Shown piece by piece: positions 1 through 64,000 of a DNA stretch of 64,000 nt. The notes below the pieces were generated by a model. That model made no database searches, was not told the DNA's origin, and saw only the letters and a program-made list of their open reading frames with translations. Each line of letters starts with the position of its first letter. Position 1 is the stretch's first letter. The DNA is taken from assembly GCA_021780075.1 (NCBI GenBank), contig JAJXZL010000044.1, forward strand, positions 1 through 64,000, written 5' to 3'. The DNA is from Acidobacteriota bacterium. Its GTDB lineage: Bacteria; Acidobacteriota; Terriglobia; Terriglobales; Acidobacteriaceae. Made by a program: the position numbers and the translations under genes.

Positions 1-626
1 CGGATGATCCGGCTCCATTGATTGCGATAGCCGGAGTCGGTGAGCAGGCCAACGGTCACTCCGCCGTGTGTGCGAAAGCCAGCCGCGGGAAAATACTCGT
101 GCAGCGCCCCGCCTTTGCAATCCGCGTGGTCGAAACTCCAGAGTTTTGCGGGTGCCGCTTCCGGCTCCATGCGATTCGTTATTTGGTAAATCAGGGAGTA
201 CATGTCTTCCTGACGCAACTGAATCGTCTTTTTCACCACCTGCGAAGGAAGAACTTCGTACATGACCTGGACAAAGACGGTTGTGCGCAGGTTCGCGAGT
301 TGCATTTCTCCGCTGAGACTCACGTGCGTGCGATCTCCGCTCCACGTGGTGGCCTTCCAGTCATCGACCCGGTCTTCAAGGCTGTGCTCGCTGTTCTGGA
401 AGATCGCGGAGAATTCTCCGCCTTGATGGTGCCGCGCGATTGCCTGACCACGATAAAGGATCGTCACTCCAAATCCGCCTCCGGCATCGCCAGTCACCTG
501 GAGAGAGACGTGGCCCGTTTCAGGCAATTGAGCAGCATGCAAGGATTCCGGCGCCAGCGTTGCCGCTGTCGCGAGTGCCGAAAGTGCAAGAAATTCGCGG
601 CGGTCCAATTGTCCACGGTCGATCAT
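1..626 (-). CDS. Tat-exported protein of unknown function, C-terminus outside the window
   Basis: The open frame starts at the ATG at 626 and runs off the left edge, so only about 208 N-terminal residues are visible. The start is set by an AGGAG ribosome site 9 bases upstream. Residues 8-32 form a twin-arginine type signal (DRREFLALSALATAA). The rest is beta-rich (HVSLQVTGDAGGGFGVTILYRG near residue 39) with no catalytic motif I recognise. It follows two TPR genes on the same strand after a 77-base gap, so it is probably co-transcribed with them. The export signal is seen directly; the function is unknown. It could be a non-catalytic carbohydrate-binding or glycosidase-like protein, but nothing visible proves that. 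Confidence 0.75.
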   Translation of the reverse strand, partial: MIDRGQLDRREFLALSALATAATLAPESLHAAQLPETGHVSLQVTGDAGGGFGVTILYRGQAIARHHQGGEFSAIFQNSEHSLEDRVDDWKATTWSGDRTHVSLSGEMQLANLRTTVFVQVMYEVLPSQVVKKTIQLRQEDMYSLIYQITNRMEPEAAPAKLWSFDHADCKGGALHEYFPAAGFRTHGGVTVGLLTDSGYRNQWSRII

Positions 627-703
627 CTTTTGTTGCTCCTGGAATTGTGTGGAACTGTCCAATTGAGTCCGCAGTCTCTGTAAAGAGAAGGATTGGAGCA
701 CGC

Positions 704-2278
704 TTACGGCTGGGCTGCAGACGCTGCCGGGGTCTGCGGCTGGAAACTGGTGCCTCGTTCGCGTTGTTTGTGGAGCTCATTGTTGCGTTGCGCATTCACC
801 AGAGCGCGGGTTTGCTGCGCTTCCTTTTCGGCTTTGGCGTTCAGGCCCAGATGCGCATAGGCCCGGCTCAACTGATAGTGGGCGGACACGGATTGAGGAT
901 TCAACACGATGACATGCTCGAGCGCCTGACGAGCCTGCGACCAGTCCTGACGTGCGCTGTAGAGCTTGCCGAGTTCATAAAACGGATCGGGTGACTTGGG
1001 CTCGATTTGTGCTGCCTTTTCAAGCGCAACGATAGCCTCCTGCTCGCGTCCCAGACGGCTGGCCAGCAGTCCAAAATAATATTCGAGCAGGTAATGGCCG
1101 GGGAGCTTCTCGCGCGCCGATTCAAGAATGCGAATGGCCTCAACATCGTTGGCCTGGCGAGCATAGGTCTGCGCTAGTCCCACATAAGCGACATCCAGTT
1201 GTGGATCGGCAACGAGCGCAGCCTGGAAGGCATCTCGCGCTTCGTCATAGTTTCCCTTGACCATCTCAACCGCGCCCAAGCGCAGTTGGAGGGGTACGGT
1301 CGAAGAGGTATACCCAAGGCCGGACTGGACAACCTGAATCGCCTCGTCGTAGCGGTCCAAGTCCATCAGCAGACGCGTGTAATCGAGCGTTCGGTCCGGG
1401 TTAGAGGGGTCTGCCACGACAGCGGCACGATAGGCTTCCAGCGCCTCAGGCATCTTCTGCTGCATCTCGAATGCCAGGCCGAGAAACGTGAGTGTGTCCG
1501 CATGCTTGGGCCGCTCAGTATGCAAGGTGGTTAGAAGCGCGGATGCTTCGGCCGACTGCCCGTCATACAGTAATGCGAGCGCCAGATTATAGCGGTTCTC
1601 CCATGTCGGATTGAGCGCAGCAATTCGTCGGAAGCAGTGGGCAGACTCAGCATAAAGTGCATGCTGGCTGAGAAGAACCGCAATCTGATATTCCCTTTCC
1701 GACGAGATCTGACCGGCATTTTCCAATTGCTCGATACGCCTGGCGGCCTCGTCTGCATGCCCTGTACGAATCTCTGCTTCGACCAGACTCGCACCGGCCT
1801 CCGGATCGTTGTCGACTAACTTCCCTGCGCGAGAGGCCTCCGCGAGCGCTTTCGCATCATTGTTCGTGGCGAACGCAAGCAGCAAAAGATAGAAATGGGC
1901 AAAATTGTCGTTGGGGTCCAGGCGAGATGCTTCACGTAACTCAGATTCCGCGTGGGCGTAATCTTTCAGATTAAAAAGATTGAAACCTAGATTCCTATGC
2001 GGCGCAGCCTGCAAAGGATCGAGGCGAATTGCACTGCGATAATGGTTGTCGGCTCTCTCGATATGGCCGAGTTTGGTCTCGGTGATTCCCAGAAGATTTT
2101 CGATTGTGGCATTCTGAGGTGCAATGCGATGCGCCTGCTCAAGCTTGACCAGCGCCTGATCGAAGTGGCCTTCGCGAATCAGCTGCACCCCGGCGTCCAT
2201 CTCTGTAGATTGCGCGCGCAACGGAGAGACGCATGCAATGAAAAGAAACGCAGACGCGACGGCTCGATACTGGATCAT
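704..2278 (-). CDS. Exported TPR-repeat protein
   Basis: A 524-residue protein with a cleavable-looking N-terminal signal (about residues 1-23, ending LRAQS), followed almost entirely by tetratricopeptide repeats with the usual spaced Ala/Gly/Tyr/Pro pattern (for example NATIENLLGITETKLGHIE and NLALALLYDGQSAEASALL). TPR solenoids hold proteins together; no enzymatic domain is seen. The tail after residue 490 is charged and Ala/Gln-rich. The ATG overlaps the stop of the upstream TPR gene by four bases (ATGA), so the two are translationally coupled and probably act together in the periplasm. Such exported TPR proteins are abundant in Acidobacteriota; the specific partner is unknown. Confidence 0.85.
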   Translation of the reverse strand: MIQYRAVASAFLFIACVSPLRAQSTEMDAGVQLIREGHFDQALVKLEQAHRIAPQNATIENLLGITETKLGHIERADNHYRSAIRLDPLQAAPHRNLGFNLFNLKDYAHAESELREASRLDPNDNFAHFYLLLLAFATNNDAKALAEASRAGKLVDNDPEAGASLVEAEIRTGHADEAARRIEQLENAGQISSEREYQIAVLLSQHALYAESAHCFRRIAALNPTWENRYNLALALLYDGQSAEASALLTTLHTERPKHADTLTFLGLAFEMQQKMPEALEAYRAAVVADPSNPDRTLDYTRLLMDLDRYDEAIQVVQSGLGYTSSTVPLQLRLGAVEMVKGNYDEARDAFQAALVADPQLDVAYVGLAQTYARQANDVEAIRILESAREKLPGHYLLEYYFGLLASRLGREQEAIVALEKAAQIEPKSPDPFYELGKLYSARQDWSQARQALEHVIVLNPQSVSAHYQLSRAYAHLGLNAKAEKEAQQTRALVNAQRNNELHKQRERGTSFQPQTPAASAAQP

Positions 2279-4203
2279 CGTTTGACTCCCTCGTTTGCGG
2301 CATCATTAGAGGAAGGTCCAGCTAATTTTTCGTTTTTTATGGCGGCCACTTTGGCGAACGCTTGAGCCGCCTCCGCGGTCTTACCCTCGCTGCGAAGGAC
2401 CAGCCCGAGCTGATAGTGCGTGGAGCCGTCGGGATCATGCCCAAGGGCATGCCTCAAGACCGCTTCGGCCCGAGCGTAGTTCTTTTCCATCGCGTATGCC
2501 CGGCCCAGTTGCGGATAGGCGGGCCAGAGATCGGGCTTGCTGCGGATCGCCAACTCGAGATGCGGAATTGCTTCTCCGGCTCGGTCTTCGGCTACAAGAA
2601 CGGCGCCAAGTTCGCCGTTCGCTTCGGGATGGCCTGGATCGAGTTGCAGTTCCCGCATGAGTTCGGGGAGTGCATGGTCTGCATCGCCATGTTTCCAGTA
2701 GAGGTGGCCAAGCCAGAAGTGAACATCGGGAAGGTCAGGATTGGCGGCGGCTACCGCGTGATACTCTTCCAGCGCCTTGTCGTCCTCCTCGCGCGCAACG
2801 TAAAGCTGCCCGAGAAGTTGATGCAACTGGTAAGAATCTGGCGCGATAGCAAACAGCTTTGCAATCTGCGCCATGGAGATTTGACGACGCACAACAACCA
2901 ATTCGTAACGCGCGGAAAGATCTCCCGGATGAAGTGCCAACCAACGAAGAAGAGCGGCCTCGGCTGCTTCATAGCGGTGCTGATGCATCGCGTCCATCGC
3001 TTGGCCAAAGGCATTTTTTGCCTGCTTTTCGATTGGCGGAGCAGGGCCAAGCCGCTCGTAAGCTCGGGAAGCGGCGTCGTCATCCCCTGATCTTGCATAT
3101 AAGCCCGCCAGGGCAACATCTCTTGCGACGCTTGGCGGTTGCATCGCCTTCAGCCTCTGCTCTGCTGCATTACAGAGGCCGAGAAGTTTGGCGCTTGCCC
3201 CATTGGCAGAGATGCGATCGCCCACAGGAAGCCCCAATGCGTCAAGAGCTTCACTTTCGTTAAATTTGAGAGCTTGCTCAATCCGGGAAAGCCCCTCTGG
3301 CAACTGCCCGGAGAGAATCAACAACTCCCCAGAGCGTGCCAGGACGGTTGCCGAATTTGGAGACAGGCTACCCGCCTGCTCAAGCTGCTGCAACGAGGCC
3401 TGCAGTTGAGCTTGATCGAGAAAGACCTCAGCAAGATCGAGATGCGCCTCAACCGAATGCGGATCGCGCAAGATGGCGCGGCGAAGATGCCCTTCGGCCT
3501 TGGGCCAATCGTGCTCGGCAGCGTACAAACCCGCATAGATTCGGTCAGAGATGGCTGTTCCAGCGGAGTCTTCCAATAGCTGCTCCGACTGCTGCTTGGC
3601 GGCCTTGCCGTATGCCTCGCCAAGCGCGAAAAGCAGATCGGGATCGTCAGGAAACTGCGAGGCAGTTTTTCGCAATTGACTCAAAGCCGCATCCATCTGC
3701 CCTTCGTCCCAAAGCGCCGTTCCCAGCCAGCTTTGGGCCAATTTTTCGTTCGGGTCTTGACGAACGGCCTCGCGCAGAAATGTTACTCCCTGGGCAGGCC
3801 GATTCAGCCTCACCGAATCGATTCCGAGCCAGAGGCTCACTCCGCGCATGCCGGGTCTCAACTTTTCGGCTGCGGCCAACGCGCGTGCAGAATCTTCGAA
3901 TTTGGCTTGAGCGTAATAGACCAACCCAAGGTTTACGTACGCTTCGGGTAATCCCGGCTGAAGGCGCAGGACGGTCTGATATTCATGTGCCGCCGCGTCG
4001 AGGCGGCCCTCCTGCTGTGCCTGCTGCGCAGCGCGGAAGTGTTCCTCGACTTGGGCCTGGATATTTGGAGTGCCAGCCTGCGCGATGCCGACTGACGAGA
4101 GCACGCATACTATCGGAATCACTCCAACAGAAAACAGAATTTTCCGGCAGCGGAAGCGAAACATGGATTGATAGTAGTGCACTTTCACGTCACTGAATCC
4201 CAT
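2275..4203 (-). CDS. Exported TPR-repeat protein, first gene of the TPR operon
   Basis: A 642-residue protein with an N-terminal hydrophobic export signal (FSVGVIPIVCVLSSVGIAQA) and at least a dozen TPR units through to the C-terminus (for example LPEAYVNLGLVYYAQAKFED). The ATG at 4203 has an AGGA 7 bases upstream. An in-frame ATG at 4164 would give a more typical signal peptide (MFRFRCRKILFSVG) but has no clear ribosome site, so the start is uncertain by 13 residues. The gene is first in a minus-strand unit with the coupled TPR gene and the Tat protein. A strong hairpin separates it from the TonB receptor gene upstream, so it probably has its own promoter in 4204-4269. A scaffold role is inferred. 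Confidence 0.85.
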   Translation of the reverse strand: MGFSDVKVHYYQSMFRFRCRKILFSVGVIPIVCVLSSVGIAQAGTPNIQAQVEEHFRAAQQAQQEGRLDAAAHEYQTVLRLQPGLPEAYVNLGLVYYAQAKFEDSARALAAAEKLRPGMRGVSLWLGIDSVRLNRPAQGVTFLREAVRQDPNEKLAQSWLGTALWDEGQMDAALSQLRKTASQFPDDPDLLFALGEAYGKAAKQQSEQLLEDSAGTAISDRIYAGLYAAEHDWPKAEGHLRRAILRDPHSVEAHLDLAEVFLDQAQLQASLQQLEQAGSLSPNSATVLARSGELLILSGQLPEGLSRIEQALKFNESEALDALGLPVGDRISANGASAKLLGLCNAAEQRLKAMQPPSVARDVALAGLYARSGDDDAASRAYERLGPAPPIEKQAKNAFGQAMDAMHQHRYEAAEAALLRWLALHPGDLSARYELVVVRRQISMAQIAKLFAIAPDSYQLHQLLGQLYVAREEDDKALEEYHAVAAANPDLPDVHFWLGHLYWKHGDADHALPELMRELQLDPGHPEANGELGAVLVAEDRAGEAIPHLELAIRSKPDLWPAYPQLGRAYAMEKNYARAEAVLRHALGHDPDGSTHYQLGLVLRSEGKTAEAAQAFAKVAAIKNEKLAGPSSNDAANEGVKR

Positions 4204-4269
4204 TGCACGATCCTGTACAGTGTTTTTCTAATCGATTCGCCGTCCTGCTGTCTGGACTGTGCATTGGGC

Positions 4270-4311
4270 AAAAGTAAAATTCTCCCGGACCTCAGTGAAG
4301 AGATCCGGGAG
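4270..4311 (-). terminator. Rho-independent terminator after the GH130-MFS-TonB receptor operon
   Basis: An 8-bp perfect stem (CTCCCGGA at 4282-4289 with TCCGGGAG at 4304-4311) encloses a 14-base loop. Read on the minus strand it is followed by a T-rich tail (AATTTTACTTTT). It lies 55 bases after the TonB receptor stop codon. Confidence 0.7.
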
Positions 4312-4365
4312 TGTTGGGTTGTTTTCAAACGTCGGACGTAACAGGGCTGGTTCGTCCCGTTGCCA

Positions 4366-7300
4366 TCAGAAGGTTACCCGCAGGACGCCCTGGATGTTTC
4401 TTGGGCCATAGGCAAGGCCCGAAGCGTTCCCGAAATTTGTGTTGGTATTAACCAGCGGGCTGCAAGTTTGCGTCAACGAGGCGCTACACGTCACTGACGT
4501 GTCAAAGCCGGTGAAGCGGTGCCGGTTGAAGACGTCGAAAAACTCCACGCGAAAGTTGGTCTGGACCCGTTCGGTAAACATTGGGATGGCCTTGTTGACG
4601 TTGAAGTCCTCGCTGGTGTTGAAGAGTTCGCGCACGCCGAGGGCGCGGGGCGCGTCGCCAAAGGTGAAGTTGGCGGCTGGAGTAAAGGCAGCTTGATTTA
4701 AGAGGCGGCTCTGGCCCCAGACATATTTTCCGTGGAGCGCGTTAAAGCTCTTTCCGGAAACGACGTTGGGGCGGCTGGATGAGCCGGTTGCGCCTTCGCC
4801 TCCTCCAAAGATGCCCGAGGTCCAGCCCGGCGAGGTTACGCTGAGTGGAGTGCCGCTTTGATACTGCTGGACGGCGGCAAGTGTCCATCCACCAGCCAGC
4901 ACGTTGACGACTCGGCTCTGATTGGCGAACTTTTTGCCTTTTCCGAAGGGCAGATCGTAAGTCCAGGCCAGGACGACGCGCTGCGGGATGTCGAACATGC
5001 TGAGGGCCTTTTCAACCTTCAGATTGTAGGTGTTCAGCGCGCCGGAAGTGCCGTTACCTTCCCAGGCGGCCTCGGTCGGATACTCCGAGTCGGCATTGGT
5101 AAGGTTCTTCGACCAACTGTAGTTGGCTAATACGGTCAGCCCGTTGCTGGCCTGCTTGGTTACCTGAACCTGAAGGGCATGGTACGTGTAATCGCCGAAG
5201 GGATCGTCCATGGTCGCGGAATCCACCGTGACGGTTCCATACTGCGGGAAGGGACGCAGTGCCTGAGACACAGTGCCGTTGAATCCGGCATATGGAGCCG
5301 GAACCACGCTCTGGCCCGCGCATGCTGGGTTGCCAACCTGATCGGCAATGTTGACTTGCAAACATGCGCCACGCGCCTGGTTGGCTGGGAGTCCCTGGTT
5401 GGGGTCATGCAGAAATGCCTGCAGGTGGTCGCCATGAGCGCCGACATAGGCCACGTCAACAATGGTCTGGAAGGGCAGCTGGCGCTGCACATCGAGGGTC
5501 CAGTTTTGGATGGTGCCGGGGCGGTCGACTTTCGACTCGAGGAAGAGAGCATTGCCCTGCCCATTCATGACCGTGGGGTCGATGAAGGGAGGCAGCTTGC
5601 CGGGATAGGCAGTGATCTGCGAGAGCACAACAGCCGGGGTCTGAATGCTGGCCGGGGTGGGGTAGGTGTAGCTGGAGAAGAATCCCTGGCTGTCGTTTTC
5701 GGCGAAGCCTCCGATGCGTTGGGTGGAGAAGTAAATGCCGTAGCCGGCGCGGATGACGGTGTTCGGATCAACCGAATAGGCGAGGCCGACGCGAGGGCCA
5801 AAGGCCTTTTTGAAAACCGACTGCGAGGAACTGCCGCCGAGGCGTCCCGGACCGCTGCCTTGGAAGACGTAAGCGCCGGGAAGTCCGCCTGCCCCCTGGT
5901 TCGGCAGGGTTGGGTCTACATATGACATACGGTTATGCGCCTCCGTCACCGGGATTGGCATGTCATAACGCAAGCCAAGGTTTAAGGTAAGCTTGCTGTT
6001 AACCTTCCAGTCGTCAGAGCCGAAGAGGGCAAAATACTTCGCGCGGAATCCATTGATCTGGGGGATGGCAATAAACGCGTTTGACGCTGCACCAAGATAG
6101 AAGCTGGCGTACCCGAAGCCGGAGTTGGTGTCAGTGGGACTGCTGGTGGGGCCGCTGGTGAAATTAAACTGACCGGCGCTGCCGGTGAGCAGGTTGAGGT
6201 TGAACTGCGCCGCGCGGAATTCGCCGCCGAACTTGAAGCTATGACGGCCCTTCTGCCACGAAAGCGCATCGTCATATTGAAAGATGTTGTCGGCGAAGAT
6301 GTTGTTGCCATCGCTCGGGCTGTTGATGCCGCTGCCGGGGTAGTTGAAGTTGAAGCGCGGGAAAACCTGATCGCCTACGCCCTTGAGGCCGAACTTGCTG
6401 GCCCAGTTGCCGCCATACCCGCCCTCCCCCGAAGTTTCATGCCGAAAACGGCGAGTGAAGCCGGCGTTGAAGTGGTTGAGCATGGTGGGCGAGATGAAAA
6501 AATCATAGCCGAGGCGCACGTATTTGTTGCCTTGGATGTTGCCACCGGTGTAAAGCGATCCCAGGCTGGAGGTGCTGACGTATGGCATGTTGCCGGTGAA
6601 GTAACTGCCTGAAATTTTGTTGCGCGCGTTGATGTTCTCGTCCATGCGGATGGACCACATGTCAGCTTGCTCGTGGGCGGTACTGCTGACACCAATGTTG
6701 TAGTAGGGGCTGGCGCCAGTAGCGATGGGCATGACCTTAGAGGCGTTGACAAAGACCGGATCTGGGGACTCGGTGATCTTGTTGTTCGCATAAGGCTGGC
6801 AGGGCTGTCCCTGATTGGCGCCAGTGCAGGTTGAGTAATCGTAGAGGATGTGGGCCTGGAAAGTCTGGCCGTTGACGGTCACGGGGTTTAGAAAGGCCGA
6901 GAAGTCGCCGCCGAGCATGGCCTGAGTGGGCGCCGATTGCACCGATTTCCCGCCATTGACTTGCCGGAAGCCCTCGTAATTAAAGAAAAAGAAGGTCTTG
7001 TCTTTGCCGTTGTACAACCAGGGAACGTGCACCGGCCCTCCGACGCTCGCGCCGAAGTCGTTCTGGGTGTCCATTGGCTTAGTTGTTGTATTCGGGCCGA
7101 AAACGGCGTTCTGGTAGTTGTTGAGCCAGCTGTTGGCATCCAGGACGCGGTTCTTGAGCAGGTCGTACGCCGAGCCGTGAAAGTCGTTTGTTCCTTGCTT
7201 GGAAACGAGATTGACCACGCCGCCGCTTGCGCTTCCAAACTGGGCGTCGAAGGTGTTTGTCATCACCTTGAACTCGGAGACAGCTTCAACGCTGAAGCCA

Positions 7301-7965
7301 TAGGTGACCTGCATGTTGGCCGAGGCGAGCTCGGTGGTGGCGCCGTCGAGCAGGATGTCGCCACCACCCTGTTGTCCGCCGCTGAGCTTAAAGTTTCCAG
7401 AGGGCGGCGAGGAAGGATTGTTGGTCATGGTGCCGGCGAATCCGGGCGAGAGTGCTGCAAACTCGAGCGGGTTTCGGATCTCACCACCGAAGGGCAGCGG
7501 AAGCGATTCCAGTACATGAGGCGACATCGTGAAGCCTTGATCAGAGGATTCAGTCTGAAGGTGCGAGGCATCGCTATTTACGGTGACCGACTGTGTGGCC
7601 GATCCTACGTTCAATGTGGGATTGACGGTCGCCGTACTGCCTACGTACACAGTGATGCCGCTTTGCGTGAATGACTGGAACCCCGGAGAAGTTACTGTCA
7701 GGGTATAGGTACCAGGCGGGAGCTCGGGAAATGTGAACAAGCCCTGATCGCTCGCGATTGCTGTATAGCGACTGCCTGTGCTTGTCTCCGTCAGACCAAG
7801 GGAGGCGCCGGATATACTTGCTCCCGTTGTGTCTTTCACCGAGCCGGTCAATGTACCTCTGCCCGATTGGGCGACGGCGGGGATGCCGGCCATCAGGCAC
7901 AACGTCAACAATAGCCAGACCGCCAGATGCCACGGTCTTTGCGCCGTGCGACTTTTGTGGTTCAT
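4366..7965 (-). CDS. TonB-dependent outer-membrane receptor with carboxypeptidase-like N-terminal domain (Oar-like)
   Basis: A 1,199-residue outer-membrane barrel protein. The start at 7965 is chosen because AAGGAG lies 7 bases upstream and it gives a clean signal peptide (WHLAVWLLLTLCLMAGIPAVAQS); the frame stays open further upstream but would overlap the transporter gene. A carboxypeptidase-regulatory-like beta-sandwich follows the signal (GRGTLTGSVKDTTGASISGA to about residue 125), then a plug region (SLPLPFGGEIRNPLEFAALSPGF), then the large barrel ending in VTF with the terminal aromatic typical of beta-barrel assembly substrates. It is the last gene of the GH130-MFS operon, 26 bases after the transporter, so its ligand is plausibly a mannoside or related oligosaccharide (inference). 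This receptor type is the main glycan importer of Terriglobia. Confidence 0.9.
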   Translation of the reverse strand: MNHKSRTAQRPWHLAVWLLLTLCLMAGIPAVAQSGRGTLTGSVKDTTGASISGASLGLTETSTGSRYTAIASDQGLFTFPELPPGTYTLTVTSPGFQSFTQSGITVYVGSTATVNPTLNVGSATQSVTVNSDASHLQTESSDQGFTMSPHVLESLPLPFGGEIRNPLEFAALSPGFAGTMTNNPSSPPSGNFKLSGGQQGGGDILLDGATTELASANMQVTYGFSVEAVSEFKVMTNTFDAQFGSASGGVVNLVSKQGTNDFHGSAYDLLKNRVLDANSWLNNYQNAVFGPNTTTKPMDTQNDFGASVGGPVHVPWLYNGKDKTFFFFNYEGFRQVNGGKSVQSAPTQAMLGGDFSAFLNPVTVNGQTFQAHILYDYSTCTGANQGQPCQPYANNKITESPDPVFVNASKVMPIATGASPYYNIGVSSTAHEQADMWSIRMDENINARNKISGSYFTGNMPYVSTSSLGSLYTGGNIQGNKYVRLGYDFFISPTMLNHFNAGFTRRFRHETSGEGGYGGNWASKFGLKGVGDQVFPRFNFNYPGSGINSPSDGNNIFADNIFQYDDALSWQKGRHSFKFGGEFRAAQFNLNLLTGSAGQFNFTSGPTSSPTDTNSGFGYASFYLGAASNAFIAIPQINGFRAKYFALFGSDDWKVNSKLTLNLGLRYDMPIPVTEAHNRMSYVDPTLPNQGAGGLPGAYVFQGSGPGRLGGSSSQSVFKKAFGPRVGLAYSVDPNTVIRAGYGIYFSTQRIGGFAENDSQGFFSSYTYPTPASIQTPAVVLSQITAYPGKLPPFIDPTVMNGQGNALFLESKVDRPGTIQNWTLDVQRQLPFQTIVDVAYVGAHGDHLQAFLHDPNQGLPANQARGACLQVNIADQVGNPACAGQSVVPAPYAGFNGTVSQALRPFPQYGTVTVDSATMDDPFGDYTYHALQVQVTKQASNGLTVLANYSWSKNLTNADSEYPTEAAWEGNGTSGALNTYNLKVEKALSMFDIPQRVVLAWTYDLPFGKGKKFANQSRVVNVLAGGWTLAAVQQYQSGTPLSVTSPGWTSGIFGGGEGATGSSSRPNVVSGKSFNALHGKYVWGQSRLLNQAAFTPAANFTFGDAPRALGVRELFNTSEDFNVNKAIPMFTERVQTNFRVEFFDVFNRHRFTGFDTSVTCSASLTQTCSPLVNTNTNFGNASGLAYGPRNIQGVLRVTF

Positions 7966-7991
7966 CGTGTGTCTCCTTTTCAGCATTGTTC

Positions 7992-9281
7992 TCAGGCCTC
8001 CATTGTGTTTCCGGCGAGACTTGCGACGGGGGAGGTGCTGCTGCCCGTCGCGGCCAAACCCCGAAAGATCTGCCCAGCCACCCGGATGGATAACAACTGC
8101 AACAGCGCAATTACCGGTAAGGCATATTTGAGCGCTGCCTTTCCAGACCACCCGTAAGCGATGCCCAGGAACAACCCGCATCCCAGGCAGCGCCCCGCAA
8201 ACAGTCCGAATTCATGGTTGAAGATATATGCGTACTCGTTGCGGCCCTCGAGCCGGGAGACCACATCGATTACCCGAAGCTGGATGGGGTAATACGCGAG
8301 ATCCAGGAGCGGCTTCGCCAGCAGAAGACAGCCGAGAAAGATCAGTACCCCCACCGCGTTAAAGAGCAATGTGTTGGCAAACGATCCGAGGAAGAAAAGG
8401 AGGAGCCCAGCGGAAAAGACGATGATGCGATGCTTGGGGGCTACAATACGACCGGCCATGTACATGATGCAAGCAGAGAAAATGCCGCCGATGGCCTGCG
8501 TGGCACCCAGCGTTCCTTCCTGACCGACCAGCAGCATGATGAGCATGGCTGGTGCCGTGACTATGTATCCCTGCGCCAAACCCTTCAGCAAAGCCAGTTG
8601 GAGCATTTGCCGCCATAGACGATGAAATTGAAAGAAGACGAAGCGCGTATGAATTGGATTGCGGAATTTGCCTCGTTCAAGAATGCCGGCAGCGAGAATC
8701 GTCAGGCCGAACACCACCATCGCAATAATGTGGTAAGCGCGGTTCGCAACCCCGCCTAACCAGCCGTAAACGATGGTGCCGCTGATGAACGCGCCAATGA
8801 GTGCCGGAACTGCGACGCCGGCGAGGGAGGCAATGAAATTCTCCACGCCGTAGAAGTAGTTTCGGTTGTCGTCGTTGGTTGCAGTCAGCGCCAGAAATCC
8901 ACGGTTTGCCCAGAAGATGCCGGTGGCAAGCCCCATAGTGAAGCCCGAAATGGCAACGCCGACAGGAGTGAGGATGCTCAACTCCATCATCAGCATCATT
9001 GCGACTCCTGACAGCAACATCCCGGCAGCGTACAGATGTTTGGCTCCCACGCGACCCAGCAACTTGCCGTTCAAATAAAAGGCCAGCGGCGTGGCTGCGT
9101 AAATGGACAACTGATAGGTAACAACCTTGGCCACCGCGTGCGAGTTTCGCATGACATAGGCAGCCACGAAGACCTCGATGACGGGCAGGACGAGGGCATA
9201 CATCATGTTCGACACCATCAGCACCTGCATGGAGCGGGGGCATTGACGGAAGACGTCGAACTCCTTGCGCAGATGATTCAT
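7992..9281 (-). CDS. MFS-type sugar transporter paired with GH130
   Basis: A 429-residue polytopic membrane protein with about 11-12 hydrophobic segments (for example MQVLMVSNMMYALVLPVIEVFVAAYV near the N-terminus and GVLIFLGCLLLAKPLL near residue 320). Composition and layout fit the major facilitator superfamily, in the YqgE-like group often found beside GH130 phosphorylases. The ATG overlaps the GH130 stop (ATGA), showing translational coupling. The probable role is to bring an oligosaccharide across the inner membrane for cytoplasmic phosphorolysis. Substrate is inferred from the neighbour only. Confidence 0.8.
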   Translation of the reverse strand: MNHLRKEFDVFRQCPRSMQVLMVSNMMYALVLPVIEVFVAAYVMRNSHAVAKVVTYQLSIYAATPLAFYLNGKLLGRVGAKHLYAAGMLLSGVAMMLMMELSILTPVGVAISGFTMGLATGIFWANRGFLALTATNDDNRNYFYGVENFIASLAGVAVPALIGAFISGTIVYGWLGGVANRAYHIIAMVVFGLTILAAGILERGKFRNPIHTRFVFFQFHRLWRQMLQLALLKGLAQGYIVTAPAMLIMLLVGQEGTLGATQAIGGIFSACIMYMAGRIVAPKHRIIVFSAGLLLFFLGSFANTLLFNAVGVLIFLGCLLLAKPLLDLAYYPIQLRVIDVVSRLEGRNEYAYIFNHEFGLFAGRCLGCGLFLGIAYGWSGKAALKYALPVIALLQLLSIRVAGQIFRGLAATGSSTSPVASLAGNTMEA

Positions 9282-10345
9282 GCCTTTGCTCCCTGGGATG
9301 TGCGGAAGCTGGCAAGGATGCTCCGGATAGAGAGACGTGCCGCGCAGATCACGCTGTCGGCCGCGCCGTAGTAAATCGTGACGCAGTCACCATCGACGAC
9401 ATGGCCATTGGTAAAGATGATGTGGCCGAAAAAGCCCTCCTGCTCATAGGGTGCCAGCGGCTCCATGATAGGCGCCTCGGAGCGGGCCAGTACGCGCCAG
9501 GGTTCGTCAAGATCAAGCAGCAGGGCACCAAGACAGTAGCGATTTGCCTTTGTCGCACCATGATAGATTTCTAGCCACCCTTCGGCAGTTCGGATGGGAG
9601 CCGCTCCCGCCCCGACACGTGCGCTATCCCAATGACCCTCACGGGTGTGGGCCAGACAACGATGTCGGCCCCAGTGAATCAAGTCGGGCGACTCAGCCAG
9701 CCAAATGTAGTTGCCGCCTAGTTCCGGGCTGCTGGGCCGATGCAGCGCATAGTACTTGCCGCCGATCTGTTCTTCGAAGATCGCGCAATCCTTGTTGTGC
9801 GGAGCAAAAATCATGCCCGCATGCACAAAGTCCTTCCAATTGCGAGTGGTCCTTAATCCTACGCCTACGCCATTGTTGGAGACCTGCGTATATGTCAAGT
9901 AATAGGTATCGCCAATCTGCGCGACCCGACAGTCCTCGATGCCATACGTTTCAAATTCTCCACTTCCCATCAAGGGTTGGCCTTGCTCCGGCTCGGTGAA
10001 GGTGACGCCGTCTTCGCTCGAAAGGAGGCGAAGGTGAGAGAGCGTGGTGAGATAATCGCGCCCGTCAAAATTAATAACGCGGGGGTCGCTCAGATTGAGC
10101 CTTGGATCGCCCGAATCGAATTCAAGCACCTCCATTCGGCCCTCAGGACTCAGAATGGGAAAGGAAGTTTTACCCTCGACCTGCGCCGGACGCTCGGCCA
10201 CACGCACCAACAACCAGACCTTGTCCTGGTATCGGAAGACTCCCGGATTCAGGAGGCACGTTACTTCCATGCCTTCCACACTCGGACGGATGTCTCGCGG
10301 CCGGAGAATAGGGTTCTGCTCGAAGCGTTGTGCAAGGTCGGTCAT
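9278..10345 (-). CDS. GH130 family beta-mannoside phosphorylase/glycosidase
   Basis: A 355-residue five-bladed-propeller enzyme of glycoside hydrolase family 130, whose members phosphorolyse (some hydrolyse) beta-1,4- or beta-1,2-mannosides. Family hallmarks are ENPILRP near the N-terminus (QNPILRPRD), NPGVF (33-37), GIEDCRV with the expected catalytic Asp at residue 138 (consensus EDPR; here Cys replaces Pro), HNKDCAIFEE, GGNYIWLAESPDLIHWG, GAGAAPIRTAEGWLEIYHG, and IYYGAADSVICAA. No signal peptide is present, so it is cytoplasmic. No clear ribosome site precedes the ATG. It is first in an operon with the MFS transporter and TonB receptor; a palindromic operator candidate lies about 150 bases upstream. 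Phosphorylase versus mannosidase cannot be settled from sequence alone. Confidence 0.88.
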   Translation of the reverse strand: MTDLAQRFEQNPILRPRDIRPSVEGMEVTCLLNPGVFRYQDKVWLLVRVAERPAQVEGKTSFPILSPEGRMEVLEFDSGDPRLNLSDPRVINFDGRDYLTTLSHLRLLSSEDGVTFTEPEQGQPLMGSGEFETYGIEDCRVAQIGDTYYLTYTQVSNNGVGVGLRTTRNWKDFVHAGMIFAPHNKDCAIFEEQIGGKYYALHRPSSPELGGNYIWLAESPDLIHWGRHRCLAHTREGHWDSARVGAGAAPIRTAEGWLEIYHGATKANRYCLGALLLDLDEPWRVLARSEAPIMEPLAPYEQEGFFGHIIFTNGHVVDGDCVTIYYGAADSVICAARLSIRSILASFRTSQGAKA

Positions 10346-10491
10346 TATGAGCCAATTCGCGATCGTGTTTAGAAGGTCTTCGCGCCAGCGTTTCAGCGCG
10401 TATCAAACGGATCCTGGGGAGCCGTCAATGAGACTGGTTGAAAGGACGTACACCGCAAAAGGGACTTACCGCGAAAATCTTTGATAATCAG

Positions 10492-10513
10492 TGCGAATTA
10501 CATGTGATTCGCA
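10492..10513. promoter_or_regulatory. Palindromic operator candidate upstream of the GH130 operon
   Basis: A 22-base near-perfect palindrome: arms TGCGAAT and ATTCGCA around the central self-complementary ACATGT, with only one non-complementary pair. It lies in the divergent spacer (10346-10777) between the GH130 operon and the winged-helix membrane gene. A 16-base core, CGAATTACATGTGATT (10494-10509), recurs as CGAACCACATGTGATT at 13764. Size and symmetry fit a dimeric regulator; its identity is unknown. The rest of the 430-base spacer holds a TACAAT (10690-10695) that could be a -10 box for the plus-strand gene, without a convincing -35. Confidence 0.5.
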
Positions 10514-10777
10514 AGTAGTCGCTGGAAAATGAGCCCAGGGCAGAATGGAAAGAGAGACCTGTGAGGACAGAGCCTCCTTAGCGACACCTTGGGAGGGGGC
10601 CGCTTAAGTAGTTCGTTTTGATCCGCCCAATCCTCAGGGTTGGAAAATGTGCTGCCCCGGAGTTGCTTTCCCTTGCAAATTAAATGCGCTACAATCAACC
10701 CGCAGTGCACGAGGCCTTATCTCGTCCTTTGTTGGACTGGAAGCCCTCTTAATTGAACGAAATGGGATTGGACGTGG

Positions 10778-12055
10778 ATGAAGGAAGTGGAACCGGAACT
10801 TCGGGCAGACGCTCGCTGGCAGTTGATCGAAAGGATCACCGCCAGTCCAGCTTTCCAGAAATCTGCGCGCCTTAGAGACCTGCTCCGCTTCATGGCAGAG
10901 AGGTCTCTTCACGGCCAGTTCCAGGACCTGACGGAACACCACATAGGGAGTGCCGTTTTCGGCAAGGCCAAAGACTACAGCGTCGTAGAGGACAGTTCAG
11001 TCCGCGTACACGTCCGCCAATTGCGGCTTAAACTGCATGAATACTTTGACGGGGAAGGTCGCTGCGAAACCTCCATCGTCGAAATCCCGAAAGGGGCTTA
11101 CACACCCCTTTTTCGGCCTGCAGAACCGAGGACCCCAGCGATCCTTGCGCCAGCTTTGGCGCGCTACGGCCCTAGGTTCTGGCTGGGGCTTCTGCCTTGG
11201 GTTTTGGTGGCGCTCTTTCTGACGACCACCCTGATTGCATGGTTTCGCAAGCCACCCGTTGCACCTCCGCCTGCCCCGCCGTGGCCGCTGGCAGCGCTTT
11301 TCAGTCCGGCCAATCATCCTGTCCAGGTAGTGGTTGCGGACGTCAACTATGGAATGATGAGGTTGGTAGACGAGCAACCAGTGACACTGGAGCGGTATTT
11401 AAGCCCCGCCTACCGGAGCAGTGAAGATTTCTCCAACGCTCACCCCTCGGCCCGCGAAGCACGCATGATGAAGTACCTTTCCGACTCCCTGCTGACCTCC
11501 TATGCCGACTTGGTGGTGGTGGATACGCTGATGCGGTTAAGCGGGAGCTCGCGTGATTGGCTCGTCATTCGCTCGGCCCGTGAATTGCGCCCACGCGATT
11601 TGGAAGAGGGCAGTTTTGTCTTTGTCGGCAGCCCGAGCTCTAACCCTTGGGTCTATTACTTCCAAGACAAGCTCAACTTTCAAGAACGTGAAGGTGTCGT
11701 AGGCGAGAGTCTGAAGTACTTCCAAAATCTTCATCCCAAAGCCGGCGAGCAGGAATCCTACCATGGGCTGGTTTTCACGGGTAGTTCGGGGGAAGACTAT
11801 GCAACCATTTCACTTTTGCCCCTCGCCAATGGACGCGGCAGCGTTCTCATCCTGCAAGGCCTGCAACAGGAAGGCACCGAAGCTGCAGGGCTTTTCCTGG
11901 CGGATGCCCGAAGCCGGCAACGACTTCAGCAGGCTCTCGGCATCTCTGGCACGCCTGACCAGCCCGTTTACTTGGAAGCTCTCATCCGAACCAACGCTGT
12001 CGCCGGAGCTCCAAACACCACTTCAATCATCGCCGCACGCGTAATTCATCCCTGA
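10778..12055 (+). CDS. Membrane protein with N-terminal winged-helix-like domain
   Basis: A 425-residue protein. Residues about 1-115 carry an N-terminal module common in acidobacterial signalling proteins: LRDLLRFMAERSL, then TEHHIGSAVFGKAKDYSVVEDSSVRVHVRQLRLKL compressed to the recognisable core VHVRQLRLKLHEYF and IVEIPKGAYTPLF, resembling a winged-helix DNA-binding fold. One transmembrane helix follows (FWLGLLPWVLVALFLTTTLI, about 132-155), then a 270-residue domain outside the membrane with no motif I recognise. The layout (cytoplasmic DNA-binding-like head, single helix, extracytoplasmic tail) is that of a ToxR/CadC-style membrane regulator. It is divergent from the GH130 operon and could regulate it; that is inference. 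Confidence 0.75.
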   Translation: MKEVEPELRADARWQLIERITASPAFQKSARLRDLLRFMAERSLHGQFQDLTEHHIGSAVFGKAKDYSVVEDSSVRVHVRQLRLKLHEYFDGEGRCETSIVEIPKGAYTPLFRPAEPRTPAILAPALARYGPRFWLGLLPWVLVALFLTTTLIAWFRKPPVAPPPAPPWPLAALFSPANHPVQVVVADVNYGMMRLVDEQPVTLERYLSPAYRSSEDFSNAHPSAREARMMKYLSDSLLTSYADLVVVDTLMRLSGSSRDWLVIRSARELRPRDLEEGSFVFVGSPSSNPWVYYFQDKLNFQEREGVVGESLKYFQNLHPKAGEQESYHGLVFTGSSGEDYATISLLPLANGRGSVLILQGLQQEGTEAAGLFLADARSRQRLQQALGISGTPDQPVYLEALIRTNAVAGAPNTTSIIAARVIHP

Positions 12056-12099
12056 GCCGCAGCGCCGAAGCACGAGTTTCACCCGAGTCAAGGGTTCAC

Positions 12100-13620
12100 C
12101 TAAGCTCTCATCTCAATCACTCGTGCTTCATACGGTTGAAGCTTCAGTTCCACCTTGCCCGCGTGGGGATGCAGCCTTCGGTTGAGCGTCAGATCGTGAA
12201 TCTGACCTAGCCCCTTCATTGTCTCAATTGTGACAGTCCTCTCGGCCGACAAAGGATTGTAATAAAGAAATGCAGGCGGCAGGTCGCGATCCAGGAAGTT
12301 CGTTTTGGATAGATCCCAGCGCAGCAGCCATGGGTCTCCCTGTGGCTGAATTATCTGATCGAGCCACATGATATAGGCGCCACCGTAGATCGAGCGGTGA
12401 CCTGCGAAGTCACCGGTCGCATAAGGGCTGTGGCCCTTTTCTTCGCGGCTCAACCGTTCATAAGGAAAAATTGAAGGTAAATCAGGTCGGCTTTGATTTT
12501 CGCGTGGCAAGTACTCTGGATAGAACCAGCGCAGGTTCGCCGCCACGTTCAGCGCATACCGCGCAACCTCCCCGGCCAACTCTGGCCGGAATCGAACTGC
12601 CGGCAATAGATAGGGCAGCGTGACCATCGACTCCATGCTGTATGCCTGACCGGCAGGCTCGGTGCTGAAGCCCGCCATCAGCCCATCGACTGCGCGGCCG
12701 CCCCACTGTCCCGCGGCCATGAGCCCCACCTTCGAATCGAGCACGAAGCCCAGCGCCTTTGTTACGTCCGCTGGATACCCCATCGCCTTGAGCCGCGCGG
12801 CCGCCAGCACTGCCATCGCGCCGCTGGGAACCTCGTACCAGGGGTTGGCGGCAAAGCTCAGGTAATGATCGATCCCTGTCTTTGACTCTGCCAGACAAAA
12901 CTCCTTGCCCGTCAACTTCCACGCCAGAAGCATCACGTAGGAATATCCGCCTACCGCGTCGGGCTGACGGTAAATATCGTGGTTGGTAAATGTCGCGTTC
13001 TTGGCAAAGTCGTAGCCCTGGTCGTTGAAGTCGTAATGAATCTGCTGTGCCATATCCCGCAGTCGTGTCGCGCTTCGCTCTACACGTGCAAGCCACGCTG
13101 CGTCCCGACCAAAGCGCAGTTGAATCAGACCAAAGGCCAGAGCGGTCACATTCATCAGGTACCAGTATTCGCATAACGTCGCGCCAGCACCGTCAAGAAA
13201 CAGGCCATACGGCTCACTGAAGTAGCCCTGCAACGATTTCGCCAGGCCCTCTAACCCACCTCCGCGCAGTTCCTTGCCCAATGCCACCGGCCCGTAGGTT
13301 GTCAGTCCTCCGTCCTCCACGCCTTCCAGCGCCGAAGGAAACACCTGCCGGCCATCCTTTGCGATCAGATTCAGCCTGTGTGCGGGGTCCATCACGTAGG
13401 CGTCAAACGCATTAGCCAGGGCGTGAAAGTCCAGGGGGGCTTCCGAAGGGCGCGCCGGCAACCCGCTCCAGCCATTCTTCCCCGTGGGCGCGCCGGTTAC
13501 CTTTTCAGTCCACCCGGCCAGCCCCAGCGCTGCCATTCCTGCTAGGAATTCCCGGCGATTTGCAATCCAATTCTCACGGTCTTTCCCATGCACTGCGCTG
13601 TTCATCTTTACCTCTTCCAT
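12100..13620 (-). CDS. Tat-exported alpha/alpha-barrel-like protein, possible glycosidase
   Basis: A 506-residue protein. Two starts are plausible: 13620 (AAGGGG 6 bases upstream) and 13605 (GAGGT 5 bases upstream); a longer frame to 13659 lacks support. A twin-arginine signal follows (NRREFLAGMAALGLAG). The body is helix-rich with aromatic clusters (GATLCEYWYLMNVTALAFGL, TNHDIYRQPDAVGGYSYVML), suggesting a six-hairpin barrel as in many glycoside hydrolases and lyases, and the last 70 residues look like a beta-sandwich (LPPAFLYYNPLSAERTVTIE). I do not recognise a family or a catalytic pair. It stands alone between convergent and divergent neighbours and has the shared palindromic motif 144 bases upstream. 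Confidence 0.75.
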   Translation of the reverse strand: MEEVKMNSAVHGKDRENWIANRREFLAGMAALGLAGWTEKVTGAPTGKNGWSGLPARPSEAPLDFHALANAFDAYVMDPAHRLNLIAKDGRQVFPSALEGVEDGGLTTYGPVALGKELRGGGLEGLAKSLQGYFSEPYGLFLDGAGATLCEYWYLMNVTALAFGLIQLRFGRDAAWLARVERSATRLRDMAQQIHYDFNDQGYDFAKNATFTNHDIYRQPDAVGGYSYVMLLAWKLTGKEFCLAESKTGIDHYLSFAANPWYEVPSGAMAVLAAARLKAMGYPADVTKALGFVLDSKVGLMAAGQWGGRAVDGLMAGFSTEPAGQAYSMESMVTLPYLLPAVRFRPELAGEVARYALNVAANLRWFYPEYLPRENQSRPDLPSIFPYERLSREEKGHSPYATGDFAGHRSIYGGAYIMWLDQIIQPQGDPWLLRWDLSKTNFLDRDLPPAFLYYNPLSAERTVTIETMKGLGQIHDLTLNRRLHPHAGKVELKLQPYEARVIEMRA

Positions 13621-13763
13621 TCGTTCCCCTTTAACTTGATACTCGCTTCTGCCAGTCACAAAGAGACGCGCCTACCCATGCGATTGGCAAGCACAAACCC
13701 GAGTCTCCACTCGGATTCCGGAGTCTGCCAAGGGGTTAACAACGAAAACAATTGCAAAACAAC

Positions 13764-13779
13764 CGAACCACATGTGATT
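13764..13779. promoter_or_regulatory. Second copy of the GH130-operon motif
   Basis: CGAACCACATGTGATT differs from the core at 10494-10509 at two positions and sits at nearly the same distance from its gene (144 versus 149 bases to the start codon) in the same orientation. This copy is less symmetric outside the core. Confidence 0.45.
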
Positions 13780-14316
13780 ATCCCGCCATGCACTGACAGG
13801 GAATCACGAGTTCGTCGAGTCGGAACAAAGCTTTTGCGGAACGTGCAGGGTCGAAAATGCACATAGCGCGCTTGAAGCGACTATGCAATTCAGCACAGCA
13901 CAGGTTCCCTGAGGGCTCATTGCAAACTCGGGAGGGTAAAGTGATGGCTCACGTCCAGTTCGCACAACGAAGCCAATTCCCCCTTTGGTCATGTTTCTAT
14001 TCAGAAAACGGAATGCTTCTTAGAGTGCAGGTAGCTGTTCCTCAAGGCGGTCGACGACCGAATCGGCCAGGAACGAGTCTGACAAAAGAATAAGTAGGCT
14101 GTACAAGTTCGTAATCAATGGATATGGCGGAACGCTCGGGCTTTGGAACGCCCCCTTCAAGGAGAAGCTGTGTTCCGAATGAACTCCTTCCGGATTCCAA
14201 GCGCGATCGGTAACGCATCGGAGTTGGAAACGTGCCTCGGGCTATTCGAATCAGACCAGCGTTGCTTTCGTCAGAGCATGTCGAGTTGAAGTCAAGGGGC
14301 GCACTATTTGGTGATC
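13780..14316. other. Gene-free spacer
   Basis: About 540 bases between the Tat protein gene and the CRTAC1 gene. No supported coding frame, RNA or strong hairpin was seen. The spacer must hold the promoter of the 12100-13620 gene at its left side and the end of the CRTAC1 transcript at its right. Confidence 0.5.
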
Positions 14317-16056
14317 TTACTTCTCCTTCAGGGAGCCTGGCCTGAGGGGCAGCGCAGTGCCACTCCCTTCCACCAAAGATACAATTCGATCGCCAGGGCC
14401 TCCTGGGAATTGTTCGAGCAAGCCGCTGGGCCACAGGACTTCTATGCGGGCGAAGGAGGCAGCCGAGCCGAGTCCAAAGTGGAGGCGCGGGTCGCTGGTG
14501 GAGAGATAGCTTCCCCCTGCACGGACTTCATCCACTTGCTTGACGTTACCGGTCGTGACGGTCACTCGGGCGCCGATCGCCATCCGGTTACTCTTCGTGC
14601 CTACCAAGTGCAGCGTGATCCAGTGGTTGCCATTCCTGGTTTCGTTGAGAAAAAGCGAGGGTGGAGCGCCAACGTTGAAGACGAGGATGTCGAGTTTTCC
14701 GTCGTTATTGACATCTCCCAAGGCTGTTCCCCGCCGGGATTTCAACGGGCCTGCATTTAAGCCAGTAGCGGCAGCAACCTCGCGGAATTTGCCGTTCGTC
14801 TCATTGAGAAAAAGCTCGATCGGCTCGACAAAAGGCGGTTCACCGGGTACCCCATCGAGCAAGGTCGAGAAGTTACCCGAGGCCATGAAAAGATCCTGCC
14901 AACCACTGTTGTCAAAGTCTGCGAAGTTTGCTCCCCACTTGACGAGCGGTGAAGCGGGAGCGGCGATTCCCGCACGATCTGCAACATCGAGAAACTCGTT
15001 GTGGCCTTCGTTGATGTAGAGGCTGGCTGGCTGGCTGGCAAAACGGGTCACGAACAGGTCGAACCTGCCGTTGTGGTCGAGGTCGGCTAAATCGCATGCC
15101 ATGTTGCCGAAGGTTTGTCCCATTTCCCCGTAGGCGGTGCCTGAATAGATGCCGATATCCTCAAAGGTTCCGGTCCTTTTGTTGTGAAACAGAAAATTGC
15201 GGTATCCATCGTTGGTGACATAGAGATCGGGCCATCCATCGCCGTCGAAATCGCCCCAACAGATTCCCATGCCGTGCGCCTTCTGTGTGTTCTGGACACC
15301 GGCTTTGGCCGCGACCTCTTCGAAGGTTCCGTCGCCCCGATTGCGGTAGAGGAGGTTGGTTTCACCCGGCATCGCACCTGGCAGTTCGGTGAGTACGCTC
15401 TTGTATACCGTCCTTTGAGGGTCTGGAAGATGCCGGGGATCGGTGGAAACATAGCGGGCAACGTAAAGATCCACAAATCCGTCGCGGTCGTAGTCAGCCC
15501 AGGCGGCTCCGGCACTAAAGCCTCCACCGCCAACACCCGCCTTTGCTGTAACATCGGAGAATCTGCAGCCACCTAGATTATGGTAGAGCACATTGTGGCC
15601 GTAGCCGGTGACATAAATATCAGGAAGACCGTCGTTGTCATAGTCGGCGACGGCAATTCCGGTGGCCCAGCCCTTGGTTGTCAACCCCGCTGCTGCGGTG
15701 ACGTCAGTGAAGTGCAGTGCTTTCTCATTGCCATCCTCCCGGTAGAGCGTGATCATGGGATCGCCGCCAGCAAGATAGCGGTCGATTGAGGAATCGTTTA
15801 CCACGGCGATGTCCAAGGCGCCGTTGTTATCGCAATCCAGAAAAGCAACTCCGCCACCGCTCATCGTTTCGATGACATAGCGCCTGTCGAGATTCGTATG
15901 AGGAACAGTGCGAAGTCCGATCTCCTGCGAAACGTCTCGAAAATGCGGCACAGAGGGTTGCGCGAGCTGTTTGGGCACGGCTACTGAGGAACTTTGCGCG
16001 CTGAGAGTTGAGGCGGAGAAGATTAGTACGACGCACTCTGATATTCGTTTCCTCAT
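14317..16056 (-). CDS. Secreted CRTAC1-family protein (FG-GAP/VCBS propeller with ASPIC/UnbV C-terminus)
   Basis: A 579-residue exported protein. After a short signal (about 1-20, ending LSAQ) come repeated FG-GAP/VCBS blades with calcium-binding-like Asp-rich loops: VAFLDCDNNGALDIAV, VADYDNDGLPDIYV, WADYDRDGFVDLYVARY, WGDFDGDGWPDLYVTN, LADLDHNGRFDLFV, FADFDNSGWQDLF and LGDVNNDGKLDILV. The C-terminus has the ASPIC/UnbV signature (NGNHWITLHLVGTKSNRMAIG ... RLHFGLGS ... IEVLWPSG). The family is common in Acidobacteriota and Planctomycetota and its role is unsettled; cell-surface calcium-dependent binding is the usual inference. A decayed TPR gene starts 57 bases away on the other strand; such TPR genes often sit beside CRTAC1 genes. 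Confidence 0.9.
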   Translation of the reverse strand: MRKRISECVVLIFSASTLSAQSSSVAVPKQLAQPSVPHFRDVSQEIGLRTVPHTNLDRRYVIETMSGGGVAFLDCDNNGALDIAVVNDSSIDRYLAGGDPMITLYREDGNEKALHFTDVTAAAGLTTKGWATGIAVADYDNDGLPDIYVTGYGHNVLYHNLGGCRFSDVTAKAGVGGGGFSAGAAWADYDRDGFVDLYVARYVSTDPRHLPDPQRTVYKSVLTELPGAMPGETNLLYRNRGDGTFEEVAAKAGVQNTQKAHGMGICWGDFDGDGWPDLYVTNDGYRNFLFHNKRTGTFEDIGIYSGTAYGEMGQTFGNMACDLADLDHNGRFDLFVTRFASQPASLYINEGHNEFLDVADRAGIAAPASPLVKWGANFADFDNSGWQDLFMASGNFSTLLDGVPGEPPFVEPIELFLNETNGKFREVAAATGLNAGPLKSRRGTALGDVNNDGKLDILVFNVGAPPSLFLNETRNGNHWITLHLVGTKSNRMAIGARVTVTTGNVKQVDEVRAGGSYLSTSDPRLHFGLGSAASFARIEVLWPSGLLEQFPGGPGDRIVSLVEGSGTALPLRPGSLKEK

Positions 16057-16113
16057 CTTGCCCGGAATTCTAGCACTGCACAGAGAAGGCCGATTGCAGC
16101 ATGCTGTTTCACT

Positions 16114-16359
16114 ATGAAGACTTCTATGTTGCTGCTTCTCTCGATTTCATTTCTTGGATCTCAAACGCGTCCGGCGGTATAAGAGACGCTCGTTGAAGCG
16201 CACATGTCCATGGAGCGCGATCACCCTGACGAGGCGATTGTTCTGCTGCAGAAATTGACCACCGCTGTATCACGCTTGAACCGCCGGACGGCGTTCGTTG
16301 GGACTGCATGGAGAATTGAGATCCGGTCCGGAAGAATGACTTGGTTTCGCTTTCAGTAG
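16114..16359 (+). pseudogene. Decayed exported TPR protein gene
   Basis: An ATG at 16114 opens a signal-peptide-like stretch (MKTSMLLLLSISFLGSQTRP) that meets a TAA at 16180. The same frame resumes with ETLVEAHMSMERDHPDEAIV and LLQKLTTA, a typical TPR helix pair, then degrades to a TAG at 16357. A neighbouring frame continues with LGLHGELRSG, like the next TPR motif, implying a frameshift near 16290. Further on, another frame reads HNGEYLFSLGWIVETSFYRG and may be more debris of the same gene. This is my reading of short stretches, so confidence is moderate. Confidence 0.4.
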
Positions 16360-16562
16360 CGCAGCAGTAAAGGCCGGTGAGGACTTCGAGGAGCCAATCA
16401 TGATAATCATTGGGCCGATCATCTATGGCACAATGGCGAATATCTTTTTTCGCTCGGCTGGATCGTAGAAACCAGTTTTTATCGTGGTCGCCCGCAATGA
16501 GTAAAATCGGCCCATGACCCCCAGCTTGCAGCGAAAATGACCAAGAGGCAGGCAGAGCGAGG

Positions 16563-16620
16563 ATGGCAACAGCAACACCAAGGGTCATAGCGGTTGGACG
16601 AGAGCCGGCGCGGGGTATGA
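16563..16620 (+). repeat. Direct repeat copy A
   Basis: 58 bases beginning ATGGCAACAGCAACACCAAG, matching copy B at 16979-17036 at 47 of 58 positions. The two copies bracket the small membrane protein gene. Confidence 0.6.
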
Positions 16621-16649
16621 ATCCGCAGCAGCCGGGCGGGGTGCAGTGA
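16563..16649 (+). CDS. Possible 28-residue leader peptide
   Basis: ATG at 16563, preceded directly by GAGCGAGG, opens a 28-codon frame (MATATPRVIAVGREPARGMN and so on) whose TGA overlaps the ATG of the next gene (TGATG at 16647-16651). That arrangement would couple translation of the membrane protein to it. The sequence lies inside repeat copy A, and the equivalent frame in copy B stops after 12 codons, so it may simply be a repeat remnant. Function unknown. Confidence 0.3.
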   Translation: MATATPRVIAVGREPARGMNPQQPGGVQ

Positions 16650-16957
16650 TGACTGCGCTCGATGAAGTCTTGTTCACTGGATTTGGTTTGGGGATGCTCC
16701 TGATGTTGTGCAGCGTCGTCGTTACGAATCTCGCTGTGCAGAGAATGCGTAATGTCCTAAACAGAGATCGAGCGGCGGACAATCAACTCGGCTGGAGTGA
16801 TGCAGTCCAGACGGTCGCTCAGAATGTCATCGACTCATATCGGGCAGCCTACCCTCAAGGGCCGCTTTATCGCAATCTCGTGATTGGATATTCCATGTTC
16901 GCCATTGGCTTGGTTATAGGGATAGGCAGCGCCATTGCGCTGAAGTTCACCAACTAA
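16649..16957 (+). CDS. Small two-helix membrane protein
   Basis: A 102-residue protein with two hydrophobic segments: about residues 6-27 (EVLFTGFGLGMLLMLCSVVV) and 82-99 (MFAIGLVIGIGSAIALKF), joined by a polar loop (RNVLNRDRAADNQLGWSDAV). A GTG three bases upstream is an alternative start. I do not recognise a family. It lies between two 58-base imperfect direct repeats and may be coupled to a 28-codon frame. The frame is coherent with plausible membrane topology, which supports it as real, but it stands alone. Confidence 0.6.
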   Translation: MTALDEVLFTGFGLGMLLMLCSVVVTNLAVQRMRNVLNRDRAADNQLGWSDAVQTVAQNVIDSYRAAYPQGPLYRNLVIGYSMFAIGLVIGIGSAIALKFTN

Positions 16958-16978
16958 ATCGAGTAAGAAGGAATTCGC

Positions 16979-17036
16979 ATGGCAACAGCAGCACCAAGGA
17001 TCATCGTTGTGGGATGAGAGCTGGCGCGGCATGTGA
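16979..17036 (+). repeat. Direct repeat copy B
   Basis: Starts 21 bases after the stop of the small membrane protein gene with ATGGCAACAGCAGCACCAAG; 81 percent identical to copy A. Its reading frame closes after 12 codons. The remaining spacer to 17433 holds no supported gene and must contain the promoter of the polyol cassette. Confidence 0.6.
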
Positions 17037-17433
17037 GTGCTGCAACTCTCGGCAAAGTGGCGAGTTCGCGGCTGCACCAGCCATTCTGTTTCTGGGTTCC
17101 GGCAATATTATCGGCTAGTGGGACCTTTGCCGGGCCTGCGCTTTTGATTGTGAGGGAAGCGTCGCCGGCCATCCGACCGCGATCCCGATTGATGCTCGGT
17201 AGATCGATGACCTCGTAACGGGGAATGGTATACGGTTTGTAGTGGGAGAAGTGTGCCTGCACCCACCCAAGCGAGGCTTGGACGAGGCACCCTTGATCGT
17301 AGAGGAAGCCGCGTCAGGAGGGGGTAGGCCGGGCGACCCGCCTGTTCGTTGACAACTCTCAGCGTTGTGCCAGAGACTCCATCCAATAAAGGTCTATCGA
17401 TCCGCCAGCTGAGTTTTCTTTGAGGTACAGGTG

Positions 17434-18936
17434 ATGACAATCGAAAGGAACATCCTGTGTCTCAACAACTCCACGCTACGCAGTCTTCCGCCTGCCATTC
17501 GGCGGCCCCGCTACGACCGCGCACAGACTCAATCAAGGATGGTGCACATCGGTGCGGGCGGATTCAATCGCTCACACCTCGCTGTCTATCTCGATGATCT
17601 GCTTGAGTTCAAAGATGAGCCGCGCTGGGGTGAACTGGGTATTGGGCTGATGCCCGGCGACAAGCAAATCCACCGTGCGCTGCTCTCACAGGACTGGCTC
17701 TATGGTGTGCTTGAGATGGACGCGGACCAGGCTTCCTATCGCATAGTCGGTTCACTTACGGGGCATCTTTTCGCGCCCGAAAGCACTGAAGCCGTCGTGA
17801 AAGGGATGACTGCACCTGAGTGCTCAATCATCTCACTCACTGTCACCGAGGGCGGCTATTTTTTCAACGATGCTTCCGGCAAGTTTGATTGCGAAGACCC
17901 AGACGTGAGGCACGACCTGGAGCATCCCACTACTCCGCGCACCTGGATGGGTTATGTCGCAGCAGCAGCCGAGCGACGAAGACTCTCAGGCCGCGGCCCT
18001 TTCACGCTGTTAAGCTGCGACAATCTGCAACACAACGGCACAGCCGCCCGCAAAGCGCTGGCCGCATTTACCGCCATGCGCAGCGATGCACTTACACAAT
18101 GGATCGAGACCAACGTCAGTTTTCCTTCGAGCATGGTGGACCGTATCACCCCGCGCACGACGGACGAGCATCTTGCTCTGATCCACGATCGGTTTGGCAT
18201 CGATGATCGTTCGCCAGTTGCCTGCGAGCCCTTTCGCCAGTGGGTGCTCGAAGACCGGTTCATTTCTGGAAGGCCCGCATGGGAGCGCGTGGGTGCACAT
18301 ATGACTGCCGATGTCGCACCTTACGAGAAAACTAAGATGCGCCTTCTCAACGGTGGGCACTCGTCGCTCGGCTATGTGGGCGACCTGCTCGGCTTCAGCA
18401 CCATCGCGGACGCCGCATCTGACGCACAACTTCAATCCCTGCTCATCGGATATATGAAAGAGGCGCGCATAACAGTGCCCACGCTCCCCGGCATTGATCT
18501 CAATGACTACACAGCAACCGTGGTGCGGCGCTTCTCTAACCCGGCAATTCGCGATCAGGTCGCACGCATCTGCTCTGATGGCTGCGCGAAAATGGACAAG
18601 TTTCTTGCGCCGGTTCTTGCCGATCTTCTGGCAGCGGGAGCATCCGCTCGTTTCGCTTCTTTCGTCGTTGCAAGTTGGCTGCATTATCTGCGCGGAGCCG
18701 ATGAACATGGCCGGCAGATGATTCTAAGCGATCCTATGCTGCCATCCTTATCGCGCTTCATTGTTGGCGGATGTGCAGATGCAAGCTTAGCTTTGGAAGC
18801 GCGGCCGGCTCTGCATGAGATTGCACGCGCGTATCCACTCTTCCCAGCCCAGGTGCAGGCCAGTCTTGATCGATTGCGCACCGGCGGCGTGCGTCAGGCA
18901 CTGGAGTGGTTGTTGAAACAGGAGAGCGCCGGATGA
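17434..18936 (+). CDS. Mannitol dehydrogenase family oxidoreductase (polyol/hexonate dehydrogenase)
   Basis: A 500-residue NAD(P)-dependent enzyme of the long-chain polyol dehydrogenase family, which interconverts mannitol/fructose, arabinitol/xylulose or fructuronate/mannonate. Signatures are the Rossmann start VHIGAGGFNRSHLAVYLDDL, TEGGYF, the family block NVSFPSSMVDRITPRTTDEH, and the catalytic-lysine region TKMRLLNGGHSSLGYVGDLL. GAGG lies 8 bases upstream of the ATG at 17434; a GTG at 17431 is possible. The next gene, a polyol permease, starts inside its stop codon, so the pair is a cassette for uptake and oxidation of a polyol. The exact substrate (mannitol, arabinitol, ribitol) is not decidable by eye. 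Confidence 0.9.
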   Translation: MTIERNILCLNNSTLRSLPPAIRRPRYDRAQTQSRMVHIGAGGFNRSHLAVYLDDLLEFKDEPRWGELGIGLMPGDKQIHRALLSQDWLYGVLEMDADQASYRIVGSLTGHLFAPESTEAVVKGMTAPECSIISLTVTEGGYFFNDASGKFDCEDPDVRHDLEHPTTPRTWMGYVAAAAERRRLSGRGPFTLLSCDNLQHNGTAARKALAAFTAMRSDALTQWIETNVSFPSSMVDRITPRTTDEHLALIHDRFGIDDRSPVACEPFRQWVLEDRFISGRPAWERVGAHMTADVAPYEKTKMRLLNGGHSSLGYVGDLLGFSTIADAASDAQLQSLLIGYMKEARITVPTLPGIDLNDYTATVVRRFSNPAIRDQVARICSDGCAKMDKFLAPVLADLLAAGASARFASFVVASWLHYLRGADEHGRQMILSDPMLPSLSRFIVGGCADASLALEARPALHEIARAYPLFPAQVQASLDRLRTGGVRQALEWLLKQESAG

Positions 18937-20201
18937 TTGAAGAGATCAGTCTGTTCACTGAACGGAAGTTCTCGTTTGCTGAGCGCTTGGGAATGCATCC
19001 CGAGCTAGCGATTGGCTATCTTGGGCTGTTGCTCTTCATGATTGGCGACGGCGTGGAAGCAGGATTCCTCTCGCCCATGCTTGTGGACATGCACTTCAGT
19101 GCACAGCAGGCTGCTGCAGTCTTCACCGGCTACGGCAGCATGGCAGCAATCGCCTCCTGGCTCAGTGGCGCACTCAGCGATATCTTCGGCCCCAGGCGCA
19201 TCATGTGTGTCGGTCTCGCAATCTGGGTTCTGCTGGAGTTGCCATTTTTGCTGCTCGGTATCGCACACGCCAATTTTCCAATCATCCTCGTCAGCTACGC
19301 ATTGCGTGGTTTCGGCTATCCTCTGTTTGCCTACGGCTTCCTTGTCTGGATCACGGCAGTCACGCCAGAGCGCTATCTCGGCACTGCGATTGGATGGTTC
19401 TGGTCCGCGAGAACAGGTGGTCTTCCCACGCTCGGTGCCCTCTTGGCCAGTGTGACTGTGCCACTCATCGGCACCTACAAGACGTTGTGGCTCTCGCTTG
19501 TGATTGTTTCAATCGGCGGAGTGATCATGCTCTGGGGCGTTCGAGAGCCGCATGGCAGCGAACCGCTTGCCAAGACCGGCGAGCACCCCCTCAAGCAGTT
19601 GCTGAAAAGCGCTTCCATCATCTGGCACCATCCCAAGGTCGGCCTCGGCGGCATCATCGCCACCATTACCACGACCTCGGAGTTCGGATTCCTTGTCTTC
19701 CTGCCTATCTATTTCACACGCGAAGTAGGCTTTACTCTGCAGCAATGGTTGCAGATACTTAGCATCATGTTCGCCACAAATGTCGTAGCGAATTTGTGGT
19801 GGGGATGGGTCGGAGATCGCGTCGGATGGCGCCGCACCATCACCTACATCGGCGCCTGCGGCTGCGCTGTCACCTGCCTCGGTCTTTACTACGTTCCGCA
19901 TACCTTCGGCGCGAATTACGCGCTCGCGGTCCTGGCCGGCATGGCCTACGGAACCGCGCTGGCCGGGTTTGTACCCATCGCTGCTATCATGGCTATCCTC
20001 GGGCCGGAATCCAAGGGAGCGTCCATGTCTATCATGAACCTCGGCTCCGGCCTAAGTACGTTTCTCGGCCCTGCCATCGCCGGATTGTTCCTGCCGGTAA
20101 TGGGCATATCCGGCATCATCTGGACCTTCGCCATCATGTACCTAGTAGCAGCAGCAATTGGAATCATGCTGAAGAATCCGGAGATCCACGCACTGCGATA
20201 G
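18933..20201 (+). CDS. MFS polyol permease (RbtT/DalT-like)
   Basis: A 422-residue twelve-helix transporter. The ATG at 18933 overlaps the dehydrogenase stop and has AGGAG 8 bases upstream; a start 27 bases earlier is open but less likely. It resembles the ribitol/arabinitol permeases of enteric bacteria over most of its length, with matching blocks GDGVEAGFLSPML, YALRGFGYPLFAYGFLVWI, AIGWFWSARTGGLPTLGA, ATNVVANLWWGWVGDRVGWR and GFVPIAAIMAILGPESKGAS. It probably imports the polyol oxidised by the coupled dehydrogenase through proton symport in the inner membrane. Confidence 0.88.
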   Translation: MIEEISLFTERKFSFAERLGMHPELAIGYLGLLLFMIGDGVEAGFLSPMLVDMHFSAQQAAAVFTGYGSMAAIASWLSGALSDIFGPRRIMCVGLAIWVLLELPFLLLGIAHANFPIILVSYALRGFGYPLFAYGFLVWITAVTPERYLGTAIGWFWSARTGGLPTLGALLASVTVPLIGTYKTLWLSLVIVSIGGVIMLWGVREPHGSEPLAKTGEHPLKQLLKSASIIWHHPKVGLGGIIATITTTSEFGFLVFLPIYFTREVGFTLQQWLQILSIMFATNVVANLWWGWVGDRVGWRRTITYIGACGCAVTCLGLYYVPHTFGANYALAVLAGMAYGTALAGFVPIAAIMAILGPESKGASMSIMNLGSGLSTFLGPAIAGLFLPVMGISGIIWTFAIMYLVAAAIGIMLKNPEIHALR

Positions 20202-20239
20202 AGCGTTCTCAATATTGGGAGCGAATGACCGGCTAGCTA

Positions 20240-20870
20240 AGCTTGGGAGGCCCCCCGCCTCTGGCGGGGGCAGTAGCAGTTTGACGATTACGGGAGTCCA
20301 TCCAAGAAACTCCAGATCGTGAGCCGCCAAGCACACGAGGAGGAGATCCCGGATGGACGAGTACGAGAGTTTAAGCCACAGCAAGTGGGAGTGCAACTGC
20401 CACTTGATTCTCATTCCCAAATGCCTCCGAAAGGCGCTTTACCCTGGCTTACGTCAGCACTTGGGCGAGGTATTCCGGCGCCTCGCCGAACAGAAGCAAT
20501 GCCGGATTGAAGAGAGTCATCTGATGCCGGACCACATGCACATGATGATCTCAATTCCGCCCAAGTACGCGGTGTCGGAAGTCATTGGTTTCATCAAAGG
20601 CAAGAGTGCGATTCATCTTGCGCGAGTGTACGGGGAACGCAAGCGAAATTTTGTTGGCCAGCATTTCTGGGCGCGTGGATACATGGTTTCCACAGTGGGC
20701 CGGGACGAATCCGTGATCTGTGAGTCCATCCGCAACCAGGAAAAGCAAGACCAACGGCTGGGCCAGCTCAGCCTGCGGAAATGAGCGGCCACCGTTCAGG
20801 TGGCCCAACGTAATCGGGACCGCGTTTGCGACCCCGCTCAGGCCGCTTTGAGAGCGGGAGCCGGGGGCAG
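20240..20870 (+). mobile_element. IS200/IS605-type insertion sequence
   Basis: A compact element built of a left subterminal hairpin (20252-20270: CCCCCGCC, TCT loop, GGCGGGGG), one Y1 transposase gene, and right hairpins (20787-20805: GGCCACC/GGTGGCC; 20833-20858: CCCGCTC/GAGCGGG). No terminal inverted repeats, as expected for this class, which excises and inserts single-stranded DNA. The exact ends are estimated from the hairpins. It sits downstream of the polyol permease without disrupting a gene. Confidence 0.65.
20353..20784 (+). CDS. tnpA: IS200-like Y1 transposase
   Basis: A 143-residue HUH single-strand transposase. It has the hydrophobic-flanked HUH motif in LMPDHMHMMISIPP (about residues 57-70), the alpha-helix after it (VSEVIGFIKGKSAIHLARVY), and the catalytic tyrosine in HFWARGYMVSTVG (about 106-118). 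Length is normal for the family, so it looks intact. AGGAGGAG lies about 6-9 bases before the ATG. No TnpB/IscB partner is present. Flanking hairpins support an autonomous element. Confidence 0.9.
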   Translation: MDEYESLSHSKWECNCHLILIPKCLRKALYPGLRQHLGEVFRRLAEQKQCRIEESHLMPDHMHMMISIPPKYAVSEVIGFIKGKSAIHLARVYGERKRNFVGQHFWARGYMVSTVGRDESVICESIRNQEKQDQRLGQLSLRK

Positions 20871-21146
20871 GTCTACGGCTGAGTGGATCGGATTGGTGGC
20901 CGGTTCGTTGATGCCGGCAATCAATTTTTCTTTCGGGTTGTAATCTCGGTCCGATGGGCAAAAAATGCGACCATCGCATGCTCATCGGATCGAACGATGC
21001 ACGGCAAGCAGCACGCCATCTCGATGGACAGCGACTGCGGCGATGGATCATAATCTTCGAATAATTCCGCGCTCTGGTTCCGGAAAACCTCAAGTGATTT
21101 CCTGACGGATCGCGCCAATTCTCATGTACCGGGTGTCTGATCTGCC
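20871..21146. other. Spacer right of the insertion sequence
   Basis: About 275 bases without a supported gene; it should include the promoter of the thioesterase gene. No clear hairpin or operator was seen. Confidence 0.4.
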
Positions 21147-21614
21147 ATGCCCCTTGCCATTCAAGACGATTACCCTGAAAATCTTGCCTACTGCTACGGC
21201 TGTGGCAGACTCAATGAACATGGCCACCACATCCGCTCCACATGGGATGGGGATGAAGCGGTTGCAGTCTTCACTCCCGAGCCCTGGCATATTGCGGTTC
21301 CGGGTTTCGTCTACGGTGGTGTCATTGCCTCTCTGGTGGATTGCCATTCCACTGGCACAGCCGCAGCCGCAGCCTATCAAGCTGCGGGACGCGAACCCGG
21401 CACCGATCCCGCCTTTCGCTTTGTTACCGGCTCCCTGCACGTGGACTACCTGAAGCCCACGCCGCTTGGGGGACCTCTCACGATTCGCGCCCGCGTCAAG
21501 GAGATGAAAGGACGCAAGGTCGTGGTTGAATCCACGGTGTACGCAGACGGGGTTGCCACCGCAGTGGGCAATGTCGTTGCCGTTCAGATGCCTGAAAACT
21601 TCGGCAAGAGCTGA
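21147..21614 (+). CDS. Hotdog-fold thioesterase (PaaI/4HBT type)
   Basis: A 155-residue cytoplasmic protein of hotdog-thioesterase type, which hydrolyses acyl-CoA thioesters. Visible features are the CYGCGRLNEHGHHIR opening (a cysteine pair, possibly metal-binding, found in one subgroup), the central helix with VPGFVYGGVIASLVDCHSTG where Asp and His stand at the usual catalytic position, and SLHVDYLKPTPLGGPLTIRA strands. No strong ribosome site precedes the ATG. It is monocistronic between the insertion sequence and a 525-base spacer. The acyl substrate is unknown. Confidence 0.8.
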   Translation: MPLAIQDDYPENLAYCYGCGRLNEHGHHIRSTWDGDEAVAVFTPEPWHIAVPGFVYGGVIASLVDCHSTGTAAAAAYQAAGREPGTDPAFRFVTGSLHVDYLKPTPLGGPLTIRARVKEMKGRKVVVESTVYADGVATAVGNVVAVQMPENFGKS

Positions 21615-22140
21615 GATTGACTGCCACGCGCTCAGCGGGTCAGCAGCCCTGTGGGGCGCCGGTTATAAGTGGATCACGCACATTTGCACTTGCTAAGGGC
21701 GCTATCGAATTGGCGGTCACTCTGTCGAGTACTGGCGTTTGCTGCCATGGTATCCGTGCATACGAGAAGAACTCTTTCTGCGAGCTCAGCAGAAAGGTAG
21801 CAGAGACTTGTCATGAGTCCCACCATGCCTCCACTCCAAGCAGAATTCAAATCGACGGCTTCAATTCCATCCAACTGAAGACCGTGCCCTAATGAGGGGG
21901 GCGATTGGACAGCACGAAAACAAAGGCGTTGAAGTGCAACAAATGAGCACGTCAGCTTCTTCAGAACAGTACGTGAGTGCATCGGGAACCTGGCGAAAAG
22001 AGGATTCCGTAATACTGGCTGACTTCAAGGCACGAATGGCTCATCTGGGAAGCCGTACGACGCGCGTCAACTGCGTCGGCTCCGCGATCGATCTCCTCCT
22101 GCGAGTCGAAGGCTTCGCTCACGCACTCCGCCCCTTCAAG
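21615..22140. other. Gene-free spacer
   Basis: About 525 bases between the thioesterase and the convergent kelch gene. No coding frame with a credible start, no strong palindrome and no RNA gene was recognised. Confidence 0.4.
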
Positions 22141-24162
22141 TCAATTGACAGTCAGGGACAAAGTGGTACTGTGCTGCAAGATGCCGGATGTGGCGGTCAC
22201 CGTCATATTCGAAGTGGTTGTGACTGGCATTGACGACGAAGTTCCCCCGCCGCACCCGCTGATCAGGCTCAAGCCAAGCGCCCATATGGTCAGCAGGCAG
22301 ATCACCTGGGCAGGCCACCGCTTTTTCAGGCCGAGACAGAAAAGTCCCACTGCCAGAACCGTAAAAGGAAATACGGTGCGACTCTTATCCTGCATGGCCG
22401 CCGCTGCCAGGGTGGTCACGGTAACCGTCGTCTTCGCGATGCCTGTCGATGGGGTCACAGTGGCCGGAGAGAAGCTGCACGTGGCCCCGGACGGCAGTCC
22501 TGAACAAGTGAAAGAGGTTGCCGCACTGAACCCACCTGATGGCGTCACATAGATAGAGAACGTGCCATTCTGTCCACCGGTAACGGTCAAAGAGGACGGA
22601 TTGGCCGTGACAGAGAAGTCAGGCGTGGGCAGATTCACGGCATCGGATGGCTGCAATACCCAAAGGTCGTCAAGGTAGTTCTTGTTGCCCGCGGAGTCGA
22701 ATCCGCTTCCGCCGAACATCCAGAAGTTCCCAGTGCTGTCGGTCCAGGTCACGGCTCCATTCCGATCGCCTGGATAATTTGCTGCCTCAGGCACGCCGAG
22801 CGTGCCATACACGCCGGTTTGCCTGCAGAGCGTACCGTCTGGGCAGACTAATGAACTATAACCGCCCATCCACGTCCATTGGTCCGTACTCGGATCGAAG
22901 GACCACAGATCTCCAAGCCAGCCGGACTCCGCCCCGCGCGAATCGTAGCCTTCGCCACCAAAGAGCCAGAGGCGACCGCTCGTCTCGGTCCAACTACTTG
23001 CATATGCTTTTCCCCCGGGGGTGTTGGAGGTGGAGGATGTTCCGATCACGCCGTAGATTCCAGGCTGGCCACATAAGGTCAAGCCTGCGGTGCCTTGAGA
23101 GCAGTTGCTACCCATCGAACTGCTTCCGCTCCTCCAGACCCACTCGTTCGTCAGTGGATCGAATTCCCACATGTCGTTCAGCAGGCCTTTCACCCCGGCT
23201 CCGTCTGCTCCATTTCCTCCGAAGAGCCATAGATGTCCGTTGGCGTCAGTCCATGATGACGCGGCAGCCCTGCTGCCCGGAGTATTTGAGGGAGCGGGGA
23301 CGTCCTGAGTCCCGTACACACCCATTGCCACGTAGCCCAGAGTGGAAGACAGGATCGAGCTGCCCGATACCCAGGTCCATTCGCCGGTCGATGGATCGAA
23401 TTCCCACAAGTCGTTCAGAATGCCAGGCGACTTCTTCGCGTCCCACCCGAAGCCTCCGAAGAGCCAAAAGTGGCCACTTTTATCCACCCAAGTTGCCGCG
23501 CTCTTTCGTCCCCCTGGCACGTTTCCCAGAGCGGATACGCCGAGGGTCCCATACACTCCGGGCTGATTGCCGGCAAGGTTTCCGCCAATCCATGTCCATT
23601 CGTTGTTCGCTGGATCGTACTCCCAGAGGTCATTGGGGTTTGCCATGTTGCAGTCATAACCGCTGAAAAGCCAAAGATGGCCAGCGCTATCGGTCCAGGT
23701 TGCCGAACCATATCTTGGGCCGGGCGTGTTACCCGGAGCAGCCACCCCAAGAGTGCCGCCGACTCCGGCTTGAGTGCAGTTGCTCGTGGGTGTGTTGCTG
23801 CCCCCTACCCACGTCCATTGATTGCTGGAAGGGCTAAATTTCCAAACGTCGCTGAACCACTCCGCATTGGAGTTGGAATCGTAGTCCCAGCCGCCATACA
23901 GCCACAGGTCGTCATTTGCATCGCTCCACGTGCTCGCTTGCCATCGACCTCCGGGTTCGTTCGTTGTGTCAGAGGTTCCGAGTGCGCCATAGACCGGGGG
24001 TATCGCCAGGTCGCTGCCGGTCTGGCTCCCCCCGGCCCATGTCCATTGGTTCGGGGCGGTGGTCTGGGCTGAGGCGGATGCAGAGAGTGGACCGAATACC
24101 ACAAGAAAAGCGCGCAAAGACCAGAAGCCATGGCAGTGAGCCCTGCGTCCGAGAGAGAGCAT
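22141..24162 (-). CDS. Secreted kelch-propeller protein with Ig-like tail
   Basis: A 673-residue exported protein. A signal ends near residue 33 (PLSASASAQ). Residues about 38-505 hold at least seven kelch-type units, each with a W(S/T)D..G.LWLFGG strand and a NDLWEYDP...EWTW strand (for example WTDSAGHLWLFSGYD and NDLWEFDPSTGEWTW), giving a beta-propeller. A beta-sandwich follows (PDFSVTANPSSLTVTGGQNG), then two hydrophobic segments (VFPFTVLAVGLFCLGL and VICLLTIWALGLSLISGCGG) and a short Ser/Thr-rich tail. That tail arrangement is typical of acidobacterial surface proteins. No enzymatic residues of galactose oxidase were identified, so a binding or structural role is more likely. Confidence 0.85.
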   Translation of the reverse strand: MLSLGRRAHCHGFWSLRAFLVVFGPLSASASAQTTAPNQWTWAGGSQTGSDLAIPPVYGALGTSDTTNEPGGRWQASTWSDANDDLWLYGGWDYDSNSNAEWFSDVWKFSPSSNQWTWVGGSNTPTSNCTQAGVGGTLGVAAPGNTPGPRYGSATWTDSAGHLWLFSGYDCNMANPNDLWEYDPANNEWTWIGGNLAGNQPGVYGTLGVSALGNVPGGRKSAATWVDKSGHFWLFGGFGWDAKKSPGILNDLWEFDPSTGEWTWVSGSSILSSTLGYVAMGVYGTQDVPAPSNTPGSRAAASSWTDANGHLWLFGGNGADGAGVKGLLNDMWEFDPLTNEWVWRSGSSSMGSNCSQGTAGLTLCGQPGIYGVIGTSSTSNTPGGKAYASSWTETSGRLWLFGGEGYDSRGAESGWLGDLWSFDPSTDQWTWMGGYSSLVCPDGTLCRQTGVYGTLGVPEAANYPGDRNGAVTWTDSTGNFWMFGGSGFDSAGNKNYLDDLWVLQPSDAVNLPTPDFSVTANPSSLTVTGGQNGTFSIYVTPSGGFSAATSFTCSGLPSGATCSFSPATVTPSTGIAKTTVTVTTLAAAAMQDKSRTVFPFTVLAVGLFCLGLKKRWPAQVICLLTIWALGLSLISGCGGGTSSSMPVTTTSNMTVTATSGILQHSTTLSLTVN

Positions 24163-24595
24163 GGAACGTCCTTCGTGATTGTGAAAGTGTGGCAGCGGAA
24201 TTCTAATTCATCATCATGTCCGCCCCTGAGTGCCGGCGAAGGTACCCTCCGCAAGTTAGTCGCCGAGAAAAGTACGGCCCGGCCGCGGCCGAGCACGATG
24301 GCGATGTGTCCCATGAGGCCGCCGACGCCCGCGGAAAACGAAGGCGGCACCTGTGAGGAGCAGAAGCAGGCTGGAATGAGCGGTTACGGCGGCGACGGGT
24401 ACGCAGGGATTACTCCACATGAAAGTTGTTGTTTGCCTGTCGCAAAGCCATCTTTGTGGCGGTGGGCACATTTTGGGCTTGCGCGCGTCTGCTACCATAA
24501 GGACGATTGCAGTTCCTGCCGCCCGACAGGCTGATTCCCGCCCACAAGGGCCCGAGCGAACCGGCGGCTGGAGCCAACCCAGAAGGAGAATTCCT
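24163..24595. other. Divergent promoter region kelch / fba
   Basis: 433 bases between divergent genes. It must contain promoters for both. No -35/-10 pair good enough to name was found, and no operator-like palindrome. Confidence 0.4.
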
Positions 24596-25645
24596 ATGTC
24601 TCTAGTCTCCATGCGGCAGCTTCTCGACGAGGCCGCCAAGGGCGGATACGGCGTCGGCGCATTTAACGTCAACGATATGGAACAGATTCAGGCCATCATG
24701 GAGGCCGCGAAGGAAACCAATTCGCCGGTCATCATCCAGGCCAGCCGCGGCGCGCGCCAGTTTGCGCAGGATCGCTACCTTTATCACCTGATTCTGGCGG
24801 CGAGCGAGCTTTACCCTGAGATTCCGATTGCCATGCACCAGGACCACGGCAACAGCTTTGAGACCTGCAAGAGCGCAATCGAGCTGGGCTTTACCAGCGT
24901 GATGATGGACGGCTCACTGAAGGAAGACGGCAAGACGCCCTCCACGTTTGAAGAGAACGTTGAAGTGACCAAGCGGGTGGTGGATTTTGCGCATGAGCGC
25001 GGCGTCACTGTAGAGGGCGAGATCGGCGTGCTGGGCGGCGTGGAAGACGGCCACGGCGCGGGCGGTTCGGGCCTGGACCACATCACCGACCCCGACCAGG
25101 CGGTCGAGTTTGCGGAGCGCACGGGCGTGGACGCGCTGGCGATTGCCATCGGCACCAGCCACGGCGCGTACAAGTTCACCAAGAAGCCGGACGGTTCCGT
25201 GCTGAAGATGGATGTGCTGATCGCCATTCACAAGCGGCTACCGAACACGCACCTGGTGATGCACGGCAGTTCCTCGGTGCCCAAGGATCTGCAGGACATC
25301 ATCAACCAGTACGGCGGGAAGCTGAAGGAGACGTGGGGCGTGCCGGTCGAGGAGATTCAGCTCGGCATCCGCAACGGTGTGCGCAAGGTCAACGTGGACA
25401 CGGACAACCGGCTGGCCATCACAGGCGCGATCCGCAAGGTACTGTGGGAGAGCCCGGAGAAGTTCGACCCGCGCGACTATATGAAGCCGGCGCGCGAGGC
25501 GATGAAGAAGGTTGTGGCGCTGCGCATGACCGAGTTTGGCCAGGCGGGACACGCGGGCGACTACAAGCCGGTTTCAATTGCCGACATCGCCAAGGGCTAC
25601 AAGGACGGCTCGCTGAGCACGCGTCCGCTGGTGGCGTCGAAGTAA
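24596..25645 (+). CDS. fba: Class II fructose-1,6-bisphosphate aldolase
   Basis: A 349-residue zinc-dependent aldolase that splits fructose 1,6-bisphosphate into glyceraldehyde 3-phosphate and dihydroxyacetone phosphate in glycolysis and the reverse in gluconeogenesis. Motifs include [16 protein letters not shown], the zinc-ligand region [15 protein letters not shown], the acidic [31 protein letters not shown] and [14 protein letters not shown]. The ATG at 24596 has AAGGAG 7 bases upstream; the frame is open 59 codons further but without support. A clear terminator follows. Length and motifs fit the long type II-B-like form of many soil bacteria. This is a housekeeping gene among accessory loci. 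Confidence 0.95.
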
Positions 25646-25668
25646 CTTCAGCTAACTGCCAGGCACAA

Positions 25669-25702
25669 GGCCATTCCGCTCGCGCGGAGTGGCCTTTTTG
25701 TT
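25669..25702 (+). terminator. Rho-independent terminator of fba
   Basis: GGCCATTCCG and CGGAGTGGCC form a 10-bp stem with one T-G wobble around a short CG-rich loop, followed by TTTTTGTTTT. It lies 24 bases after the fba stop. Confidence 0.85.
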
Positions 25703-25728
25703 TTGCGCGGTGTGTTGCATGGCGCGCT

Positions 25729-25912
25729 GAAATTATCTGCAAGCCCTCTGTGGAAAACTGCAAATTATTTTGGGGCGTATAGGGGGGGTAGGGGGGTAGG
25801 GGGTACCTGCTAGTGTCAGGGGTCAGGCACAGAGCTGGTTCTGACTTACTTCTATTGTGCGCCAGAGTGGGGAAATTATATGCAAACCGGGCGGAGGGAA
25901 TTTGGGGCGTGT
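25729..25912. repeat. Two imperfect direct repeats flanking a G-rich tract
   Basis: GAAATTATCTGCAAGCC (25729-25745) recurs as GAAATTATATGCAAACC (25872-25888), and each is followed within about 30 bases by a TTTGGGGCGT block. The copies bracket the G-rich tract at 25772-25803. Confidence 0.5.
25772..25803 (+). other. G-quadruplex-type tract
   Basis: Four runs of 4, 7, 6 and 5 G on the plus strand separated by loops CGTATA, TA and TA. This fits a very stable intramolecular quadruplex pattern. It lies between the fba terminator and the convergent DUF1570 gene. Confidence 0.6.
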
Positions 25913-25945
25913 GCCTGGTTTGTGGAGGGGAATGAGGGATGGATT

Positions 25946-25971
25946 CCCAGGTCTCAAAGGTGAGACCTGGG
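25946..25971. repeat. REP-like palindrome, family B
   Basis: CCCAGGTCTC / GAGACCTGGG arms around a short loop; the same core occurs at 33645 and 35399. Confidence 0.65.
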
Positions 25972-26052
25972 TAATCCGGGTAGAGGACAGACGCTCGCTT
26001 TTGCAAAACTTCGGGCCCTATGAGCAGGGGATGGGCAAGCTTGTCAGCGGCC

Positions 26053-27906
26053 CTATTTTCTCAGCTCAACTGCTACCGCCTGCCCGTCCACTGTTTTGTC
26101 TGCACTGTCTACGTATTGCACGCGGGCCTTCATTCCCTCGAAGTCTTTGCAGGGATCTATACCTTCCTCTTGGGTGAACCCGAGCAACGTCAGGTCGACT
26201 TTGAAATAATCATTATTATAGACAGAGATTGCTTTCTGGGGGCTTTCAACGCGGAATTCGATCACCGATGGATAACTGCACGTGACGCCCCGAATTACAC
26301 CCACTGCCGCGTGCCGGGGCCCAGTTGACGGCATGGTAGGATGCTTTGGCGGCGTCTCGACCACAACCATTCCGTGCATTGTTGGGACATTCGGCTGGGC
26401 CGCTGCAGCGGCGCTGGCCTGTGCGCGTGCCATCTGAACCTGCTGAATCTGCTGAATCTCGGCAATTCTGCTTTGTATCATGGCTTCTTGCTCGGGAGTC
26501 TTTGCCAGATTTGCTGAGGATTGCAGCACAGCCACGGCATTGGGGTATTGGCCCATAACCAATGAAACATTTGCCAAGTTCATGCGATAGCCAAGGTTGC
26601 CGGGATCAAGCTGAATGGCTTGCAGATTCAGCATGTGAGCTTCCTGCAGATTTTCGTGCTTCATGGCGTAGAATGTCGCGAGTTGGTCATACGCCCGAGC
26701 AAAGCGTGGATTGAGTTGGATGGCAGTGCGCAGACTCGTTTCGATCTGCTTGTTCTGCTCTGCGCCCGGTTGCCCCATAGACAATGCGGCGAAGTAATAG
26801 TGCGCCAGATAGCTCTGGGAATCGAGTTTGACTGCTTGCTCGAACCATTGTTGCGCTGCGTCCCGATGGCCAGCTTGAAGCTCGAGGAAGCCCATGGTTT
26901 CATGCGCCTTCGCGTTGTTTGGGTCCGCCTTGAGCACAGAAGCCAGCAGCGCTTTGGCATCCGCCATGCGCTGAATGGAGACGAGGACCTCAGCGCGGTC
27001 TGTGTCCGACTCTGTCTGCGTCAGCGAGCGGACTTTGCAAGTTGATTCGTCAATCGGCGCGGCGGCGCTCGATATGACAAACTGCATGTAGCGGCCTGCC
27101 CGAATGTATGCCTGCAATTCTTTCTGCAGCATCTTTAAATCACCGAACGCCGTCTCTGCAGCAGTCACGGAATCCTGATGCTGGCTCATGAGGGCCATGT
27201 AGTCCCTCATCCGATGAGTATTCTTCTCCCGGTCAGTTACCTCGAGATAGTGGGTAAGTGCCCATGACTCGGAATAGAAAACTGAGCCCTTCTGTTCCTC
27301 ATGGTAGTAGGGTGACGCGGCATCCACTTTGAAGAGTACATCCAGCGGTATGATCTGATGCTGCCGAAGGTAGAGGATGTCGTCTAAGCTCGGTTCGCCG
27401 AGGAGTACGTCCTTGTTGCGGATTTCTGTGTTCTGAAAGAACTCAGCCAGGCCCTCGTTGAGCCAGAGCGGAATCCATTCGCCGTCCGTGCGGAGCTGCA
27501 GATGGGTGTACTCGTGATAGATGGTGGCAAACGGGTGATCGTAGTTTGCGTCCAGGCGGAGGAGCACAAAGATCTTGTCCATCGTCGGGAGAAAGTAGCC
27601 AGCGAGCTTGAGCTGGCCCTTTGCCAGGTATGCAGGCGGCTCCAGTGCCGCAAAGGTTTGCTGGTCTTTGGCCGCGAATATCACGATCGGCTGGATCGGA
27701 TCGACATTCGATTTGGGAAACAGGGTTTGAAACATCCATCGCATGCGCTCGAACTGATCCAGGATGCGGCGAGCCTGTTTTTCATTCGAGTTAGAGAGCA
27801 CTGTGAAATGGGCGCTGCGCACTTCGATCCACTGCTCTGGAGAAGCAACAGCCGAAGTACACAATGTAAGTACAAGAGCGGACAGGCAAGCTAATCGTTT
27901 GAGCAT
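26053..27906 (-). CDS. Exported DUF1570-type gluzincin peptidase with TPR repeats
   Basis: A 617-residue exported protein with a signal peptide (about 1-22, LACLSALVLTLCTSAVAS). Residues 25-290 resemble the peptidase MA/DUF1570 family: HFTVLSN, then the zinc-binding HEYTH (His131, Glu132, His135) and the third ligand region NEGLAEFF with Glu151. A run of TPRs covers about 300-480, followed by a Gln/Ala-rich linker (IAEIQQIQQVQMARAQASAA) and a small C-terminal beta domain (about 525-617). It is probably a periplasmic metallopeptidase or a protein derived from one, with the TPR part for partner binding. Substrate unknown. The gene stands alone. Confidence 0.85.
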   Translation of the reverse strand: MLKRLACLSALVLTLCTSAVASPEQWIEVRSAHFTVLSNSNEKQARRILDQFERMRWMFQTLFPKSNVDPIQPIVIFAAKDQQTFAALEPPAYLAKGQLKLAGYFLPTMDKIFVLLRLDANYDHPFATIYHEYTHLQLRTDGEWIPLWLNEGLAEFFQNTEIRNKDVLLGEPSLDDILYLRQHQIIPLDVLFKVDAASPYYHEEQKGSVFYSESWALTHYLEVTDREKNTHRMRDYMALMSQHQDSVTAAETAFGDLKMLQKELQAYIRAGRYMQFVISSAAAPIDESTCKVRSLTQTESDTDRAEVLVSIQRMADAKALLASVLKADPNNAKAHETMGFLELQAGHRDAAQQWFEQAVKLDSQSYLAHYYFAALSMGQPGAEQNKQIETSLRTAIQLNPRFARAYDQLATFYAMKHENLQEAHMLNLQAIQLDPGNLGYRMNLANVSLVMGQYPNAVAVLQSSANLAKTPEQEAMIQSRIAEIQQIQQVQMARAQASAAAAAQPNVPTMHGMVVVETPPKHPTMPSTGPRHAAVGVIRGVTCSYPSVIEFRVESPQKAISVYNNDYFKVDLTLLGFTQEEGIDPCKDFEGMKARVQYVDSADKTVDGQAVAVELRK

Positions 27907-28144
27907 GATGTGCGCAATTCTAGCAAAACATAACTCAAGTTATATAGGCTCGTGACCCACTATTCTTGGTTTGGATTGCCGAAAAGCGCATTCCCAGGTG
28001 CTGAAGCACCGCTGGTCGCGCTGACCTTGCGGCACGAACTGAGCCGCGCTTTGGCGCGATCATGGCGGGCAGCATAGGTCGCAGATCTCAGGTCCGTAAA
28101 TCCGGACCTGGGATCTGGGATTTTGTGCTGAGGCTGGGCGGTGG

Positions 28145-29356
28145 CTATTTTGGTGCGGTGATGCGAAGGAGGAGGATGTCGTGGCTGGGGAGCTCGATGG
28201 GCATGTTTTCGGTGAGCTGCATTGTGCTGCCGGTCCAGAGGTTCTTGGCTTGCTGCGAGCCGTGGAGGCCGAGGGCGGCGAGATTGAGGTGGAAGGGATG
28301 GGTGGCGATGCGGTCGCTGCCGGCGTTGAGGATGGCGACGGCCATGGCTCCGCCGGAGAGAGGACGGGTCCAGACTTCGACCTCGCCGTCGGCGTAGACG
28401 CGGCTGGCCTGCTTGCCGAGGTGGTCCTGATCGATGGCGATGACGTCGCGGTTGGTGAGGATGGCGGTGATTTCCGGCTTCATGTTGGGCAGATCGTTGC
28501 CGGCGAGCAGAGGCGAGGCGAGCATGGCCCACATGGAGAAGTGGGAGCGGTTTTCAACCAGGGAGAGCTTGCCGTTGCCGACTTCGAGCATGTCGGGGTC
28601 GTTCCAGTGCCCGGGGCCAGCGTATTTTTCAAGGCCAGCCTGCTGCTCGAGGATGGTGTAGATGCGGTCCCAGTGGGGTTCGATGTCGCCGGTGGTTCGC
28701 CAGGAGTTGCCGCCGAGTGCGGGCGCCCACTCCCAGGGTGAGTCCCAGCCGTACTGGCAGAGCGAGTAGACGATGGGGCGGTGGGTGGACTGGAGAGCCT
28801 TGCCCATTTTCTCGTAGGCGGCGTGCATGAGGCGCATCTGCGCGGCTTCGTCGTGGGGGGCTTGCTTTTGCATGACGTCGGGGATGAAGCTGCAGAGGTC
28901 GTACTTGAGGTAGTCGATGCCCCAGGCGGCGTACATCTGGGCGTCCTGGAGCTCGTGACCGAGGGAGGCTGCGTAGCCGCCGCAGGTCTTGGTGCCGGGG
29001 CCGGAGTAGATGCCGAGCTTGAGGCCCTTGGAGTGAACGTAGTCGGCGAGAGCTTTCATGTCAGGGAATTTGGAGTTGGTGTGGAGGAGGCCGGTTGCGT
29101 CGCGCTCTCCCTCCCATGTGTCGTCGATGTTGATGTAGACGTAGCCGGCGTCGCGCATTCCGCTGGCGACGATCTGGTCGGCGGCGGCGCGGATGTCCTT
29201 GTCCGTGACGCGTTCTGCGAAGTAGTTCCAACTGTTCCAGCCCATGGGCGGGGTGGCGGCCACCACCTGCGAAGAAGCAGAGCTTTGGGCGAGAGCGGTG
29301 ATTGGGAGTGAAGCCAGGGCGAGGGCGGCGAGGGTAAGCGCAGTAGCGAAACGCAT
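28145..29356 (-). CDS. Secreted alpha-galactosidase, GH27
   Basis: A 403-residue exported enzyme that removes terminal alpha-galactose from galactosides. A signal peptide (about 1-23) precedes the GH27 TIM barrel: TPPMGWNSWNYF at its start, NIDDTWEG, the nucleophile Asp in GIDYLKYDLC, and the acid/base Asp in SWRTTGDIEPHW, then GHWNDPDMLEVGN and FSMWAMLASPLLAGNDL. The C-terminal beta-sandwich (about 310-403) completes the family architecture. AGAGG lies about 9 bases before the ATG, and a LacI-type operator ends 13 bases upstream of the start, so expression is probably induced by a sugar. Downstream are a PfkB kinase and a sugar transporter on the same strand. Confidence 0.93.
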   Translation of the reverse strand: MRFATALTLAALALASLPITALAQSSASSQVVAATPPMGWNSWNYFAERVTDKDIRAAADQIVASGMRDAGYVYINIDDTWEGERDATGLLHTNSKFPDMKALADYVHSKGLKLGIYSGPGTKTCGGYAASLGHELQDAQMYAAWGIDYLKYDLCSFIPDVMQKQAPHDEAAQMRLMHAAYEKMGKALQSTHRPIVYSLCQYGWDSPWEWAPALGGNSWRTTGDIEPHWDRIYTILEQQAGLEKYAGPGHWNDPDMLEVGNGKLSLVENRSHFSMWAMLASPLLAGNDLPNMKPEITAILTNRDVIAIDQDHLGKQASRVYADGEVEVWTRPLSGGAMAVAILNAGSDRIATHPFHLNLAALGLHGSQQAKNLWTGSTMQLTENMPIELPSHDILLLRITAPK

Positions 29357-29368
29357 CAGGTGGTCCTC

Positions 29369-29384
29369 TTGGAAACGATTTCAA
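29369..29384. promoter_or_regulatory. LacI-family operator upstream of the alpha-galactosidase
   Basis: TTGGAAACGATTTCAA is a 16-base palindrome with the central CG and the TTGnAAnCGnTTnCAA form typical of LacI/GalR-family operators. Its position just before the ribosome site suits repression by a roadblock in the leader. No LacI-type gene is in the window. Confidence 0.65.
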
Positions 29385-29433
29385 ATGCAGGGGAATGGTA
29401 TGCCCGATGTGTGGACTTGGGCAACCTCCTGTT

Positions 29434-29480
29434 TGCCCACACTGTTGTTTGCTGGCGCGAACGACAAGGGTGGGGCAACC
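29434..29480. repeat. REP-like repeat, family C
   Basis: A block sharing CTGGCGC, GACAAGG and TGGGGCAACC with the copy at 33575-33619; the outer parts (CCCAC.CTGT and ACAAGG.TGGGG) are partly complementary. Confidence 0.55.
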
Positions 29481-29536
29481 ACCTGCGGTGGGGCCGACTG
29501 CGGCTTCGCTGCGGAAAAAATCAGTCTGGTGGGGAG

Positions 29537-30481
29537 TCAGTTGCCGGCGGGTGTGGGGATGGGGGCGTAGCGGGGGGCGTTGTCCATGAGGGCTTCAACG
29601 TCATCGACGGTGCCGATGCCGCCGCGGGCTCCGGTGGCGGTGCAGTTGAGTGCGGCGGCTGCGCAGGCGAAGTCGAGCTGGCGGTCGAGGGGCCAGCCTT
29701 GCAGCAGGGCGTAGATGAAGCCGGCGTGGAAGATGTCGCCGGCGCCGGTGGTGTCTGCGACGGGAACATGATAGGCGGCGCGGGCGTGGAACTGGGTGCC
29801 GTCCCAGGCGAGGACGCCTTGCTCGCCGAGGGTGGCGGCGGCGAGGGTGCAACCGAAGCGGCGCTTGATGAGCTGGAGGGCCTTTTCGAGATTGCACTCG
29901 CCGGTGAGCATGAAGGGAAAGTCGCGGCTGGCGATGAGGTAGTCAATGTTGGCGATGAGGTCTTCTACGCCGGGGTAGAGCTCGTCGAGGTCGGCGATGG
30001 TGGGGATGCCTGCCTGGCGCGCCCAACTGGTGGCGAGGGTGGCGGCGGCGGTCTCAAGGCCGTCGACGTGGACGGCGCGGGCGTTGACGATCCAGGAGCG
30101 GTCGAGGTCTTCAGGGCGGAGCTGGAGGCGGTTGTCGCGGAGGTTGAGGACGGTGCGCTCGCCGCCTGCGTCGACGAGGATGATGGACTGCGGGCTGGCG
30201 GAGTTGGGCACGGTGATGAGGCGGGCATCGACGCCGGTGCGGGCGAACTCGCGGCGGTGGAGCGCGGCGGCCTCGTCGTCGCCGAGCTTGCCGACGTAGC
30301 GCGTGCGGAGGCCCCAGGTCTGGCAGGCGACGATGGTGCTGGCGGCCTGGCCGCCGGGGAGGATGCTGGCGTGGTGGAACTCGACCTTGGAGCCGCGGGC
30401 GGGATAGGCGGAGAGATGAATCAGCGTGTCCGTGGCGTTGAGGCCCACACCGACAAGGTCAACCAGAGGCGGCTCGGTCAT
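29537..30481 (-). CDS. PfkB-family carbohydrate kinase
   Basis: A 314-residue cytoplasmic kinase of the ribokinase/PfkB family, which phosphorylates sugars or nucleosides with ATP. Visible signatures are the substrate-binding glycine motif near residue 45 (SILPGGQAASTIVACQTWG), and the second family motif with the anion hole and catalytic Asp, VADTTGAGDIFHAGFIYALL (about 245-264). The length is normal. It sits between the alpha-galactosidase and a GRP-type sugar transporter on the same strand, so a role in sugar catabolism is likely, but ribose, fructose or another sugar cannot be distinguished. Codon use is strongly G/C at third positions like its neighbours. Confidence 0.88.
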   Translation of the reverse strand: MTEPPLVDLVGVGLNATDTLIHLSAYPARGSKVEFHHASILPGGQAASTIVACQTWGLRTRYVGKLGDDEAAALHRREFARTGVDARLITVPNSASPQSIILVDAGGERTVLNLRDNRLQLRPEDLDRSWIVNARAVHVDGLETAAATLATSWARQAGIPTIADLDELYPGVEDLIANIDYLIASRDFPFMLTGECNLEKALQLIKRRFGCTLAAATLGEQGVLAWDGTQFHARAAYHVPVADTTGAGDIFHAGFIYALLQGWPLDRQLDFACAAAALNCTATGARGGIGTVDDVEALMDNAPRYAPIPTPAGN

Positions 30482-30958
30482 GGGGGTATTGTAGCGGGCG
30501 GGGGGCAGCTTTTAGCTGCTAGCTCCTAGCTGCTAGCTGGCTTGGGCGGGGTCGGGTTCGTTGCTTCCCATCCATGTCGCCCGCTGCGCGGATGCCATGG
30601 ATGAGAAACCACGGCATTCGACTTGATCACTCTCCATGCGGATTTGGAGTCGGGCCGGAATTGCTGCACGTTCGCATGGAGGAAAATGAGGGCTTGCTCC
30701 ACATGGACGAGGAGCTTTTTTGTGGCGCGTTGGCGGGTGGCCTCTCTGTCCGCTTCTCTTTTCCAGCCACGGTTCTGCGGTGAGGGAAGAACCTAAAGAT
30801 GGAAGGGCAACCTGCCATAGGTCCATCGTAATGCGGGAGTGAGTTGATCCCCGTTCATGCGCAAAAGACGCGCATGAACGGGCACCCGGCACCCGGCGGG
30901 GAGAGGTTTGTGGTCTCACACCCATGCCACCTGCTGCGCATGATCGGATTGCATGCCA
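30482..30958. repeat. Repeat-rich spacer
   Basis: Contains the 12-mer TAGCTGCTAGCT twice (30513-30524, 30527-30538), a family A REP-like unit (30564-30611: CCCATCCATGTCGCCCGC ... CCATGGATGAGAAACC), a 13-bp perfect hairpin (30850-30882) and a diverged family A unit near 30910-30957. No credible gene. Confidence 0.6.
30850..30882. repeat. 13-bp perfect hairpin
   Basis: CCCGTTCATGCGC and GCGCATGAACGGG around AAAAGAC, followed by GCACCCGGCACCCGG. No T-run follows on either strand, so it is less like a terminator than like the REP units around it, which also end in GGCACCC. Confidence 0.6.
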
Positions 30959-31537
30959 CTATTTCGGCGCGTCGGCCTTCGGATCAGACGGCAGGACGGT
31001 GATTTTGATAATGTTCGATTTAACCACATTGGACTTTGGGTCATTCGAAATGTGCGCTAAGACCTGAATGGTATAGTTTCCGGGCGCGCTCATAGAGAGC
31101 CACTTGCCCACAAGGTCGTGATCGATCATGCTTTCGCCCGGTTGCAGCATGTTGTCTTTTCTGCCTACTAAATGCCCTCCCCTATCACTCCCTTTTAGCA
31201 TCACTTGGTTAGGCTTTCTCAGACCAACTAAGTTTCCGCTGCTGTCGCGTACATCAATGTAATAGTTCGAATGCGGACCTGCATGAGTCAATTTAGTTAT
31301 CTCGTGATCGGAGATATTTGTCTTCCGAATTGCAACCACAACTATGGAACCATCCCTGACATTGGTCTCGGCGCAGTTGACAAAATCCCAGACCTCAGAA
31401 TGTTCCTTATTAAGATTTGCAGTGATTTCGAGCTTGAACGGCGGGTTAACAATCTCTGTTTGTTTAGAGAGCTCAGATTGGCCGGAGGCAGCGATGGATG
31501 TGCCGATGAGCAAAAGAAGCACGTAAATGATTTTCAC
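30959..31537 (-). CDS. Small exported protein of unknown function
   Basis: A 192-residue protein. The GTG at 31537 is preferred because GGGAGG lies 4 bases upstream and it directly gives a signal peptide (VKIIYVLLLLIGTSIAASGQ); the frame is open far upstream but runs through repeats and a transposase remnant. The mature part is a beta-rich domain (FKLEITANLNKE, VVVAIRKTNISDHEI, YYIDVRDSSGNLVG, SAPGNYTIQVLAHI), resembling an immunoglobulin-like fold. No catalytic or lipobox motif. Codon use is more A/T-rich than the flanking sugar genes, which may signal separate origin. Confidence 0.7.
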   Translation of the reverse strand: MKIIYVLLLLIGTSIAASGQSELSKQTEIVNPPFKLEITANLNKEHSEVWDFVNCAETNVRDGSIVVVAIRKTNISDHEITKLTHAGPHSNYYIDVRDSSGNLVGLRKPNQVMLKGSDRGGHLVGRKDNMLQPGESMIDHDLVGKWLSMSAPGNYTIQVLAHISNDPKSNVVKSNIIKITVLPSDPKADAPK

Positions 31538-31625
31538 AATTCCTCCCGTGAGTGGATTTCTTCTCATGGCGGGTGGCCCATCCATCCCGATTTTTCCCTC
31601 CCAGCTACGGAATCGGGTGCCCCAT

Positions 31626-31835
31626 TCATGGTTCGCTGACGAGCAGATGTACGTGCTCGGGCATGAGGACGTAGCCTGCGATGACCAGCCTGTGCGTTTG
31701 ACGAACGCGTTCGAGCGTCTTCTCCATGAGGCTGTAGCTGTTGCGCTGAGCGAGCAGTGGCTGCCGCTTGTAGCAACTGAACGTGCGGAAGTGAAACTCG
31801 CCGGAGTTCTGGTAACGGATAAGACCCTTTGGCAT
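31626..31835 (-). pseudogene. Truncated REP-associated tyrosine transposase (RAYT)
   Basis: A 69-residue frame starts MPKGLIRYQNSGEFHFRTF and ends LMPEHVHLLVSEP at a stop, covering the N-terminal half of a RAYT-type HUH transposase up to the HUH motif. The part with the catalytic tyrosine is missing. The break coincides with a REP-like repeat end (GGTGCCCCATTCATGG at 31618 onwards), suggesting truncation by a repeat. RAYTs are the enzymes thought to mobilise REP elements, and family A and B repeats surround this remnant. Confidence 0.75.
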
Positions 31836-31860
31836 GCCGGAAGCAGTGTAACGCAGGTTC

Positions 31861-31913
31861 GTGGTTTCCCACCCATGTCGCCCGCTGCGCGGACGCCATG
31901 GATGGGGCATCCA
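31861..31913. repeat. REP-like repeat, family A
   Basis: GTGGTTTCCCACCCATGTCG, then CCCGCTGCGCGGACG, then CCATGGATGGGGCATCC. The outer CCCACCCATG/CCATGGATGGGG parts and the inner CCGC/GCGG parts are complementary, giving an interrupted palindrome. Confidence 0.75.
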
Positions 31914-31960
31914 GCAAATATGTGATCCTCCGGAAGCGGGTGGAGATGGCGAGTTGAGGT

Positions 31961-32016
31961 TTGTGGTTTCCCACCCATGTCGTCCGCATGCTGCGGACGC
32001 CATGAATGGGGCACCC
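31961..32016. repeat. REP-like repeat, family A
   Basis: Second unit in tandem, about 50 bases from the previous one: TTGTGGTTTCCCACCCATGT ... GTCCGCATGCTGCGGAC ... CCATGAATGGGGCACCC. The inner stem GTCCGCA/TGCGGAC is perfect. Confidence 0.75.
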
Positions 32017-32033
32017 AGATTTATGTCAGGGAG

Positions 32034-33317
32034 TTAGTCGAAGCGGGTTTTGGACCAGAGGGCGGAGGCGGAGATGGTGGCGATGACGACGAGGGCGGCG
32101 GTGAGGATGGCGGTCCAGGTGAGGTTGATGGGCAGGGCGGGGATGTGGGCGTGGAGGCCGAGGGCGACGAAGACGGCGAGGGCGCAGGCGAGGATGAGGT
32201 AGTCCCACCAGGCGCGGGAGGCGTTGCCGTTGGCGGTGGCGGCGCCGGTGTAGGCCTGGAAGACGCGGTCGTAGTCGAGGCGGTAGCGGGTGCACTCGCG
32301 CTGGAGGGCGGCGTTGGTGGAGGCGTGCTCGCGCTCGGTGGCGATGGCGGTGCTGACGGCGAGCGCACCGAGGATCATGACGGCGGAGCCGAGGACGACG
32401 TAGAGGCGATGGGCGAGGTCGGCGTGGGCGAGTTCGCCGAAGACGAGCGCGCCCCAGGCGAGTCCCCAGAGCTGGTTGGTGTTGGAGAGCGGGATGCCGC
32501 GGCCGATGCCGATGTACTTGGTGGCGTACTGCTGGAAGATGTCTCCGATGACCCAGACGAAGCCGCCGAGGAAGAGCCAGAAGATTATTCTTCTCGTTTC
32601 GGACGAGTGTGTGAGTACGTGCACAGAGGCGGGATCGAGCGTGAATGCGAGGACGAGGACGGTGGCGAGTTCGCCGATGGTGAAGACGGTGACGAAGGAG
32701 AGCGGGCTCATGCCGCTGACGTAGGCCTTGCGGTAGGGGATGTACATGGTTCCCCAGACAAGGCTTGCTCCGGCTGCGGCGAGGATGCCGCCGACAGCGC
32801 TGTGGGCGTGCGTGCCTGCGCTGTGGATGGTGCTGAAGCCGAGCAGGATGGCGGCGGCAACAATGGCCAGCGCACCGAGGACGACTTTGGCGGTGTTTTT
32901 GCGGCTTGCGCCTTTGAGCTCGCCGAAGAGCAGGCGGCCCCAGAGGATGCCGACGAGGGAGTTGGTGTTCCAGAGGGGAAAGGCGATGGCGAGGCCGACG
33001 TCTCGAATGGCGAAGACGGTGAGGGTGTTGGCGACGGCCCAGAGCATGCCGGCGAGGATGGCGGTGGGAACGAGGTGCGCGTTCTGGGTGAGGTCGGCGA
33101 AGACCTGGCGCGTGCCTTTGAGGAGCGTGGGGACGGTCCAGCGGGCAGTGAAGACTCCGGCGACCATGCAGAGCGAGATGGCGTAGGGCGAGAGGCCGGA
33201 ATTGACGAGCTTGGTAGGCGCTTCAGCCGCGCCAAGCCATACGCCGGCGGCGAGTCCGCAGAGCACGCCGATGCCGTGGACGGAGCGGAAACTGGGGTGT
33301 GTGTTGGCGGGTGGCAT
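32034..33317 (-). CDS. GRP-type sugar transporter (glucose/ribose porter, DMT superfamily)
   Basis: A 427-residue polytopic membrane protein of the GRP sugar-uptake family. Ten helices are expected; visible ones include GIGVLCGLAAGVWLGAAEAP, MCMVAGVF-type segments near residue 50, LVPTAILAGMLWAVANTLTVF, IAFPLWNTNSLVGILWG and FWLFLGGFVWVIGDIFQQYA. The paired blocks IAFPLWNTNSLVGILWGRLLFGE and RGIPLSNTNQLWGLAWGALVFGE show the internal duplication of the superfamily. A polar stretch (about 320-365) and two extra helices extend the C-terminus beyond the usual length. A 34-codon gene is coupled upstream. With the PfkB kinase it may form a sugar uptake and phosphorylation route. Confidence 0.82.
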   Translation of the reverse strand: MPPANTHPSFRSVHGIGVLCGLAAGVWLGAAEAPTKLVNSGLSPYAISLCMVAGVFTARWTVPTLLKGTRQVFADLTQNAHLVPTAILAGMLWAVANTLTVFAIRDVGLAIAFPLWNTNSLVGILWGRLLFGELKGASRKNTAKVVLGALAIVAAAILLGFSTIHSAGTHAHSAVGGILAAAGASLVWGTMYIPYRKAYVSGMSPLSFVTVFTIGELATVLVLAFTLDPASVHVLTHSSETRRIIFWLFLGGFVWVIGDIFQQYATKYIGIGRGIPLSNTNQLWGLAWGALVFGELAHADLAHRLYVVLGSAVMILGALAVSTAIATEREHASTNAALQRECTRYRLDYDRVFQAYTGAATANGNASRAWWDYLILACALAVFVALGLHAHIPALPINLTWTAILTAALVVIATISASALWSKTRFD

Positions 33318-33421
33318 CAGTGGAGTGTGATGAGGAGCGCGACGCCGAGACAGAAGACGACGAGCGGGATGAGGAAGTGACTGTCGGTGAGGATGGCTCC
33401 GGATTGGTTGAGGAGTTTCAT
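33317..33421 (-). CDS. 34-residue membrane peptide coupled to the sugar transporter
   Basis: ATG at 33421 opens a 34-codon frame (MKLLNQSGAILTDSHFLIPL, then a hydrophobic stretch VVFCLGVALLITLH). Its TGA shares a base with the transporter ATG (TGATG at 33315-33319), the layout of translational coupling. One transmembrane helix is predicted at residues 16-33. No ribosome site is evident upstream of its ATG, which lowers confidence. It could be a small transporter subunit or a coupling leader. Confidence 0.45.
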   Translation of the reverse strand: MKLLNQSGAILTDSHFLIPLVVFCLGVALLITLH

Positions 33422-33574
33422 GGGCGCGGGATGGGTTGGGTCAACCGTAAAGATGGGGCGGGAGGTGTGTCAAGGCAGGGGGTGGGACCGAGAAAAACAA
33501 CCGCGAATCTTTCGACTCGCTTCGCTCGCTCAAGATGACAGCGGTTGGGGATTTGTGGGGTGACATGCGGGGAT

Positions 33575-33619
33575 TCCACCCTGTCCTTCGCTGGCGCTAA
33601 GGACAAGGATGGGGCAACC
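33575..33619. repeat. REP-like repeat, family C
   Basis: Matches 29434-29480 in TTCGCTGGCGC, GACAAGG and TGGGGCAACC; the flanks CCACCCTGTCCTT/AAGGACAAGGATGG are complementary. Confidence 0.6.
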
Positions 33620-33644
33620 GTGGTGATGGATCGAAATGGTTGAT

Positions 33645-33676
33645 CCCAGGTCTCAGAAGCGAGACCTGGGGCACCC
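33645..33676. repeat. REP-like repeat, family B
   Basis: CCCAGGTCTC, a short AGAAGC loop, then GAGACCTGGGGCACCC. It lies 44 bases beyond the alcohol dehydrogenase stop. Confidence 0.7.
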
Positions 33677-33719
33677 ATTGAGTTGTGGGAAAACGCACCT
33701 TGAGATATGGCGCACTCTG

Positions 33720-34766
33720 CTACTTGAGGGAGCTCATGTCGATGACGAAGCGGTATTTTACGTCTTGCTTGAGCATGCGCTCAAAGGCTTCGTTGATTTG
33801 CTGGATGGGGATGACTTCGACTTCGGAGGTGATGTTGTGCTGGCCGCAGTAGTCGAGCATCTGCTGGGTTTCTTCCATGCCGCCGATCATGGAGCCGGCG
33901 ACGGAGAGGCGGCGGCCGATGAGGGCGAAGGGAGCGACGGCGGGGGGCTTCTCGGGCAGGCCGACCATGGTGAGGGTGCCGTCCTGCTTGAGGAGCGCGA
34001 GGTAGGGCTCGAGCGCGTGGGGCGCGGAGGCGGTGTCGAGGATGAAGTCGAGGGTGCCGGCGTGGGCCTTCATGGCTGCGGGGTCGGTGGAGAGGACAAC
34101 TTCATCCGCGCCGAGCTTGAGGGCGTCTTCCTTCTTTTTGAGCGAGGTGGTGAGCTGGACTACGTGCGCGCCGAAGCTGTGCGCGAACTTGAGGCCCATG
34201 TGGCCGAGTCCGCCGAGACCGATGATGCCAACCTTTTTGCCGGGGCCGACGTTCCAGTGGCGCAGGGGCGAGTAGGTGGTGATGCCGGCGCAGAGCAGAG
34301 GCGCGACGGCGGCAGGATCCAAGTTAGCGGGCACGGTGTGGGCGAAGCGCTCGTCCACGACGTAGTTATTGGAGTAGCCGCCCATGGTGATGGAGCCATC
34401 GACGCGATCCTTGGCGGCGTAGGTGAGCGTTGCGCCTTCATCGCAGAAGTGCTCTTCGCCGCGATTGCAGGGAGCGCAGTGACGGCAGGAGTCGATGATG
34501 ACGCCGATGGCGGCGAGTTCTCCGAGCTTGAACTTTTTGGATGAGCTTCCTACCGCGGTGACGCGGCCTACGATTTCGTGGCCTGGAACGAGGGGATAGA
34601 TGGACTGTCCCCACTCGTTGCGGACCATGTGGAGATCGGAGTGGCAGACGCCGCAGTAGAGGATTTCGACGGTGATTTCAGTGGGGCCGGGCTCGCGGCG
34701 GGAGAAGTTGAACGGGGCAACCGGCGACTTGGCGTCGAGAGCGGCATAACCTTTGGATGGGGGCAT
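33720..34766 (-). CDS. Zinc-dependent NAD(P) alcohol dehydrogenase (cinnamyl-alcohol/YahK type)
   Basis: A 348-residue cytoplasmic medium-chain dehydrogenase that reduces aldehydes or oxidises alcohols. Catalytic zinc ligands lie in EILYCGVCHSDLHMVRNEWG and PLVPGHEIVGRVTAVG; the four-cysteine structural zinc loop is DSCRHCAPCNRGEEHFC. The Rossmann motif is KVGIIGLGGLGHMGLKFAHS, and LLCAGITTYSPL precedes it. This set matches the cinnamyl-alcohol dehydrogenase subgroup, usually NADPH-dependent with broad aldehyde range. AAAGGA precedes the ATG. It stands between repeat-rich spacers; no operon partner is obvious. Confidence 0.92.
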   Translation of the reverse strand: MPPSKGYAALDAKSPVAPFNFSRREPGPTEITVEILYCGVCHSDLHMVRNEWGQSIYPLVPGHEIVGRVTAVGSSSKKFKLGELAAIGVIIDSCRHCAPCNRGEEHFCDEGATLTYAAKDRVDGSITMGGYSNNYVVDERFAHTVPANLDPAAVAPLLCAGITTYSPLRHWNVGPGKKVGIIGLGGLGHMGLKFAHSFGAHVVQLTTSLKKKEDALKLGADEVVLSTDPAAMKAHAGTLDFILDTASAPHALEPYLALLKQDGTLTMVGLPEKPPAVAPFALIGRRLSVAGSMIGGMEETQQMLDYCGQHNITSEVEVIPIQQINEAFERMLKQDVKYRFVIDMSSLK

Positions 34767-34873
34767 GATTTCGTATCCTTTCGGGGATGAGTCTACAACA
34801 TTGATGTTGGTGGTTTGCGGCTTGGAGCGCGCTCAAATGCGCGTTTTTCTGTGTTTTTTGGTTCTGGAGATGG

Positions 34874-35836
34874 TTATGGGCGTTGGGCCGAGACGACGCG
34901 CGGGATGCCTTGCAGATCTGGCGTGACGTGCATGTGCAGGAATCCGGCGGAGGCGAGGAGGGCCTGAACGTCGGCGGACTGGCTGTAGCCAATTTCAAGG
35001 GCAAGGTAGCCGCCGGGAGCGAGTGCCTGGAAAGCGGCAGGAATGAGGCGGCGGTAGACGGAGAGGCCGTCGGCATCTGCGAAGAGAGCGAGATGGGGCT
35101 CGTGTTCGCGGACTTCGACGGCGAGGGTGTCATGGTCAGCGGCGGGGACGTACGGCGGGTTGGAGACGATGAGGTCGAATTGCTCGCCGGCAACGGGCAT
35201 GAGCAGATCGCCGTGGAGGAAGCGGACGGCGACATGGTTGCGTGCGGCGTTTTCTTCGGCGATGCGGAGCGCGTCTGTGGAGAGGTCGATGGCGGTGATA
35301 TGCGCGTGGGGCAGGTGGTGGGCGAGCGCGACAGCGATGGCGCCGGAGCCGGTGCCGACGTCGAGGATGGAGCCTGACCAGGTTGCTGGGGCTTCTTTCC
35401 CAGGTCTCTGCGAGACCTGGGGCACCCGGCCGGTGCTGGAAGATGTGGTTTCCCACCCATGTCGTCCGCTTGTTGCGGACTCCATGGATGGGGCACCCGG
35501 CATGATTGTTGCGAGGGCGATTGCTTGTTCGACGAGGTGTTCGGTTTCAGGGCGGGGGATTAGGACTGCGGGTGTGACGTGGAAGGGCAGGCCGTAGAAC
35601 TCGCACTCGCCGGTGATGTATTGGATGGGCTGGCCGGTGAGGCGGCGGTTGAGCAGAGTGGCGAACTGGATGGCCGTGCAGCCGCCGAATGGGTCGTCGA
35701 GATGCGCGAGCAGCCATGCGCGATTTTTGCCGGTGAGATGGAGCAGCAGCGTTTCGGCGTCGCGGCGCGCGCGTTCAGGATGCGGTCCCGCGCTGAGTTG
35801 CGCAGTGGCCGCTTGAAGCGATTCCCGCAGCGTCAT
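34874..35836 (-). CDS. prmC: Peptide chain release factor N5-glutamine methyltransferase with repeat-derived insert
   Basis: A 320-residue SAM-dependent enzyme that methylates the GGQ glutamine of release factors. The N-terminal helical domain (1-105, with TGQPIQYITGECEFYGLPF and LIPRPETEHLVEQA) and the methyltransferase domain (SAM loop ILDVGTGSGAIAVAL at 157-171, catalytic SNPPYV at 225-230) are intact. Between them, residues about 112-154 are absent from normal PrmC and are encoded by two REP-like units read in frame. Normal length is about 280. The ATG overlaps the prfA stop by one base (TGATG), so prfA-prmC is a coupled operon, the usual arrangement. Function is probably kept because the insert falls in the interdomain linker (inference). 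Confidence 0.92.
   Translation of the reverse strand: MTLRESLQAATAQLSAGPHPERARRDAETLLLHLTGKNRAWLLAHLDDPFGGCTAIQFATLLNRRLTGQPIQYITGECEFYGLPFHVTPAVLIPRPETEHLVEQAIALATIMPGAPSMESATSGRHGWETTSSSTGRVPQVSQRPGKEAPATWSGSILDVGTGSGAIAVALAHHLPHAHITAIDLSTDALRIAEENAARNHVAVRFLHGDLLMPVAGEQFDLIVSNPPYVPAADHDTLAVEVREHEPHLALFADADGLSVYRRLIPAAFQALAPGGYLALEIGYSQSADVQALLASAGFLHMHVTPDLQGIPRVVSAQRP
35375..35503. repeat. Family B plus family A REP units inside prmC
   Basis: Family B unit (35399-35427: CCCAGGTCTCTGCGAGACCT then GGGGCACCC) and family A unit (35444-35498: GTGGTTTCCCACCCATGTCG ... CCATGGATGGGGCACCC) lie within the prmC reading frame. The added length preserves the frame and creates no stop on the coding strand. 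Confidence 0.85.
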
Positions 35837-36912
35837 CAGGCGGCCTGGTCGGATGCGGCCTTCAACTGCTCGGCCTGATAGTGGGCCATGAGCGCATCGA
35901 CGATGGGCTGCAGGCGGCCTTCCATAATGAGGTCGAGCTGATGCAGCGTGAGGCCGATGCGGTGGTCGGTGAGGCGGTTCTGGGGGAAGTTATAGGTGCG
36001 AATCTTTTCGCTGCGGTCACCGGTGCCGACCTGCGATTTGCGGGCTGCGGCGAGCTCGGCATTCTGGCGCTCCATCTCCATTTCATAAAGGCGGGAGCGG
36101 AGCACGCGCATGCCCTTTTCGCGATTCTTGATTTGCGATTTCTCATCCTGGCAACTGACGACGGTGTTGGTGGGCAGGTGGGTGATGCGCACGGCGGAGT
36201 AGGTGGTGTTGACGGATTGTCCGCCGGGACCGGAGGAGCAGAAGGTGTCAATGCGCAGGTCCTTTGCCTCGATCTTCACGTCTACGTCTTCGGCCTCAGG
36301 CAGGACGGCGACGGTGATGGCAGAGGTGTGGACGCGGCCCTGGGTCTCCGTGGCGGGCACGCGCTGAACGCGGTGCACTCCGCTCTCCCACTTGAGTTGG
36401 GAGTAGACGCGGTCGCCCTCGATGATGGCGATGACTTCCTTGTATCCGCCGATGCCGGATTCGGAGAGCGACAGCACCTCGACCTTCCAGCGGTGCTGCT
36501 CTGCAAAGCGGGTGTACATGCGGAAGATTTCGGCAGCGAAGAGCGATGCCTCGTCCCCGCCCGTGCCAGCGCGGATTTCAAGGATGACGTTCTTCTCGTC
36601 GTTGGGGTCCTTGGGCAGCAGGAGGCGCTTCAATTCTTCCTGGATGGCGGCCTCGCGTGGCTCAAGCGCGGCGATTTCTTCGGCGGCCATGGCACGCAGG
36701 TCCGGGTCGCTCTCAGCGAGCATGGCGCGGGCGTCAACCAGTCCCTGATGCACCTGCTTCAGCTCGCGGTATTTCTCCACCGGCACTTCAATCTCTCGGA
36801 GCGCCTTGGCGGTCTTGTGATACCGCTCGTGGTCATTCAACACTTCAGGCAATGCGAACTGGGCTTGCAGTTCGTTGTAGCGCTGCTCCATCTGTTGCAA
36901 ACGGTCAATCAC
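35836..36912 (-). CDS. prfA: Peptide chain release factor 1
   Basis: A 358-residue class I release factor that reads UAA and UAG and triggers peptide release on the ribosome. The peptidyl-transferase motif is in [23 protein letters not shown] at about residues 230-232, and the codon-recognition region precedes it with [20 protein letters not shown] at domain 2 start. The C-terminal [20 protein letters not shown] block is also typical. Length is normal. It is the first gene of the prfA-prmC pair. The glutamine in GGQ is the substrate of the downstream PrmC. Confidence 0.97.
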
Positions 36913-37170
36913 GGCCCCTCCGGGGTTATGTGTTTCAGGTTATTGAACTGGAAAGGGAAAAAGGCACAAAAACGTGTAGCCGGCGGGCGCCGCTAGAGGA
37001 GAGCCGGGATGGGCTGACGCAAAGCCATGGGGTAACTCAACTTCATTTTAGACCAGAATCGGGAATCCGGGTAGGCGGCTTGATGGTCCGCATCGAGAGC
37101 AGGATGGGCGCGCGAATCGAGCCCGGAGGCGCGGAAGCCTGCCGGGACCAGCGGCAGGCTTCCGTGCAGG

Positions 37171-37410
37171 TTAGAGTTTCGCGTGGGTTCCATCGCAGAA
37201 GGGCTTGTTGGCGCTGTGTTTGCAGCCACAGAAGTAGGCGGTCTTTGACTCAGTCGCTTCAGATTTCACGGGCGTGAATTCGGTTCCCTTGTGGCTGCCG
37301 TCGCAGAAGGGTTGCTTGGCGCTGCGCCCGCACGCGCACCAGTAGTACGTCTTTGAAGCTTCCACCGCGACCGGATAGGGGCTCTTTTGGGCAATTGTCG
37401 GTTCTGACAT
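37171..37410 (-). CDS. CDGSH-type iron-sulfur protein with two motifs
   Basis: A 79-residue protein. The ATG at 37410 has AAAGGAG 8 bases upstream; an earlier in-frame start is unsupported. Two CDGSH-type cluster motifs are visible: WCACGRSAKQPFCDGSH and FCGCKHSANKPFCDGTH, each with the three-Cys-one-His ligand set for a [2Fe-2S] cluster. Tandem-motif small CDGSH proteins are common in bacteria and are thought to act in redox or iron-sulfur handling in the cytoplasm. No partner gene is adjacent; prfA lies 258 bases upstream of its promoter side on the same strand order. Confidence 0.9.
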   Translation of the reverse strand: MSEPTIAQKSPYPVAVEASKTYYWCACGRSAKQPFCDGSHKGTEFTPVKSEATESKTAYFCGCKHSANKPFCDGTHAKL

Positions 37411-37524
37411 GGTGATTCTCCTTTGGGGATGTTGATGCTGAAGCGAACGCACCGGCCTACAGAATACGAAATCCAGCGAGCGCGCGGTATGTCGATGTTC
37501 GACGGTCCTCTTCTCAGCTAAGAA

Positions 37525-39609
37525 TCAGGCGGGCTTCACCTGATCCAGTTGCGGAAAAGCCGTGATGCGCAGTTTTGCGGCGGCGTAGGGAATCAGCGTG
37601 ATGATTTCGTCGGGTTCGTCTGTGGTTACTGGGCTTTGCGGGAGCGGATTGGCGACGCCGTCCTCCGCGCGCCAGGCATCGAGCTTGCGCGCCTTAACGC
37701 TGAGACGCACGGGGGCATGGTGAGCGGTGAAGACGCCCTGGCCAACCTCCGCCTCAGTAACGGCAATGCTCTTTGCGGGTTCGTTTTGATCTACGTTCAG
37801 GGCATAGTTCCACTGGGTTGATGGAAACACCTGCCAGTCTGCGGTCATGCCGCGGTCGCGCAATTTTACCCAGCTTTCACCTATGCCGTAGGAGAAGACA
37901 AGCGGTCCGCGCTCGATGGCGATGGAGTTGTGGAACCAGCGGGAAATGCGCGGCGCCATGGGGAATGTGATTTCAACGCGGTCGCCTGCGCGCCAGGTGC
38001 GTTGAATCAGGGCGAATGTGCCTGCCGCGGGTGCAGGTTCGGCCTGGCCGTTGATGCGAATCGCGGCGCCGGCGGCCCAGTTGGGAATGCGCAACTGGAG
38101 CGGGAAGCTCAACGGCGCTGTGGGATTGATGGTGATCTTGACCGTGCCGCGGAAGGGATAGTTCGTCTCTTCGACGAGGTGAACCGCAGTGCCGCGCAGC
38201 ACGGTGCGCACCTGGCAGGGTGCGTAGACCGCAGCCACGAGCCCGTCGTGCGCATCTGAGTGTTGCAAGCCCGAGCGCATGAAAAGGCTATTTGCGAACT
38301 TAGGCCAACCCTGATGGAAGTTGGCGGTGCAGCATCCGAAGTTCGGCTCCAGGCCGTAGAGATTGGATTCCGGGCCGTCGGTGGTCCAAGGCTTGTGGTG
38401 CAGGCTGCATTCCACCTGATTGGGTTCCTGGTTGTACTGGTGGGCCCACATGTCATCGGTCAAGGTGCCGGGGAGTGCGTTGAATGCGAGCCGCTCCAGC
38501 CGGTCTGCGAGCGCGGCCTCGCCGGTGATGGCGAGCGCCTGCTCGAGCGAGTACATCGACTCGACCACCGAGCACAGCTCCGAGCCCTGCGATGGGTCTG
38601 GGCCGGCGAGGTGCTCGTCGCAAGAGAACATGCCGTTGGGCAGGCCGTGATACTTGTCGAGTTCGGCGATCATTTGCAGTACGGCTGCGCGGTCAGAGGC
38701 CGCACCGGAGACGAGCGACCACACGGGGCCGGTCTTGATGGCCTGCGCGTTGTTTACGCCGTGCGTGGCAAGAGCCAGATCCTTCAGCCCTCCGCCCTCA
38801 TTCAGCTTAATGAACTCGGAAGTGATGCGTTGTGTGTACTTGAAGTCCGCGTACTGTGCCACCCAGTCGTGGCCCTGCTGGTGGAGCATGCGTGCCAGAT
38901 CAAGCAGATAGGCCGAGCCGGTGCGGTTGTAGAGCCAGAGCACGCTCAGCGCCTCATCCTGCCAGCGGAACTTGCCCCAGTCGCGCAGCGGGCGCGCGGA
39001 CAGCGCGCTGAGCTGATAGCGGAAGTAGCGGTCCATGAGCGGAATGACGCGCGGGTCGCCGGTGAGCTCCTGATACTGGGTGAGCGCCTTGAGCATTACG
39101 ATACGGGGCCACCAGTCGTCGTTGGATGCAGGGCCGATCATGCCGTTGGCGGCCTGGTGGGTGAGCGTCCAATCGATATAGCGCTGCGCCTTGGCTTTGA
39201 GATGGGGATCGTCGAGCAGCCAGGCGAGTGGGACAAGGCCGTCAAGGTAATAAGGGCCGCGTTCCCAGGATTCGCCCGTGCCGCCGAGCCATCCGCTGTT
39301 GGGGCCGACGTCTGCCCATGTTTCGTCGAGGTGGCCGCTGAGCCCGTCGGCCTGAATGCGCAACTGGTCCCTGAGCCAGCCGGCCGGGCAAATGGAACCG
39401 AGCGGCAAGAAGAAAAACGCGCCCGGAGCAAGCGGTGCGCGATTCCGCGTGACAGGCGAGGCTTCTTCGGGAGCGCCGGAGGCAGCGGCAACCGAAGAGT
39501 TGCCTGCGAGAAGCAGACGCCCAGTGGGCAGGGCGGAGGCCAGTCCAACAAGGCTCAGACGGTTAAGAAACTGGCGGCGAGTCGAAGAGATCCTGAATAA
39601 GGGCGGCAA
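37525..39609 (-). CDS. Tat-exported GH127-like beta-L-arabinofuranosidase (DUF1680)
   Basis: A 694-residue enzyme of the GH127 type, which cleaves beta-L-arabinofuranosides with a zinc-bound cysteine nucleophile. I chose a TTG start at 39609: AGGAG lies 5 bases upstream, and it places the Tat motif (STRRQFLNRLSLVGLASALP) close to the N-terminus; the frame is open to an ATG at 39708, which would put 33 odd residues before it. The (alpha/alpha)6 barrel carries GSELCSVVESMYSLEQAL (Glu-x-Cys zinc ligands) and FGCCTANF with the adjacent cysteines at about 426-427, one of them the expected nucleophile. A TonB receptor gene lies 231 bases upstream on the same strand, making a small uptake/degradation pair. 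A paralogue is at 62725. Confidence 0.85.
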   Translation of the reverse strand: MPPLFRISSTRRQFLNRLSLVGLASALPTGRLLLAGNSSVAAASGAPEEASPVTRNRAPLAPGAFFFLPLGSICPAGWLRDQLRIQADGLSGHLDETWADVGPNSGWLGGTGESWERGPYYLDGLVPLAWLLDDPHLKAKAQRYIDWTLTHQAANGMIGPASNDDWWPRIVMLKALTQYQELTGDPRVIPLMDRYFRYQLSALSARPLRDWGKFRWQDEALSVLWLYNRTGSAYLLDLARMLHQQGHDWVAQYADFKYTQRITSEFIKLNEGGGLKDLALATHGVNNAQAIKTGPVWSLVSGAASDRAAVLQMIAELDKYHGLPNGMFSCDEHLAGPDPSQGSELCSVVESMYSLEQALAITGEAALADRLERLAFNALPGTLTDDMWAHQYNQEPNQVECSLHHKPWTTDGPESNLYGLEPNFGCCTANFHQGWPKFANSLFMRSGLQHSDAHDGLVAAVYAPCQVRTVLRGTAVHLVEETNYPFRGTVKITINPTAPLSFPLQLRIPNWAAGAAIRINGQAEPAPAAGTFALIQRTWRAGDRVEITFPMAPRISRWFHNSIAIERGPLVFSYGIGESWVKLRDRGMTADWQVFPSTQWNYALNVDQNEPAKSIAVTEAEVGQGVFTAHHAPVRLSVKARKLDAWRAEDGVANPLPQSPVTTDEPDEIITLIPYAAAKLRITAFPQLDQVKPA

Positions 39610-39840
39610 TTTATCTCCTGGATCAAGGCTGCGGAATGCTACGCAGCCACTTCCAACTATGGTACAGAGCGCCCGCCGATATGTGGCGACGGACTTAAAG
39701 AAGCGCAAGAAAGGGAACAGATGGCGGAAGAAAGATGATTCAGGCCGCGGGCTATTTCAGCCCGGAACGGAAATCAACATATTCTCAACATGACCAGCGC
39801 AGCTCGGCTGATTCCATGAACACCGCGCCTCCCGTTCGAC

Positions 39841-42315
39841 CTACTTGTTGGAATTGATCAAACGGATTCGCGCCGTTAACGCGCGTCCCAGCGGCTCGCT
39901 GAATGTGCCATAGAGCGGCGAGTCCACGACATTGTTGACCACATAGGGGTCCATGCTGTTTGTCGCGTTCTCCATCACTCCGCGCAGGCCGAGGTACATG
40001 CCGCGGAAGTGGAACCGCCATTCCAGGCCCGGGCTGAACGATGTGTAATTTGGGAAGCGTTGCGCATTGGCGCTGCCCACAACCTGATGGTTCGCATCGA
40101 TCGCCATATAGGGTAATCCCGTGTGCCAGTCCATCGTGTAAACGAAATCCCAGTTCTTCTTGAACCAGGGCAGGAAGAACGGCATCCATCCCCAGGACAG
40201 CAGGCGGTTCGGTGTGTCCCACGCGAGCGGCCCCGGCTGCTGCGGCCCAAGCAGCGAGGTAGTCGGAATATAGTCGATTGCCGCATTGGTATGCGCCGTG
40301 GCGTGCGTATACGCGCCGAAGAGCGTGTAATTGTCGTGGAATGTATGCCGTGCTTCTATCTCTTCCAGTCGGTCATGATCCACACGCGCATTCGTGAGTA
40401 CAAAATTTCCGGCCGTCGCCGCCGGGTTGTTGGCGTCCGCGTAGGTGAATTCATCGGACACGCGTTTTTCGATCACGTTGGCCTTCATGTAAATGCGCGC
40501 CGGCAGCTTCTGCTCAAGGCCCACGCTCCAGTTGACTGCGCGCGCCTCGCGGAGTGAACCCGGAGTGAACGAGAACGTTGTCTGCACTGGAGTGCCGGTC
40601 ACTGTCGTGCCATTCGCCGCGTAATATGTATCGCTGCGTAAGCCGGCGAAAGCGCGGGTCAGGTACTCAAGCTGTGTGTGCTCGTAGTAGACGCCGATGC
40701 CCGCCGAGATCTTCATTCCACCGGGTGCATGCGGCGGCGTGAACACTGCCGCGAGCCGAGGCGACAGCAACGGCCTGCGCACGACTTCGTCCCAGTCGAA
40801 TCGCAGCCCCGGCTCCAGGAGCAGGAAGTTGCGGGCCGTCCAGCGGTCCTGCGCATATGCGCCCATCTCGATGTTGTGGCGCGTAAAGGGTGCAAGCGCG
40901 GGAAATGTGCTCTGCCGCAATAAGGTTCCGTCCTCGCGCAGATAGTTCACCGGCGCGCGCTGGTAGGCCTCGAAGTACCCGATGCGATCACTATCGACAC
41001 CCACCTGCACGTCGTGCCGACCCATCCAATGTCGCGGAGGAAGATAGAGGAGCGCATTGGCTTCCACGCGTTGCGACCGGCTGGTCAGGTTCTCAAAGTA
41101 GCTGCCCAGGGCAGTCTCCGGCGTCAACTCGAACGGCCCGCCCGGATGCGGCTCGTACCCGTCGCGAAACCGGGTGACGCCGAGGCCAATGTCCAGCAGC
41201 GCGCCGTTCTTGAAGCTATGCTGGTCGCGCACATACGGCAGCCATGCGTCGATGTTGCGCTTCGTAGTGCTCTCCTGCGGAACGAGCGCGGAAATGCCAT
41301 CGTACGGCGAGTGGTAGCCGTTCACCAGAAGGCCCATCGAAAGGATGTTCTTCGAAGAGATGCTTACCTGTGTGCGCAGCAGGTTGCTTCCGCGCATCAG
41401 GTGATTGGTGTCTGCGTTCGACGGCAACTCGGGGATGTAGATATCGTCGTACTCGAGTTCCAGTCCGTCGAAGAACCACGCCTTGTTGCGCACGATGGGT
41501 CCGGTAAACGTGAAGCGCGGCACGAATTTGTCGAAGCGGATGCCATTGATCTGGTTGAAGGATGGAAGAAAATCCGTGGCATTGAATCTGAATTTGTTGT
41601 CGCCCATGCCGGTGTAGAACGCGATGACTCCGCCAGTGCTGCGTCCGTACTTGACCGGATAGCGCGTCGTTTCCTGGTCGATGGAGCGGACCGCGTCGGC
41701 GCTCACGCGCATCGCCAGATTGCCGCTGATGGGCGAGCGGATATCGAAATTGTCCAGCATATCCAGCGTGGCCCATGTCTCAGAGCCGTCGATATGCACC
41801 TGCCCGCTCGCGTCCTGCACGACGCCCGGGAAAAACGCCAGCAGGTTTCGAATGTCGCGCGAGGTGGGATAGGGGATATTGATGATCTCGGGCAGCGCCA
41901 TGCTCAGTTTGTCCGAGACCTGCTCGGGATCGATTCCCGGAACCGATGCCACCACGTTCACCTGCTGCGCCAGCATCTGCTCGTGCGCAATCTCGACACG
42001 CACCTCGCGCGCCAGCGGATCGGTTTCTTTTACGCCCCCCGCATAGAAGCCGGACTTTTCGACATGCAGGACATACGGCTGGGCAGTGTGCAGCACAAAT
42101 GACACATGCCCGTTGTAATCGGTGGCGACATGCAACGCAGGAGTGCCTGGCTCTTCCACCGTCACCTGCGCTCCATTGACCGCTTCGCCGTTCTCATCGA
42201 CCACCGTAAGCACTACGTGCACGCCTTCCGCGGGCGGCTGTGAGACCACGGGCCGCATGCAGGCCAGGAGCATCAGGATCGAGGAAGCAATGCAACAGAA
42301 CCTGCGAGATCGCAT
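39841..42315 (-). CDS. TonB-dependent outer-membrane receptor
   Basis: An 824-residue receptor, shorter than the other two in the window. The ATG at 42315 has AGGTGG 5 bases upstream and begins the export signal (MRSRRFCCIASSILMLLACM). A beta-sandwich domain (VHVVLTVVDENGEAVNGAQV) of the carboxypeptidase-regulatory type comes first, then a plug (PTSRDIRNLLAFFPGVVQDA, with YPVKYGRSTGGVIAFYTGMG), then the barrel (RFTFTGPIVRNKAWFFDGLE). Oddly it ends in INSNK rather than the usual terminal aromatic residue, although RIRL just before it can act as the last strand. Its neighbour downstream is the GH127-like enzyme, so an arabinose-containing glycan is a plausible ligand (inference). Confidence 0.85.
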   Translation of the reverse strand: MRSRRFCCIASSILMLLACMRPVVSQPPAEGVHVVLTVVDENGEAVNGAQVTVEEPGTPALHVATDYNGHVSFVLHTAQPYVLHVEKSGFYAGGVKETDPLAREVRVEIAHEQMLAQQVNVVASVPGIDPEQVSDKLSMALPEIINIPYPTSRDIRNLLAFFPGVVQDASGQVHIDGSETWATLDMLDNFDIRSPISGNLAMRVSADAVRSIDQETTRYPVKYGRSTGGVIAFYTGMGDNKFRFNATDFLPSFNQINGIRFDKFVPRFTFTGPIVRNKAWFFDGLELEYDDIYIPELPSNADTNHLMRGSNLLRTQVSISSKNILSMGLLVNGYHSPYDGISALVPQESTTKRNIDAWLPYVRDQHSFKNGALLDIGLGVTRFRDGYEPHPGGPFELTPETALGSYFENLTSRSQRVEANALLYLPPRHWMGRHDVQVGVDSDRIGYFEAYQRAPVNYLREDGTLLRQSTFPALAPFTRHNIEMGAYAQDRWTARNFLLLEPGLRFDWDEVVRRPLLSPRLAAVFTPPHAPGGMKISAGIGVYYEHTQLEYLTRAFAGLRSDTYYAANGTTVTGTPVQTTFSFTPGSLREARAVNWSVGLEQKLPARIYMKANVIEKRVSDEFTYADANNPAATAGNFVLTNARVDHDRLEEIEARHTFHDNYTLFGAYTHATAHTNAAIDYIPTTSLLGPQQPGPLAWDTPNRLLSWGWMPFFLPWFKKNWDFVYTMDWHTGLPYMAIDANHQVVGSANAQRFPNYTSFSPGLEWRFHFRGMYLGLRGVMENATNSMDPYVVNNVVDSPLYGTFSEPLGRALTARIRLINSNK

Positions 42316-44812
<2,497 letters not shown>

Positions 44813-45275
44813 TCCCCAAGGAAATGCATGAGGAAAGACAAGCTGTATGTTCCGATGGTCTGTTCATCCGTACCTGTTCAGCGAGGCATGAGGCGTTCAA
44901 GCCTTCAGCACTCGAATCAGGAGAACGGATGAGCAGATCCATTGGAGCCATGCGCCCAGACGTGGGGATCGGACTTGAGCTTCGAGAGCCTGGTCTTTCA
45001 CTTATCCGAATATTCCGAAAGATGAGAGCATGAACAAGCCGCCAAGGCGCCTAGCTCACTCAAACTGCGCGAGAAAGAATGGCCGGGGCTGGTGGACGAT
45101 TTCAGGTCTCTTTTTCTGTGCGAAGAGTGATTGACCTTTTCCGCCCATGTCGCCCGTCGAAGCACACGCCAGGAATTGAAGAGCACTCGATTCTGTAGCT
45201 GGGAGAGAAAAGCGGCGTGGGCAGCAAGGCTCAAGAGAGGGTCTTCGAGTTCCCTGTGCTGAGTGAGTGTGCTAT
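44813..45275. other. Gene-free spacer between convergent genes
   Basis: 463 bases between katG and the winged-helix/TolB gene. No convincing coding frame. A weak family A fragment (CCGCCCATGTCGCCCG near 45141) is present. No terminator with a T-run was recognised. Confidence 0.4.
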
Positions 45276-47528
45276 TCACCGCGATTTCCATTCGGCCATC
45301 CAGATGTTGCCGGTGCGTTCACCCATGCTGAACACGAGCCTCTTTCCAGCAATGCCCAGTGTGGTCTCTGTCTCGTTCACCAGCGAGAGTCGAGCGTCGT
45401 GAGAATGGAAAACGGCAAATGGAGATCCGAGCGGTCTCTTTGTATGTGGGTCAAGATGCTGCGCCCAGATGCATTCGTGGCCGTCTCGCCTTGAAGTGGC
45501 ATAGACAAGGTTGCCATCGGGAGACCAGGCTTCAGCTTCGCCGTCGAAGATGCCAATCCATTTATTTTCCGGCACGGGCGTTGAACTGACAGGAGCGATG
45601 AATGCGCGATAGAAGCCGGCTTGCACGCTTAAAAAGCTGAACCAGCGATTGTCCGGCGCGAAGGCATCCGTGGCAATCCATTGGTGGGTTGCAAGCAGTT
45701 CTGTTTTGCGGTGTGTGGTCAGGTCCAGCATCCATGCGCGCCCGTCCAGGGCATTGCCAAGGAGCCGCTTGCCATCGTCTGACCAGTCTGTGGCTTCACC
45801 GCAAGCCTCACATACCATTTCCGGTACTCCGCCCGCACTGGACACAATGTAGACATCCCATTTGGGTGTTTCGCTGTAACTGATCCACGAGCCATCAGGG
45901 CTGAAAGTTGGTTCATATTTAAGGGCATGCGTGGCAGTCAGCGCGGACTCCGTCCCGGTCTGAAGATTCTTGACCCACACCTCCTGATTACCCGGCCGCG
46001 CCGAGATAAAGGTCAGTCTGTTGCCATCGCGTGACACATCCGGCATGAAGTCGCCCGCCGCGTCATGGGTTAGCTGTTGCGGTACGCCAGTCACCCTGCC
46101 TTCGTTTGGCTTGATGGGCAGGCTCCAGATCGAAAGGTTTTCTGACAGACTCGCAAAGGCAATTCGCATGGTGCCATCGGACCCGAAGGCCAGCGATGGG
46201 TTTTCTTCGCGTGTAGGACCAGAGGTTAGCCGCTGGGGCCGGTTCGCTAATTTGAAGGACGTAGGAGAGATCCCCACCCGCCAAAGATTGATACTGTCAC
46301 CATTCCGCGCGGAGAAGAGTATCCAATTGCCGTGCGCATCCCAGGCTGCGGGTAGAATCGCCCACGGATAAGCCTGAAACTCGTTCATAAGCCCCGCCGC
46401 GCGTGTGGCATCCAATACGCCTGTCTTCACTGCTTTCCCGCCAGTCAGCGGAGTCACCCACCAATCCATCGCCTTTTCTGGGGGATCCCTGTTGTCCGGA
46501 TTCCCCAGAAACAATAGGTGGTTTCCATCCGGGGACCAGAGCGGGTGGGTCGCACCCATAAAGTCAGGACGTATCTGTCGAGGAGATCCTCCGCGTGTTG
46601 CAACAACATATAGGCTGGCGCCGCGATCAGTGCTGAGGTTTACCCCTGACAGATAGCCCACCGAATAAGCAACCCAGTTGCCGTCTGGCGAGAATTGCGG
46701 GCTGTGACCGATGGATGCTAGTTTTCTTGCCTTCCCGCCCAGTGCTGGGATGATGTAAATTCCGCCGCCGTCATCCACGTCAAAGGCAATGCTGGAACCA
46801 TCCGGTGAGAATACGGGTGCGCGCTTATTTCCTGGTCCGGATGTGAGCCGCAGCGGTTCCCCTCCGCCTACCTGCCGTACATATACATCTAGATGTCCTT
46901 CTTCGTTCTGGTCCGAAACATAGGCAAGAAGCTTGCCATCCGGCGACAGAGCAGGGTCTGTCGTGAGCCCCGCATCCCAAGTAATTCGCGTCAGGTTTGG
47001 CGCCGACAACTCTATGGGAGAGTGGCCAATAGACGAAAGCGAAATCAATCCCGCAATGGCCGCGGCAGCTCCTGTTGCAGCGACGGCAAGCCAACGGTAA
47101 ACAATTTGCGATCCGAGTGTAGTGCTCTTGATTTCAGAGATCCCTGGCGAGCTGACATCAGCAGGCGGATGCGCATATAAAACTGCCACTTCTGTGCCGC
47201 TCATCTCCGGTGCCCCGTTTTCTCGCAAAGGCGCGATAAAGCGGTAGCCAAGCCGAGGCAGCGTCTCCACGTAGCGTGGGGTTTCGGCGTCATCACTCAG
47301 CGCAAGCCTGATTTGCCGGATGCACTGGTTGAGTCCGTGCTCAAAATCAACCGCGATATCCGATCCCCAGATACATACCCTGAGTTGTTCGCGGGTCACC
47401 AGTTGAGCGGGCCGCTCTGCCAGAAATGCAAGAACACGAGCAGCTTGTGGCCGCAGTGGGACTTTGCGTCCGGATTTCGTCAGTTCTCCGGTTTCCCGAT
47501 CCAATTCGAAGACGCCAAATCGGAGCAT
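45276..47528 (-). CDS. Winged-helix membrane protein with TolB-like propeller
   Basis: A 750-residue protein. An ATG at 47528 is preferred (GGGGA upstream); a TTG at 47546 is an alternative. Residues about 1-105 form an OmpR/CadC-type winged helix (FGVFELDRETGELTKSGRKV, then LNQCIRQIRLALSDD and VETLPRLGYRFIAPL). A single membrane helix follows (WLAVAATGAAAAIAGLISLS, about 150-172), then an extracytoplasmic propeller of TolB/PD40 repeats (LSPDGKLLAYVSDQ, FSPDGSSIAFDV, FSPDGNWVAYSV, FSPDGSWISYSE). The family is greatly expanded in Acidobacteriota; it may couple an external signal to DNA binding at the membrane. Divergent HAF-repeat gene is a candidate target. Confidence 0.88.
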   Translation of the reverse strand: MLRFGVFELDRETGELTKSGRKVPLRPQAARVLAFLAERPAQLVTREQLRVCIWGSDIAVDFEHGLNQCIRQIRLALSDDAETPRYVETLPRLGYRFIAPLRENGAPEMSGTEVAVLYAHPPADVSSPGISEIKSTTLGSQIVYRWLAVAATGAAAAIAGLISLSSIGHSPIELSAPNLTRITWDAGLTTDPALSPDGKLLAYVSDQNEEGHLDVYVRQVGGGEPLRLTSGPGNKRAPVFSPDGSSIAFDVDDGGGIYIIPALGGKARKLASIGHSPQFSPDGNWVAYSVGYLSGVNLSTDRGASLYVVATRGGSPRQIRPDFMGATHPLWSPDGNHLLFLGNPDNRDPPEKAMDWWVTPLTGGKAVKTGVLDATRAAGLMNEFQAYPWAILPAAWDAHGNWILFSARNGDSINLWRVGISPTSFKLANRPQRLTSGPTREENPSLAFGSDGTMRIAFASLSENLSIWSLPIKPNEGRVTGVPQQLTHDAAGDFMPDVSRDGNRLTFISARPGNQEVWVKNLQTGTESALTATHALKYEPTFSPDGSWISYSETPKWDVYIVSSAGGVPEMVCEACGEATDWSDDGKRLLGNALDGRAWMLDLTTHRKTELLATHQWIATDAFAPDNRWFSFLSVQAGFYRAFIAPVSSTPVPENKWIGIFDGEAEAWSPDGNLVYATSRRDGHECIWAQHLDPHTKRPLGSPFAVFHSHDARLSLVNETETTLGIAGKRLVFSMGERTGNIWMAEWKSR

Positions 47529-47762
47529 CTTGCTGTCCCCAATCAACCGTCACCAAGGCTGAGCGGATTGCGGCAAGAAGTATAAGCCTGTTTTCGGCGT
47601 CATAGACATGGAAATTTAACCGGAATTGTTGCAACTACTTGCGCACTCACCCACAAATGCCACGTCTTCCATTGATTTATAGATTTGGCTGACTCATAGT
47701 CCGCAACGTTCGCCGTTCCAGACGTCGAATACAAGCCAAACACAAACAGAAGAGGAGGAGTG

Positions 47763-48656
47763 ATGAAAACCCCAATGGAACTCACTAAAAGGGTAAGCAC
47801 TCAAATGACTCATGCGTATACCCCTGTCTTGTTACCTTTGCTGATACTTGCGCTCACAGTGGCAGCCGCGGCACAAAAACCGATCAACTTTGACGGCGCC
47901 TTAGCCACATATATTAAGGGAATTAACGATGCAGGGCTGATGGTTGGTTACTACTATAAGGAAGATGGCATCGAGCATAGTTTCACTACTTATGATGGGA
48001 AAACATTCAAGTCCGTTGATTATCCGAACGCAATCTGGACTGAGGCCGGGGGTATCAACCAAGCTGGTGACGTTGTTGGTTTCTATGGCATTGCCGCTGA
48101 CACGCTGATCCGCGGCTTTCTCCTCACGGCAAACGGAACATGGGTGCCTCTCGATATCCCTGGACGATTTAACTTCATGCCAGAAGGGATCAATTCGAAT
48201 CACACAATTATCGGGTGTATGCACAATCCGGGGACAATGCACGGCTGGACGATGCAGAACGGTGCTGCCGTGTCGATCAGTTCCGCGTGGATGATGTACG
48301 ACGCCATCAACGATTCAGGAACGATAGTGGGGTGGGCTTTCTCTGCTCCAAACAAGTTCGTCGGATTCATCCTGAATGGCACTGGGGAAACTCAATTCAG
48401 TTATCCCAACTCCAGGGACACTGAGCCCTGGGGAATCAACGATTACGGCGACATAGTAGGAAGATATGGTCCGAACAGCGCCCCACACGGCTTCCTGCTG
48501 CATAAAGACAAATTCAGTTCCATTGATATGCCTGGCTCGACGGTAACTGCAACTGTTGCGACGGGAATTAACAACCTTGGCACAATCGTAGGCATCTTTA
48601 GAGATGAAAATGGCAGGCACGGATTTTTGTGGAAAAACGCTGTGCCCCTCAATTGA
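47763..48656 (+). CDS. Exported HAF-repeat protein
   Basis: A 297-residue exported protein. The ATG at 47763 follows GAGGAG closely; a GTG three bases earlier is possible. A signal segment (LLPLLILALTVAAAAQ) precedes at least five HAF-type repeats, recognised by INDAGLMVGYY, INQAGDVVGFY, INDSGTIVGW, INDYGDIVGRY and INNLGTIVGIF, each about 40-50 residues apart with an HGF/RGF strand (RGFLL, HGFLL, HGFLW) in between. These repeats probably make a beta-propeller-like surface protein. No catalytic residues are apparent. It is divergent from a winged-helix membrane protein across about 235 bases. Confidence 0.82.
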   Translation: MKTPMELTKRVSTQMTHAYTPVLLPLLILALTVAAAAQKPINFDGALATYIKGINDAGLMVGYYYKEDGIEHSFTTYDGKTFKSVDYPNAIWTEAGGINQAGDVVGFYGIAADTLIRGFLLTANGTWVPLDIPGRFNFMPEGINSNHTIIGCMHNPGTMHGWTMQNGAAVSISSAWMMYDAINDSGTIVGWAFSAPNKFVGFILNGTGETQFSYPNSRDTEPWGINDYGDIVGRYGPNSAPHGFLLHKDKFSSIDMPGSTVTATVATGINNLGTIVGIFRDENGRHGFLWKNAVPLN

Positions 48657-48848
48657 GGAGTGGCCTGCCCGGTAATTTGTAGCAGTGCGAGAGACAGGGC
48701 CTGTTCACAGCCAAGTTTTTCTTTGGTTGATCGGATCATATTGCTTCCGTAAATATTCCGGGTGCAACTAAGCAGCAAAGCGTCCTTGATGCTGCATAGA
48801 AAGGCGCGTAGGTGCCGGATTTCTCTGTTTTTCAAAGTTCACGAGAAT

Positions 48849-50399
48849 TCAATGCGCGTTGCTCGATGCGTTTTCTGGAATGCCTAGGGCAGAAGAGCGT
48901 TGCACATTGTCGACCAATTCGTACCTCATCAGATGCGATCGCTTTTCCTTTTGCGCGTCTCTCAGAGCGACGAGCCGCTTAACCAATGTGGGAACTTCCT
49001 GCTTGTGGTCAGATTTACGCAGCGTGAGAATGAGGCGATAGAGAGCTTCCTGATTGTCAGGGTCGCTTTGCAGAACAGCTTCGCATTGCTCCGCAGCCAT
49101 TGCCGTCTTTCCTTCGCTTAGATAGAGGTCGGCAAGTATCTCGCGCGCCACGGCAAGGCTGGAGTCGAGCTTGACGGCTTCCTGTGCTTCCCGCAAAGCT
49201 TCAGCATAGTCAGCGCTGCCAGCTTCGGCGCCCCGCTGGCGCAGGGTTTCTGCCAGTAGATAGTGATCGAAAGCAATTCCAGGATGATCACGGACCTGCT
49301 GTCGAAAGCGCACGACACTCCCGTTCAGATCGTGGCGTTGTGTTGCGATGATGCCCTCGGCGGTGCCGGCAAAGGAGAGGTTCGGATTGAGCTGGTGTGC
49401 AGCCTCAAAATCATTGGTTGCCTTTTCAAATTCTCCCAATTGAGCATAGAGAATACCCCGTGCAATGTAGAGTTGCCCTGCGCGGGGGAGCAGGTGAACG
49501 CCAGCATTCAGCATGTCGATGCCAACTTGAAAGGAGGAATGGTCGCTGGCCAGATTTGCAAACCAGACGTACGCTTTTGGGTCCTGAGGGTTCGCCTCAA
49601 TGGCCTTGCGCAGTAGAGCGACAGCCTGCGGAGTATCATTGCGCGCCTCATCCACATCGGCAGCCAAGATCAGGACGCCCTCATTCGTCGTGCCAGACTG
49701 AATGAGCGGCTGCAAAGCAACATGGGCATCATCGAATCGCTTCGCATTCCAGTAAGCCAGCGAAAGGTTATAGCGTGCGGCAGGGTTCTCCGGTTGCAAT
49801 GCTTGAGCCGTCTGGAACTGCGCGATGGCTTCGTCGAAGCGGTGCTCCTGGGCCAGACAAACGCCATATCTTGCCAGCGCGACTGGTTGGGTGGCGATCA
49901 CCTGCTGCGCTTGTTGAAAGTGGATAACAGCTTCCCTGCAGTCATCCTGTTGCGCGGCAATCATTCCTGCCATGGCGTGCGCTGTGGGATCGTCAGGGCG
50001 GAGAACTAGAATTCGCTGGAGAAGGGGTCCGGCCTCGCCGTCGTTCTGCTGATAACTTACTTGTGCTGCTCCTTCGAGGGCAGGTAAATAGTCCGGCTTG
50101 AGCCGCAGCGCGTGTTTATAGGAGTCCAATGCAGCCCGGCGTTTCCCAGAACCTGAATTGGCCATGCCCTGAAGTGCCCATAACCGAGGGTCTTGGGAAT
50201 CGTGTTTGAGGGCAGAGGACGCGAGAGCAAGGGCGTTTGCATAGTGCTGAGCCCGCAAGGCTTCCTCTATTTGCAGGATTACTGAGCGGTCCGCTTGACA
50301 TGACGCATTATGGGCAAGCGCTGCGACACCAGCGAGCATGCACCAGCACAGCACTTTTGTGATCCGGTTGCGTGATGTATATAAAACGTCCAGGAACAC
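48849..50399 (-). CDS. Exported TPR-repeat protein
   Basis: A 516-residue protein with an N-terminal signal (VLCWCMLAGVAALAHNASCQ) and TPRs across the whole mature part (for example AALDSYKHALRLKPDYLPAL and EAIAQFQTAQALQPENPAAR). The frame opens with GTG at 50399; other starts at 50354 (GTG) or 50339 (ATG) would shorten the signal and cannot be excluded. The signal may end at a Cys (NASCQ), which could be a lipoprotein site, though the preceding residues do not form a strict lipobox. It lies downstream of a TonB receptor gene on the same strand with a strong hairpin between. Role inferred as scaffold. Confidence 0.82.
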   Translation of the reverse strand: MFLDVLYTSRNRITKVLCWCMLAGVAALAHNASCQADRSVILQIEEALRAQHYANALALASSALKHDSQDPRLWALQGMANSGSGKRRAALDSYKHALRLKPDYLPALEGAAQVSYQQNDGEAGPLLQRILVLRPDDPTAHAMAGMIAAQQDDCREAVIHFQQAQQVIATQPVALARYGVCLAQEHRFDEAIAQFQTAQALQPENPAARYNLSLAYWNAKRFDDAHVALQPLIQSGTTNEGVLILAADVDEARNDTPQAVALLRKAIEANPQDPKAYVWFANLASDHSSFQVGIDMLNAGVHLLPRAGQLYIARGILYAQLGEFEKATNDFEAAHQLNPNLSFAGTAEGIIATQRHDLNGSVVRFRQQVRDHPGIAFDHYLLAETLRQRGAEAGSADYAEALREAQEAVKLDSSLAVAREILADLYLSEGKTAMAAEQCEAVLQSDPDNQEALYRLILTLRKSDHKQEVPTLVKRLVALRDAQKEKRSHLMRYELVDNVQRSSALGIPENASSNAH

Positions 50400-50428
50400 G
50401 TCAGAGATGATCCTCTTACAAAGATGTT

Positions 50429-50457
50429 GCGCTCGGAGTTTCTGGAACTCCGAGCGC
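50429..50457 (-). terminator. Strong hairpin after the TonB receptor gene
   Basis: A 12-bp perfect stem (GCGCTCGGAGTT/AACTCCGAGCGC) with a 5-base loop, 40 bases past the receptor stop. The tail on the minus strand is only weakly T-rich, so it may terminate, attenuate or stabilise the receptor message. Confidence 0.6.
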
Positions 50458-50496
50458 GTTGCTTTTCAGCGTTTCCTATTAGAACGGAGTCGCGCC

Positions 50497-53400
50497 TCAG
50501 AACTCCAGTCTAGCTCCCAGTTGTCCTTGGCGCGGGATCTGCGTTGAGGTTGAAGTTCCGAAGGTGCTCACATCCTGAGCGTTGGCATCTACTCCCTGGA
50601 GGTTAACCCGGTTGAGCACGTTGAAGAAGTCAATCCGGAGTTCGAACTTGACCCGCTCAGAGATGCTGGTTACCTTCATCAAGGTCGCGTCCACTTGAGC
50701 AAAACCAGGATTCCGGAACTGGTTGATCTTCTCATTTCCTTCCTGGCCCACCTGCGGGAACGAGAATGGTCCGCAGTTGTACAGGTTTCCTCCACTGCAG
50801 TGGTTGAACAATCCATTACGGTAGCTACTTCGGCTAGTGGAGATGTGGTAGGAAGAGACATTCGGAATATCTGTATTGTCACCGTCCCCATTGAAATCTC
50901 CGCTGTCCGACTTGAAGACGACGTTCCCATTGATGTCGGTGGTCACGTCCAATGGAGCTGCTGTCACTACGGTAAAGGGCAGTCCAGACTGCAGGATGGC
51001 TACAGACGAAAGCTGCCAGCCCGAGGTCGCACGGCCTACCACTCCATGGCCTTCGTTGAGGCCGGGCAGATCATAGCCCCAGCCGAGTGAGAAGCGGTTA
51101 GGAACATCCCAGGCCGACGGTCCATAGAAGCGGTTGAGGGGATATTCGATTGGATAATTTCCCGAAGGCAGAGCTCCCGAATTGTCCTTCGATACTGCCC
51201 GCGTATAGGATGCAGTGACAAACCCTCGATGCGCGAAGCGGCCGTTCATGGCCAAGATGAACGCCGAGTAGTTCGACCACGGACCGTTATACGTGTAATT
51301 GATGGCGCCGAAGCTCGGATTCAACCTCGTCTGTGTTCCCTGACATATGGGAGGAGCACTCGGATTGGAGGGATCTGGCGTACATGACAGATGCTGCAAC
51401 AGGTCTCCTGCGTACACGTTAACGTCGCCCGAGAATGAGTTGCCGAAAGAACTTCCTCCGCCATACTGCAGGTTGCCCGAATGCTGCCCAACGTAGCCTA
51501 CACTGGCGACCATGTTCTGCATGAGCGAGCGCTGTAATGTAACAGACCAGGTGTTCGTGTAAGGCGACTTCAGATTGCCGTCAACTCCACCGACAGCAAT
51601 CTGCGCACCGGGGATGCCTCCCCGACTGTCCAGCGGCTGCCCCTGGAAAGCAGGATACGGGAAACCAAACGGATAAGTGTTCTGGGTTCCGTATCCGAAG
51701 ATGGGAGCTGCGGTTGAGCCGTTGTTGAAGAACGTCGGCAGAACGAAGCCAGGAGGATTGCCTTTCAGATTGTTTTCGGCATTTCCCAGTGTTACCCAAT
51801 CCCGGTAGATACCAAAGCCGCCGCGAAGCACCCACTTGCCGCTTCCTGTGGGATCCCAGGCAAAGCCGGCGCGCGGACTGAAGATCCAGTTCATGCTCTG
51901 GTTGTAGACGTGCCCCTGCTGCTTATTGACTCCATTTGCGACACGTACTGCCATCGTGGACCCTGTCCCGAGATGGAAGTTGGCCAACGGGGTTCCGGCG
52001 ACCGGATAGGGATTGCCGAAGTTGTCGTAGCGGACACCGTAATTGATGGTGAGCCGCCGGTTTGCCTTCCACGTATCCTGCGCGAAGACGCCGTGGGTCG
52101 TCTCGGCATATTCGTATTGCCCTGGCATCGGCTTGCCTGTAACCGGATTGTAGGAAAGTCCGGTTTCCGAGTAGGGATTGTCGTTAATGAGGTCAATCAT
52201 GTTGTTGTATTGGAAGGTCGGCTGCGCGAAAGACGGGGCAAAGAGGGCGAGATCATCTCCATGCCAGCCTTCGTAACCGATGCTGAAGGAGTGGGAGCCT
52301 TGGATGTGTGTAAATACATCACGCCAGTGGTAGTTGTGTTCTGCATACTGGCCGTCGGCAAAGCCGATTCCCCAGCCCACACCCAGACCGTTCACATTCA
52401 CGACCGGGACACTCAGCAGTCCGGTAGCCGATATTGTTCCCTGAAGATAGTTGTAACCAAAAGATGCCTCGTTCAGGGAGTTCGGTGAAAATGTATGGGT
52501 TTCGCTCCCCTGCGTTGAAATGACGGAGGAGGGATTGGTGGTGTTGAAGGCAGGACGAACGGCAGGACCTCCAGAGCCAAGCGTGTCTCGAAAGAGAGTT
52601 CCGTAGATACGGTCCTTGCTGAAGTATTTGTCAATACGGACGTTGTATTGCTTCGCATTCTGATAGCTGGAGGAGTTGAAGATACCGTTGTCAAATACGG
52701 GAGTAGCGCACGGAACGTTGTCTGTGCTCGGCGTATTGCAGCCAGTGTTGTTCAGAGTGTCCTGGGGTCCGAAGGCGTCCTGCGCAGTCGCTGCAACACC
52801 GGTCGTCGTAGCCGCAGAAGGACGGTACTTGGCCATGAGGTTGACTTCCGGAGAGCTTGGGCGCACCTGCTGTGCAAAGGCGAGGAAGGCTGGATCTTCA
52901 TAGGTCAAAACAGCGTTCCCGTTTGAATTCAAAGCCCGAAAGGGTTCGATACTGAAGAAGAAAAAGAGTTGGCGCTTGGGAATCACGGGACCGCCGATCC
53001 CAAAAGACAAATTAGTCGTGTGGAACGGAGCGACAGGAGTTGGGGGTGGAGGTCCGAATTCGCCACGTGCGTTCAGGTTCTGGTACGTGTAATAAATGCT
53101 GCCAAAGCCGTGGTACTCGGCGGTGCCCGACTTGGTCGTCATGATGGTCTGCATGGAACTTGTCTTGCCATAGTCGACTGTGTACGTGTTTGTCTGCACA
53201 CTCATCTCCGACAAAGCATCGGCATTGGGAACCAGTGTCAAAACGCCAGGATTGACATCAATATTGATGTCCAAACCATCTAGGATGTACTGGTTGCCAT
53301 TATTGCCGCGTCCATTGGCGCTGTAGTCGGCATTCTCGGTAAAGAAGTTGTTATAGCCGGCCGACCCAAGGCCAGACACGCCAGGGGCCAGGCCAAGCAG

Positions 53401-53865
53401 CGCGGTGGGGTTACGCGAGGGCAGCGGAAGGGATTGTATTTCCTCATTGTTGATGGTCAGCTGGTCACGGCTGTCAGAGGTATCAAGGAGAGGAGCCTCC
53501 GCAGTGACTGACACGCTGGATACAGCACCGCTTACCGGCAAGGTGAGGACAATATTACGGTTCTCAGCCGTGGAAAGAACGAAGCTGACGGCAGCGTTGT
53601 TGAATCCCTGAGCAGATGCGGTAATAACATAGTTGCCGGGGGCGATGCTCGGGAAACGATAAGAGCCGAATTCATCGGCGGATCGGGTTTGCGAGACTTT
53701 CGTGTCGCTGTTTAAAAGCGTGACGCTCGCTTTTGCGACCGCCGCACCGGACGAATCCTGCACGGTGCCTTGCACGCTCGACGAAAATTGTGCGAATGCG
53801 GGGGGCGCAGCGAGCATGGCTCCCGCCAACGCGACTCCAAACAACCGCTTGCTCCAAGAGCTCAT
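50497..53865 (-). CDS. TonB-dependent outer-membrane receptor with carboxypeptidase-like domain (Oar-like)
   Basis: A 1,122-residue receptor. The ATG at 53865 has AGGTGG 7 bases upstream and starts a clear signal peptide (LFGVALAGAMLAAPPAFAQF). A carboxypeptidase-regulatory-like domain (SSVQGTVQDSSGAAVAKASV ... FRFPSI-type strand YRFPSIAPGNYVITASAQGF) spans about 25-105, the plug follows (INNEEIQSLPLPSRNPTALL, YILDGLDINIDVNPG), and the barrel ends in LGARLEF with a terminal aromatic. It is divergent from the SUMF1-like/sensor kinase gene run, and the spacer holds a paired inverted repeat, so this receptor is a probable target of that two-component system (inference). Confidence 0.92.
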   Translation of the reverse strand: MSSWSKRLFGVALAGAMLAAPPAFAQFSSSVQGTVQDSSGAAVAKASVTLLNSDTKVSQTRSADEFGSYRFPSIAPGNYVITASAQGFNNAAVSFVLSTAENRNIVLTLPVSGAVSSVSVTAEAPLLDTSDSRDQLTINNEEIQSLPLPSRNPTALLGLAPGVSGLGSAGYNNFFTENADYSANGRGNNGNQYILDGLDINIDVNPGVLTLVPNADALSEMSVQTNTYTVDYGKTSSMQTIMTTKSGTAEYHGFGSIYYTYQNLNARGEFGPPPPTPVAPFHTTNLSFGIGGPVIPKRQLFFFFSIEPFRALNSNGNAVLTYEDPAFLAFAQQVRPSSPEVNLMAKYRPSAATTTGVAATAQDAFGPQDTLNNTGCNTPSTDNVPCATPVFDNGIFNSSSYQNAKQYNVRIDKYFSKDRIYGTLFRDTLGSGGPAVRPAFNTTNPSSVISTQGSETHTFSPNSLNEASFGYNYLQGTISATGLLSVPVVNVNGLGVGWGIGFADGQYAEHNYHWRDVFTHIQGSHSFSIGYEGWHGDDLALFAPSFAQPTFQYNNMIDLINDNPYSETGLSYNPVTGKPMPGQYEYAETTHGVFAQDTWKANRRLTINYGVRYDNFGNPYPVAGTPLANFHLGTGSTMAVRVANGVNKQQGHVYNQSMNWIFSPRAGFAWDPTGSGKWVLRGGFGIYRDWVTLGNAENNLKGNPPGFVLPTFFNNGSTAAPIFGYGTQNTYPFGFPYPAFQGQPLDSRGGIPGAQIAVGGVDGNLKSPYTNTWSVTLQRSLMQNMVASVGYVGQHSGNLQYGGGSSFGNSFSGDVNVYAGDLLQHLSCTPDPSNPSAPPICQGTQTRLNPSFGAINYTYNGPWSNYSAFILAMNGRFAHRGFVTASYTRAVSKDNSGALPSGNYPIEYPLNRFYGPSAWDVPNRFSLGWGYDLPGLNEGHGVVGRATSGWQLSSVAILQSGLPFTVVTAAPLDVTTDINGNVVFKSDSGDFNGDGDNTDIPNVSSYHISTSRSSYRNGLFNHCSGGNLYNCGPFSFPQVGQEGNEKINQFRNPGFAQVDATLMKVTSISERVKFELRIDFFNVLNRVNLQGVDANAQDVSTFGTSTSTQIPRQGQLGARLEF

Positions 53866-54022
53866 GATATTTCCACCTCTCACTGATCAGCTGATGCCAA
53901 ACCTTGGGGATACTACTAGGGCACAGAAATAGAACGGTGTCTGCGCAACCGTAGCTTTTGATTGCGCAAGTCTAGAAAGGTGAATGTGGCGGGCGCATGA
54001 GCAGATTAGACCCCCCTCTATC

Positions 54023-54091
54023 TAGTACAAATGAACCGGATGCAAACTTTCTCGTGTCGGCCTGAATGGCGAACTTTTCCCATTTGTACTA
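54023..54091. promoter_or_regulatory. Paired inverted repeat in the divergent promoter
   Basis: TAGTACAAATG (54023-54033) and its exact reverse complement CATTTGTACTA (54081-54091) lie 47 bases apart in the 285-base spacer between the TonB receptor (starting 53865) and the SUMF1-like fusion gene (starting 54151). The arrangement fits two binding sites for one dimeric regulator, for example the NarL-type protein encoded at 59583. Confidence 0.55.
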
Positions 54092-54150
54092 TGGACCGCA
54101 TATCACGCCCTTGATATCGTCGTCAGCAGCCCTTCGGGAGGAATACGTCA

Positions 54151-56325
54151 GTGCAATTCGATGTCTTTAAGGACTGGAGCAGCGGCTTGCTGGGCCGCGC
54201 AACAGCCCTTACCTTTTTGCTCTTGCTCGGCGGCTCCGTATATTCATCGCCTGTGGCAGTAGCTCAAGACACTAACTATCCGCCCGTTGACGCCCAGATT
54301 CCGGGCCCCACGAAAGCTGCGGATCGGAAGGCCTGGCTTGAGGACCTGCGCCACTGGCGGCAGGAGCGTCTGGATCGCATTGGTTTCGATGACTCCAACT
54401 ACCGCAGGCCTGATCTTTCCTGGACGCAGAGGAATTTTGTTTGTTCTCAAATGATGATCGAAGAGCGGGATTTCTACGACCACGACAAGATGGTCTACAC
54501 AGTAGACAACTATCTGGGCCGGGTAGAGAAGGAGATCGGTGGAACCGATAGTGTTCTGGTATGGGATACATACCCCAACCTTGGAGTGGATGACCGCAAC
54601 CAGTTTGACCGGTTGCGCGACATGCCGGGTGGAATCGCCGCATTGAAACAGATGGTGGCGGAGTTCCATCGGCGCGGCGTGAAGGTCATCTTCCCCGAGA
54701 CGCCGTGGGACAGAGGAACACGCGACGAAGACCGCAAGGACTGGGTTGCTCAGGCCGAATTGATGAAGGAGATTGGCGCCGATGGGTTGATGGGCGACAC
54801 GATGGACGGCATGCCGCGCGTCTACCTATCCGCTTCTGATGCCGTGCACCATCCGCTTGCCCTTCACCCAGAAGGGCTTCCAGCAGAGGAAACGCTCGCA
54901 TGGAATGAGATGACGTGGGGCTACTGGAGCTATCCGTTTGTGCCTATGATCAGTCGCTACAAGTGGCTGGAAACTCGTCATATGCCTATGCTTGTGAGCG
55001 GGGGAAGGCATAGAATCGACGGGATCCAGGCAGCTTTCTTCAATGGCGTGGGCTACTCGAATCAGCAGGACGTGATCGGTATTCACAACGGGTTCACGGC
55101 GCGCGATGCAGAAGCAATTCGTCGCGTAATGCAGATCGAGCGCGCCTTTGCGCCTCTGCTTGTCAGTCCGGACTGGCAACCGCACGCGCCGACAATGCAG
55201 GAAGGCGTGTTTGCGAGCCGTTTTCCAAGTTCAGATCAAACACTATGGACGATCATTAACCGAAACGAGTACAAAGTCACCGGTGCACAAGTTGAGATAA
55301 CACCAGAACCCGGCATCCGCTATTTCGATCTGTGGCATGGTGTCGAACTTCATCCGAAAGCATCAACGAACGGCAACGCGATCCTGATGTTCGATATAGA
55401 GAGCAAGGGCTTCGGCGCCATACTGGAGTTACATTCCCGCGACATTCCAGATGCAGTGGCAATGGTTATGAAGGAGATGCATGAGCGCTCAATCAAGCCG
55501 TTGAGTGAATACTCTGATCAGTGGCTGCCCTTACAGCAATCCATGGTCAAGAATGAGGAAGCCAAGGGTTCAAGAGCTCCGCACTCGGGCATGATTCTCA
55601 TTCCCGCTGCTGAGTTTGACTTCAAGGTGCACGGCATCGAGGTCAATAACCACAATGAGCTTGGCATGGATGTGCAGTATCCGTGGGAAGATGCGCCGCA
55701 CCGGGATCATGACCATTTGATTGCGATCAAGCCGTTCTACATCGATCGATATCCAGTCACGAATGCAGAGTTTAAGCGCTTTCTGGACGAAAGCCATTAT
55801 CAGCCTCGCGACGGCCACAATTTTCTTCGCGATTGGCATGACGGGGCGTATCCAGCTGGTTGGGGCCAGAAGCCGGTAACGTGGGTCTCGCTGGAGGATG
55901 CTCGTGCATATGCGCAATGGGCAGGCAAGCGGCTGCCCAATGAGTGGGAGTGGCAATATGCTGCGCAGGGTCTCGACGGTCGCACATATCCGTGGGGAAA
56001 TGAATGGGATCCACGCGCGGTTCCTACGCCAGACAAGAGTCGCCGGCTGACGAGCCCGAACGATGTTGGCGCTCACCCGAGGGGAGCCAGCCCGTTTGGC
56101 GTGTTGGATATGGTGGGAAACGTCTGGCAGTGGACAAACGAATTTGAGGACTCGCACACCCGATCCGCAACTCTGCGCGGAGGGAGCCACTACCAGGCTC
56201 AAGGTTCCTGGTGGTATTTCCCCCAGGCATATCGACTCGATCAGCATGGCAAGTATCTCCTCATGGCACCCAGCATCGACCGATCAGGAACAATAGGATT
56301 CCGTTGCGCAGCAGATGTAGACTGA
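54151..56325 (+). CDS. Exported fusion of a TIM-barrel-like domain and a SUMF1/FGE-like domain
   Basis: A 724-residue exported protein. The GTG at 54151 has GGAGG about 9 bases upstream. A signal (LTFLLLLGGSVYSSPVAVAQ) is followed by a 350-residue region resembling a glycosidase TIM barrel (VLVWDTYPNLGVDD, GVKVIFPETPWDRG, IGADGLMGDTMDGMP). Residues about 481-720 are a formylglycine-generating-enzyme/SUMF1-like domain (MILIPAAEF, KPFYIDRYPVTNAEFKRFLD, RLPNEWEWQYAAQGLDGRTY, FGVLDMVGNVWQWT, TLRGGSHYQAQGSWW, GTIGFRC). The Cys used by true FGE near RGGSY..C is missing, so sulfatase activation is unlikely; carbohydrate or glycan recognition is more plausible. First of four co-directional genes. Confidence 0.82.
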   Translation: MQFDVFKDWSSGLLGRATALTFLLLLGGSVYSSPVAVAQDTNYPPVDAQIPGPTKAADRKAWLEDLRHWRQERLDRIGFDDSNYRRPDLSWTQRNFVCSQMMIEERDFYDHDKMVYTVDNYLGRVEKEIGGTDSVLVWDTYPNLGVDDRNQFDRLRDMPGGIAALKQMVAEFHRRGVKVIFPETPWDRGTRDEDRKDWVAQAELMKEIGADGLMGDTMDGMPRVYLSASDAVHHPLALHPEGLPAEETLAWNEMTWGYWSYPFVPMISRYKWLETRHMPMLVSGGRHRIDGIQAAFFNGVGYSNQQDVIGIHNGFTARDAEAIRRVMQIERAFAPLLVSPDWQPHAPTMQEGVFASRFPSSDQTLWTIINRNEYKVTGAQVEITPEPGIRYFDLWHGVELHPKASTNGNAILMFDIESKGFGAILELHSRDIPDAVAMVMKEMHERSIKPLSEYSDQWLPLQQSMVKNEEAKGSRAPHSGMILIPAAEFDFKVHGIEVNNHNELGMDVQYPWEDAPHRDHDHLIAIKPFYIDRYPVTNAEFKRFLDESHYQPRDGHNFLRDWHDGAYPAGWGQKPVTWVSLEDARAYAQWAGKRLPNEWEWQYAAQGLDGRTYPWGNEWDPRAVPTPDKSRRLTSPNDVGAHPRGASPFGVLDMVGNVWQWTNEFEDSHTRSATLRGGSHYQAQGSWWYFPQAYRLDQHGKYLLMAPSIDRSGTIGFRCAADVD

Positions 56326-56417
56326 GGCTGATGTGTGCGGAGCATGGACGGCCGAGTGATCACATCAAGAGTAGTTCCCAGGCCGGCGGAGGTCTACTCA
56401 CGAGAAGGTGAAGTCGC

Positions 56418-57446
56418 ATGTTCGTGAGCAGCAAGGAAAGTAAGTTTGTTAGAAACGCTTGCGATGCAATGCTTCGGTCGAGGGGCAAGTGTTTGACCCT
56501 GTCCATCCCATTCGTCGTTATCCTGGCCAGCTTGATTGGAGGCTGCAGGGCACGGCACATGCAGGTGGTTGCCATCGTCCCGAGAACCACTGGCATGTCG
56601 CTATGGGAAGCGGCGCATGAGGGTGCAGAAGCAGCGGCGGCCACTGCGCACCTAAGTACATACTGGAACGCACCCACACGCGAGGATGATATCAACAGTC
56701 AGATCGCTCTGGTGAATCGCGTTATAGATGGTGGATACTCTGGAATCATTTTGTCTCCTGACCAGCCGCTCGCTTTGATGACACCTGTGCGCAGGGGTCT
56801 AGCCAAGGGGATCCCAATGGTGATCTTCGGATCACCACTGTCAATGCCGCCAGGCGGGAAGCTCACTTACATTCTTAGCGACGAAAACCAGGCGGGAAGT
56901 CTAGCAGCAATGCGAGTTGGAGAACTGCTGCACGGCAAGGGCACAATCGCCATTGTGGGGATCAACTTCGACATTATCGGGGTGGTGGATCGTGTACGCG
57001 CCTTCGAAACTGTTTTGCACGGCCAGTTCCCTGGTGTCACGATCGCGGAAAAGAAAACGGGATCGTTCAATGTGCCCTATGAACAGCAGGCAACTGAAGA
57101 GGTGCTGATCGCTCATCCTAATCTGGATGCGATCGTAGCGGTCACCGCCGATGCAACCCGCGGGTCTTATGCCGCACTGGATGAGTTGCACATGCTTCAC
57201 AGAGTACGGTTAATAGGCTTTGACCAGGATTTGATTCAGCCAATCGTCACAGGCGATTTGGATTCAGTTGTTGTGGAAGACACCTATGACATGGGATATC
57301 GTGCTGTAGAGCTGATCGACGATCAGCTCCATGGGAAGACGGTCCCGGCTTTGATCAAGGTGAGCCCACGACTGGTAACACGTAGCAATCTTAACTTGCC
57401 AGAGATCCGGCGCATTCTGGCGCTGGATTCAGAGTGGAACCAATGA
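56418..57446 (+). CDS. Sugar-binding lipoprotein (periplasmic binding protein, LacI-like fold)
   Basis: A 342-residue lipoprotein. The ATG at 56418 has AAGGTG upstream. The hydrophobic segment FVVILASLIGGC ends in a lipobox, anchoring the mature protein to the membrane. The mature part is a Peripla_BP_4-type sugar-binding fold: QVVAIVPRTTGMSLWEAAHE, ALVNRVIDGGYSGIILSPDQ, GKLTYILSDENQAGSLAAMR, TIAIVGINFD, NLDAIVAVTADATRGSYAAL and VRLIGFDQD. No ABC permease or ATPase gene is nearby; instead the kinase gene starts inside its stop codon. It therefore probably presents a sugar signal to the kinase rather than serving transport (inference). Confidence 0.88.
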   Translation: MFVSSKESKFVRNACDAMLRSRGKCLTLSIPFVVILASLIGGCRARHMQVVAIVPRTTGMSLWEAAHEGAEAAAATAHLSTYWNAPTREDDINSQIALVNRVIDGGYSGIILSPDQPLALMTPVRRGLAKGIPMVIFGSPLSMPPGGKLTYILSDENQAGSLAAMRVGELLHGKGTIAIVGINFDIIGVVDRVRAFETVLHGQFPGVTIAEKKTGSFNVPYEQQATEEVLIAHPNLDAIVAVTADATRGSYAALDELHMLHRVRLIGFDQDLIQPIVTGDLDSVVVEDTYDMGYRAVELIDDQLHGKTVPALIKVSPRLVTRSNLNLPEIRRILALDSEWNQ

Positions 57447-59629
57447 TTACCGGCCGTATTACAAGATCGGGGCTCGGTGTCCTTGTATCCAGCCTGGCAA
57501 TCGCGGCGGTCATAAGCGGCATTTTCTGGAGGTTTTACTTCTATCACCCCCAGCATCACCTCCCGTATCACGATTCATTCGCGGCAAACATCGCGGACGA
57601 GTGGCAAGGCTTCGGAGGAACTTGGTCAATCGTCGACGGAACGATGCGCAATGATTCGGATGATCGTGGAGCTAAGCTTCTCGCCGGCTCGACCAAGTGG
57701 AAAAACTATGTTTTGTCCGGTGACGTGAAGCTGCTTGGGACAGATGGTGATGCAGGGTTCATTGTTCGGTCCAGTAACGAGGAAGAGGGCGTCGATTCCT
57801 ACAGTGGCTATTATGCTGGCCTGCGAACAAGAGACAACCGGCTCATCCTTGGCCGGGCCAACCACGACTGGAAGGAGGTGCAGAGCGTTTTAATACAGGG
57901 AGGTACGCAGGCGTTCCAGTGGTATCACTTACAGATCGTCACTTACGGGTGCACCATTGTAGTATCGGCTTCTCCAACAAGTAATCCGGCCGCTATAACA
58001 GCGGTTTCGCTCTCCGACAAGAACTGCCTGCGATCAGGAAGAATCGGGCTACGCTCCTATTCCTCGGGTGGTGCATGGAAAGACGTGCAGGTACGCGTTG
58101 CAACTGCAGGTGACCTGCGCAATGCCTTATTGCAAGTTCCTGCCCAACGAAAAGGCTTGGGGAAAGAGTCGAATAGTGACTTGCCTTATTTTGGCTCTGG
58201 ATCGCGCCCTTCCAGCACGAACCTTCCTTTGCCCGCTCCTGCAAGTTCCGTTCAGGCAATCAACAGCTTAAGCCTAATTACACCGCAGACCAAAGTCACA
58301 ATCCGCGGTGTCGTAATTCTCGCCAAGCCTCTTTATGTGCAGGATCCGACGGGTGGTGTAGCCGTAAGTGCGAAGTCGCTGGCCCCCCTCAAGATCGGCG
58401 ACGAGGTACAGGTGACGGGTTACGTGGACCCCGGATACTACAGCACTCGCATACAAAATTCCACGGTAAACGCACTTTGGTCGCACACCCCCGTCCCGCC
58501 CTTCTCCACCACCTCAGCTCAGGCGGCGAGCGGCTCTTTTGACGACATGTTCATCGAACTCGAGGGTACGCTTCAGCGCAAGACAAAGGCTCCCGACAAT
58601 AACCTTGTGCTCGATCTGGAAAGCAACCAGCAACCGTTTCAAGCCATCGTGAATCTTCGCCGAGGCGACCATCTTCTCCAAGACGTTGAACTAAATAGCA
58701 CGGTGCGACTCCGAGGCATCAGCGTGAGCGATCCTCAGTACACCCATGAACGATTCCCTTTCGTACTGCTTATGCGATCTGCCGATGATCTCGAAGTGCT
58801 TTCGGGACCACCCTGGTGGAATACACGTCATGTCGTATTGCTCAGCGTCGTATTATTGATTCTCATTCTCATTGCCCTCTACATGCAGAACCGGATCGAG
58901 CACTGGAGATGGCGGACGATTCTCGAAGAACGAGAAAACTTGGCCCACGAGATTCACGACACCCTGGCTCAAAGCTTTGCGGGGCTTGGATTTCAACTTG
59001 AAGCAATTCGGGATCGAGTACCGGCAGACATTCCGCTTGTACACGAGCAGTTAGATCTTGCCTGCGATTTGGTGCGCCGAAGCCATCAGGAGGCACGACG
59101 CAGCGTCGTCGCCCTGCGTCGGGACTCCGACTCTACCCTGGATCTGCTGACCACGCTGGAGCGATGTGCGCGCAAGATGGTAGACCGGTGTTGTGTCGTC
59201 GTCAGCGCAACACAATCGGGGGACGTTCGCGTTCTCCCCGCCGCGCTCAGTGACGCTCTTTTCCGGATCGGACAGGAAGCAATTTCCAACTCTGTGCGCC
59301 ATGCGCAACCCACGCGAATCTCAATCGCTATCTGCTATAGAGACAACGAGGTCCAACTTACCGTTGAAGATAACGGAATCGGCTTTGAAATGGGACATGA
59401 ATCAGCCGGATTTGGACTACAGGGGATTCAGCGGCGAACCCGAGGGGTTGCAGGCATCGCTCAGATCATAAGCTCCCCAGGTATGGGCACACGTGTTACG
59501 GTGACTGCCCCTATTCCGCGCAATCGCCGATGGTTTGAATGGCCCTTAACTCTTTGGCACACTTATGGGAGGTATCGTTCCTATGCTCAAACACGAAAGC
59601 AAATGCATTCGCGTCCTGATCGCGGATGA
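57443..59629 (+). CDS. Sensor histidine kinase with carbohydrate-binding-like exported region
   Basis: A 728-residue membrane kinase. The ATG at 57443 overlaps the lipoprotein stop (ATGA); a GTG nine bases earlier is open. One helix near residues 10-28 and another at 461-480 (VVLLSVVLLILILIALYMQN) frame a large exported region: a concanavalin-like/DUF1080-type domain (DEWQGFGGTWSIVDGTMRND, GDAGFIVRSSNEEEGVDSYS) and an OB-fold-like part (KVTIRGVVILAKPLYVQDPT, IGDEVQVTGYVDPGYY). The cytoplasmic part is HisKA_3 (ENLAHEIHDTLAQSFAGLGF, phospho-acceptor His505) and HATPase_c (IGQEAISNSVRHAQP, VEDNGIGFE, GFGLQGIQRR). It overlaps the response regulator gene by 47 bases. The ligand may be a sugar delivered by the lipoprotein. 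Confidence 0.92.
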   Translation: MITGRITRSGLGVLVSSLAIAAVISGIFWRFYFYHPQHHLPYHDSFAANIADEWQGFGGTWSIVDGTMRNDSDDRGAKLLAGSTKWKNYVLSGDVKLLGTDGDAGFIVRSSNEEEGVDSYSGYYAGLRTRDNRLILGRANHDWKEVQSVLIQGGTQAFQWYHLQIVTYGCTIVVSASPTSNPAAITAVSLSDKNCLRSGRIGLRSYSSGGAWKDVQVRVATAGDLRNALLQVPAQRKGLGKESNSDLPYFGSGSRPSSTNLPLPAPASSVQAINSLSLITPQTKVTIRGVVILAKPLYVQDPTGGVAVSAKSLAPLKIGDEVQVTGYVDPGYYSTRIQNSTVNALWSHTPVPPFSTTSAQAASGSFDDMFIELEGTLQRKTKAPDNNLVLDLESNQQPFQAIVNLRRGDHLLQDVELNSTVRLRGISVSDPQYTHERFPFVLLMRSADDLEVLSGPPWWNTRHVVLLSVVLLILILIALYMQNRIEHWRWRTILEERENLAHEIHDTLAQSFAGLGFQLEAIRDRVPADIPLVHEQLDLACDLVRRSHQEARRSVVALRRDSDSTLDLLTTLERCARKMVDRCCVVVSATQSGDVRVLPAALSDALFRIGQEAISNSVRHAQPTRISIAICYRDNEVQLTVEDNGIGFEMGHESAGFGLQGIQRRTRGVAGIAQIISSPGMGTRVTVTAPIPRNRRWFEWPLTLWHTYGRYRSYAQTRKQMHSRPDRG

Positions 59630-60224
59630 TCACCCAGTCGTTCGCACGGGTTTGACAAGCATGTTGAACGCACAAAAGCAGGTGGAAGTCATCGGTACTG
59701 TGTCAAACGGCCATGATGCCGTGAAAGCTGTACAAGAGCAGTCGCCGGACGTTCTGCTGCTCGATCTGCGCATGCCGGGCATGGACGGATTGGAGACTTT
59801 GCGGGCCTTAAAGGCTCATCATCTCCAGACGAGAGTCATTATTCTCAGCAGTTTCGAGGCAGACGAAGATATCTACCAGTCGGTTCAAGAGGGTGCAATG
59901 GGGTATCTGCTCAAGGACACCTCAAAGAGCCAGATGCTTGAGGCAATTGCCTCGGTTCATGCAGGTAAACGCTACATCAAGGGACAAATAGCGGCACGAC
60001 TGGCCGAGCGCATGTTGCGGTCAAATCTCACTGCGCGCGAGCACGAGATTCTTGAAATGATTGCCAAGGGATTGACGAACAAGCAAATTGCCAGTGTGCT
60101 CAGCATCAGCGATAATACCGTTCGAAATCACCTCAACAGCATCATGGAGAAACTTGAGGTCTCGGATCGCACGGAAGCTGCGACGACCGCCATTCAGCAA
60201 GGTATCATCCGTCTGTCGGATTGA
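59583..60224 (+). CDS. NarL/FixJ-type response regulator
   Basis: A 213-residue two-component regulator. The ATG at 59583 is chosen because GGGAGG lies 11 bases upstream; an ATG at 59565 is possible. The receiver domain starts IRVLIADDHPVVRTGL, with the phosphorylated Asp61 in PDVLLLDLRMPGMDGLETL and the conserved Lys in GAMGYLLKDTSKSQ. The C-terminal LuxR-type helix-turn-helix is NLTAREHEILEMIAKGLTNK with QIASVLSISDNTVRNHLNSI. It is the partner of the overlapping kinase. Its sites may include the paired inverted repeat in the TonB receptor promoter. Confidence 0.96.
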   Translation: MLKHESKCIRVLIADDHPVVRTGLTSMLNAQKQVEVIGTVSNGHDAVKAVQEQSPDVLLLDLRMPGMDGLETLRALKAHHLQTRVIILSSFEADEDIYQSVQEGAMGYLLKDTSKSQMLEAIASVHAGKRYIKGQIAARLAERMLRSNLTAREHEILEMIAKGLTNKQIASVLSISDNTVRNHLNSIMEKLEVSDRTEAATTAIQQGIIRLSD

Positions 60225-60253
60225 TCTTATTCCCTGCGTGGCACCCGACAGCG

Positions 60254-62647
60254 CTAAGAGGCGGGGCGTTTCATTTGCCAGATAAGCCGATATACATGGC
60301 GGTTGCGCGCGGTGAAAGAGAAGTTGTGCGAAGCAATGTTGGAAATGCGTGTGTGATCACGCGTGTCCTCTACAGAGATTGAACCGGCACTGCAGGCTCC
60401 AATCACTTGAAGATTTCCCCGGGCATCAACTTCATAGCGGAGAGATAGCTTTCCGTGCCTGAAGGCAAGATTCTTGATTCCATATAAACCACCCTTCGCG
60501 ATCAGGTTTTGCGGAAGGTTAGGTGCGAGGATGACGATGTCTGGCTCGGCTGTCTCTCGAACACCGAGGAGGTTGCGAATAATATGCGCGGCCATCACCG
60601 CACCCCATCCGTAGCCCTCGCCTCCACAGGCTCCTTCCGGACCCCACATTTCACAGCTAATTCCCGGCCAACCCAGGTGAGTCATTCCGCTTGGGGACGG
60701 ACTGCGCCTGTCCATACTGGTGTAAATTCGTTCAGCAATGCTATACACGACCTCGGAGGCCAGGTCGAGTTGGCTCGCATTCCACAAGGATTCAACATAG
60801 GGCAACAGGAGTGAGGACCAGATTAATGGATCCTGACCACCATCGACTCTGCCTGCCATCGAATCCTCATAGAAGCCGCGAAGCGCGGGAAGCATAGCTT
60901 GGATCTGCGCTCTCGATGCGATGTTGCAGAAGATAGGAGCTACCTGGCCAACGTCGTGTCCTACCGACGTGATGGGCCGCATGCTACGCGTGTCAAAGTC
61001 ATTGAACCAGTCTTTGCCGTTCCACATCTGCTGCGTCTTCGACGAATAACTGGATTCGAGTCCGCTCCATTGTTCGACATCTTTGCTTTTTTCCAGTTCT
61101 TTCGCGAAGTACGCGAGGATTCCAGCCGCCTGTGACGTTGCCGCCTGGAGTTCAACGAGTCGGGCGAATTCGGTGGTTTCGCCGCCGGTAGGCTCGTTGA
61201 TGAGAAACCGCTTCGATCCATCCATTCCGCTTTCCCAGCTGCACTTGGAAACGATGAACTTGTCCCCGTCGCTTCGGTTGTCCAGGGTCCAGCGCAGAAA
61301 TGCAGCGAGCCTCGGATAAACAAGAGCCAACCACTCCTTGTCTCCTGTACGTTGGTAGATGCACATTGCGCCGAAGAAGGGGTAGCACCAGGAGATTGAG
61401 GTACCGCACTCGCTGCCGTCGGTGGCAACCATGTTTGCTTCGCCATCTTCCCTCGCACACGGTACGTTGGGCGCAATGGCGTCAAGAAACTGCCCAGCAA
61501 ACACGGCTTTTGCCGCCGTGGGATCGGCGTAGCTCAACGCCCACATATCGATTGAGGTTTCCGCCAGTACATTTCTAGGCGCCTGGATCTGCATGGCATC
61601 CCAGGGATGACGGTAGATGCCAATCGGCCTTCGGACCATCATGCGTAATGTTTCAAAGTCATATATCCATCCGTTCTTCCAGTGAGATGGCCAGTCACCA
61701 GTCAGGTGTGGCGCACTCTGCCAGAACGCCGCATCACTGGCGTACTTCCGCTCCAATTCACCAGCCGCTTCGACCTTCGAACGATTCAGCTCTTTCAGTG
61801 CAGCTTGCCTGTTCACCCCACGAGACATGTAAACCGTAATGCCGTGATCCATCAAGGGCGGCGACACATCATAACGGAGAACTGCCGTTAGCGGATCGGT
61901 TCCGTATGCCGTAGCTCCTAGCTGAGTCGTAGGCGCCGAGTGGGGCGGCGCCTCTTCCGCTCCTCCTTGCGCCGATCTCGAGTTGCTTGGGCGATCCGCG
62001 CCTGTCGCGAATACCGTGCCGGCTGCGAAGCCATGAGTAATCCAAGCATCGGATACACGGTCGAAATAGGCAGCAACCCCGTCCCCACCCCACCAACGTG
62101 CGCCCCCCAATTGGTATTGGTGCTGAACAATCAAGCTAAGCACCTCTCGTCGCTTATTGTCGGGGCCAAAGTGCACACGCGCAGCTAGAGTGTTCTCGCC
62201 ACTCTGGAAAAAAGAGCAATCAAGTTGGAAGCCGCTGATGGAGACCCTGTATGTAAATACGTCTTTGCTGTGATGTGTTGAGACTAGCTCGCCGTCACGG
62301 AAGTCCTCAAACAAAAAGACGGTGCGCCCGTCGATAACGAAGCCGATTTGAAGTGACGCGTGATAGACACCGTTCCGGCGGTAGTCGAAGTAGCCGCCTG
62401 GCCCTGCGGGGTAATAGATCCCGAATCCTACGCCAGGCACTGAGCGAAACACCCCGCTGGGATGAAGGTTCCAGCAATGATAGGGGTTGTCGAGATATCC
62501 AAACGGCGTGAAACCTGTTCCGGAAACACTATCGAAGGAGGTCCCAGGCACTTCCGGCGCTTGGGTCGCATGGGATAGTGCCGAACTCAAGGGAATTGAA
62601 AGAGCAGTGCCTGCAGCAGTGAGGTTGAAGTGACGACGAGTAATCAT
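60254..62647 (-). CDS. Exported six-hairpin glycosidase (GH63/trehalase-like)
   Basis: A 797-residue exported enzyme. The ATG at 62647 begins a Tat-like signal (ITRRHFNLTAAGTALSIPLS); the frame is open 73 codons further without support. The N-terminal half (about 40-290) is a beta-sandwich (GFGIYYPAGPGGYFDYRRNG, DGRTVFLFEDFRDGELV); the C-terminal half is an (alpha/alpha)6 barrel with RHPWDAMQIQAPRNVLAE, SECGTSISWCYPFFGAMCIY, a SKCSWESGMDGSKRFL block resembling the acid motif of GH63-type enzymes, and GGEGYGWGAVMAAHIIRNLL near the end. Substrate unknown; an alpha-glucoside, mannoside or rhamnoside is possible. It follows the GH127-like gene by 77 bases on the same strand, and converges on the two-component genes. 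Confidence 0.82.
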   Translation of the reverse strand: MITRRHFNLTAAGTALSIPLSSALSHATQAPEVPGTSFDSVSGTGFTPFGYLDNPYHCWNLHPSGVFRSVPGVGFGIYYPAGPGGYFDYRRNGVYHASLQIGFVIDGRTVFLFEDFRDGELVSTHHSKDVFTYRVSISGFQLDCSFFQSGENTLAARVHFGPDNKRREVLSLIVQHQYQLGGARWWGGDGVAAYFDRVSDAWITHGFAAGTVFATGADRPSNSRSAQGGAEEAPPHSAPTTQLGATAYGTDPLTAVLRYDVSPPLMDHGITVYMSRGVNRQAALKELNRSKVEAAGELERKYASDAAFWQSAPHLTGDWPSHWKNGWIYDFETLRMMVRRPIGIYRHPWDAMQIQAPRNVLAETSIDMWALSYADPTAAKAVFAGQFLDAIAPNVPCAREDGEANMVATDGSECGTSISWCYPFFGAMCIYQRTGDKEWLALVYPRLAAFLRWTLDNRSDGDKFIVSKCSWESGMDGSKRFLINEPTGGETTEFARLVELQAATSQAAGILAYFAKELEKSKDVEQWSGLESSYSSKTQQMWNGKDWFNDFDTRSMRPITSVGHDVGQVAPIFCNIASRAQIQAMLPALRGFYEDSMAGRVDGGQDPLIWSSLLLPYVESLWNASQLDLASEVVYSIAERIYTSMDRRSPSPSGMTHLGWPGISCEMWGPEGACGGEGYGWGAVMAAHIIRNLLGVRETAEPDIVILAPNLPQNLIAKGGLYGIKNLAFRHGKLSLRYEVDARGNLQVIGACSAGSISVEDTRDHTRISNIASHNFSFTARNRHVYRLIWQMKRPAS

Positions 62648-62724
62648 TATTTTCTCTTGGGTAGAGGCTGGATTCACCGTGCTCTTAATCGCAATACATG
62701 CTTGGTCGCGGAGGTTTAAAAAGG

Positions 62725-64000
62725 TTAACCGTCTTTCAGCGACGGAAAACAGGTGATGCGCAGTTTGGCTGCCGCGTAGGGTATGAGAGTTACCGTTTCG
62801 TCGGGCTCTGTACTTTCCACGGGACTTGCTGGCATCGGATCGGCAACGCCTTCCTCGGCCTGCCACTTCGGCACTTTGCGCGCATGAATCTGCAGTGTCA
62901 CAGGAGGATGATGCCGAGTGAAGGGTCCCGCACCATCATTGACTACTGCTGGATGCTCCTGTGCGGTAATCAGCTCCTCTCGAGGATTGACCGCATAGTT
63001 CCATTGTGTGGCTGGGTACACCTGCCAATCAGCGGTCATGCAGCGATCACGAAGTTTCAGCCAGTCTTCGCCAATTCCATAGGAGAAAACAAGTGGCCCG
63101 CGCTCGACCGCAATCGAGTTGTTATACCAATGCGAAATACGGGGACGCAAGGGCAGTGTCAGATGCAGTCGGTCGCCGGGCTTCCAGGTACGTTCCAGCA
63201 CTGCGAACGTACCAGTGCTTAGATTTGGAACTCTTGTACCGTTGACCTCAAGGATCGCACCATCAGCCCACTTGGGAATGCGCAACCGCAGCGGGAATTC
63301 GATTGGGCGCTCAGGATTGACAGTCACAGTGACTTCGGATCCAAAGGGGTAGTCTGTGTCTTCACTCAGGTGCACACGAGTATTGCGCACGACCGTTTCC
63401 GCTTGGCATGGAGCATAGAGCGGAAGGACAATCCCGTCGTCATCCGACAGCATGACAAGACTAGACGTAAACTTGGGCCAGCCTTGGCTGAAATTTGCCG
63501 TGCAGCAACCAAACTCCGGATCGAGACCATAAAGGTTAGACTCCGGCCCATCTGTGGTCCACGGTTTTCGGTGCAGACTGCATTCCACCTGATTCGGTTC
63601 CTGATTGTACTGGTGCGCCCACATGTCGTCAGTGAAAGTTCCCGGCAGAGCATTGAAGGCAATCTTCTCCAATTTGTCGCAGAGACTGACGCTGCCAAGG
63701 ATCGCAATTGCTTGCTCCAGAGAGAACATCGTCTCCACGACCGTACACAGTTCCGTTCCCTGGACTGGATTGGGGCCTGCGAGATGTTCGTCTGCCGAAA
63801 ACATCCCATTGGCGAGTCCGTGATAACGGTAAAGCTCGTCAAGCTGATGAAAGAATGCCTTCCTGTCCGCATCTTGACCTGAAATGACAGACCACACGGC
63901 TGAGGCCTTGATGGCCTGTGCGTTATTTACTCCGTGGGTGGTGAGCGATGTCTCCGTTTGGTGACCGCTGATAAGACCGACCGATTCCGGTGTAACGCGT
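62725..64000 (-). CDS. GH127-like beta-L-arabinofuranosidase, N-terminus outside the window
   Basis: The C-terminal 424 or so residues of a protein whose start lies beyond the right edge; the frame is open to the last base, with RVTPESVGLISGHQTETSLT at the visible start. It matches the enzyme at 37525-39609 nearly colinearly, sharing LTTHGVNNAQAIK, HLAGP, TELCTVVETMFSLEQA (Glu-x-Cys ligands), WAHQYNQEPNQVECSLHRKP, GPESNLYGLDPEFGCCTANF with the paired cysteines, and RISHWYNNSIAVERGPLVFS. All catalytic features visible are retained. A GTG at 63897 could be mistaken for a start but lies inside the conserved domain. It is probably co-transcribed with the six-hairpin glycosidase downstream. Confidence 0.88.
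   Translation of the reverse strand, partial: RVTPESVGLISGHQTETSLTTHGVNNAQAIKASAVWSVISGQDADRKAFFHQLDELYRYHGLANGMFSADEHLAGPNPVQGTELCTVVETMFSLEQAIAILGSVSLCDKLEKIAFNALPGTFTDDMWAHQYNQEPNQVECSLHRKPWTTDGPESNLYGLDPEFGCCTANFSQGWPKFTSSLVMLSDDDGIVLPLYAPCQAETVVRNTRVHLSEDTDYPFGSEVTVTVNPERPIEFPLRLRIPKWADGAILEVNGTRVPNLSTGTFAVLERTWKPGDRLHLTLPLRPRISHWYNNSIAVERGPLVFSYGIGEDWLKLRDRCMTADWQVYPATQWNYAVNPREELITAQEHPAVVNDGAGPFTRHHPPVTLQIHARKVPKWQAEEGVADPMPASPVESTEPDETVTLIPYAAAKLRITCFPSLKDG

Follow-up and report, generated by a model that had tools for sequence, protein, structure and literature searches.

AraPST acts in sugar sensing and is linked to the araEGH ABC transporter; XylFII-LytS uses a LytS-type kinase and an AraC-type regulator, and an HTCS joins kinase, receiver and AraC output in a single hybrid polypeptide. 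A three-component mechanism is described for XylFII-LytS(-YesN), the D-xylose system of Clostridium beijerinckii, in passages of PMC6321045 and PMC10384115, and passages of the latter also apply the term three-component system to CuaDSR of Ruminiclostridium cellulolyticum. For Geobacillus stearothermophilus an excerpt of PMC4617443 mentions araP, araS and araT together with the arabinan cluster, and the SusCD PULs of Bacteroidota are run, in the section of PMC10766802 concerned, by locus-specific periplasmic glycan sensors. Soils are rich in Acidobacteriota, whose genomes can encode many TonB receptors, and their choice of glycans for import is little described.

Here we analyze a stretch of 64,000 nucleotides from a soil bacterium of the Acidobacteriaceae (contig JAJXZL010000044.1), referred to throughout as the window. 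It probably holds a PUL-like unit of TonB-dependent receptor (TBDR) and hydrolases activated by a three-component periplasmic sugar sensor. The sensor is a variation on a known type, XylFII-LytS- or CuaDSR-like, with other kinase and regulator classes; no such system was found in the literature searched, among the matches listed.

Organization of the locus

ORF calls and Pfam matches agree with the gene order given by a first-pass annotation, in which the TBDR is divergent from a SUMF1-like fusion, a sugar-binding lipoprotein (PBP), a kinase and a NarL-type regulator. The ATGA and 47-base overlaps that it had reported also follow from our reading of the ORFs, the first between PBP and kinase given a start at ATG 57443, the second between kinase and regulator given a start at ATG 59583. 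The features are:

48849..50399, minus strand: accessory TPR protein, encoded downstream of the TBDR and beginning with a signal-peptide-like stretch (TPR Pfam matches)
50497..53883, minus strand: TBDR (Oar/CarboxypepD_reg type) that probably starts at ATG 53865, presumed to be a regulated importer (Pfam OMP_b-brl_4, E = 1.1e-117; CarboxypepD_reg; Plug)
53996..54001, minus strand: possible -35-like element of the TBDR promoter, a conserved box CATGAG (CTCATG on the minus strand) at about 20 bp from the putative operator
54023..54038, no strand assigned: operator-like site 1, TAGTACAAATGAACCG, a 7-2-7 NarL-type inverted repeat with 11/14 consensus positions
54076..54091, minus strand: operator-like site 2, opposite in orientation to site 1, with a perfect half TAGTACA and a degenerate half (10/14 by reading)
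54151..56325, plus strand: SUMF1-like fusion, accessory cargo (Pfam FGE-sulfatase, residues 522-720)
56418..57446, plus strand: PBP, proposed sensing subunit (Pfam Peripla_BP_4, E = 3.5e-38)
57434..59629, plus strand: sensor histidine kinase, likely start ATG 57443 (Pfam PF06439 at residues 55-221, HisKA_3, HATPase_c)
57554..58117, plus strand: kinase ectodomain 1, PF06439/CBM66-like predicted beta-sandwich, residues 41-228 (VIA-align, conserved residues)
58238..58807, plus strand: kinase ectodomain 2, beta-rich, possibly OB-like, residues 269-458 (strands of the predicted model)
58928..59518, plus strand: HisKA_3 and HATPase_c kinase core (Pfam)
59565..60224, plus strand: NarL/FixJ-type response regulator, likely start ATG 59583 (Pfam Response_reg and GerE)
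60254..62866, minus strand: six-hairpin glycoside hydrolase-like protein (MGH1-like), cargo (Pfam)
62725..64000, minus strand, running on to contig position 64794: GH127 beta-L-arabinofuranosidase-like protein of 689 aa, cargo (GH127 catalytic and middle domains in the whole gene)

The CBM66-like ectodomain, the inverted repeat at 54023-54091 and the GH127, six-hairpin GH-like and TPR genes were absent from the earlier annotation.

Like XylFII-LytS, the locus pairs a membrane kinase with a sugar-binding protein, and the two binding proteins share a fold class, XylFII structures being found among the PDB matches of the PBP. Unlike that Gram-positive system, it has a HisKA_3 kinase with a CBM66-like ectodomain and a NarL-type regulator with GerE, which places it outside the XylFII-LytS family proper, and its proposed target is a TonB receptor. 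CuaDSR likewise sets a lipoprotein SBP beside a sensor and a regulator; it differs by its cellobiose ligand, its CuaABC ABC importer and its other kinase architecture. In the SusCD PULs with an HTCS a TonB receptor and hydrolases are likewise under a locus-specific periplasmic glycan sensor, whereas in the present locus sensing is divided among three proteins, the kinase is separate from a regulator whose output is NarL-type, and the receptor is of the Oar type. Among the window and cargo proteins scanned by domain, none matched a SusD family; the gene behind that of the receptor encodes a TPR protein.

Conservation and distribution

Comparison loci were selected by the kinase sensor, independently of the PBP. 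Among 78 such loci, 71 kinases have the full architecture (CBM-like, OB-like and kinase parts), and all 71 are directly preceded on the same strand by a PBP gene; with longest-ORF starts, the two genes overlap or abut in 60 of the 64 pairs measured. A TBDR lies within 8 kb of 67/71 kinases (46/47 where the flanks are complete), a regulator-like gene lies within the same distance of 67/71, and a relative of the TPR protein is present in 37/71 loci. A chance neighborhood of ordinary genes with no joint function is hardly credible: the SUMF1 fusion and the hydrolases do vary between loci, but the core and the palindrome described below are conserved over several genera, and the presence of the PBP at every one of the 71 kinases already contradicts it.

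Beyond the strain, the five-gene order persists as its core of PBP, kinase, TBDR and regulator, without the SUMF1-like fusion, whose place as a part of the system did not hold up. The fusion was found in three of 34 kinase loci (the window, L076 and L077), four of these 34 contigs being about 10 kb or shorter; the original order that includes it is seen only in the window and L076, and in the named kinase set it occurs in 2/71, window included. On these occurrences we rejected it as a core component and regard it as cargo; its relatives are mostly away from kinase loci. The protein has a signal-like N-terminus, a conserved domain of about 450 aa with no fold assigned and a SUMF1/FGE-like C-terminal domain. 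Its first 500 or so residues have no Pfam match, and the N-terminal profile found no significant solved relative (best E = 0.76). FGE enzymes carry a characteristic cysteine pair; since on reading this pair is missing at the C-terminal GGS stretch, identity as a formylglycine-generating enzyme is unlikely.

The full sensor is present in 3 of 199 genomes sampled across the phylum, the window's genome counted, and all three belong to the same family. The system thus looks restricted, by sequence comparison, to the Acidobacteriaceae, and the term "acidobacterial counterpart" used in the first-pass annotation is too broad.

The sugar-binding lipoprotein

The lipobox cysteine of the PBP (Cys43) is conserved in at least 90% of 62 sequences. 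Structures were predicted for two proteins, the PBP (pLDDT 92.4) and the kinase. Many sugar-binding proteins match the PBP model, AraP (6sw4_A; rmsd 2.0, TMt 0.88), GanP and XylFII being among them; the sensor protein 2x7x, which we take to be an HTCS sensor domain, is also among the PBP matches. AraP of the Gram-positive, araEGH-linked AraPST is in addition the top phmmer match, although among the PDB matches of the family profile it ranks only fourth, with other sugar binders above it. In contrast to AraPST, the window's genome appears to offer no transporter of the matching class: PF02653, the CUT2 permease family, has no match in this genome (99.5% complete) but is detected in 12 of the 14 controls. 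The lipoprotein had been described as lacking ABC partners; for the CUT2 class, which was the one searched, this is now extended to the whole genome, and the PBP is therefore without a transporter of its class. As in SBP-coupled three-component sugar sensors, an SBP gene adjoins a kinase/regulator pair, and no cognate ABC permease of the CUT2 class is found.

Cargo across the kinase loci includes GH127, GH51-type and GH43 proteins, and hydrolase content differs between loci. The similarity of the PBP to AraP, together with this cargo, hints weakly, by analogy, at the product of an arabinose-containing glycan as ligand; arabinose is uncertain because of the fourth rank of AraP by family profile and because some other loci carry sulfatase or GH5-type cargo.

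Architecture of the sensor kinase

In the AlphaFold2 model of the kinase (pLDDT 85.5), ectodomain 1 superimposes on the CBM66 structure 4b1m_C with a VIA-align Z of 23.1 and rmsd 1.8 over 155 residues (alignment mainly of kinase residues 40-226), at an identity of only 14-15%; the beta-sandwich fold of CBM66 is thus predicted here, and polar and aromatic residues of the domain are conserved. Ectodomain 2 gives a weak hint to YgiW (1nnx, E = 0.084), the match on which an OB fold assignment rests. The modeled ectodomain may be described as a CBM66-like lectin fold followed by a beta-rich, possibly OB-like part. H508, N619 and D646 are invariant in 66 aligned kinases, and His508 is the presumed phospho-acceptor.

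Co-occurrence suggests that the OB-like part could be the docking site of the PBP. It is missing from five kinases of the family that have no detectable PBP (L012, L185, L186, L202, L203), and in eight split loci (L193-L200) a PBP accompanies an OB-like kinase, the CBM-like part being a gene or frame of its own. Against such docking, L206, where the frame is disrupted and the contig contains stretches of N, has an OB-like kinase fragment, a TBDR and a regulator with no detectable PBP or CBM-like part, and a GGDEF protein at L015 has an OB-like region without a PBP. Further partial relatives (L201, L204, L205) have parts separate or missing, and no PBP. The natural dissections, namely CBM-like kinases lacking both OB-like part and PBP and the split loci, would allow the docking part to be mapped.

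The same five kinases bear on a different reading, which we consider rather unlikely: that direct sensing of the glycan lies with the CBM66-like kinase, the PBP being a periplasmic buffer or hand-over protein for an unrecognized non-CUT2 inner-membrane transporter, with no signaling role. All five have a regulator alongside and four a TBDR, so that a CBM-like kinase may work alone, and the search for transporters covered the CUT2 class of ABC permeases. But the PBP accompanies 71/71 two-part kinases, its gene overlaps theirs, it carries a lipid anchor, and no PF02653 permease is present, all of which speaks against this reading.

A putative operator

The regulator carries the receiver and GerE domains of the NarL/FixJ class, and the preferred sites of NarL are inverted heptamers 2 bp apart (as stated in part of PMC4549865). 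A palindrome of this 7-2-7 geometry, TAGTnCAnnTGnACTA, reaches at least 11/14 matches in 35 of the 39 regions that separate a divergent TBDR from the PBP gene (from the SUMF gene in two of them), where 0.25 are expected from a Markov model; template and matrix were both derived from these same loci. No site at this threshold is seen in the other four regions, and in non-divergent arrangements only 5/33 regions upstream of the PBP have one. Outside the matrix-building regions there are 42 more matrix matches of at least 14, compared to 2-7 in shuffles, and by reading 35 of the 42 coincide with the beginning of a gene for a TBDR, a GH127-type or other cargo protein, a PBP or a regulator. Twelve of 78 loci have no matrix match at 10 or above, and none was found in six split-gene loci (L193-L198).

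Both sites in the window are imperfect, and chance would place a loose pattern there about once (mean 1.15), so the case for an operator rests on conservation. The 11-mer arm occurs exactly in the window's genome only within site 1 and at 54081-54091, and CATTTGTACTA is unchanged in L116, a close relative whose kinase is 83% identical and whose DNA between the arms has diverged. Across loci the site is conserved against a flank identity of 0.27-0.35, a contrast that is partly by construction because sites were picked by match. In the flanks, a CT[CT]ATG box is found in 19/35 cases (median start 20 bp from the operator, IQR 20-20; 1.9 in Markov shuffles) and CTTG..TAnACT in 12/35 (Markov 0.0), both patterns having been chosen after viewing the flanks.

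In the genome of the window the consensus shows no enrichment, and with 21 sites against 37 in the control we rejected a genome-wide regulon defined by the pattern. By reading of coordinates, the only TBDRs of this genome closely preceded by a site are those of the window locus and of the C39 paralogue; inspection of four more sites (L212, L213, L218, L221) yielded no clear result.

The palindromes stand near the proposed target genes, and the regulator is their putative ligand. That they belong to another regulator, such as a LacI-type or global factor, with the two-component system controlling something else, seems very improbable. The link between regulator and palindrome consists of family geometry and location, and a LacI-type cluster (c19) occurs in 4/78 loci; inverted 7-2-7 heptamers, however, suit NarL-type proteins, and sites also precede TBDR, GH127 or regulator genes placed elsewhere in a locus.

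Proposed mechanism

The idea that extracytoplasmic sugar sensing is coupled to the receptor, advanced from the window alone, gains support from comparison (PBP at 71/71 kinases, TBDR at 67/71, no CUT2 permease, palindrome in 35/39 regions). Gene content, its conservation, the missing CUT2 permease, the predicted folds and the palindrome conserved before the proposed targets are computed results; the chain of events would run as follows. Hydrolases presumed to be exported (GH127, six-hairpin GH and others) would release sugar, which would enter the periplasm through the TBDR and be bound by the lipid-anchored PBP. With no CUT2 permease to supply, the PBP would dock on the kinase encoded by the overlapping gene, its contact within the ectodomain probably being the beta-rich (OB-like) portion; the CBM66-like lectin domain would serve as a second carbohydrate input or as a structural platform. 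The HisKA_3 kinase would then phosphorylate the NarL-type regulator, a dimer of which may bind the palindrome between the divergent promoters and activate, rather than repress, the receptor, sensor and hydrolase genes in a positive feedback.

A more specific version, which we put forward only tentatively and hold to be doubtful, is a distinct class of two-signal PUL regulators in Acidobacteriaceae, in which the CBM66-like domain senses the polymer or oligosaccharide and the docked lipoprotein reports the free monosaccharide; if so, receptor and hydrolases would be expressed only when degradable polymer is present.

With a sensor, a regulator and a predicted DNA operator described, it could become possible to derive regulons from sequence, and which receptor belongs to which glycan can be put to the test, including in cultured genera like Granulicella and Edaphobacter. 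By our own count, the window's genome contains about 30 open frames of one TonB receptor type.

Layout of the locus

Open reading frames and Pfam matches recovered all five genes as the first-pass annotation had described them, with both of its overlaps. The features referred to below are:

45276-47546: CadC-like protein with a winged-helix DNA-binding domain and PD40 propeller repeats
48849-50399: TPR protein, just behind the receptor gene
50497-53883, minus strand: TonB-dependent receptor (TBDR)
54023-54038 and 54076-54091: operator-like sites
54331-55686, plus strand: N-terminal domain (~450 aa) of the SUMF1-like fusion protein
56418-57446, plus strand: sugar-binding lipoprotein (Peripla_BP_4)
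57443 (ATG), plus strand: sensor kinase, ATGA overlap with the lipoprotein gene
59583 (ATG), plus strand: NarL-type regulator, 47-base overlap
downstream of the five genes: six-hairpin glycoside-hydrolase-like gene (Pfam)
downstream of the five genes, running on beyond the window end: GH127 gene (Pfam)

On the contig, GH127, a DUF5597 protein and GH39 come next.

Structure of the proposed sensor

In the AlphaFold2 model of the kinase (66 sequences, pLDDT 85.5, pTM 0.62) a first transmembrane-like helix is followed by a beta-sandwich (residues ~41-228), for which the best-matching structures come from Bacillus subtilis CBM66 (Z 23.1 and rmsd 1.8 Å for 155 residues, at 15% identity), by a second beta-rich part (residues 269-458) with a weak hint of an OB-fold (YgiW, E=0.084), and by a long helix leading to the HisKA_3/HATPase core. 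Cys173 and Cys198 are invariant in the 66 sequences, consistent with a possible disulfide bond in the periplasm. In its own model (pLDDT 92.4) the lipoprotein has a sugar-binding fold; among the 50 matches listed AraP has the lowest rmsd (2.0 Å) and is third by E-value.

The lipoprotein had been described as lacking ABC partners. For the CUT2 class this holds genome-wide, as BPD_transp_2 has no match in the 99.5%-complete genome (12 of 14 control genomes are positive), making it unlikely that the lipoprotein takes part in CUT2 transport. Peripla_BP_4 has 11 matches in the same genome, 8 of them above the cut-off; the start of one (in locus L013) resembles a LacI-type repressor.

Conservation of the system

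In a first set of 149 relatives, at least 33 near-full-length kinases were found besides that of the window, every one listed in genomes of its genus. The lipoprotein, kinase and regulator genes are adjacent in 34/34 loci (the regulator being convergent in some), and this core of the proposed order thus extends beyond the strain; the SUMF1 fusion, present in 3 of the 34, does not belong to it.

A second search, in which an alignment of the kinase sensor was run against named genomes, gave 77 loci (78 with the window), which are partly non-independent or incomplete because several share one genome and nine are shorter than 10 kb. They lie in Granulicella, Edaphobacter, Acidipila, Bryocella, Silvibacterium, Candidatus Sulfotelmatobacter and other Acidobacteria(ceae) records, and outside these in two Streptomyces loci (first domain only) and one MAG labelled Binataceae. 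The CBM-like, OB-like and kinase parts are all present in 71 of the 78, and in every one of these 71 a lipoprotein gene lies upstream on the same strand. The remaining seven comprise three contig ends with the lipoprotein present (L131, L182, L192), two kinases with neither OB-like part nor lipoprotein (L185, L186), and the Streptomyces pair. A TBDR gene occurs within 8 kb of the kinase in 67/71 loci, and in 46/47 where both flanks are complete; the exception, L174, also misses the regulator. GH127-like matches accompany 32/71 kinases and TPR matches 37/71. In a phylum-wide sample of 199 genomes 10 match, and the full sensor is found in 3, the window's own included, all of its family, presumably the Acidobacteriaceae. 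L182, from the MAG labelled Candidatus Binataceae, carries GH127, a six-hairpin GH-like gene, the lipoprotein and the kinase start, reflecting either horizontal transfer or mis-binning.

Several relatives dissect the sensor. No lipoprotein was found near five that lack the OB-like part (L012 on contig C39 of the window's own genome, L185, L186, L203, and L202, a 5.4-kb contig). Six loci (L193-L198) encode the CBM-like domain in a divergent gene of its own and two more (L199, L200) in a separate same-strand stretch, in each case next to the lipoprotein and an OB-like kinase. In L126 (8954-12112, a MAG) a single 1052-aa open frame holds lipoprotein and kinase, through either natural fusion or an assembly/sequencing frameshift. 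These OB-less, split and one-frame arrangements suggest that the OB-like part may be the place where the lipoprotein acts. Two loci argue against this: L206 has no detectable lipoprotein beside its OB-like kinase fragment, TBDR and regulator (its contig contains N and the frame is disrupted), and in L015 an OB-like region lies inside a GGDEF protein.

A candidate operator

The divergent intergenic region of the window holds an inverted repeat whose arms match at 11/11 positions; in the nearest relative the arms are identical and the DNA between them has diverged. Both genomic copies of the exact arm are in this region, and a search tolerating one mismatch gives 5 sites in the genome vs 32 for the reversed pattern. 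In relatives the repeat extends to a palindrome, consensus TAGTnCAnnTGnACTA, formed by two inverted heptamers with 2-bp spacing; inverted heptamers with 2 bp between them are preferred by NarL, according to PMC4549865. With a template and matrix picked from these same data, at least 11/14 palindrome matches occur in 35/39 divergent regions (Markov mean 0.25, maximum 2) and at least 12/14 in 28/39 (Markov 0.0); other regions upstream of the lipoprotein reach 11/14 in 5/33 cases (Markov 0.125).

Outside the training regions, matrix scores of at least 14 are found at 42 sites in 1.41 Mb (shuffles: 3, 3, 2, 4, 7). On inspection, gene starts account for 35: TBDR 17, GH127-type 13, other cargo 2 (one GtaA-type, one from a cluster without Pfam match), lipoprotein 1 and regulator 2; 7 are not at the start of such genes. 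Many loci whose receptor and lipoprotein genes are not arranged divergently therefore still have the site before the receptor. Conserved boxes, chosen after inspection, keep a fixed distance on either side of the palindrome and look like two promoters around one common central site, a layout that would fit an activator ~60 bp upstream of each start. Several results count against the operator: matrix hits of at least 10 are absent from 12/78 loci, and L193-L198 have none; the consensus is not enriched in the window's genome (21 sites vs 37 control), and the chance expectation of a loose pattern is ~1 per window.

Cargo, ligand and known systems

Cargo clusters over the loci include, by Pfam, GH127, GH51-type (Alpha-L-AF_C), GH43, GH5-type, GH35/42-type with DUF5597, sulfatase and a GtaA-type hairpin protein; two more have no Pfam match. 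AraP is the closest PDB match to the lipoprotein in a single-sequence search, and with the family profile three other sugar binders outrank it. The cargo genes and the AraP match point weakly to arabinose-containing plant glycans as a possible ligand source in the window's clade; since cargo differs elsewhere, ligands may differ too.

AraPST is a sugar sensor of three components coupled to a solute-binding protein (SBP). Its gene names are given in PMC4617443, and XylFII-LytS and CuaDSR are likewise SBP-coupled three-component sugar sensors, going by PMC6321045 and PMC10384115. The window system would work in this way; it differs from these in its kinase and regulator classes and in its proposed target, the TonB receptor. 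Control of TonB receptors is the niche of HTCS proteins in Bacteroidota (PMC10766802), and the same niche is proposed here. No description of such a system in Acidobacteriota was found in the literature searched, mostly without subscription journals, which is weak evidence of absence.

Among accessory proteins, the TPR protein (cluster c4 in relatives) might take over the function of SusD. Across 30 sequences the N-terminal part of the SUMF1 fusion is conserved, at a mean column identity of 68%; it has no Pfam hit or significant PDB relative and is possibly an enzyme domain outside assigned families. FG-GAP/UnbV_ASPIC proteins occur in 15/78 loci, often next to a TPR gene (for example L151 2862-4622, cluster c6, and L012 10964-12916). 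L012 (8582-18156; C39 44581-54155) is a paralogous system without the binding protein: it comprises a CBM66-like HisKA_3 kinase, a convergent NarL-type regulator, the FG-GAP/UnbV protein and a TBDR, upstream of which a related palindrome, TGGTTAATTTGAACTA, is found at L012 position 14776.
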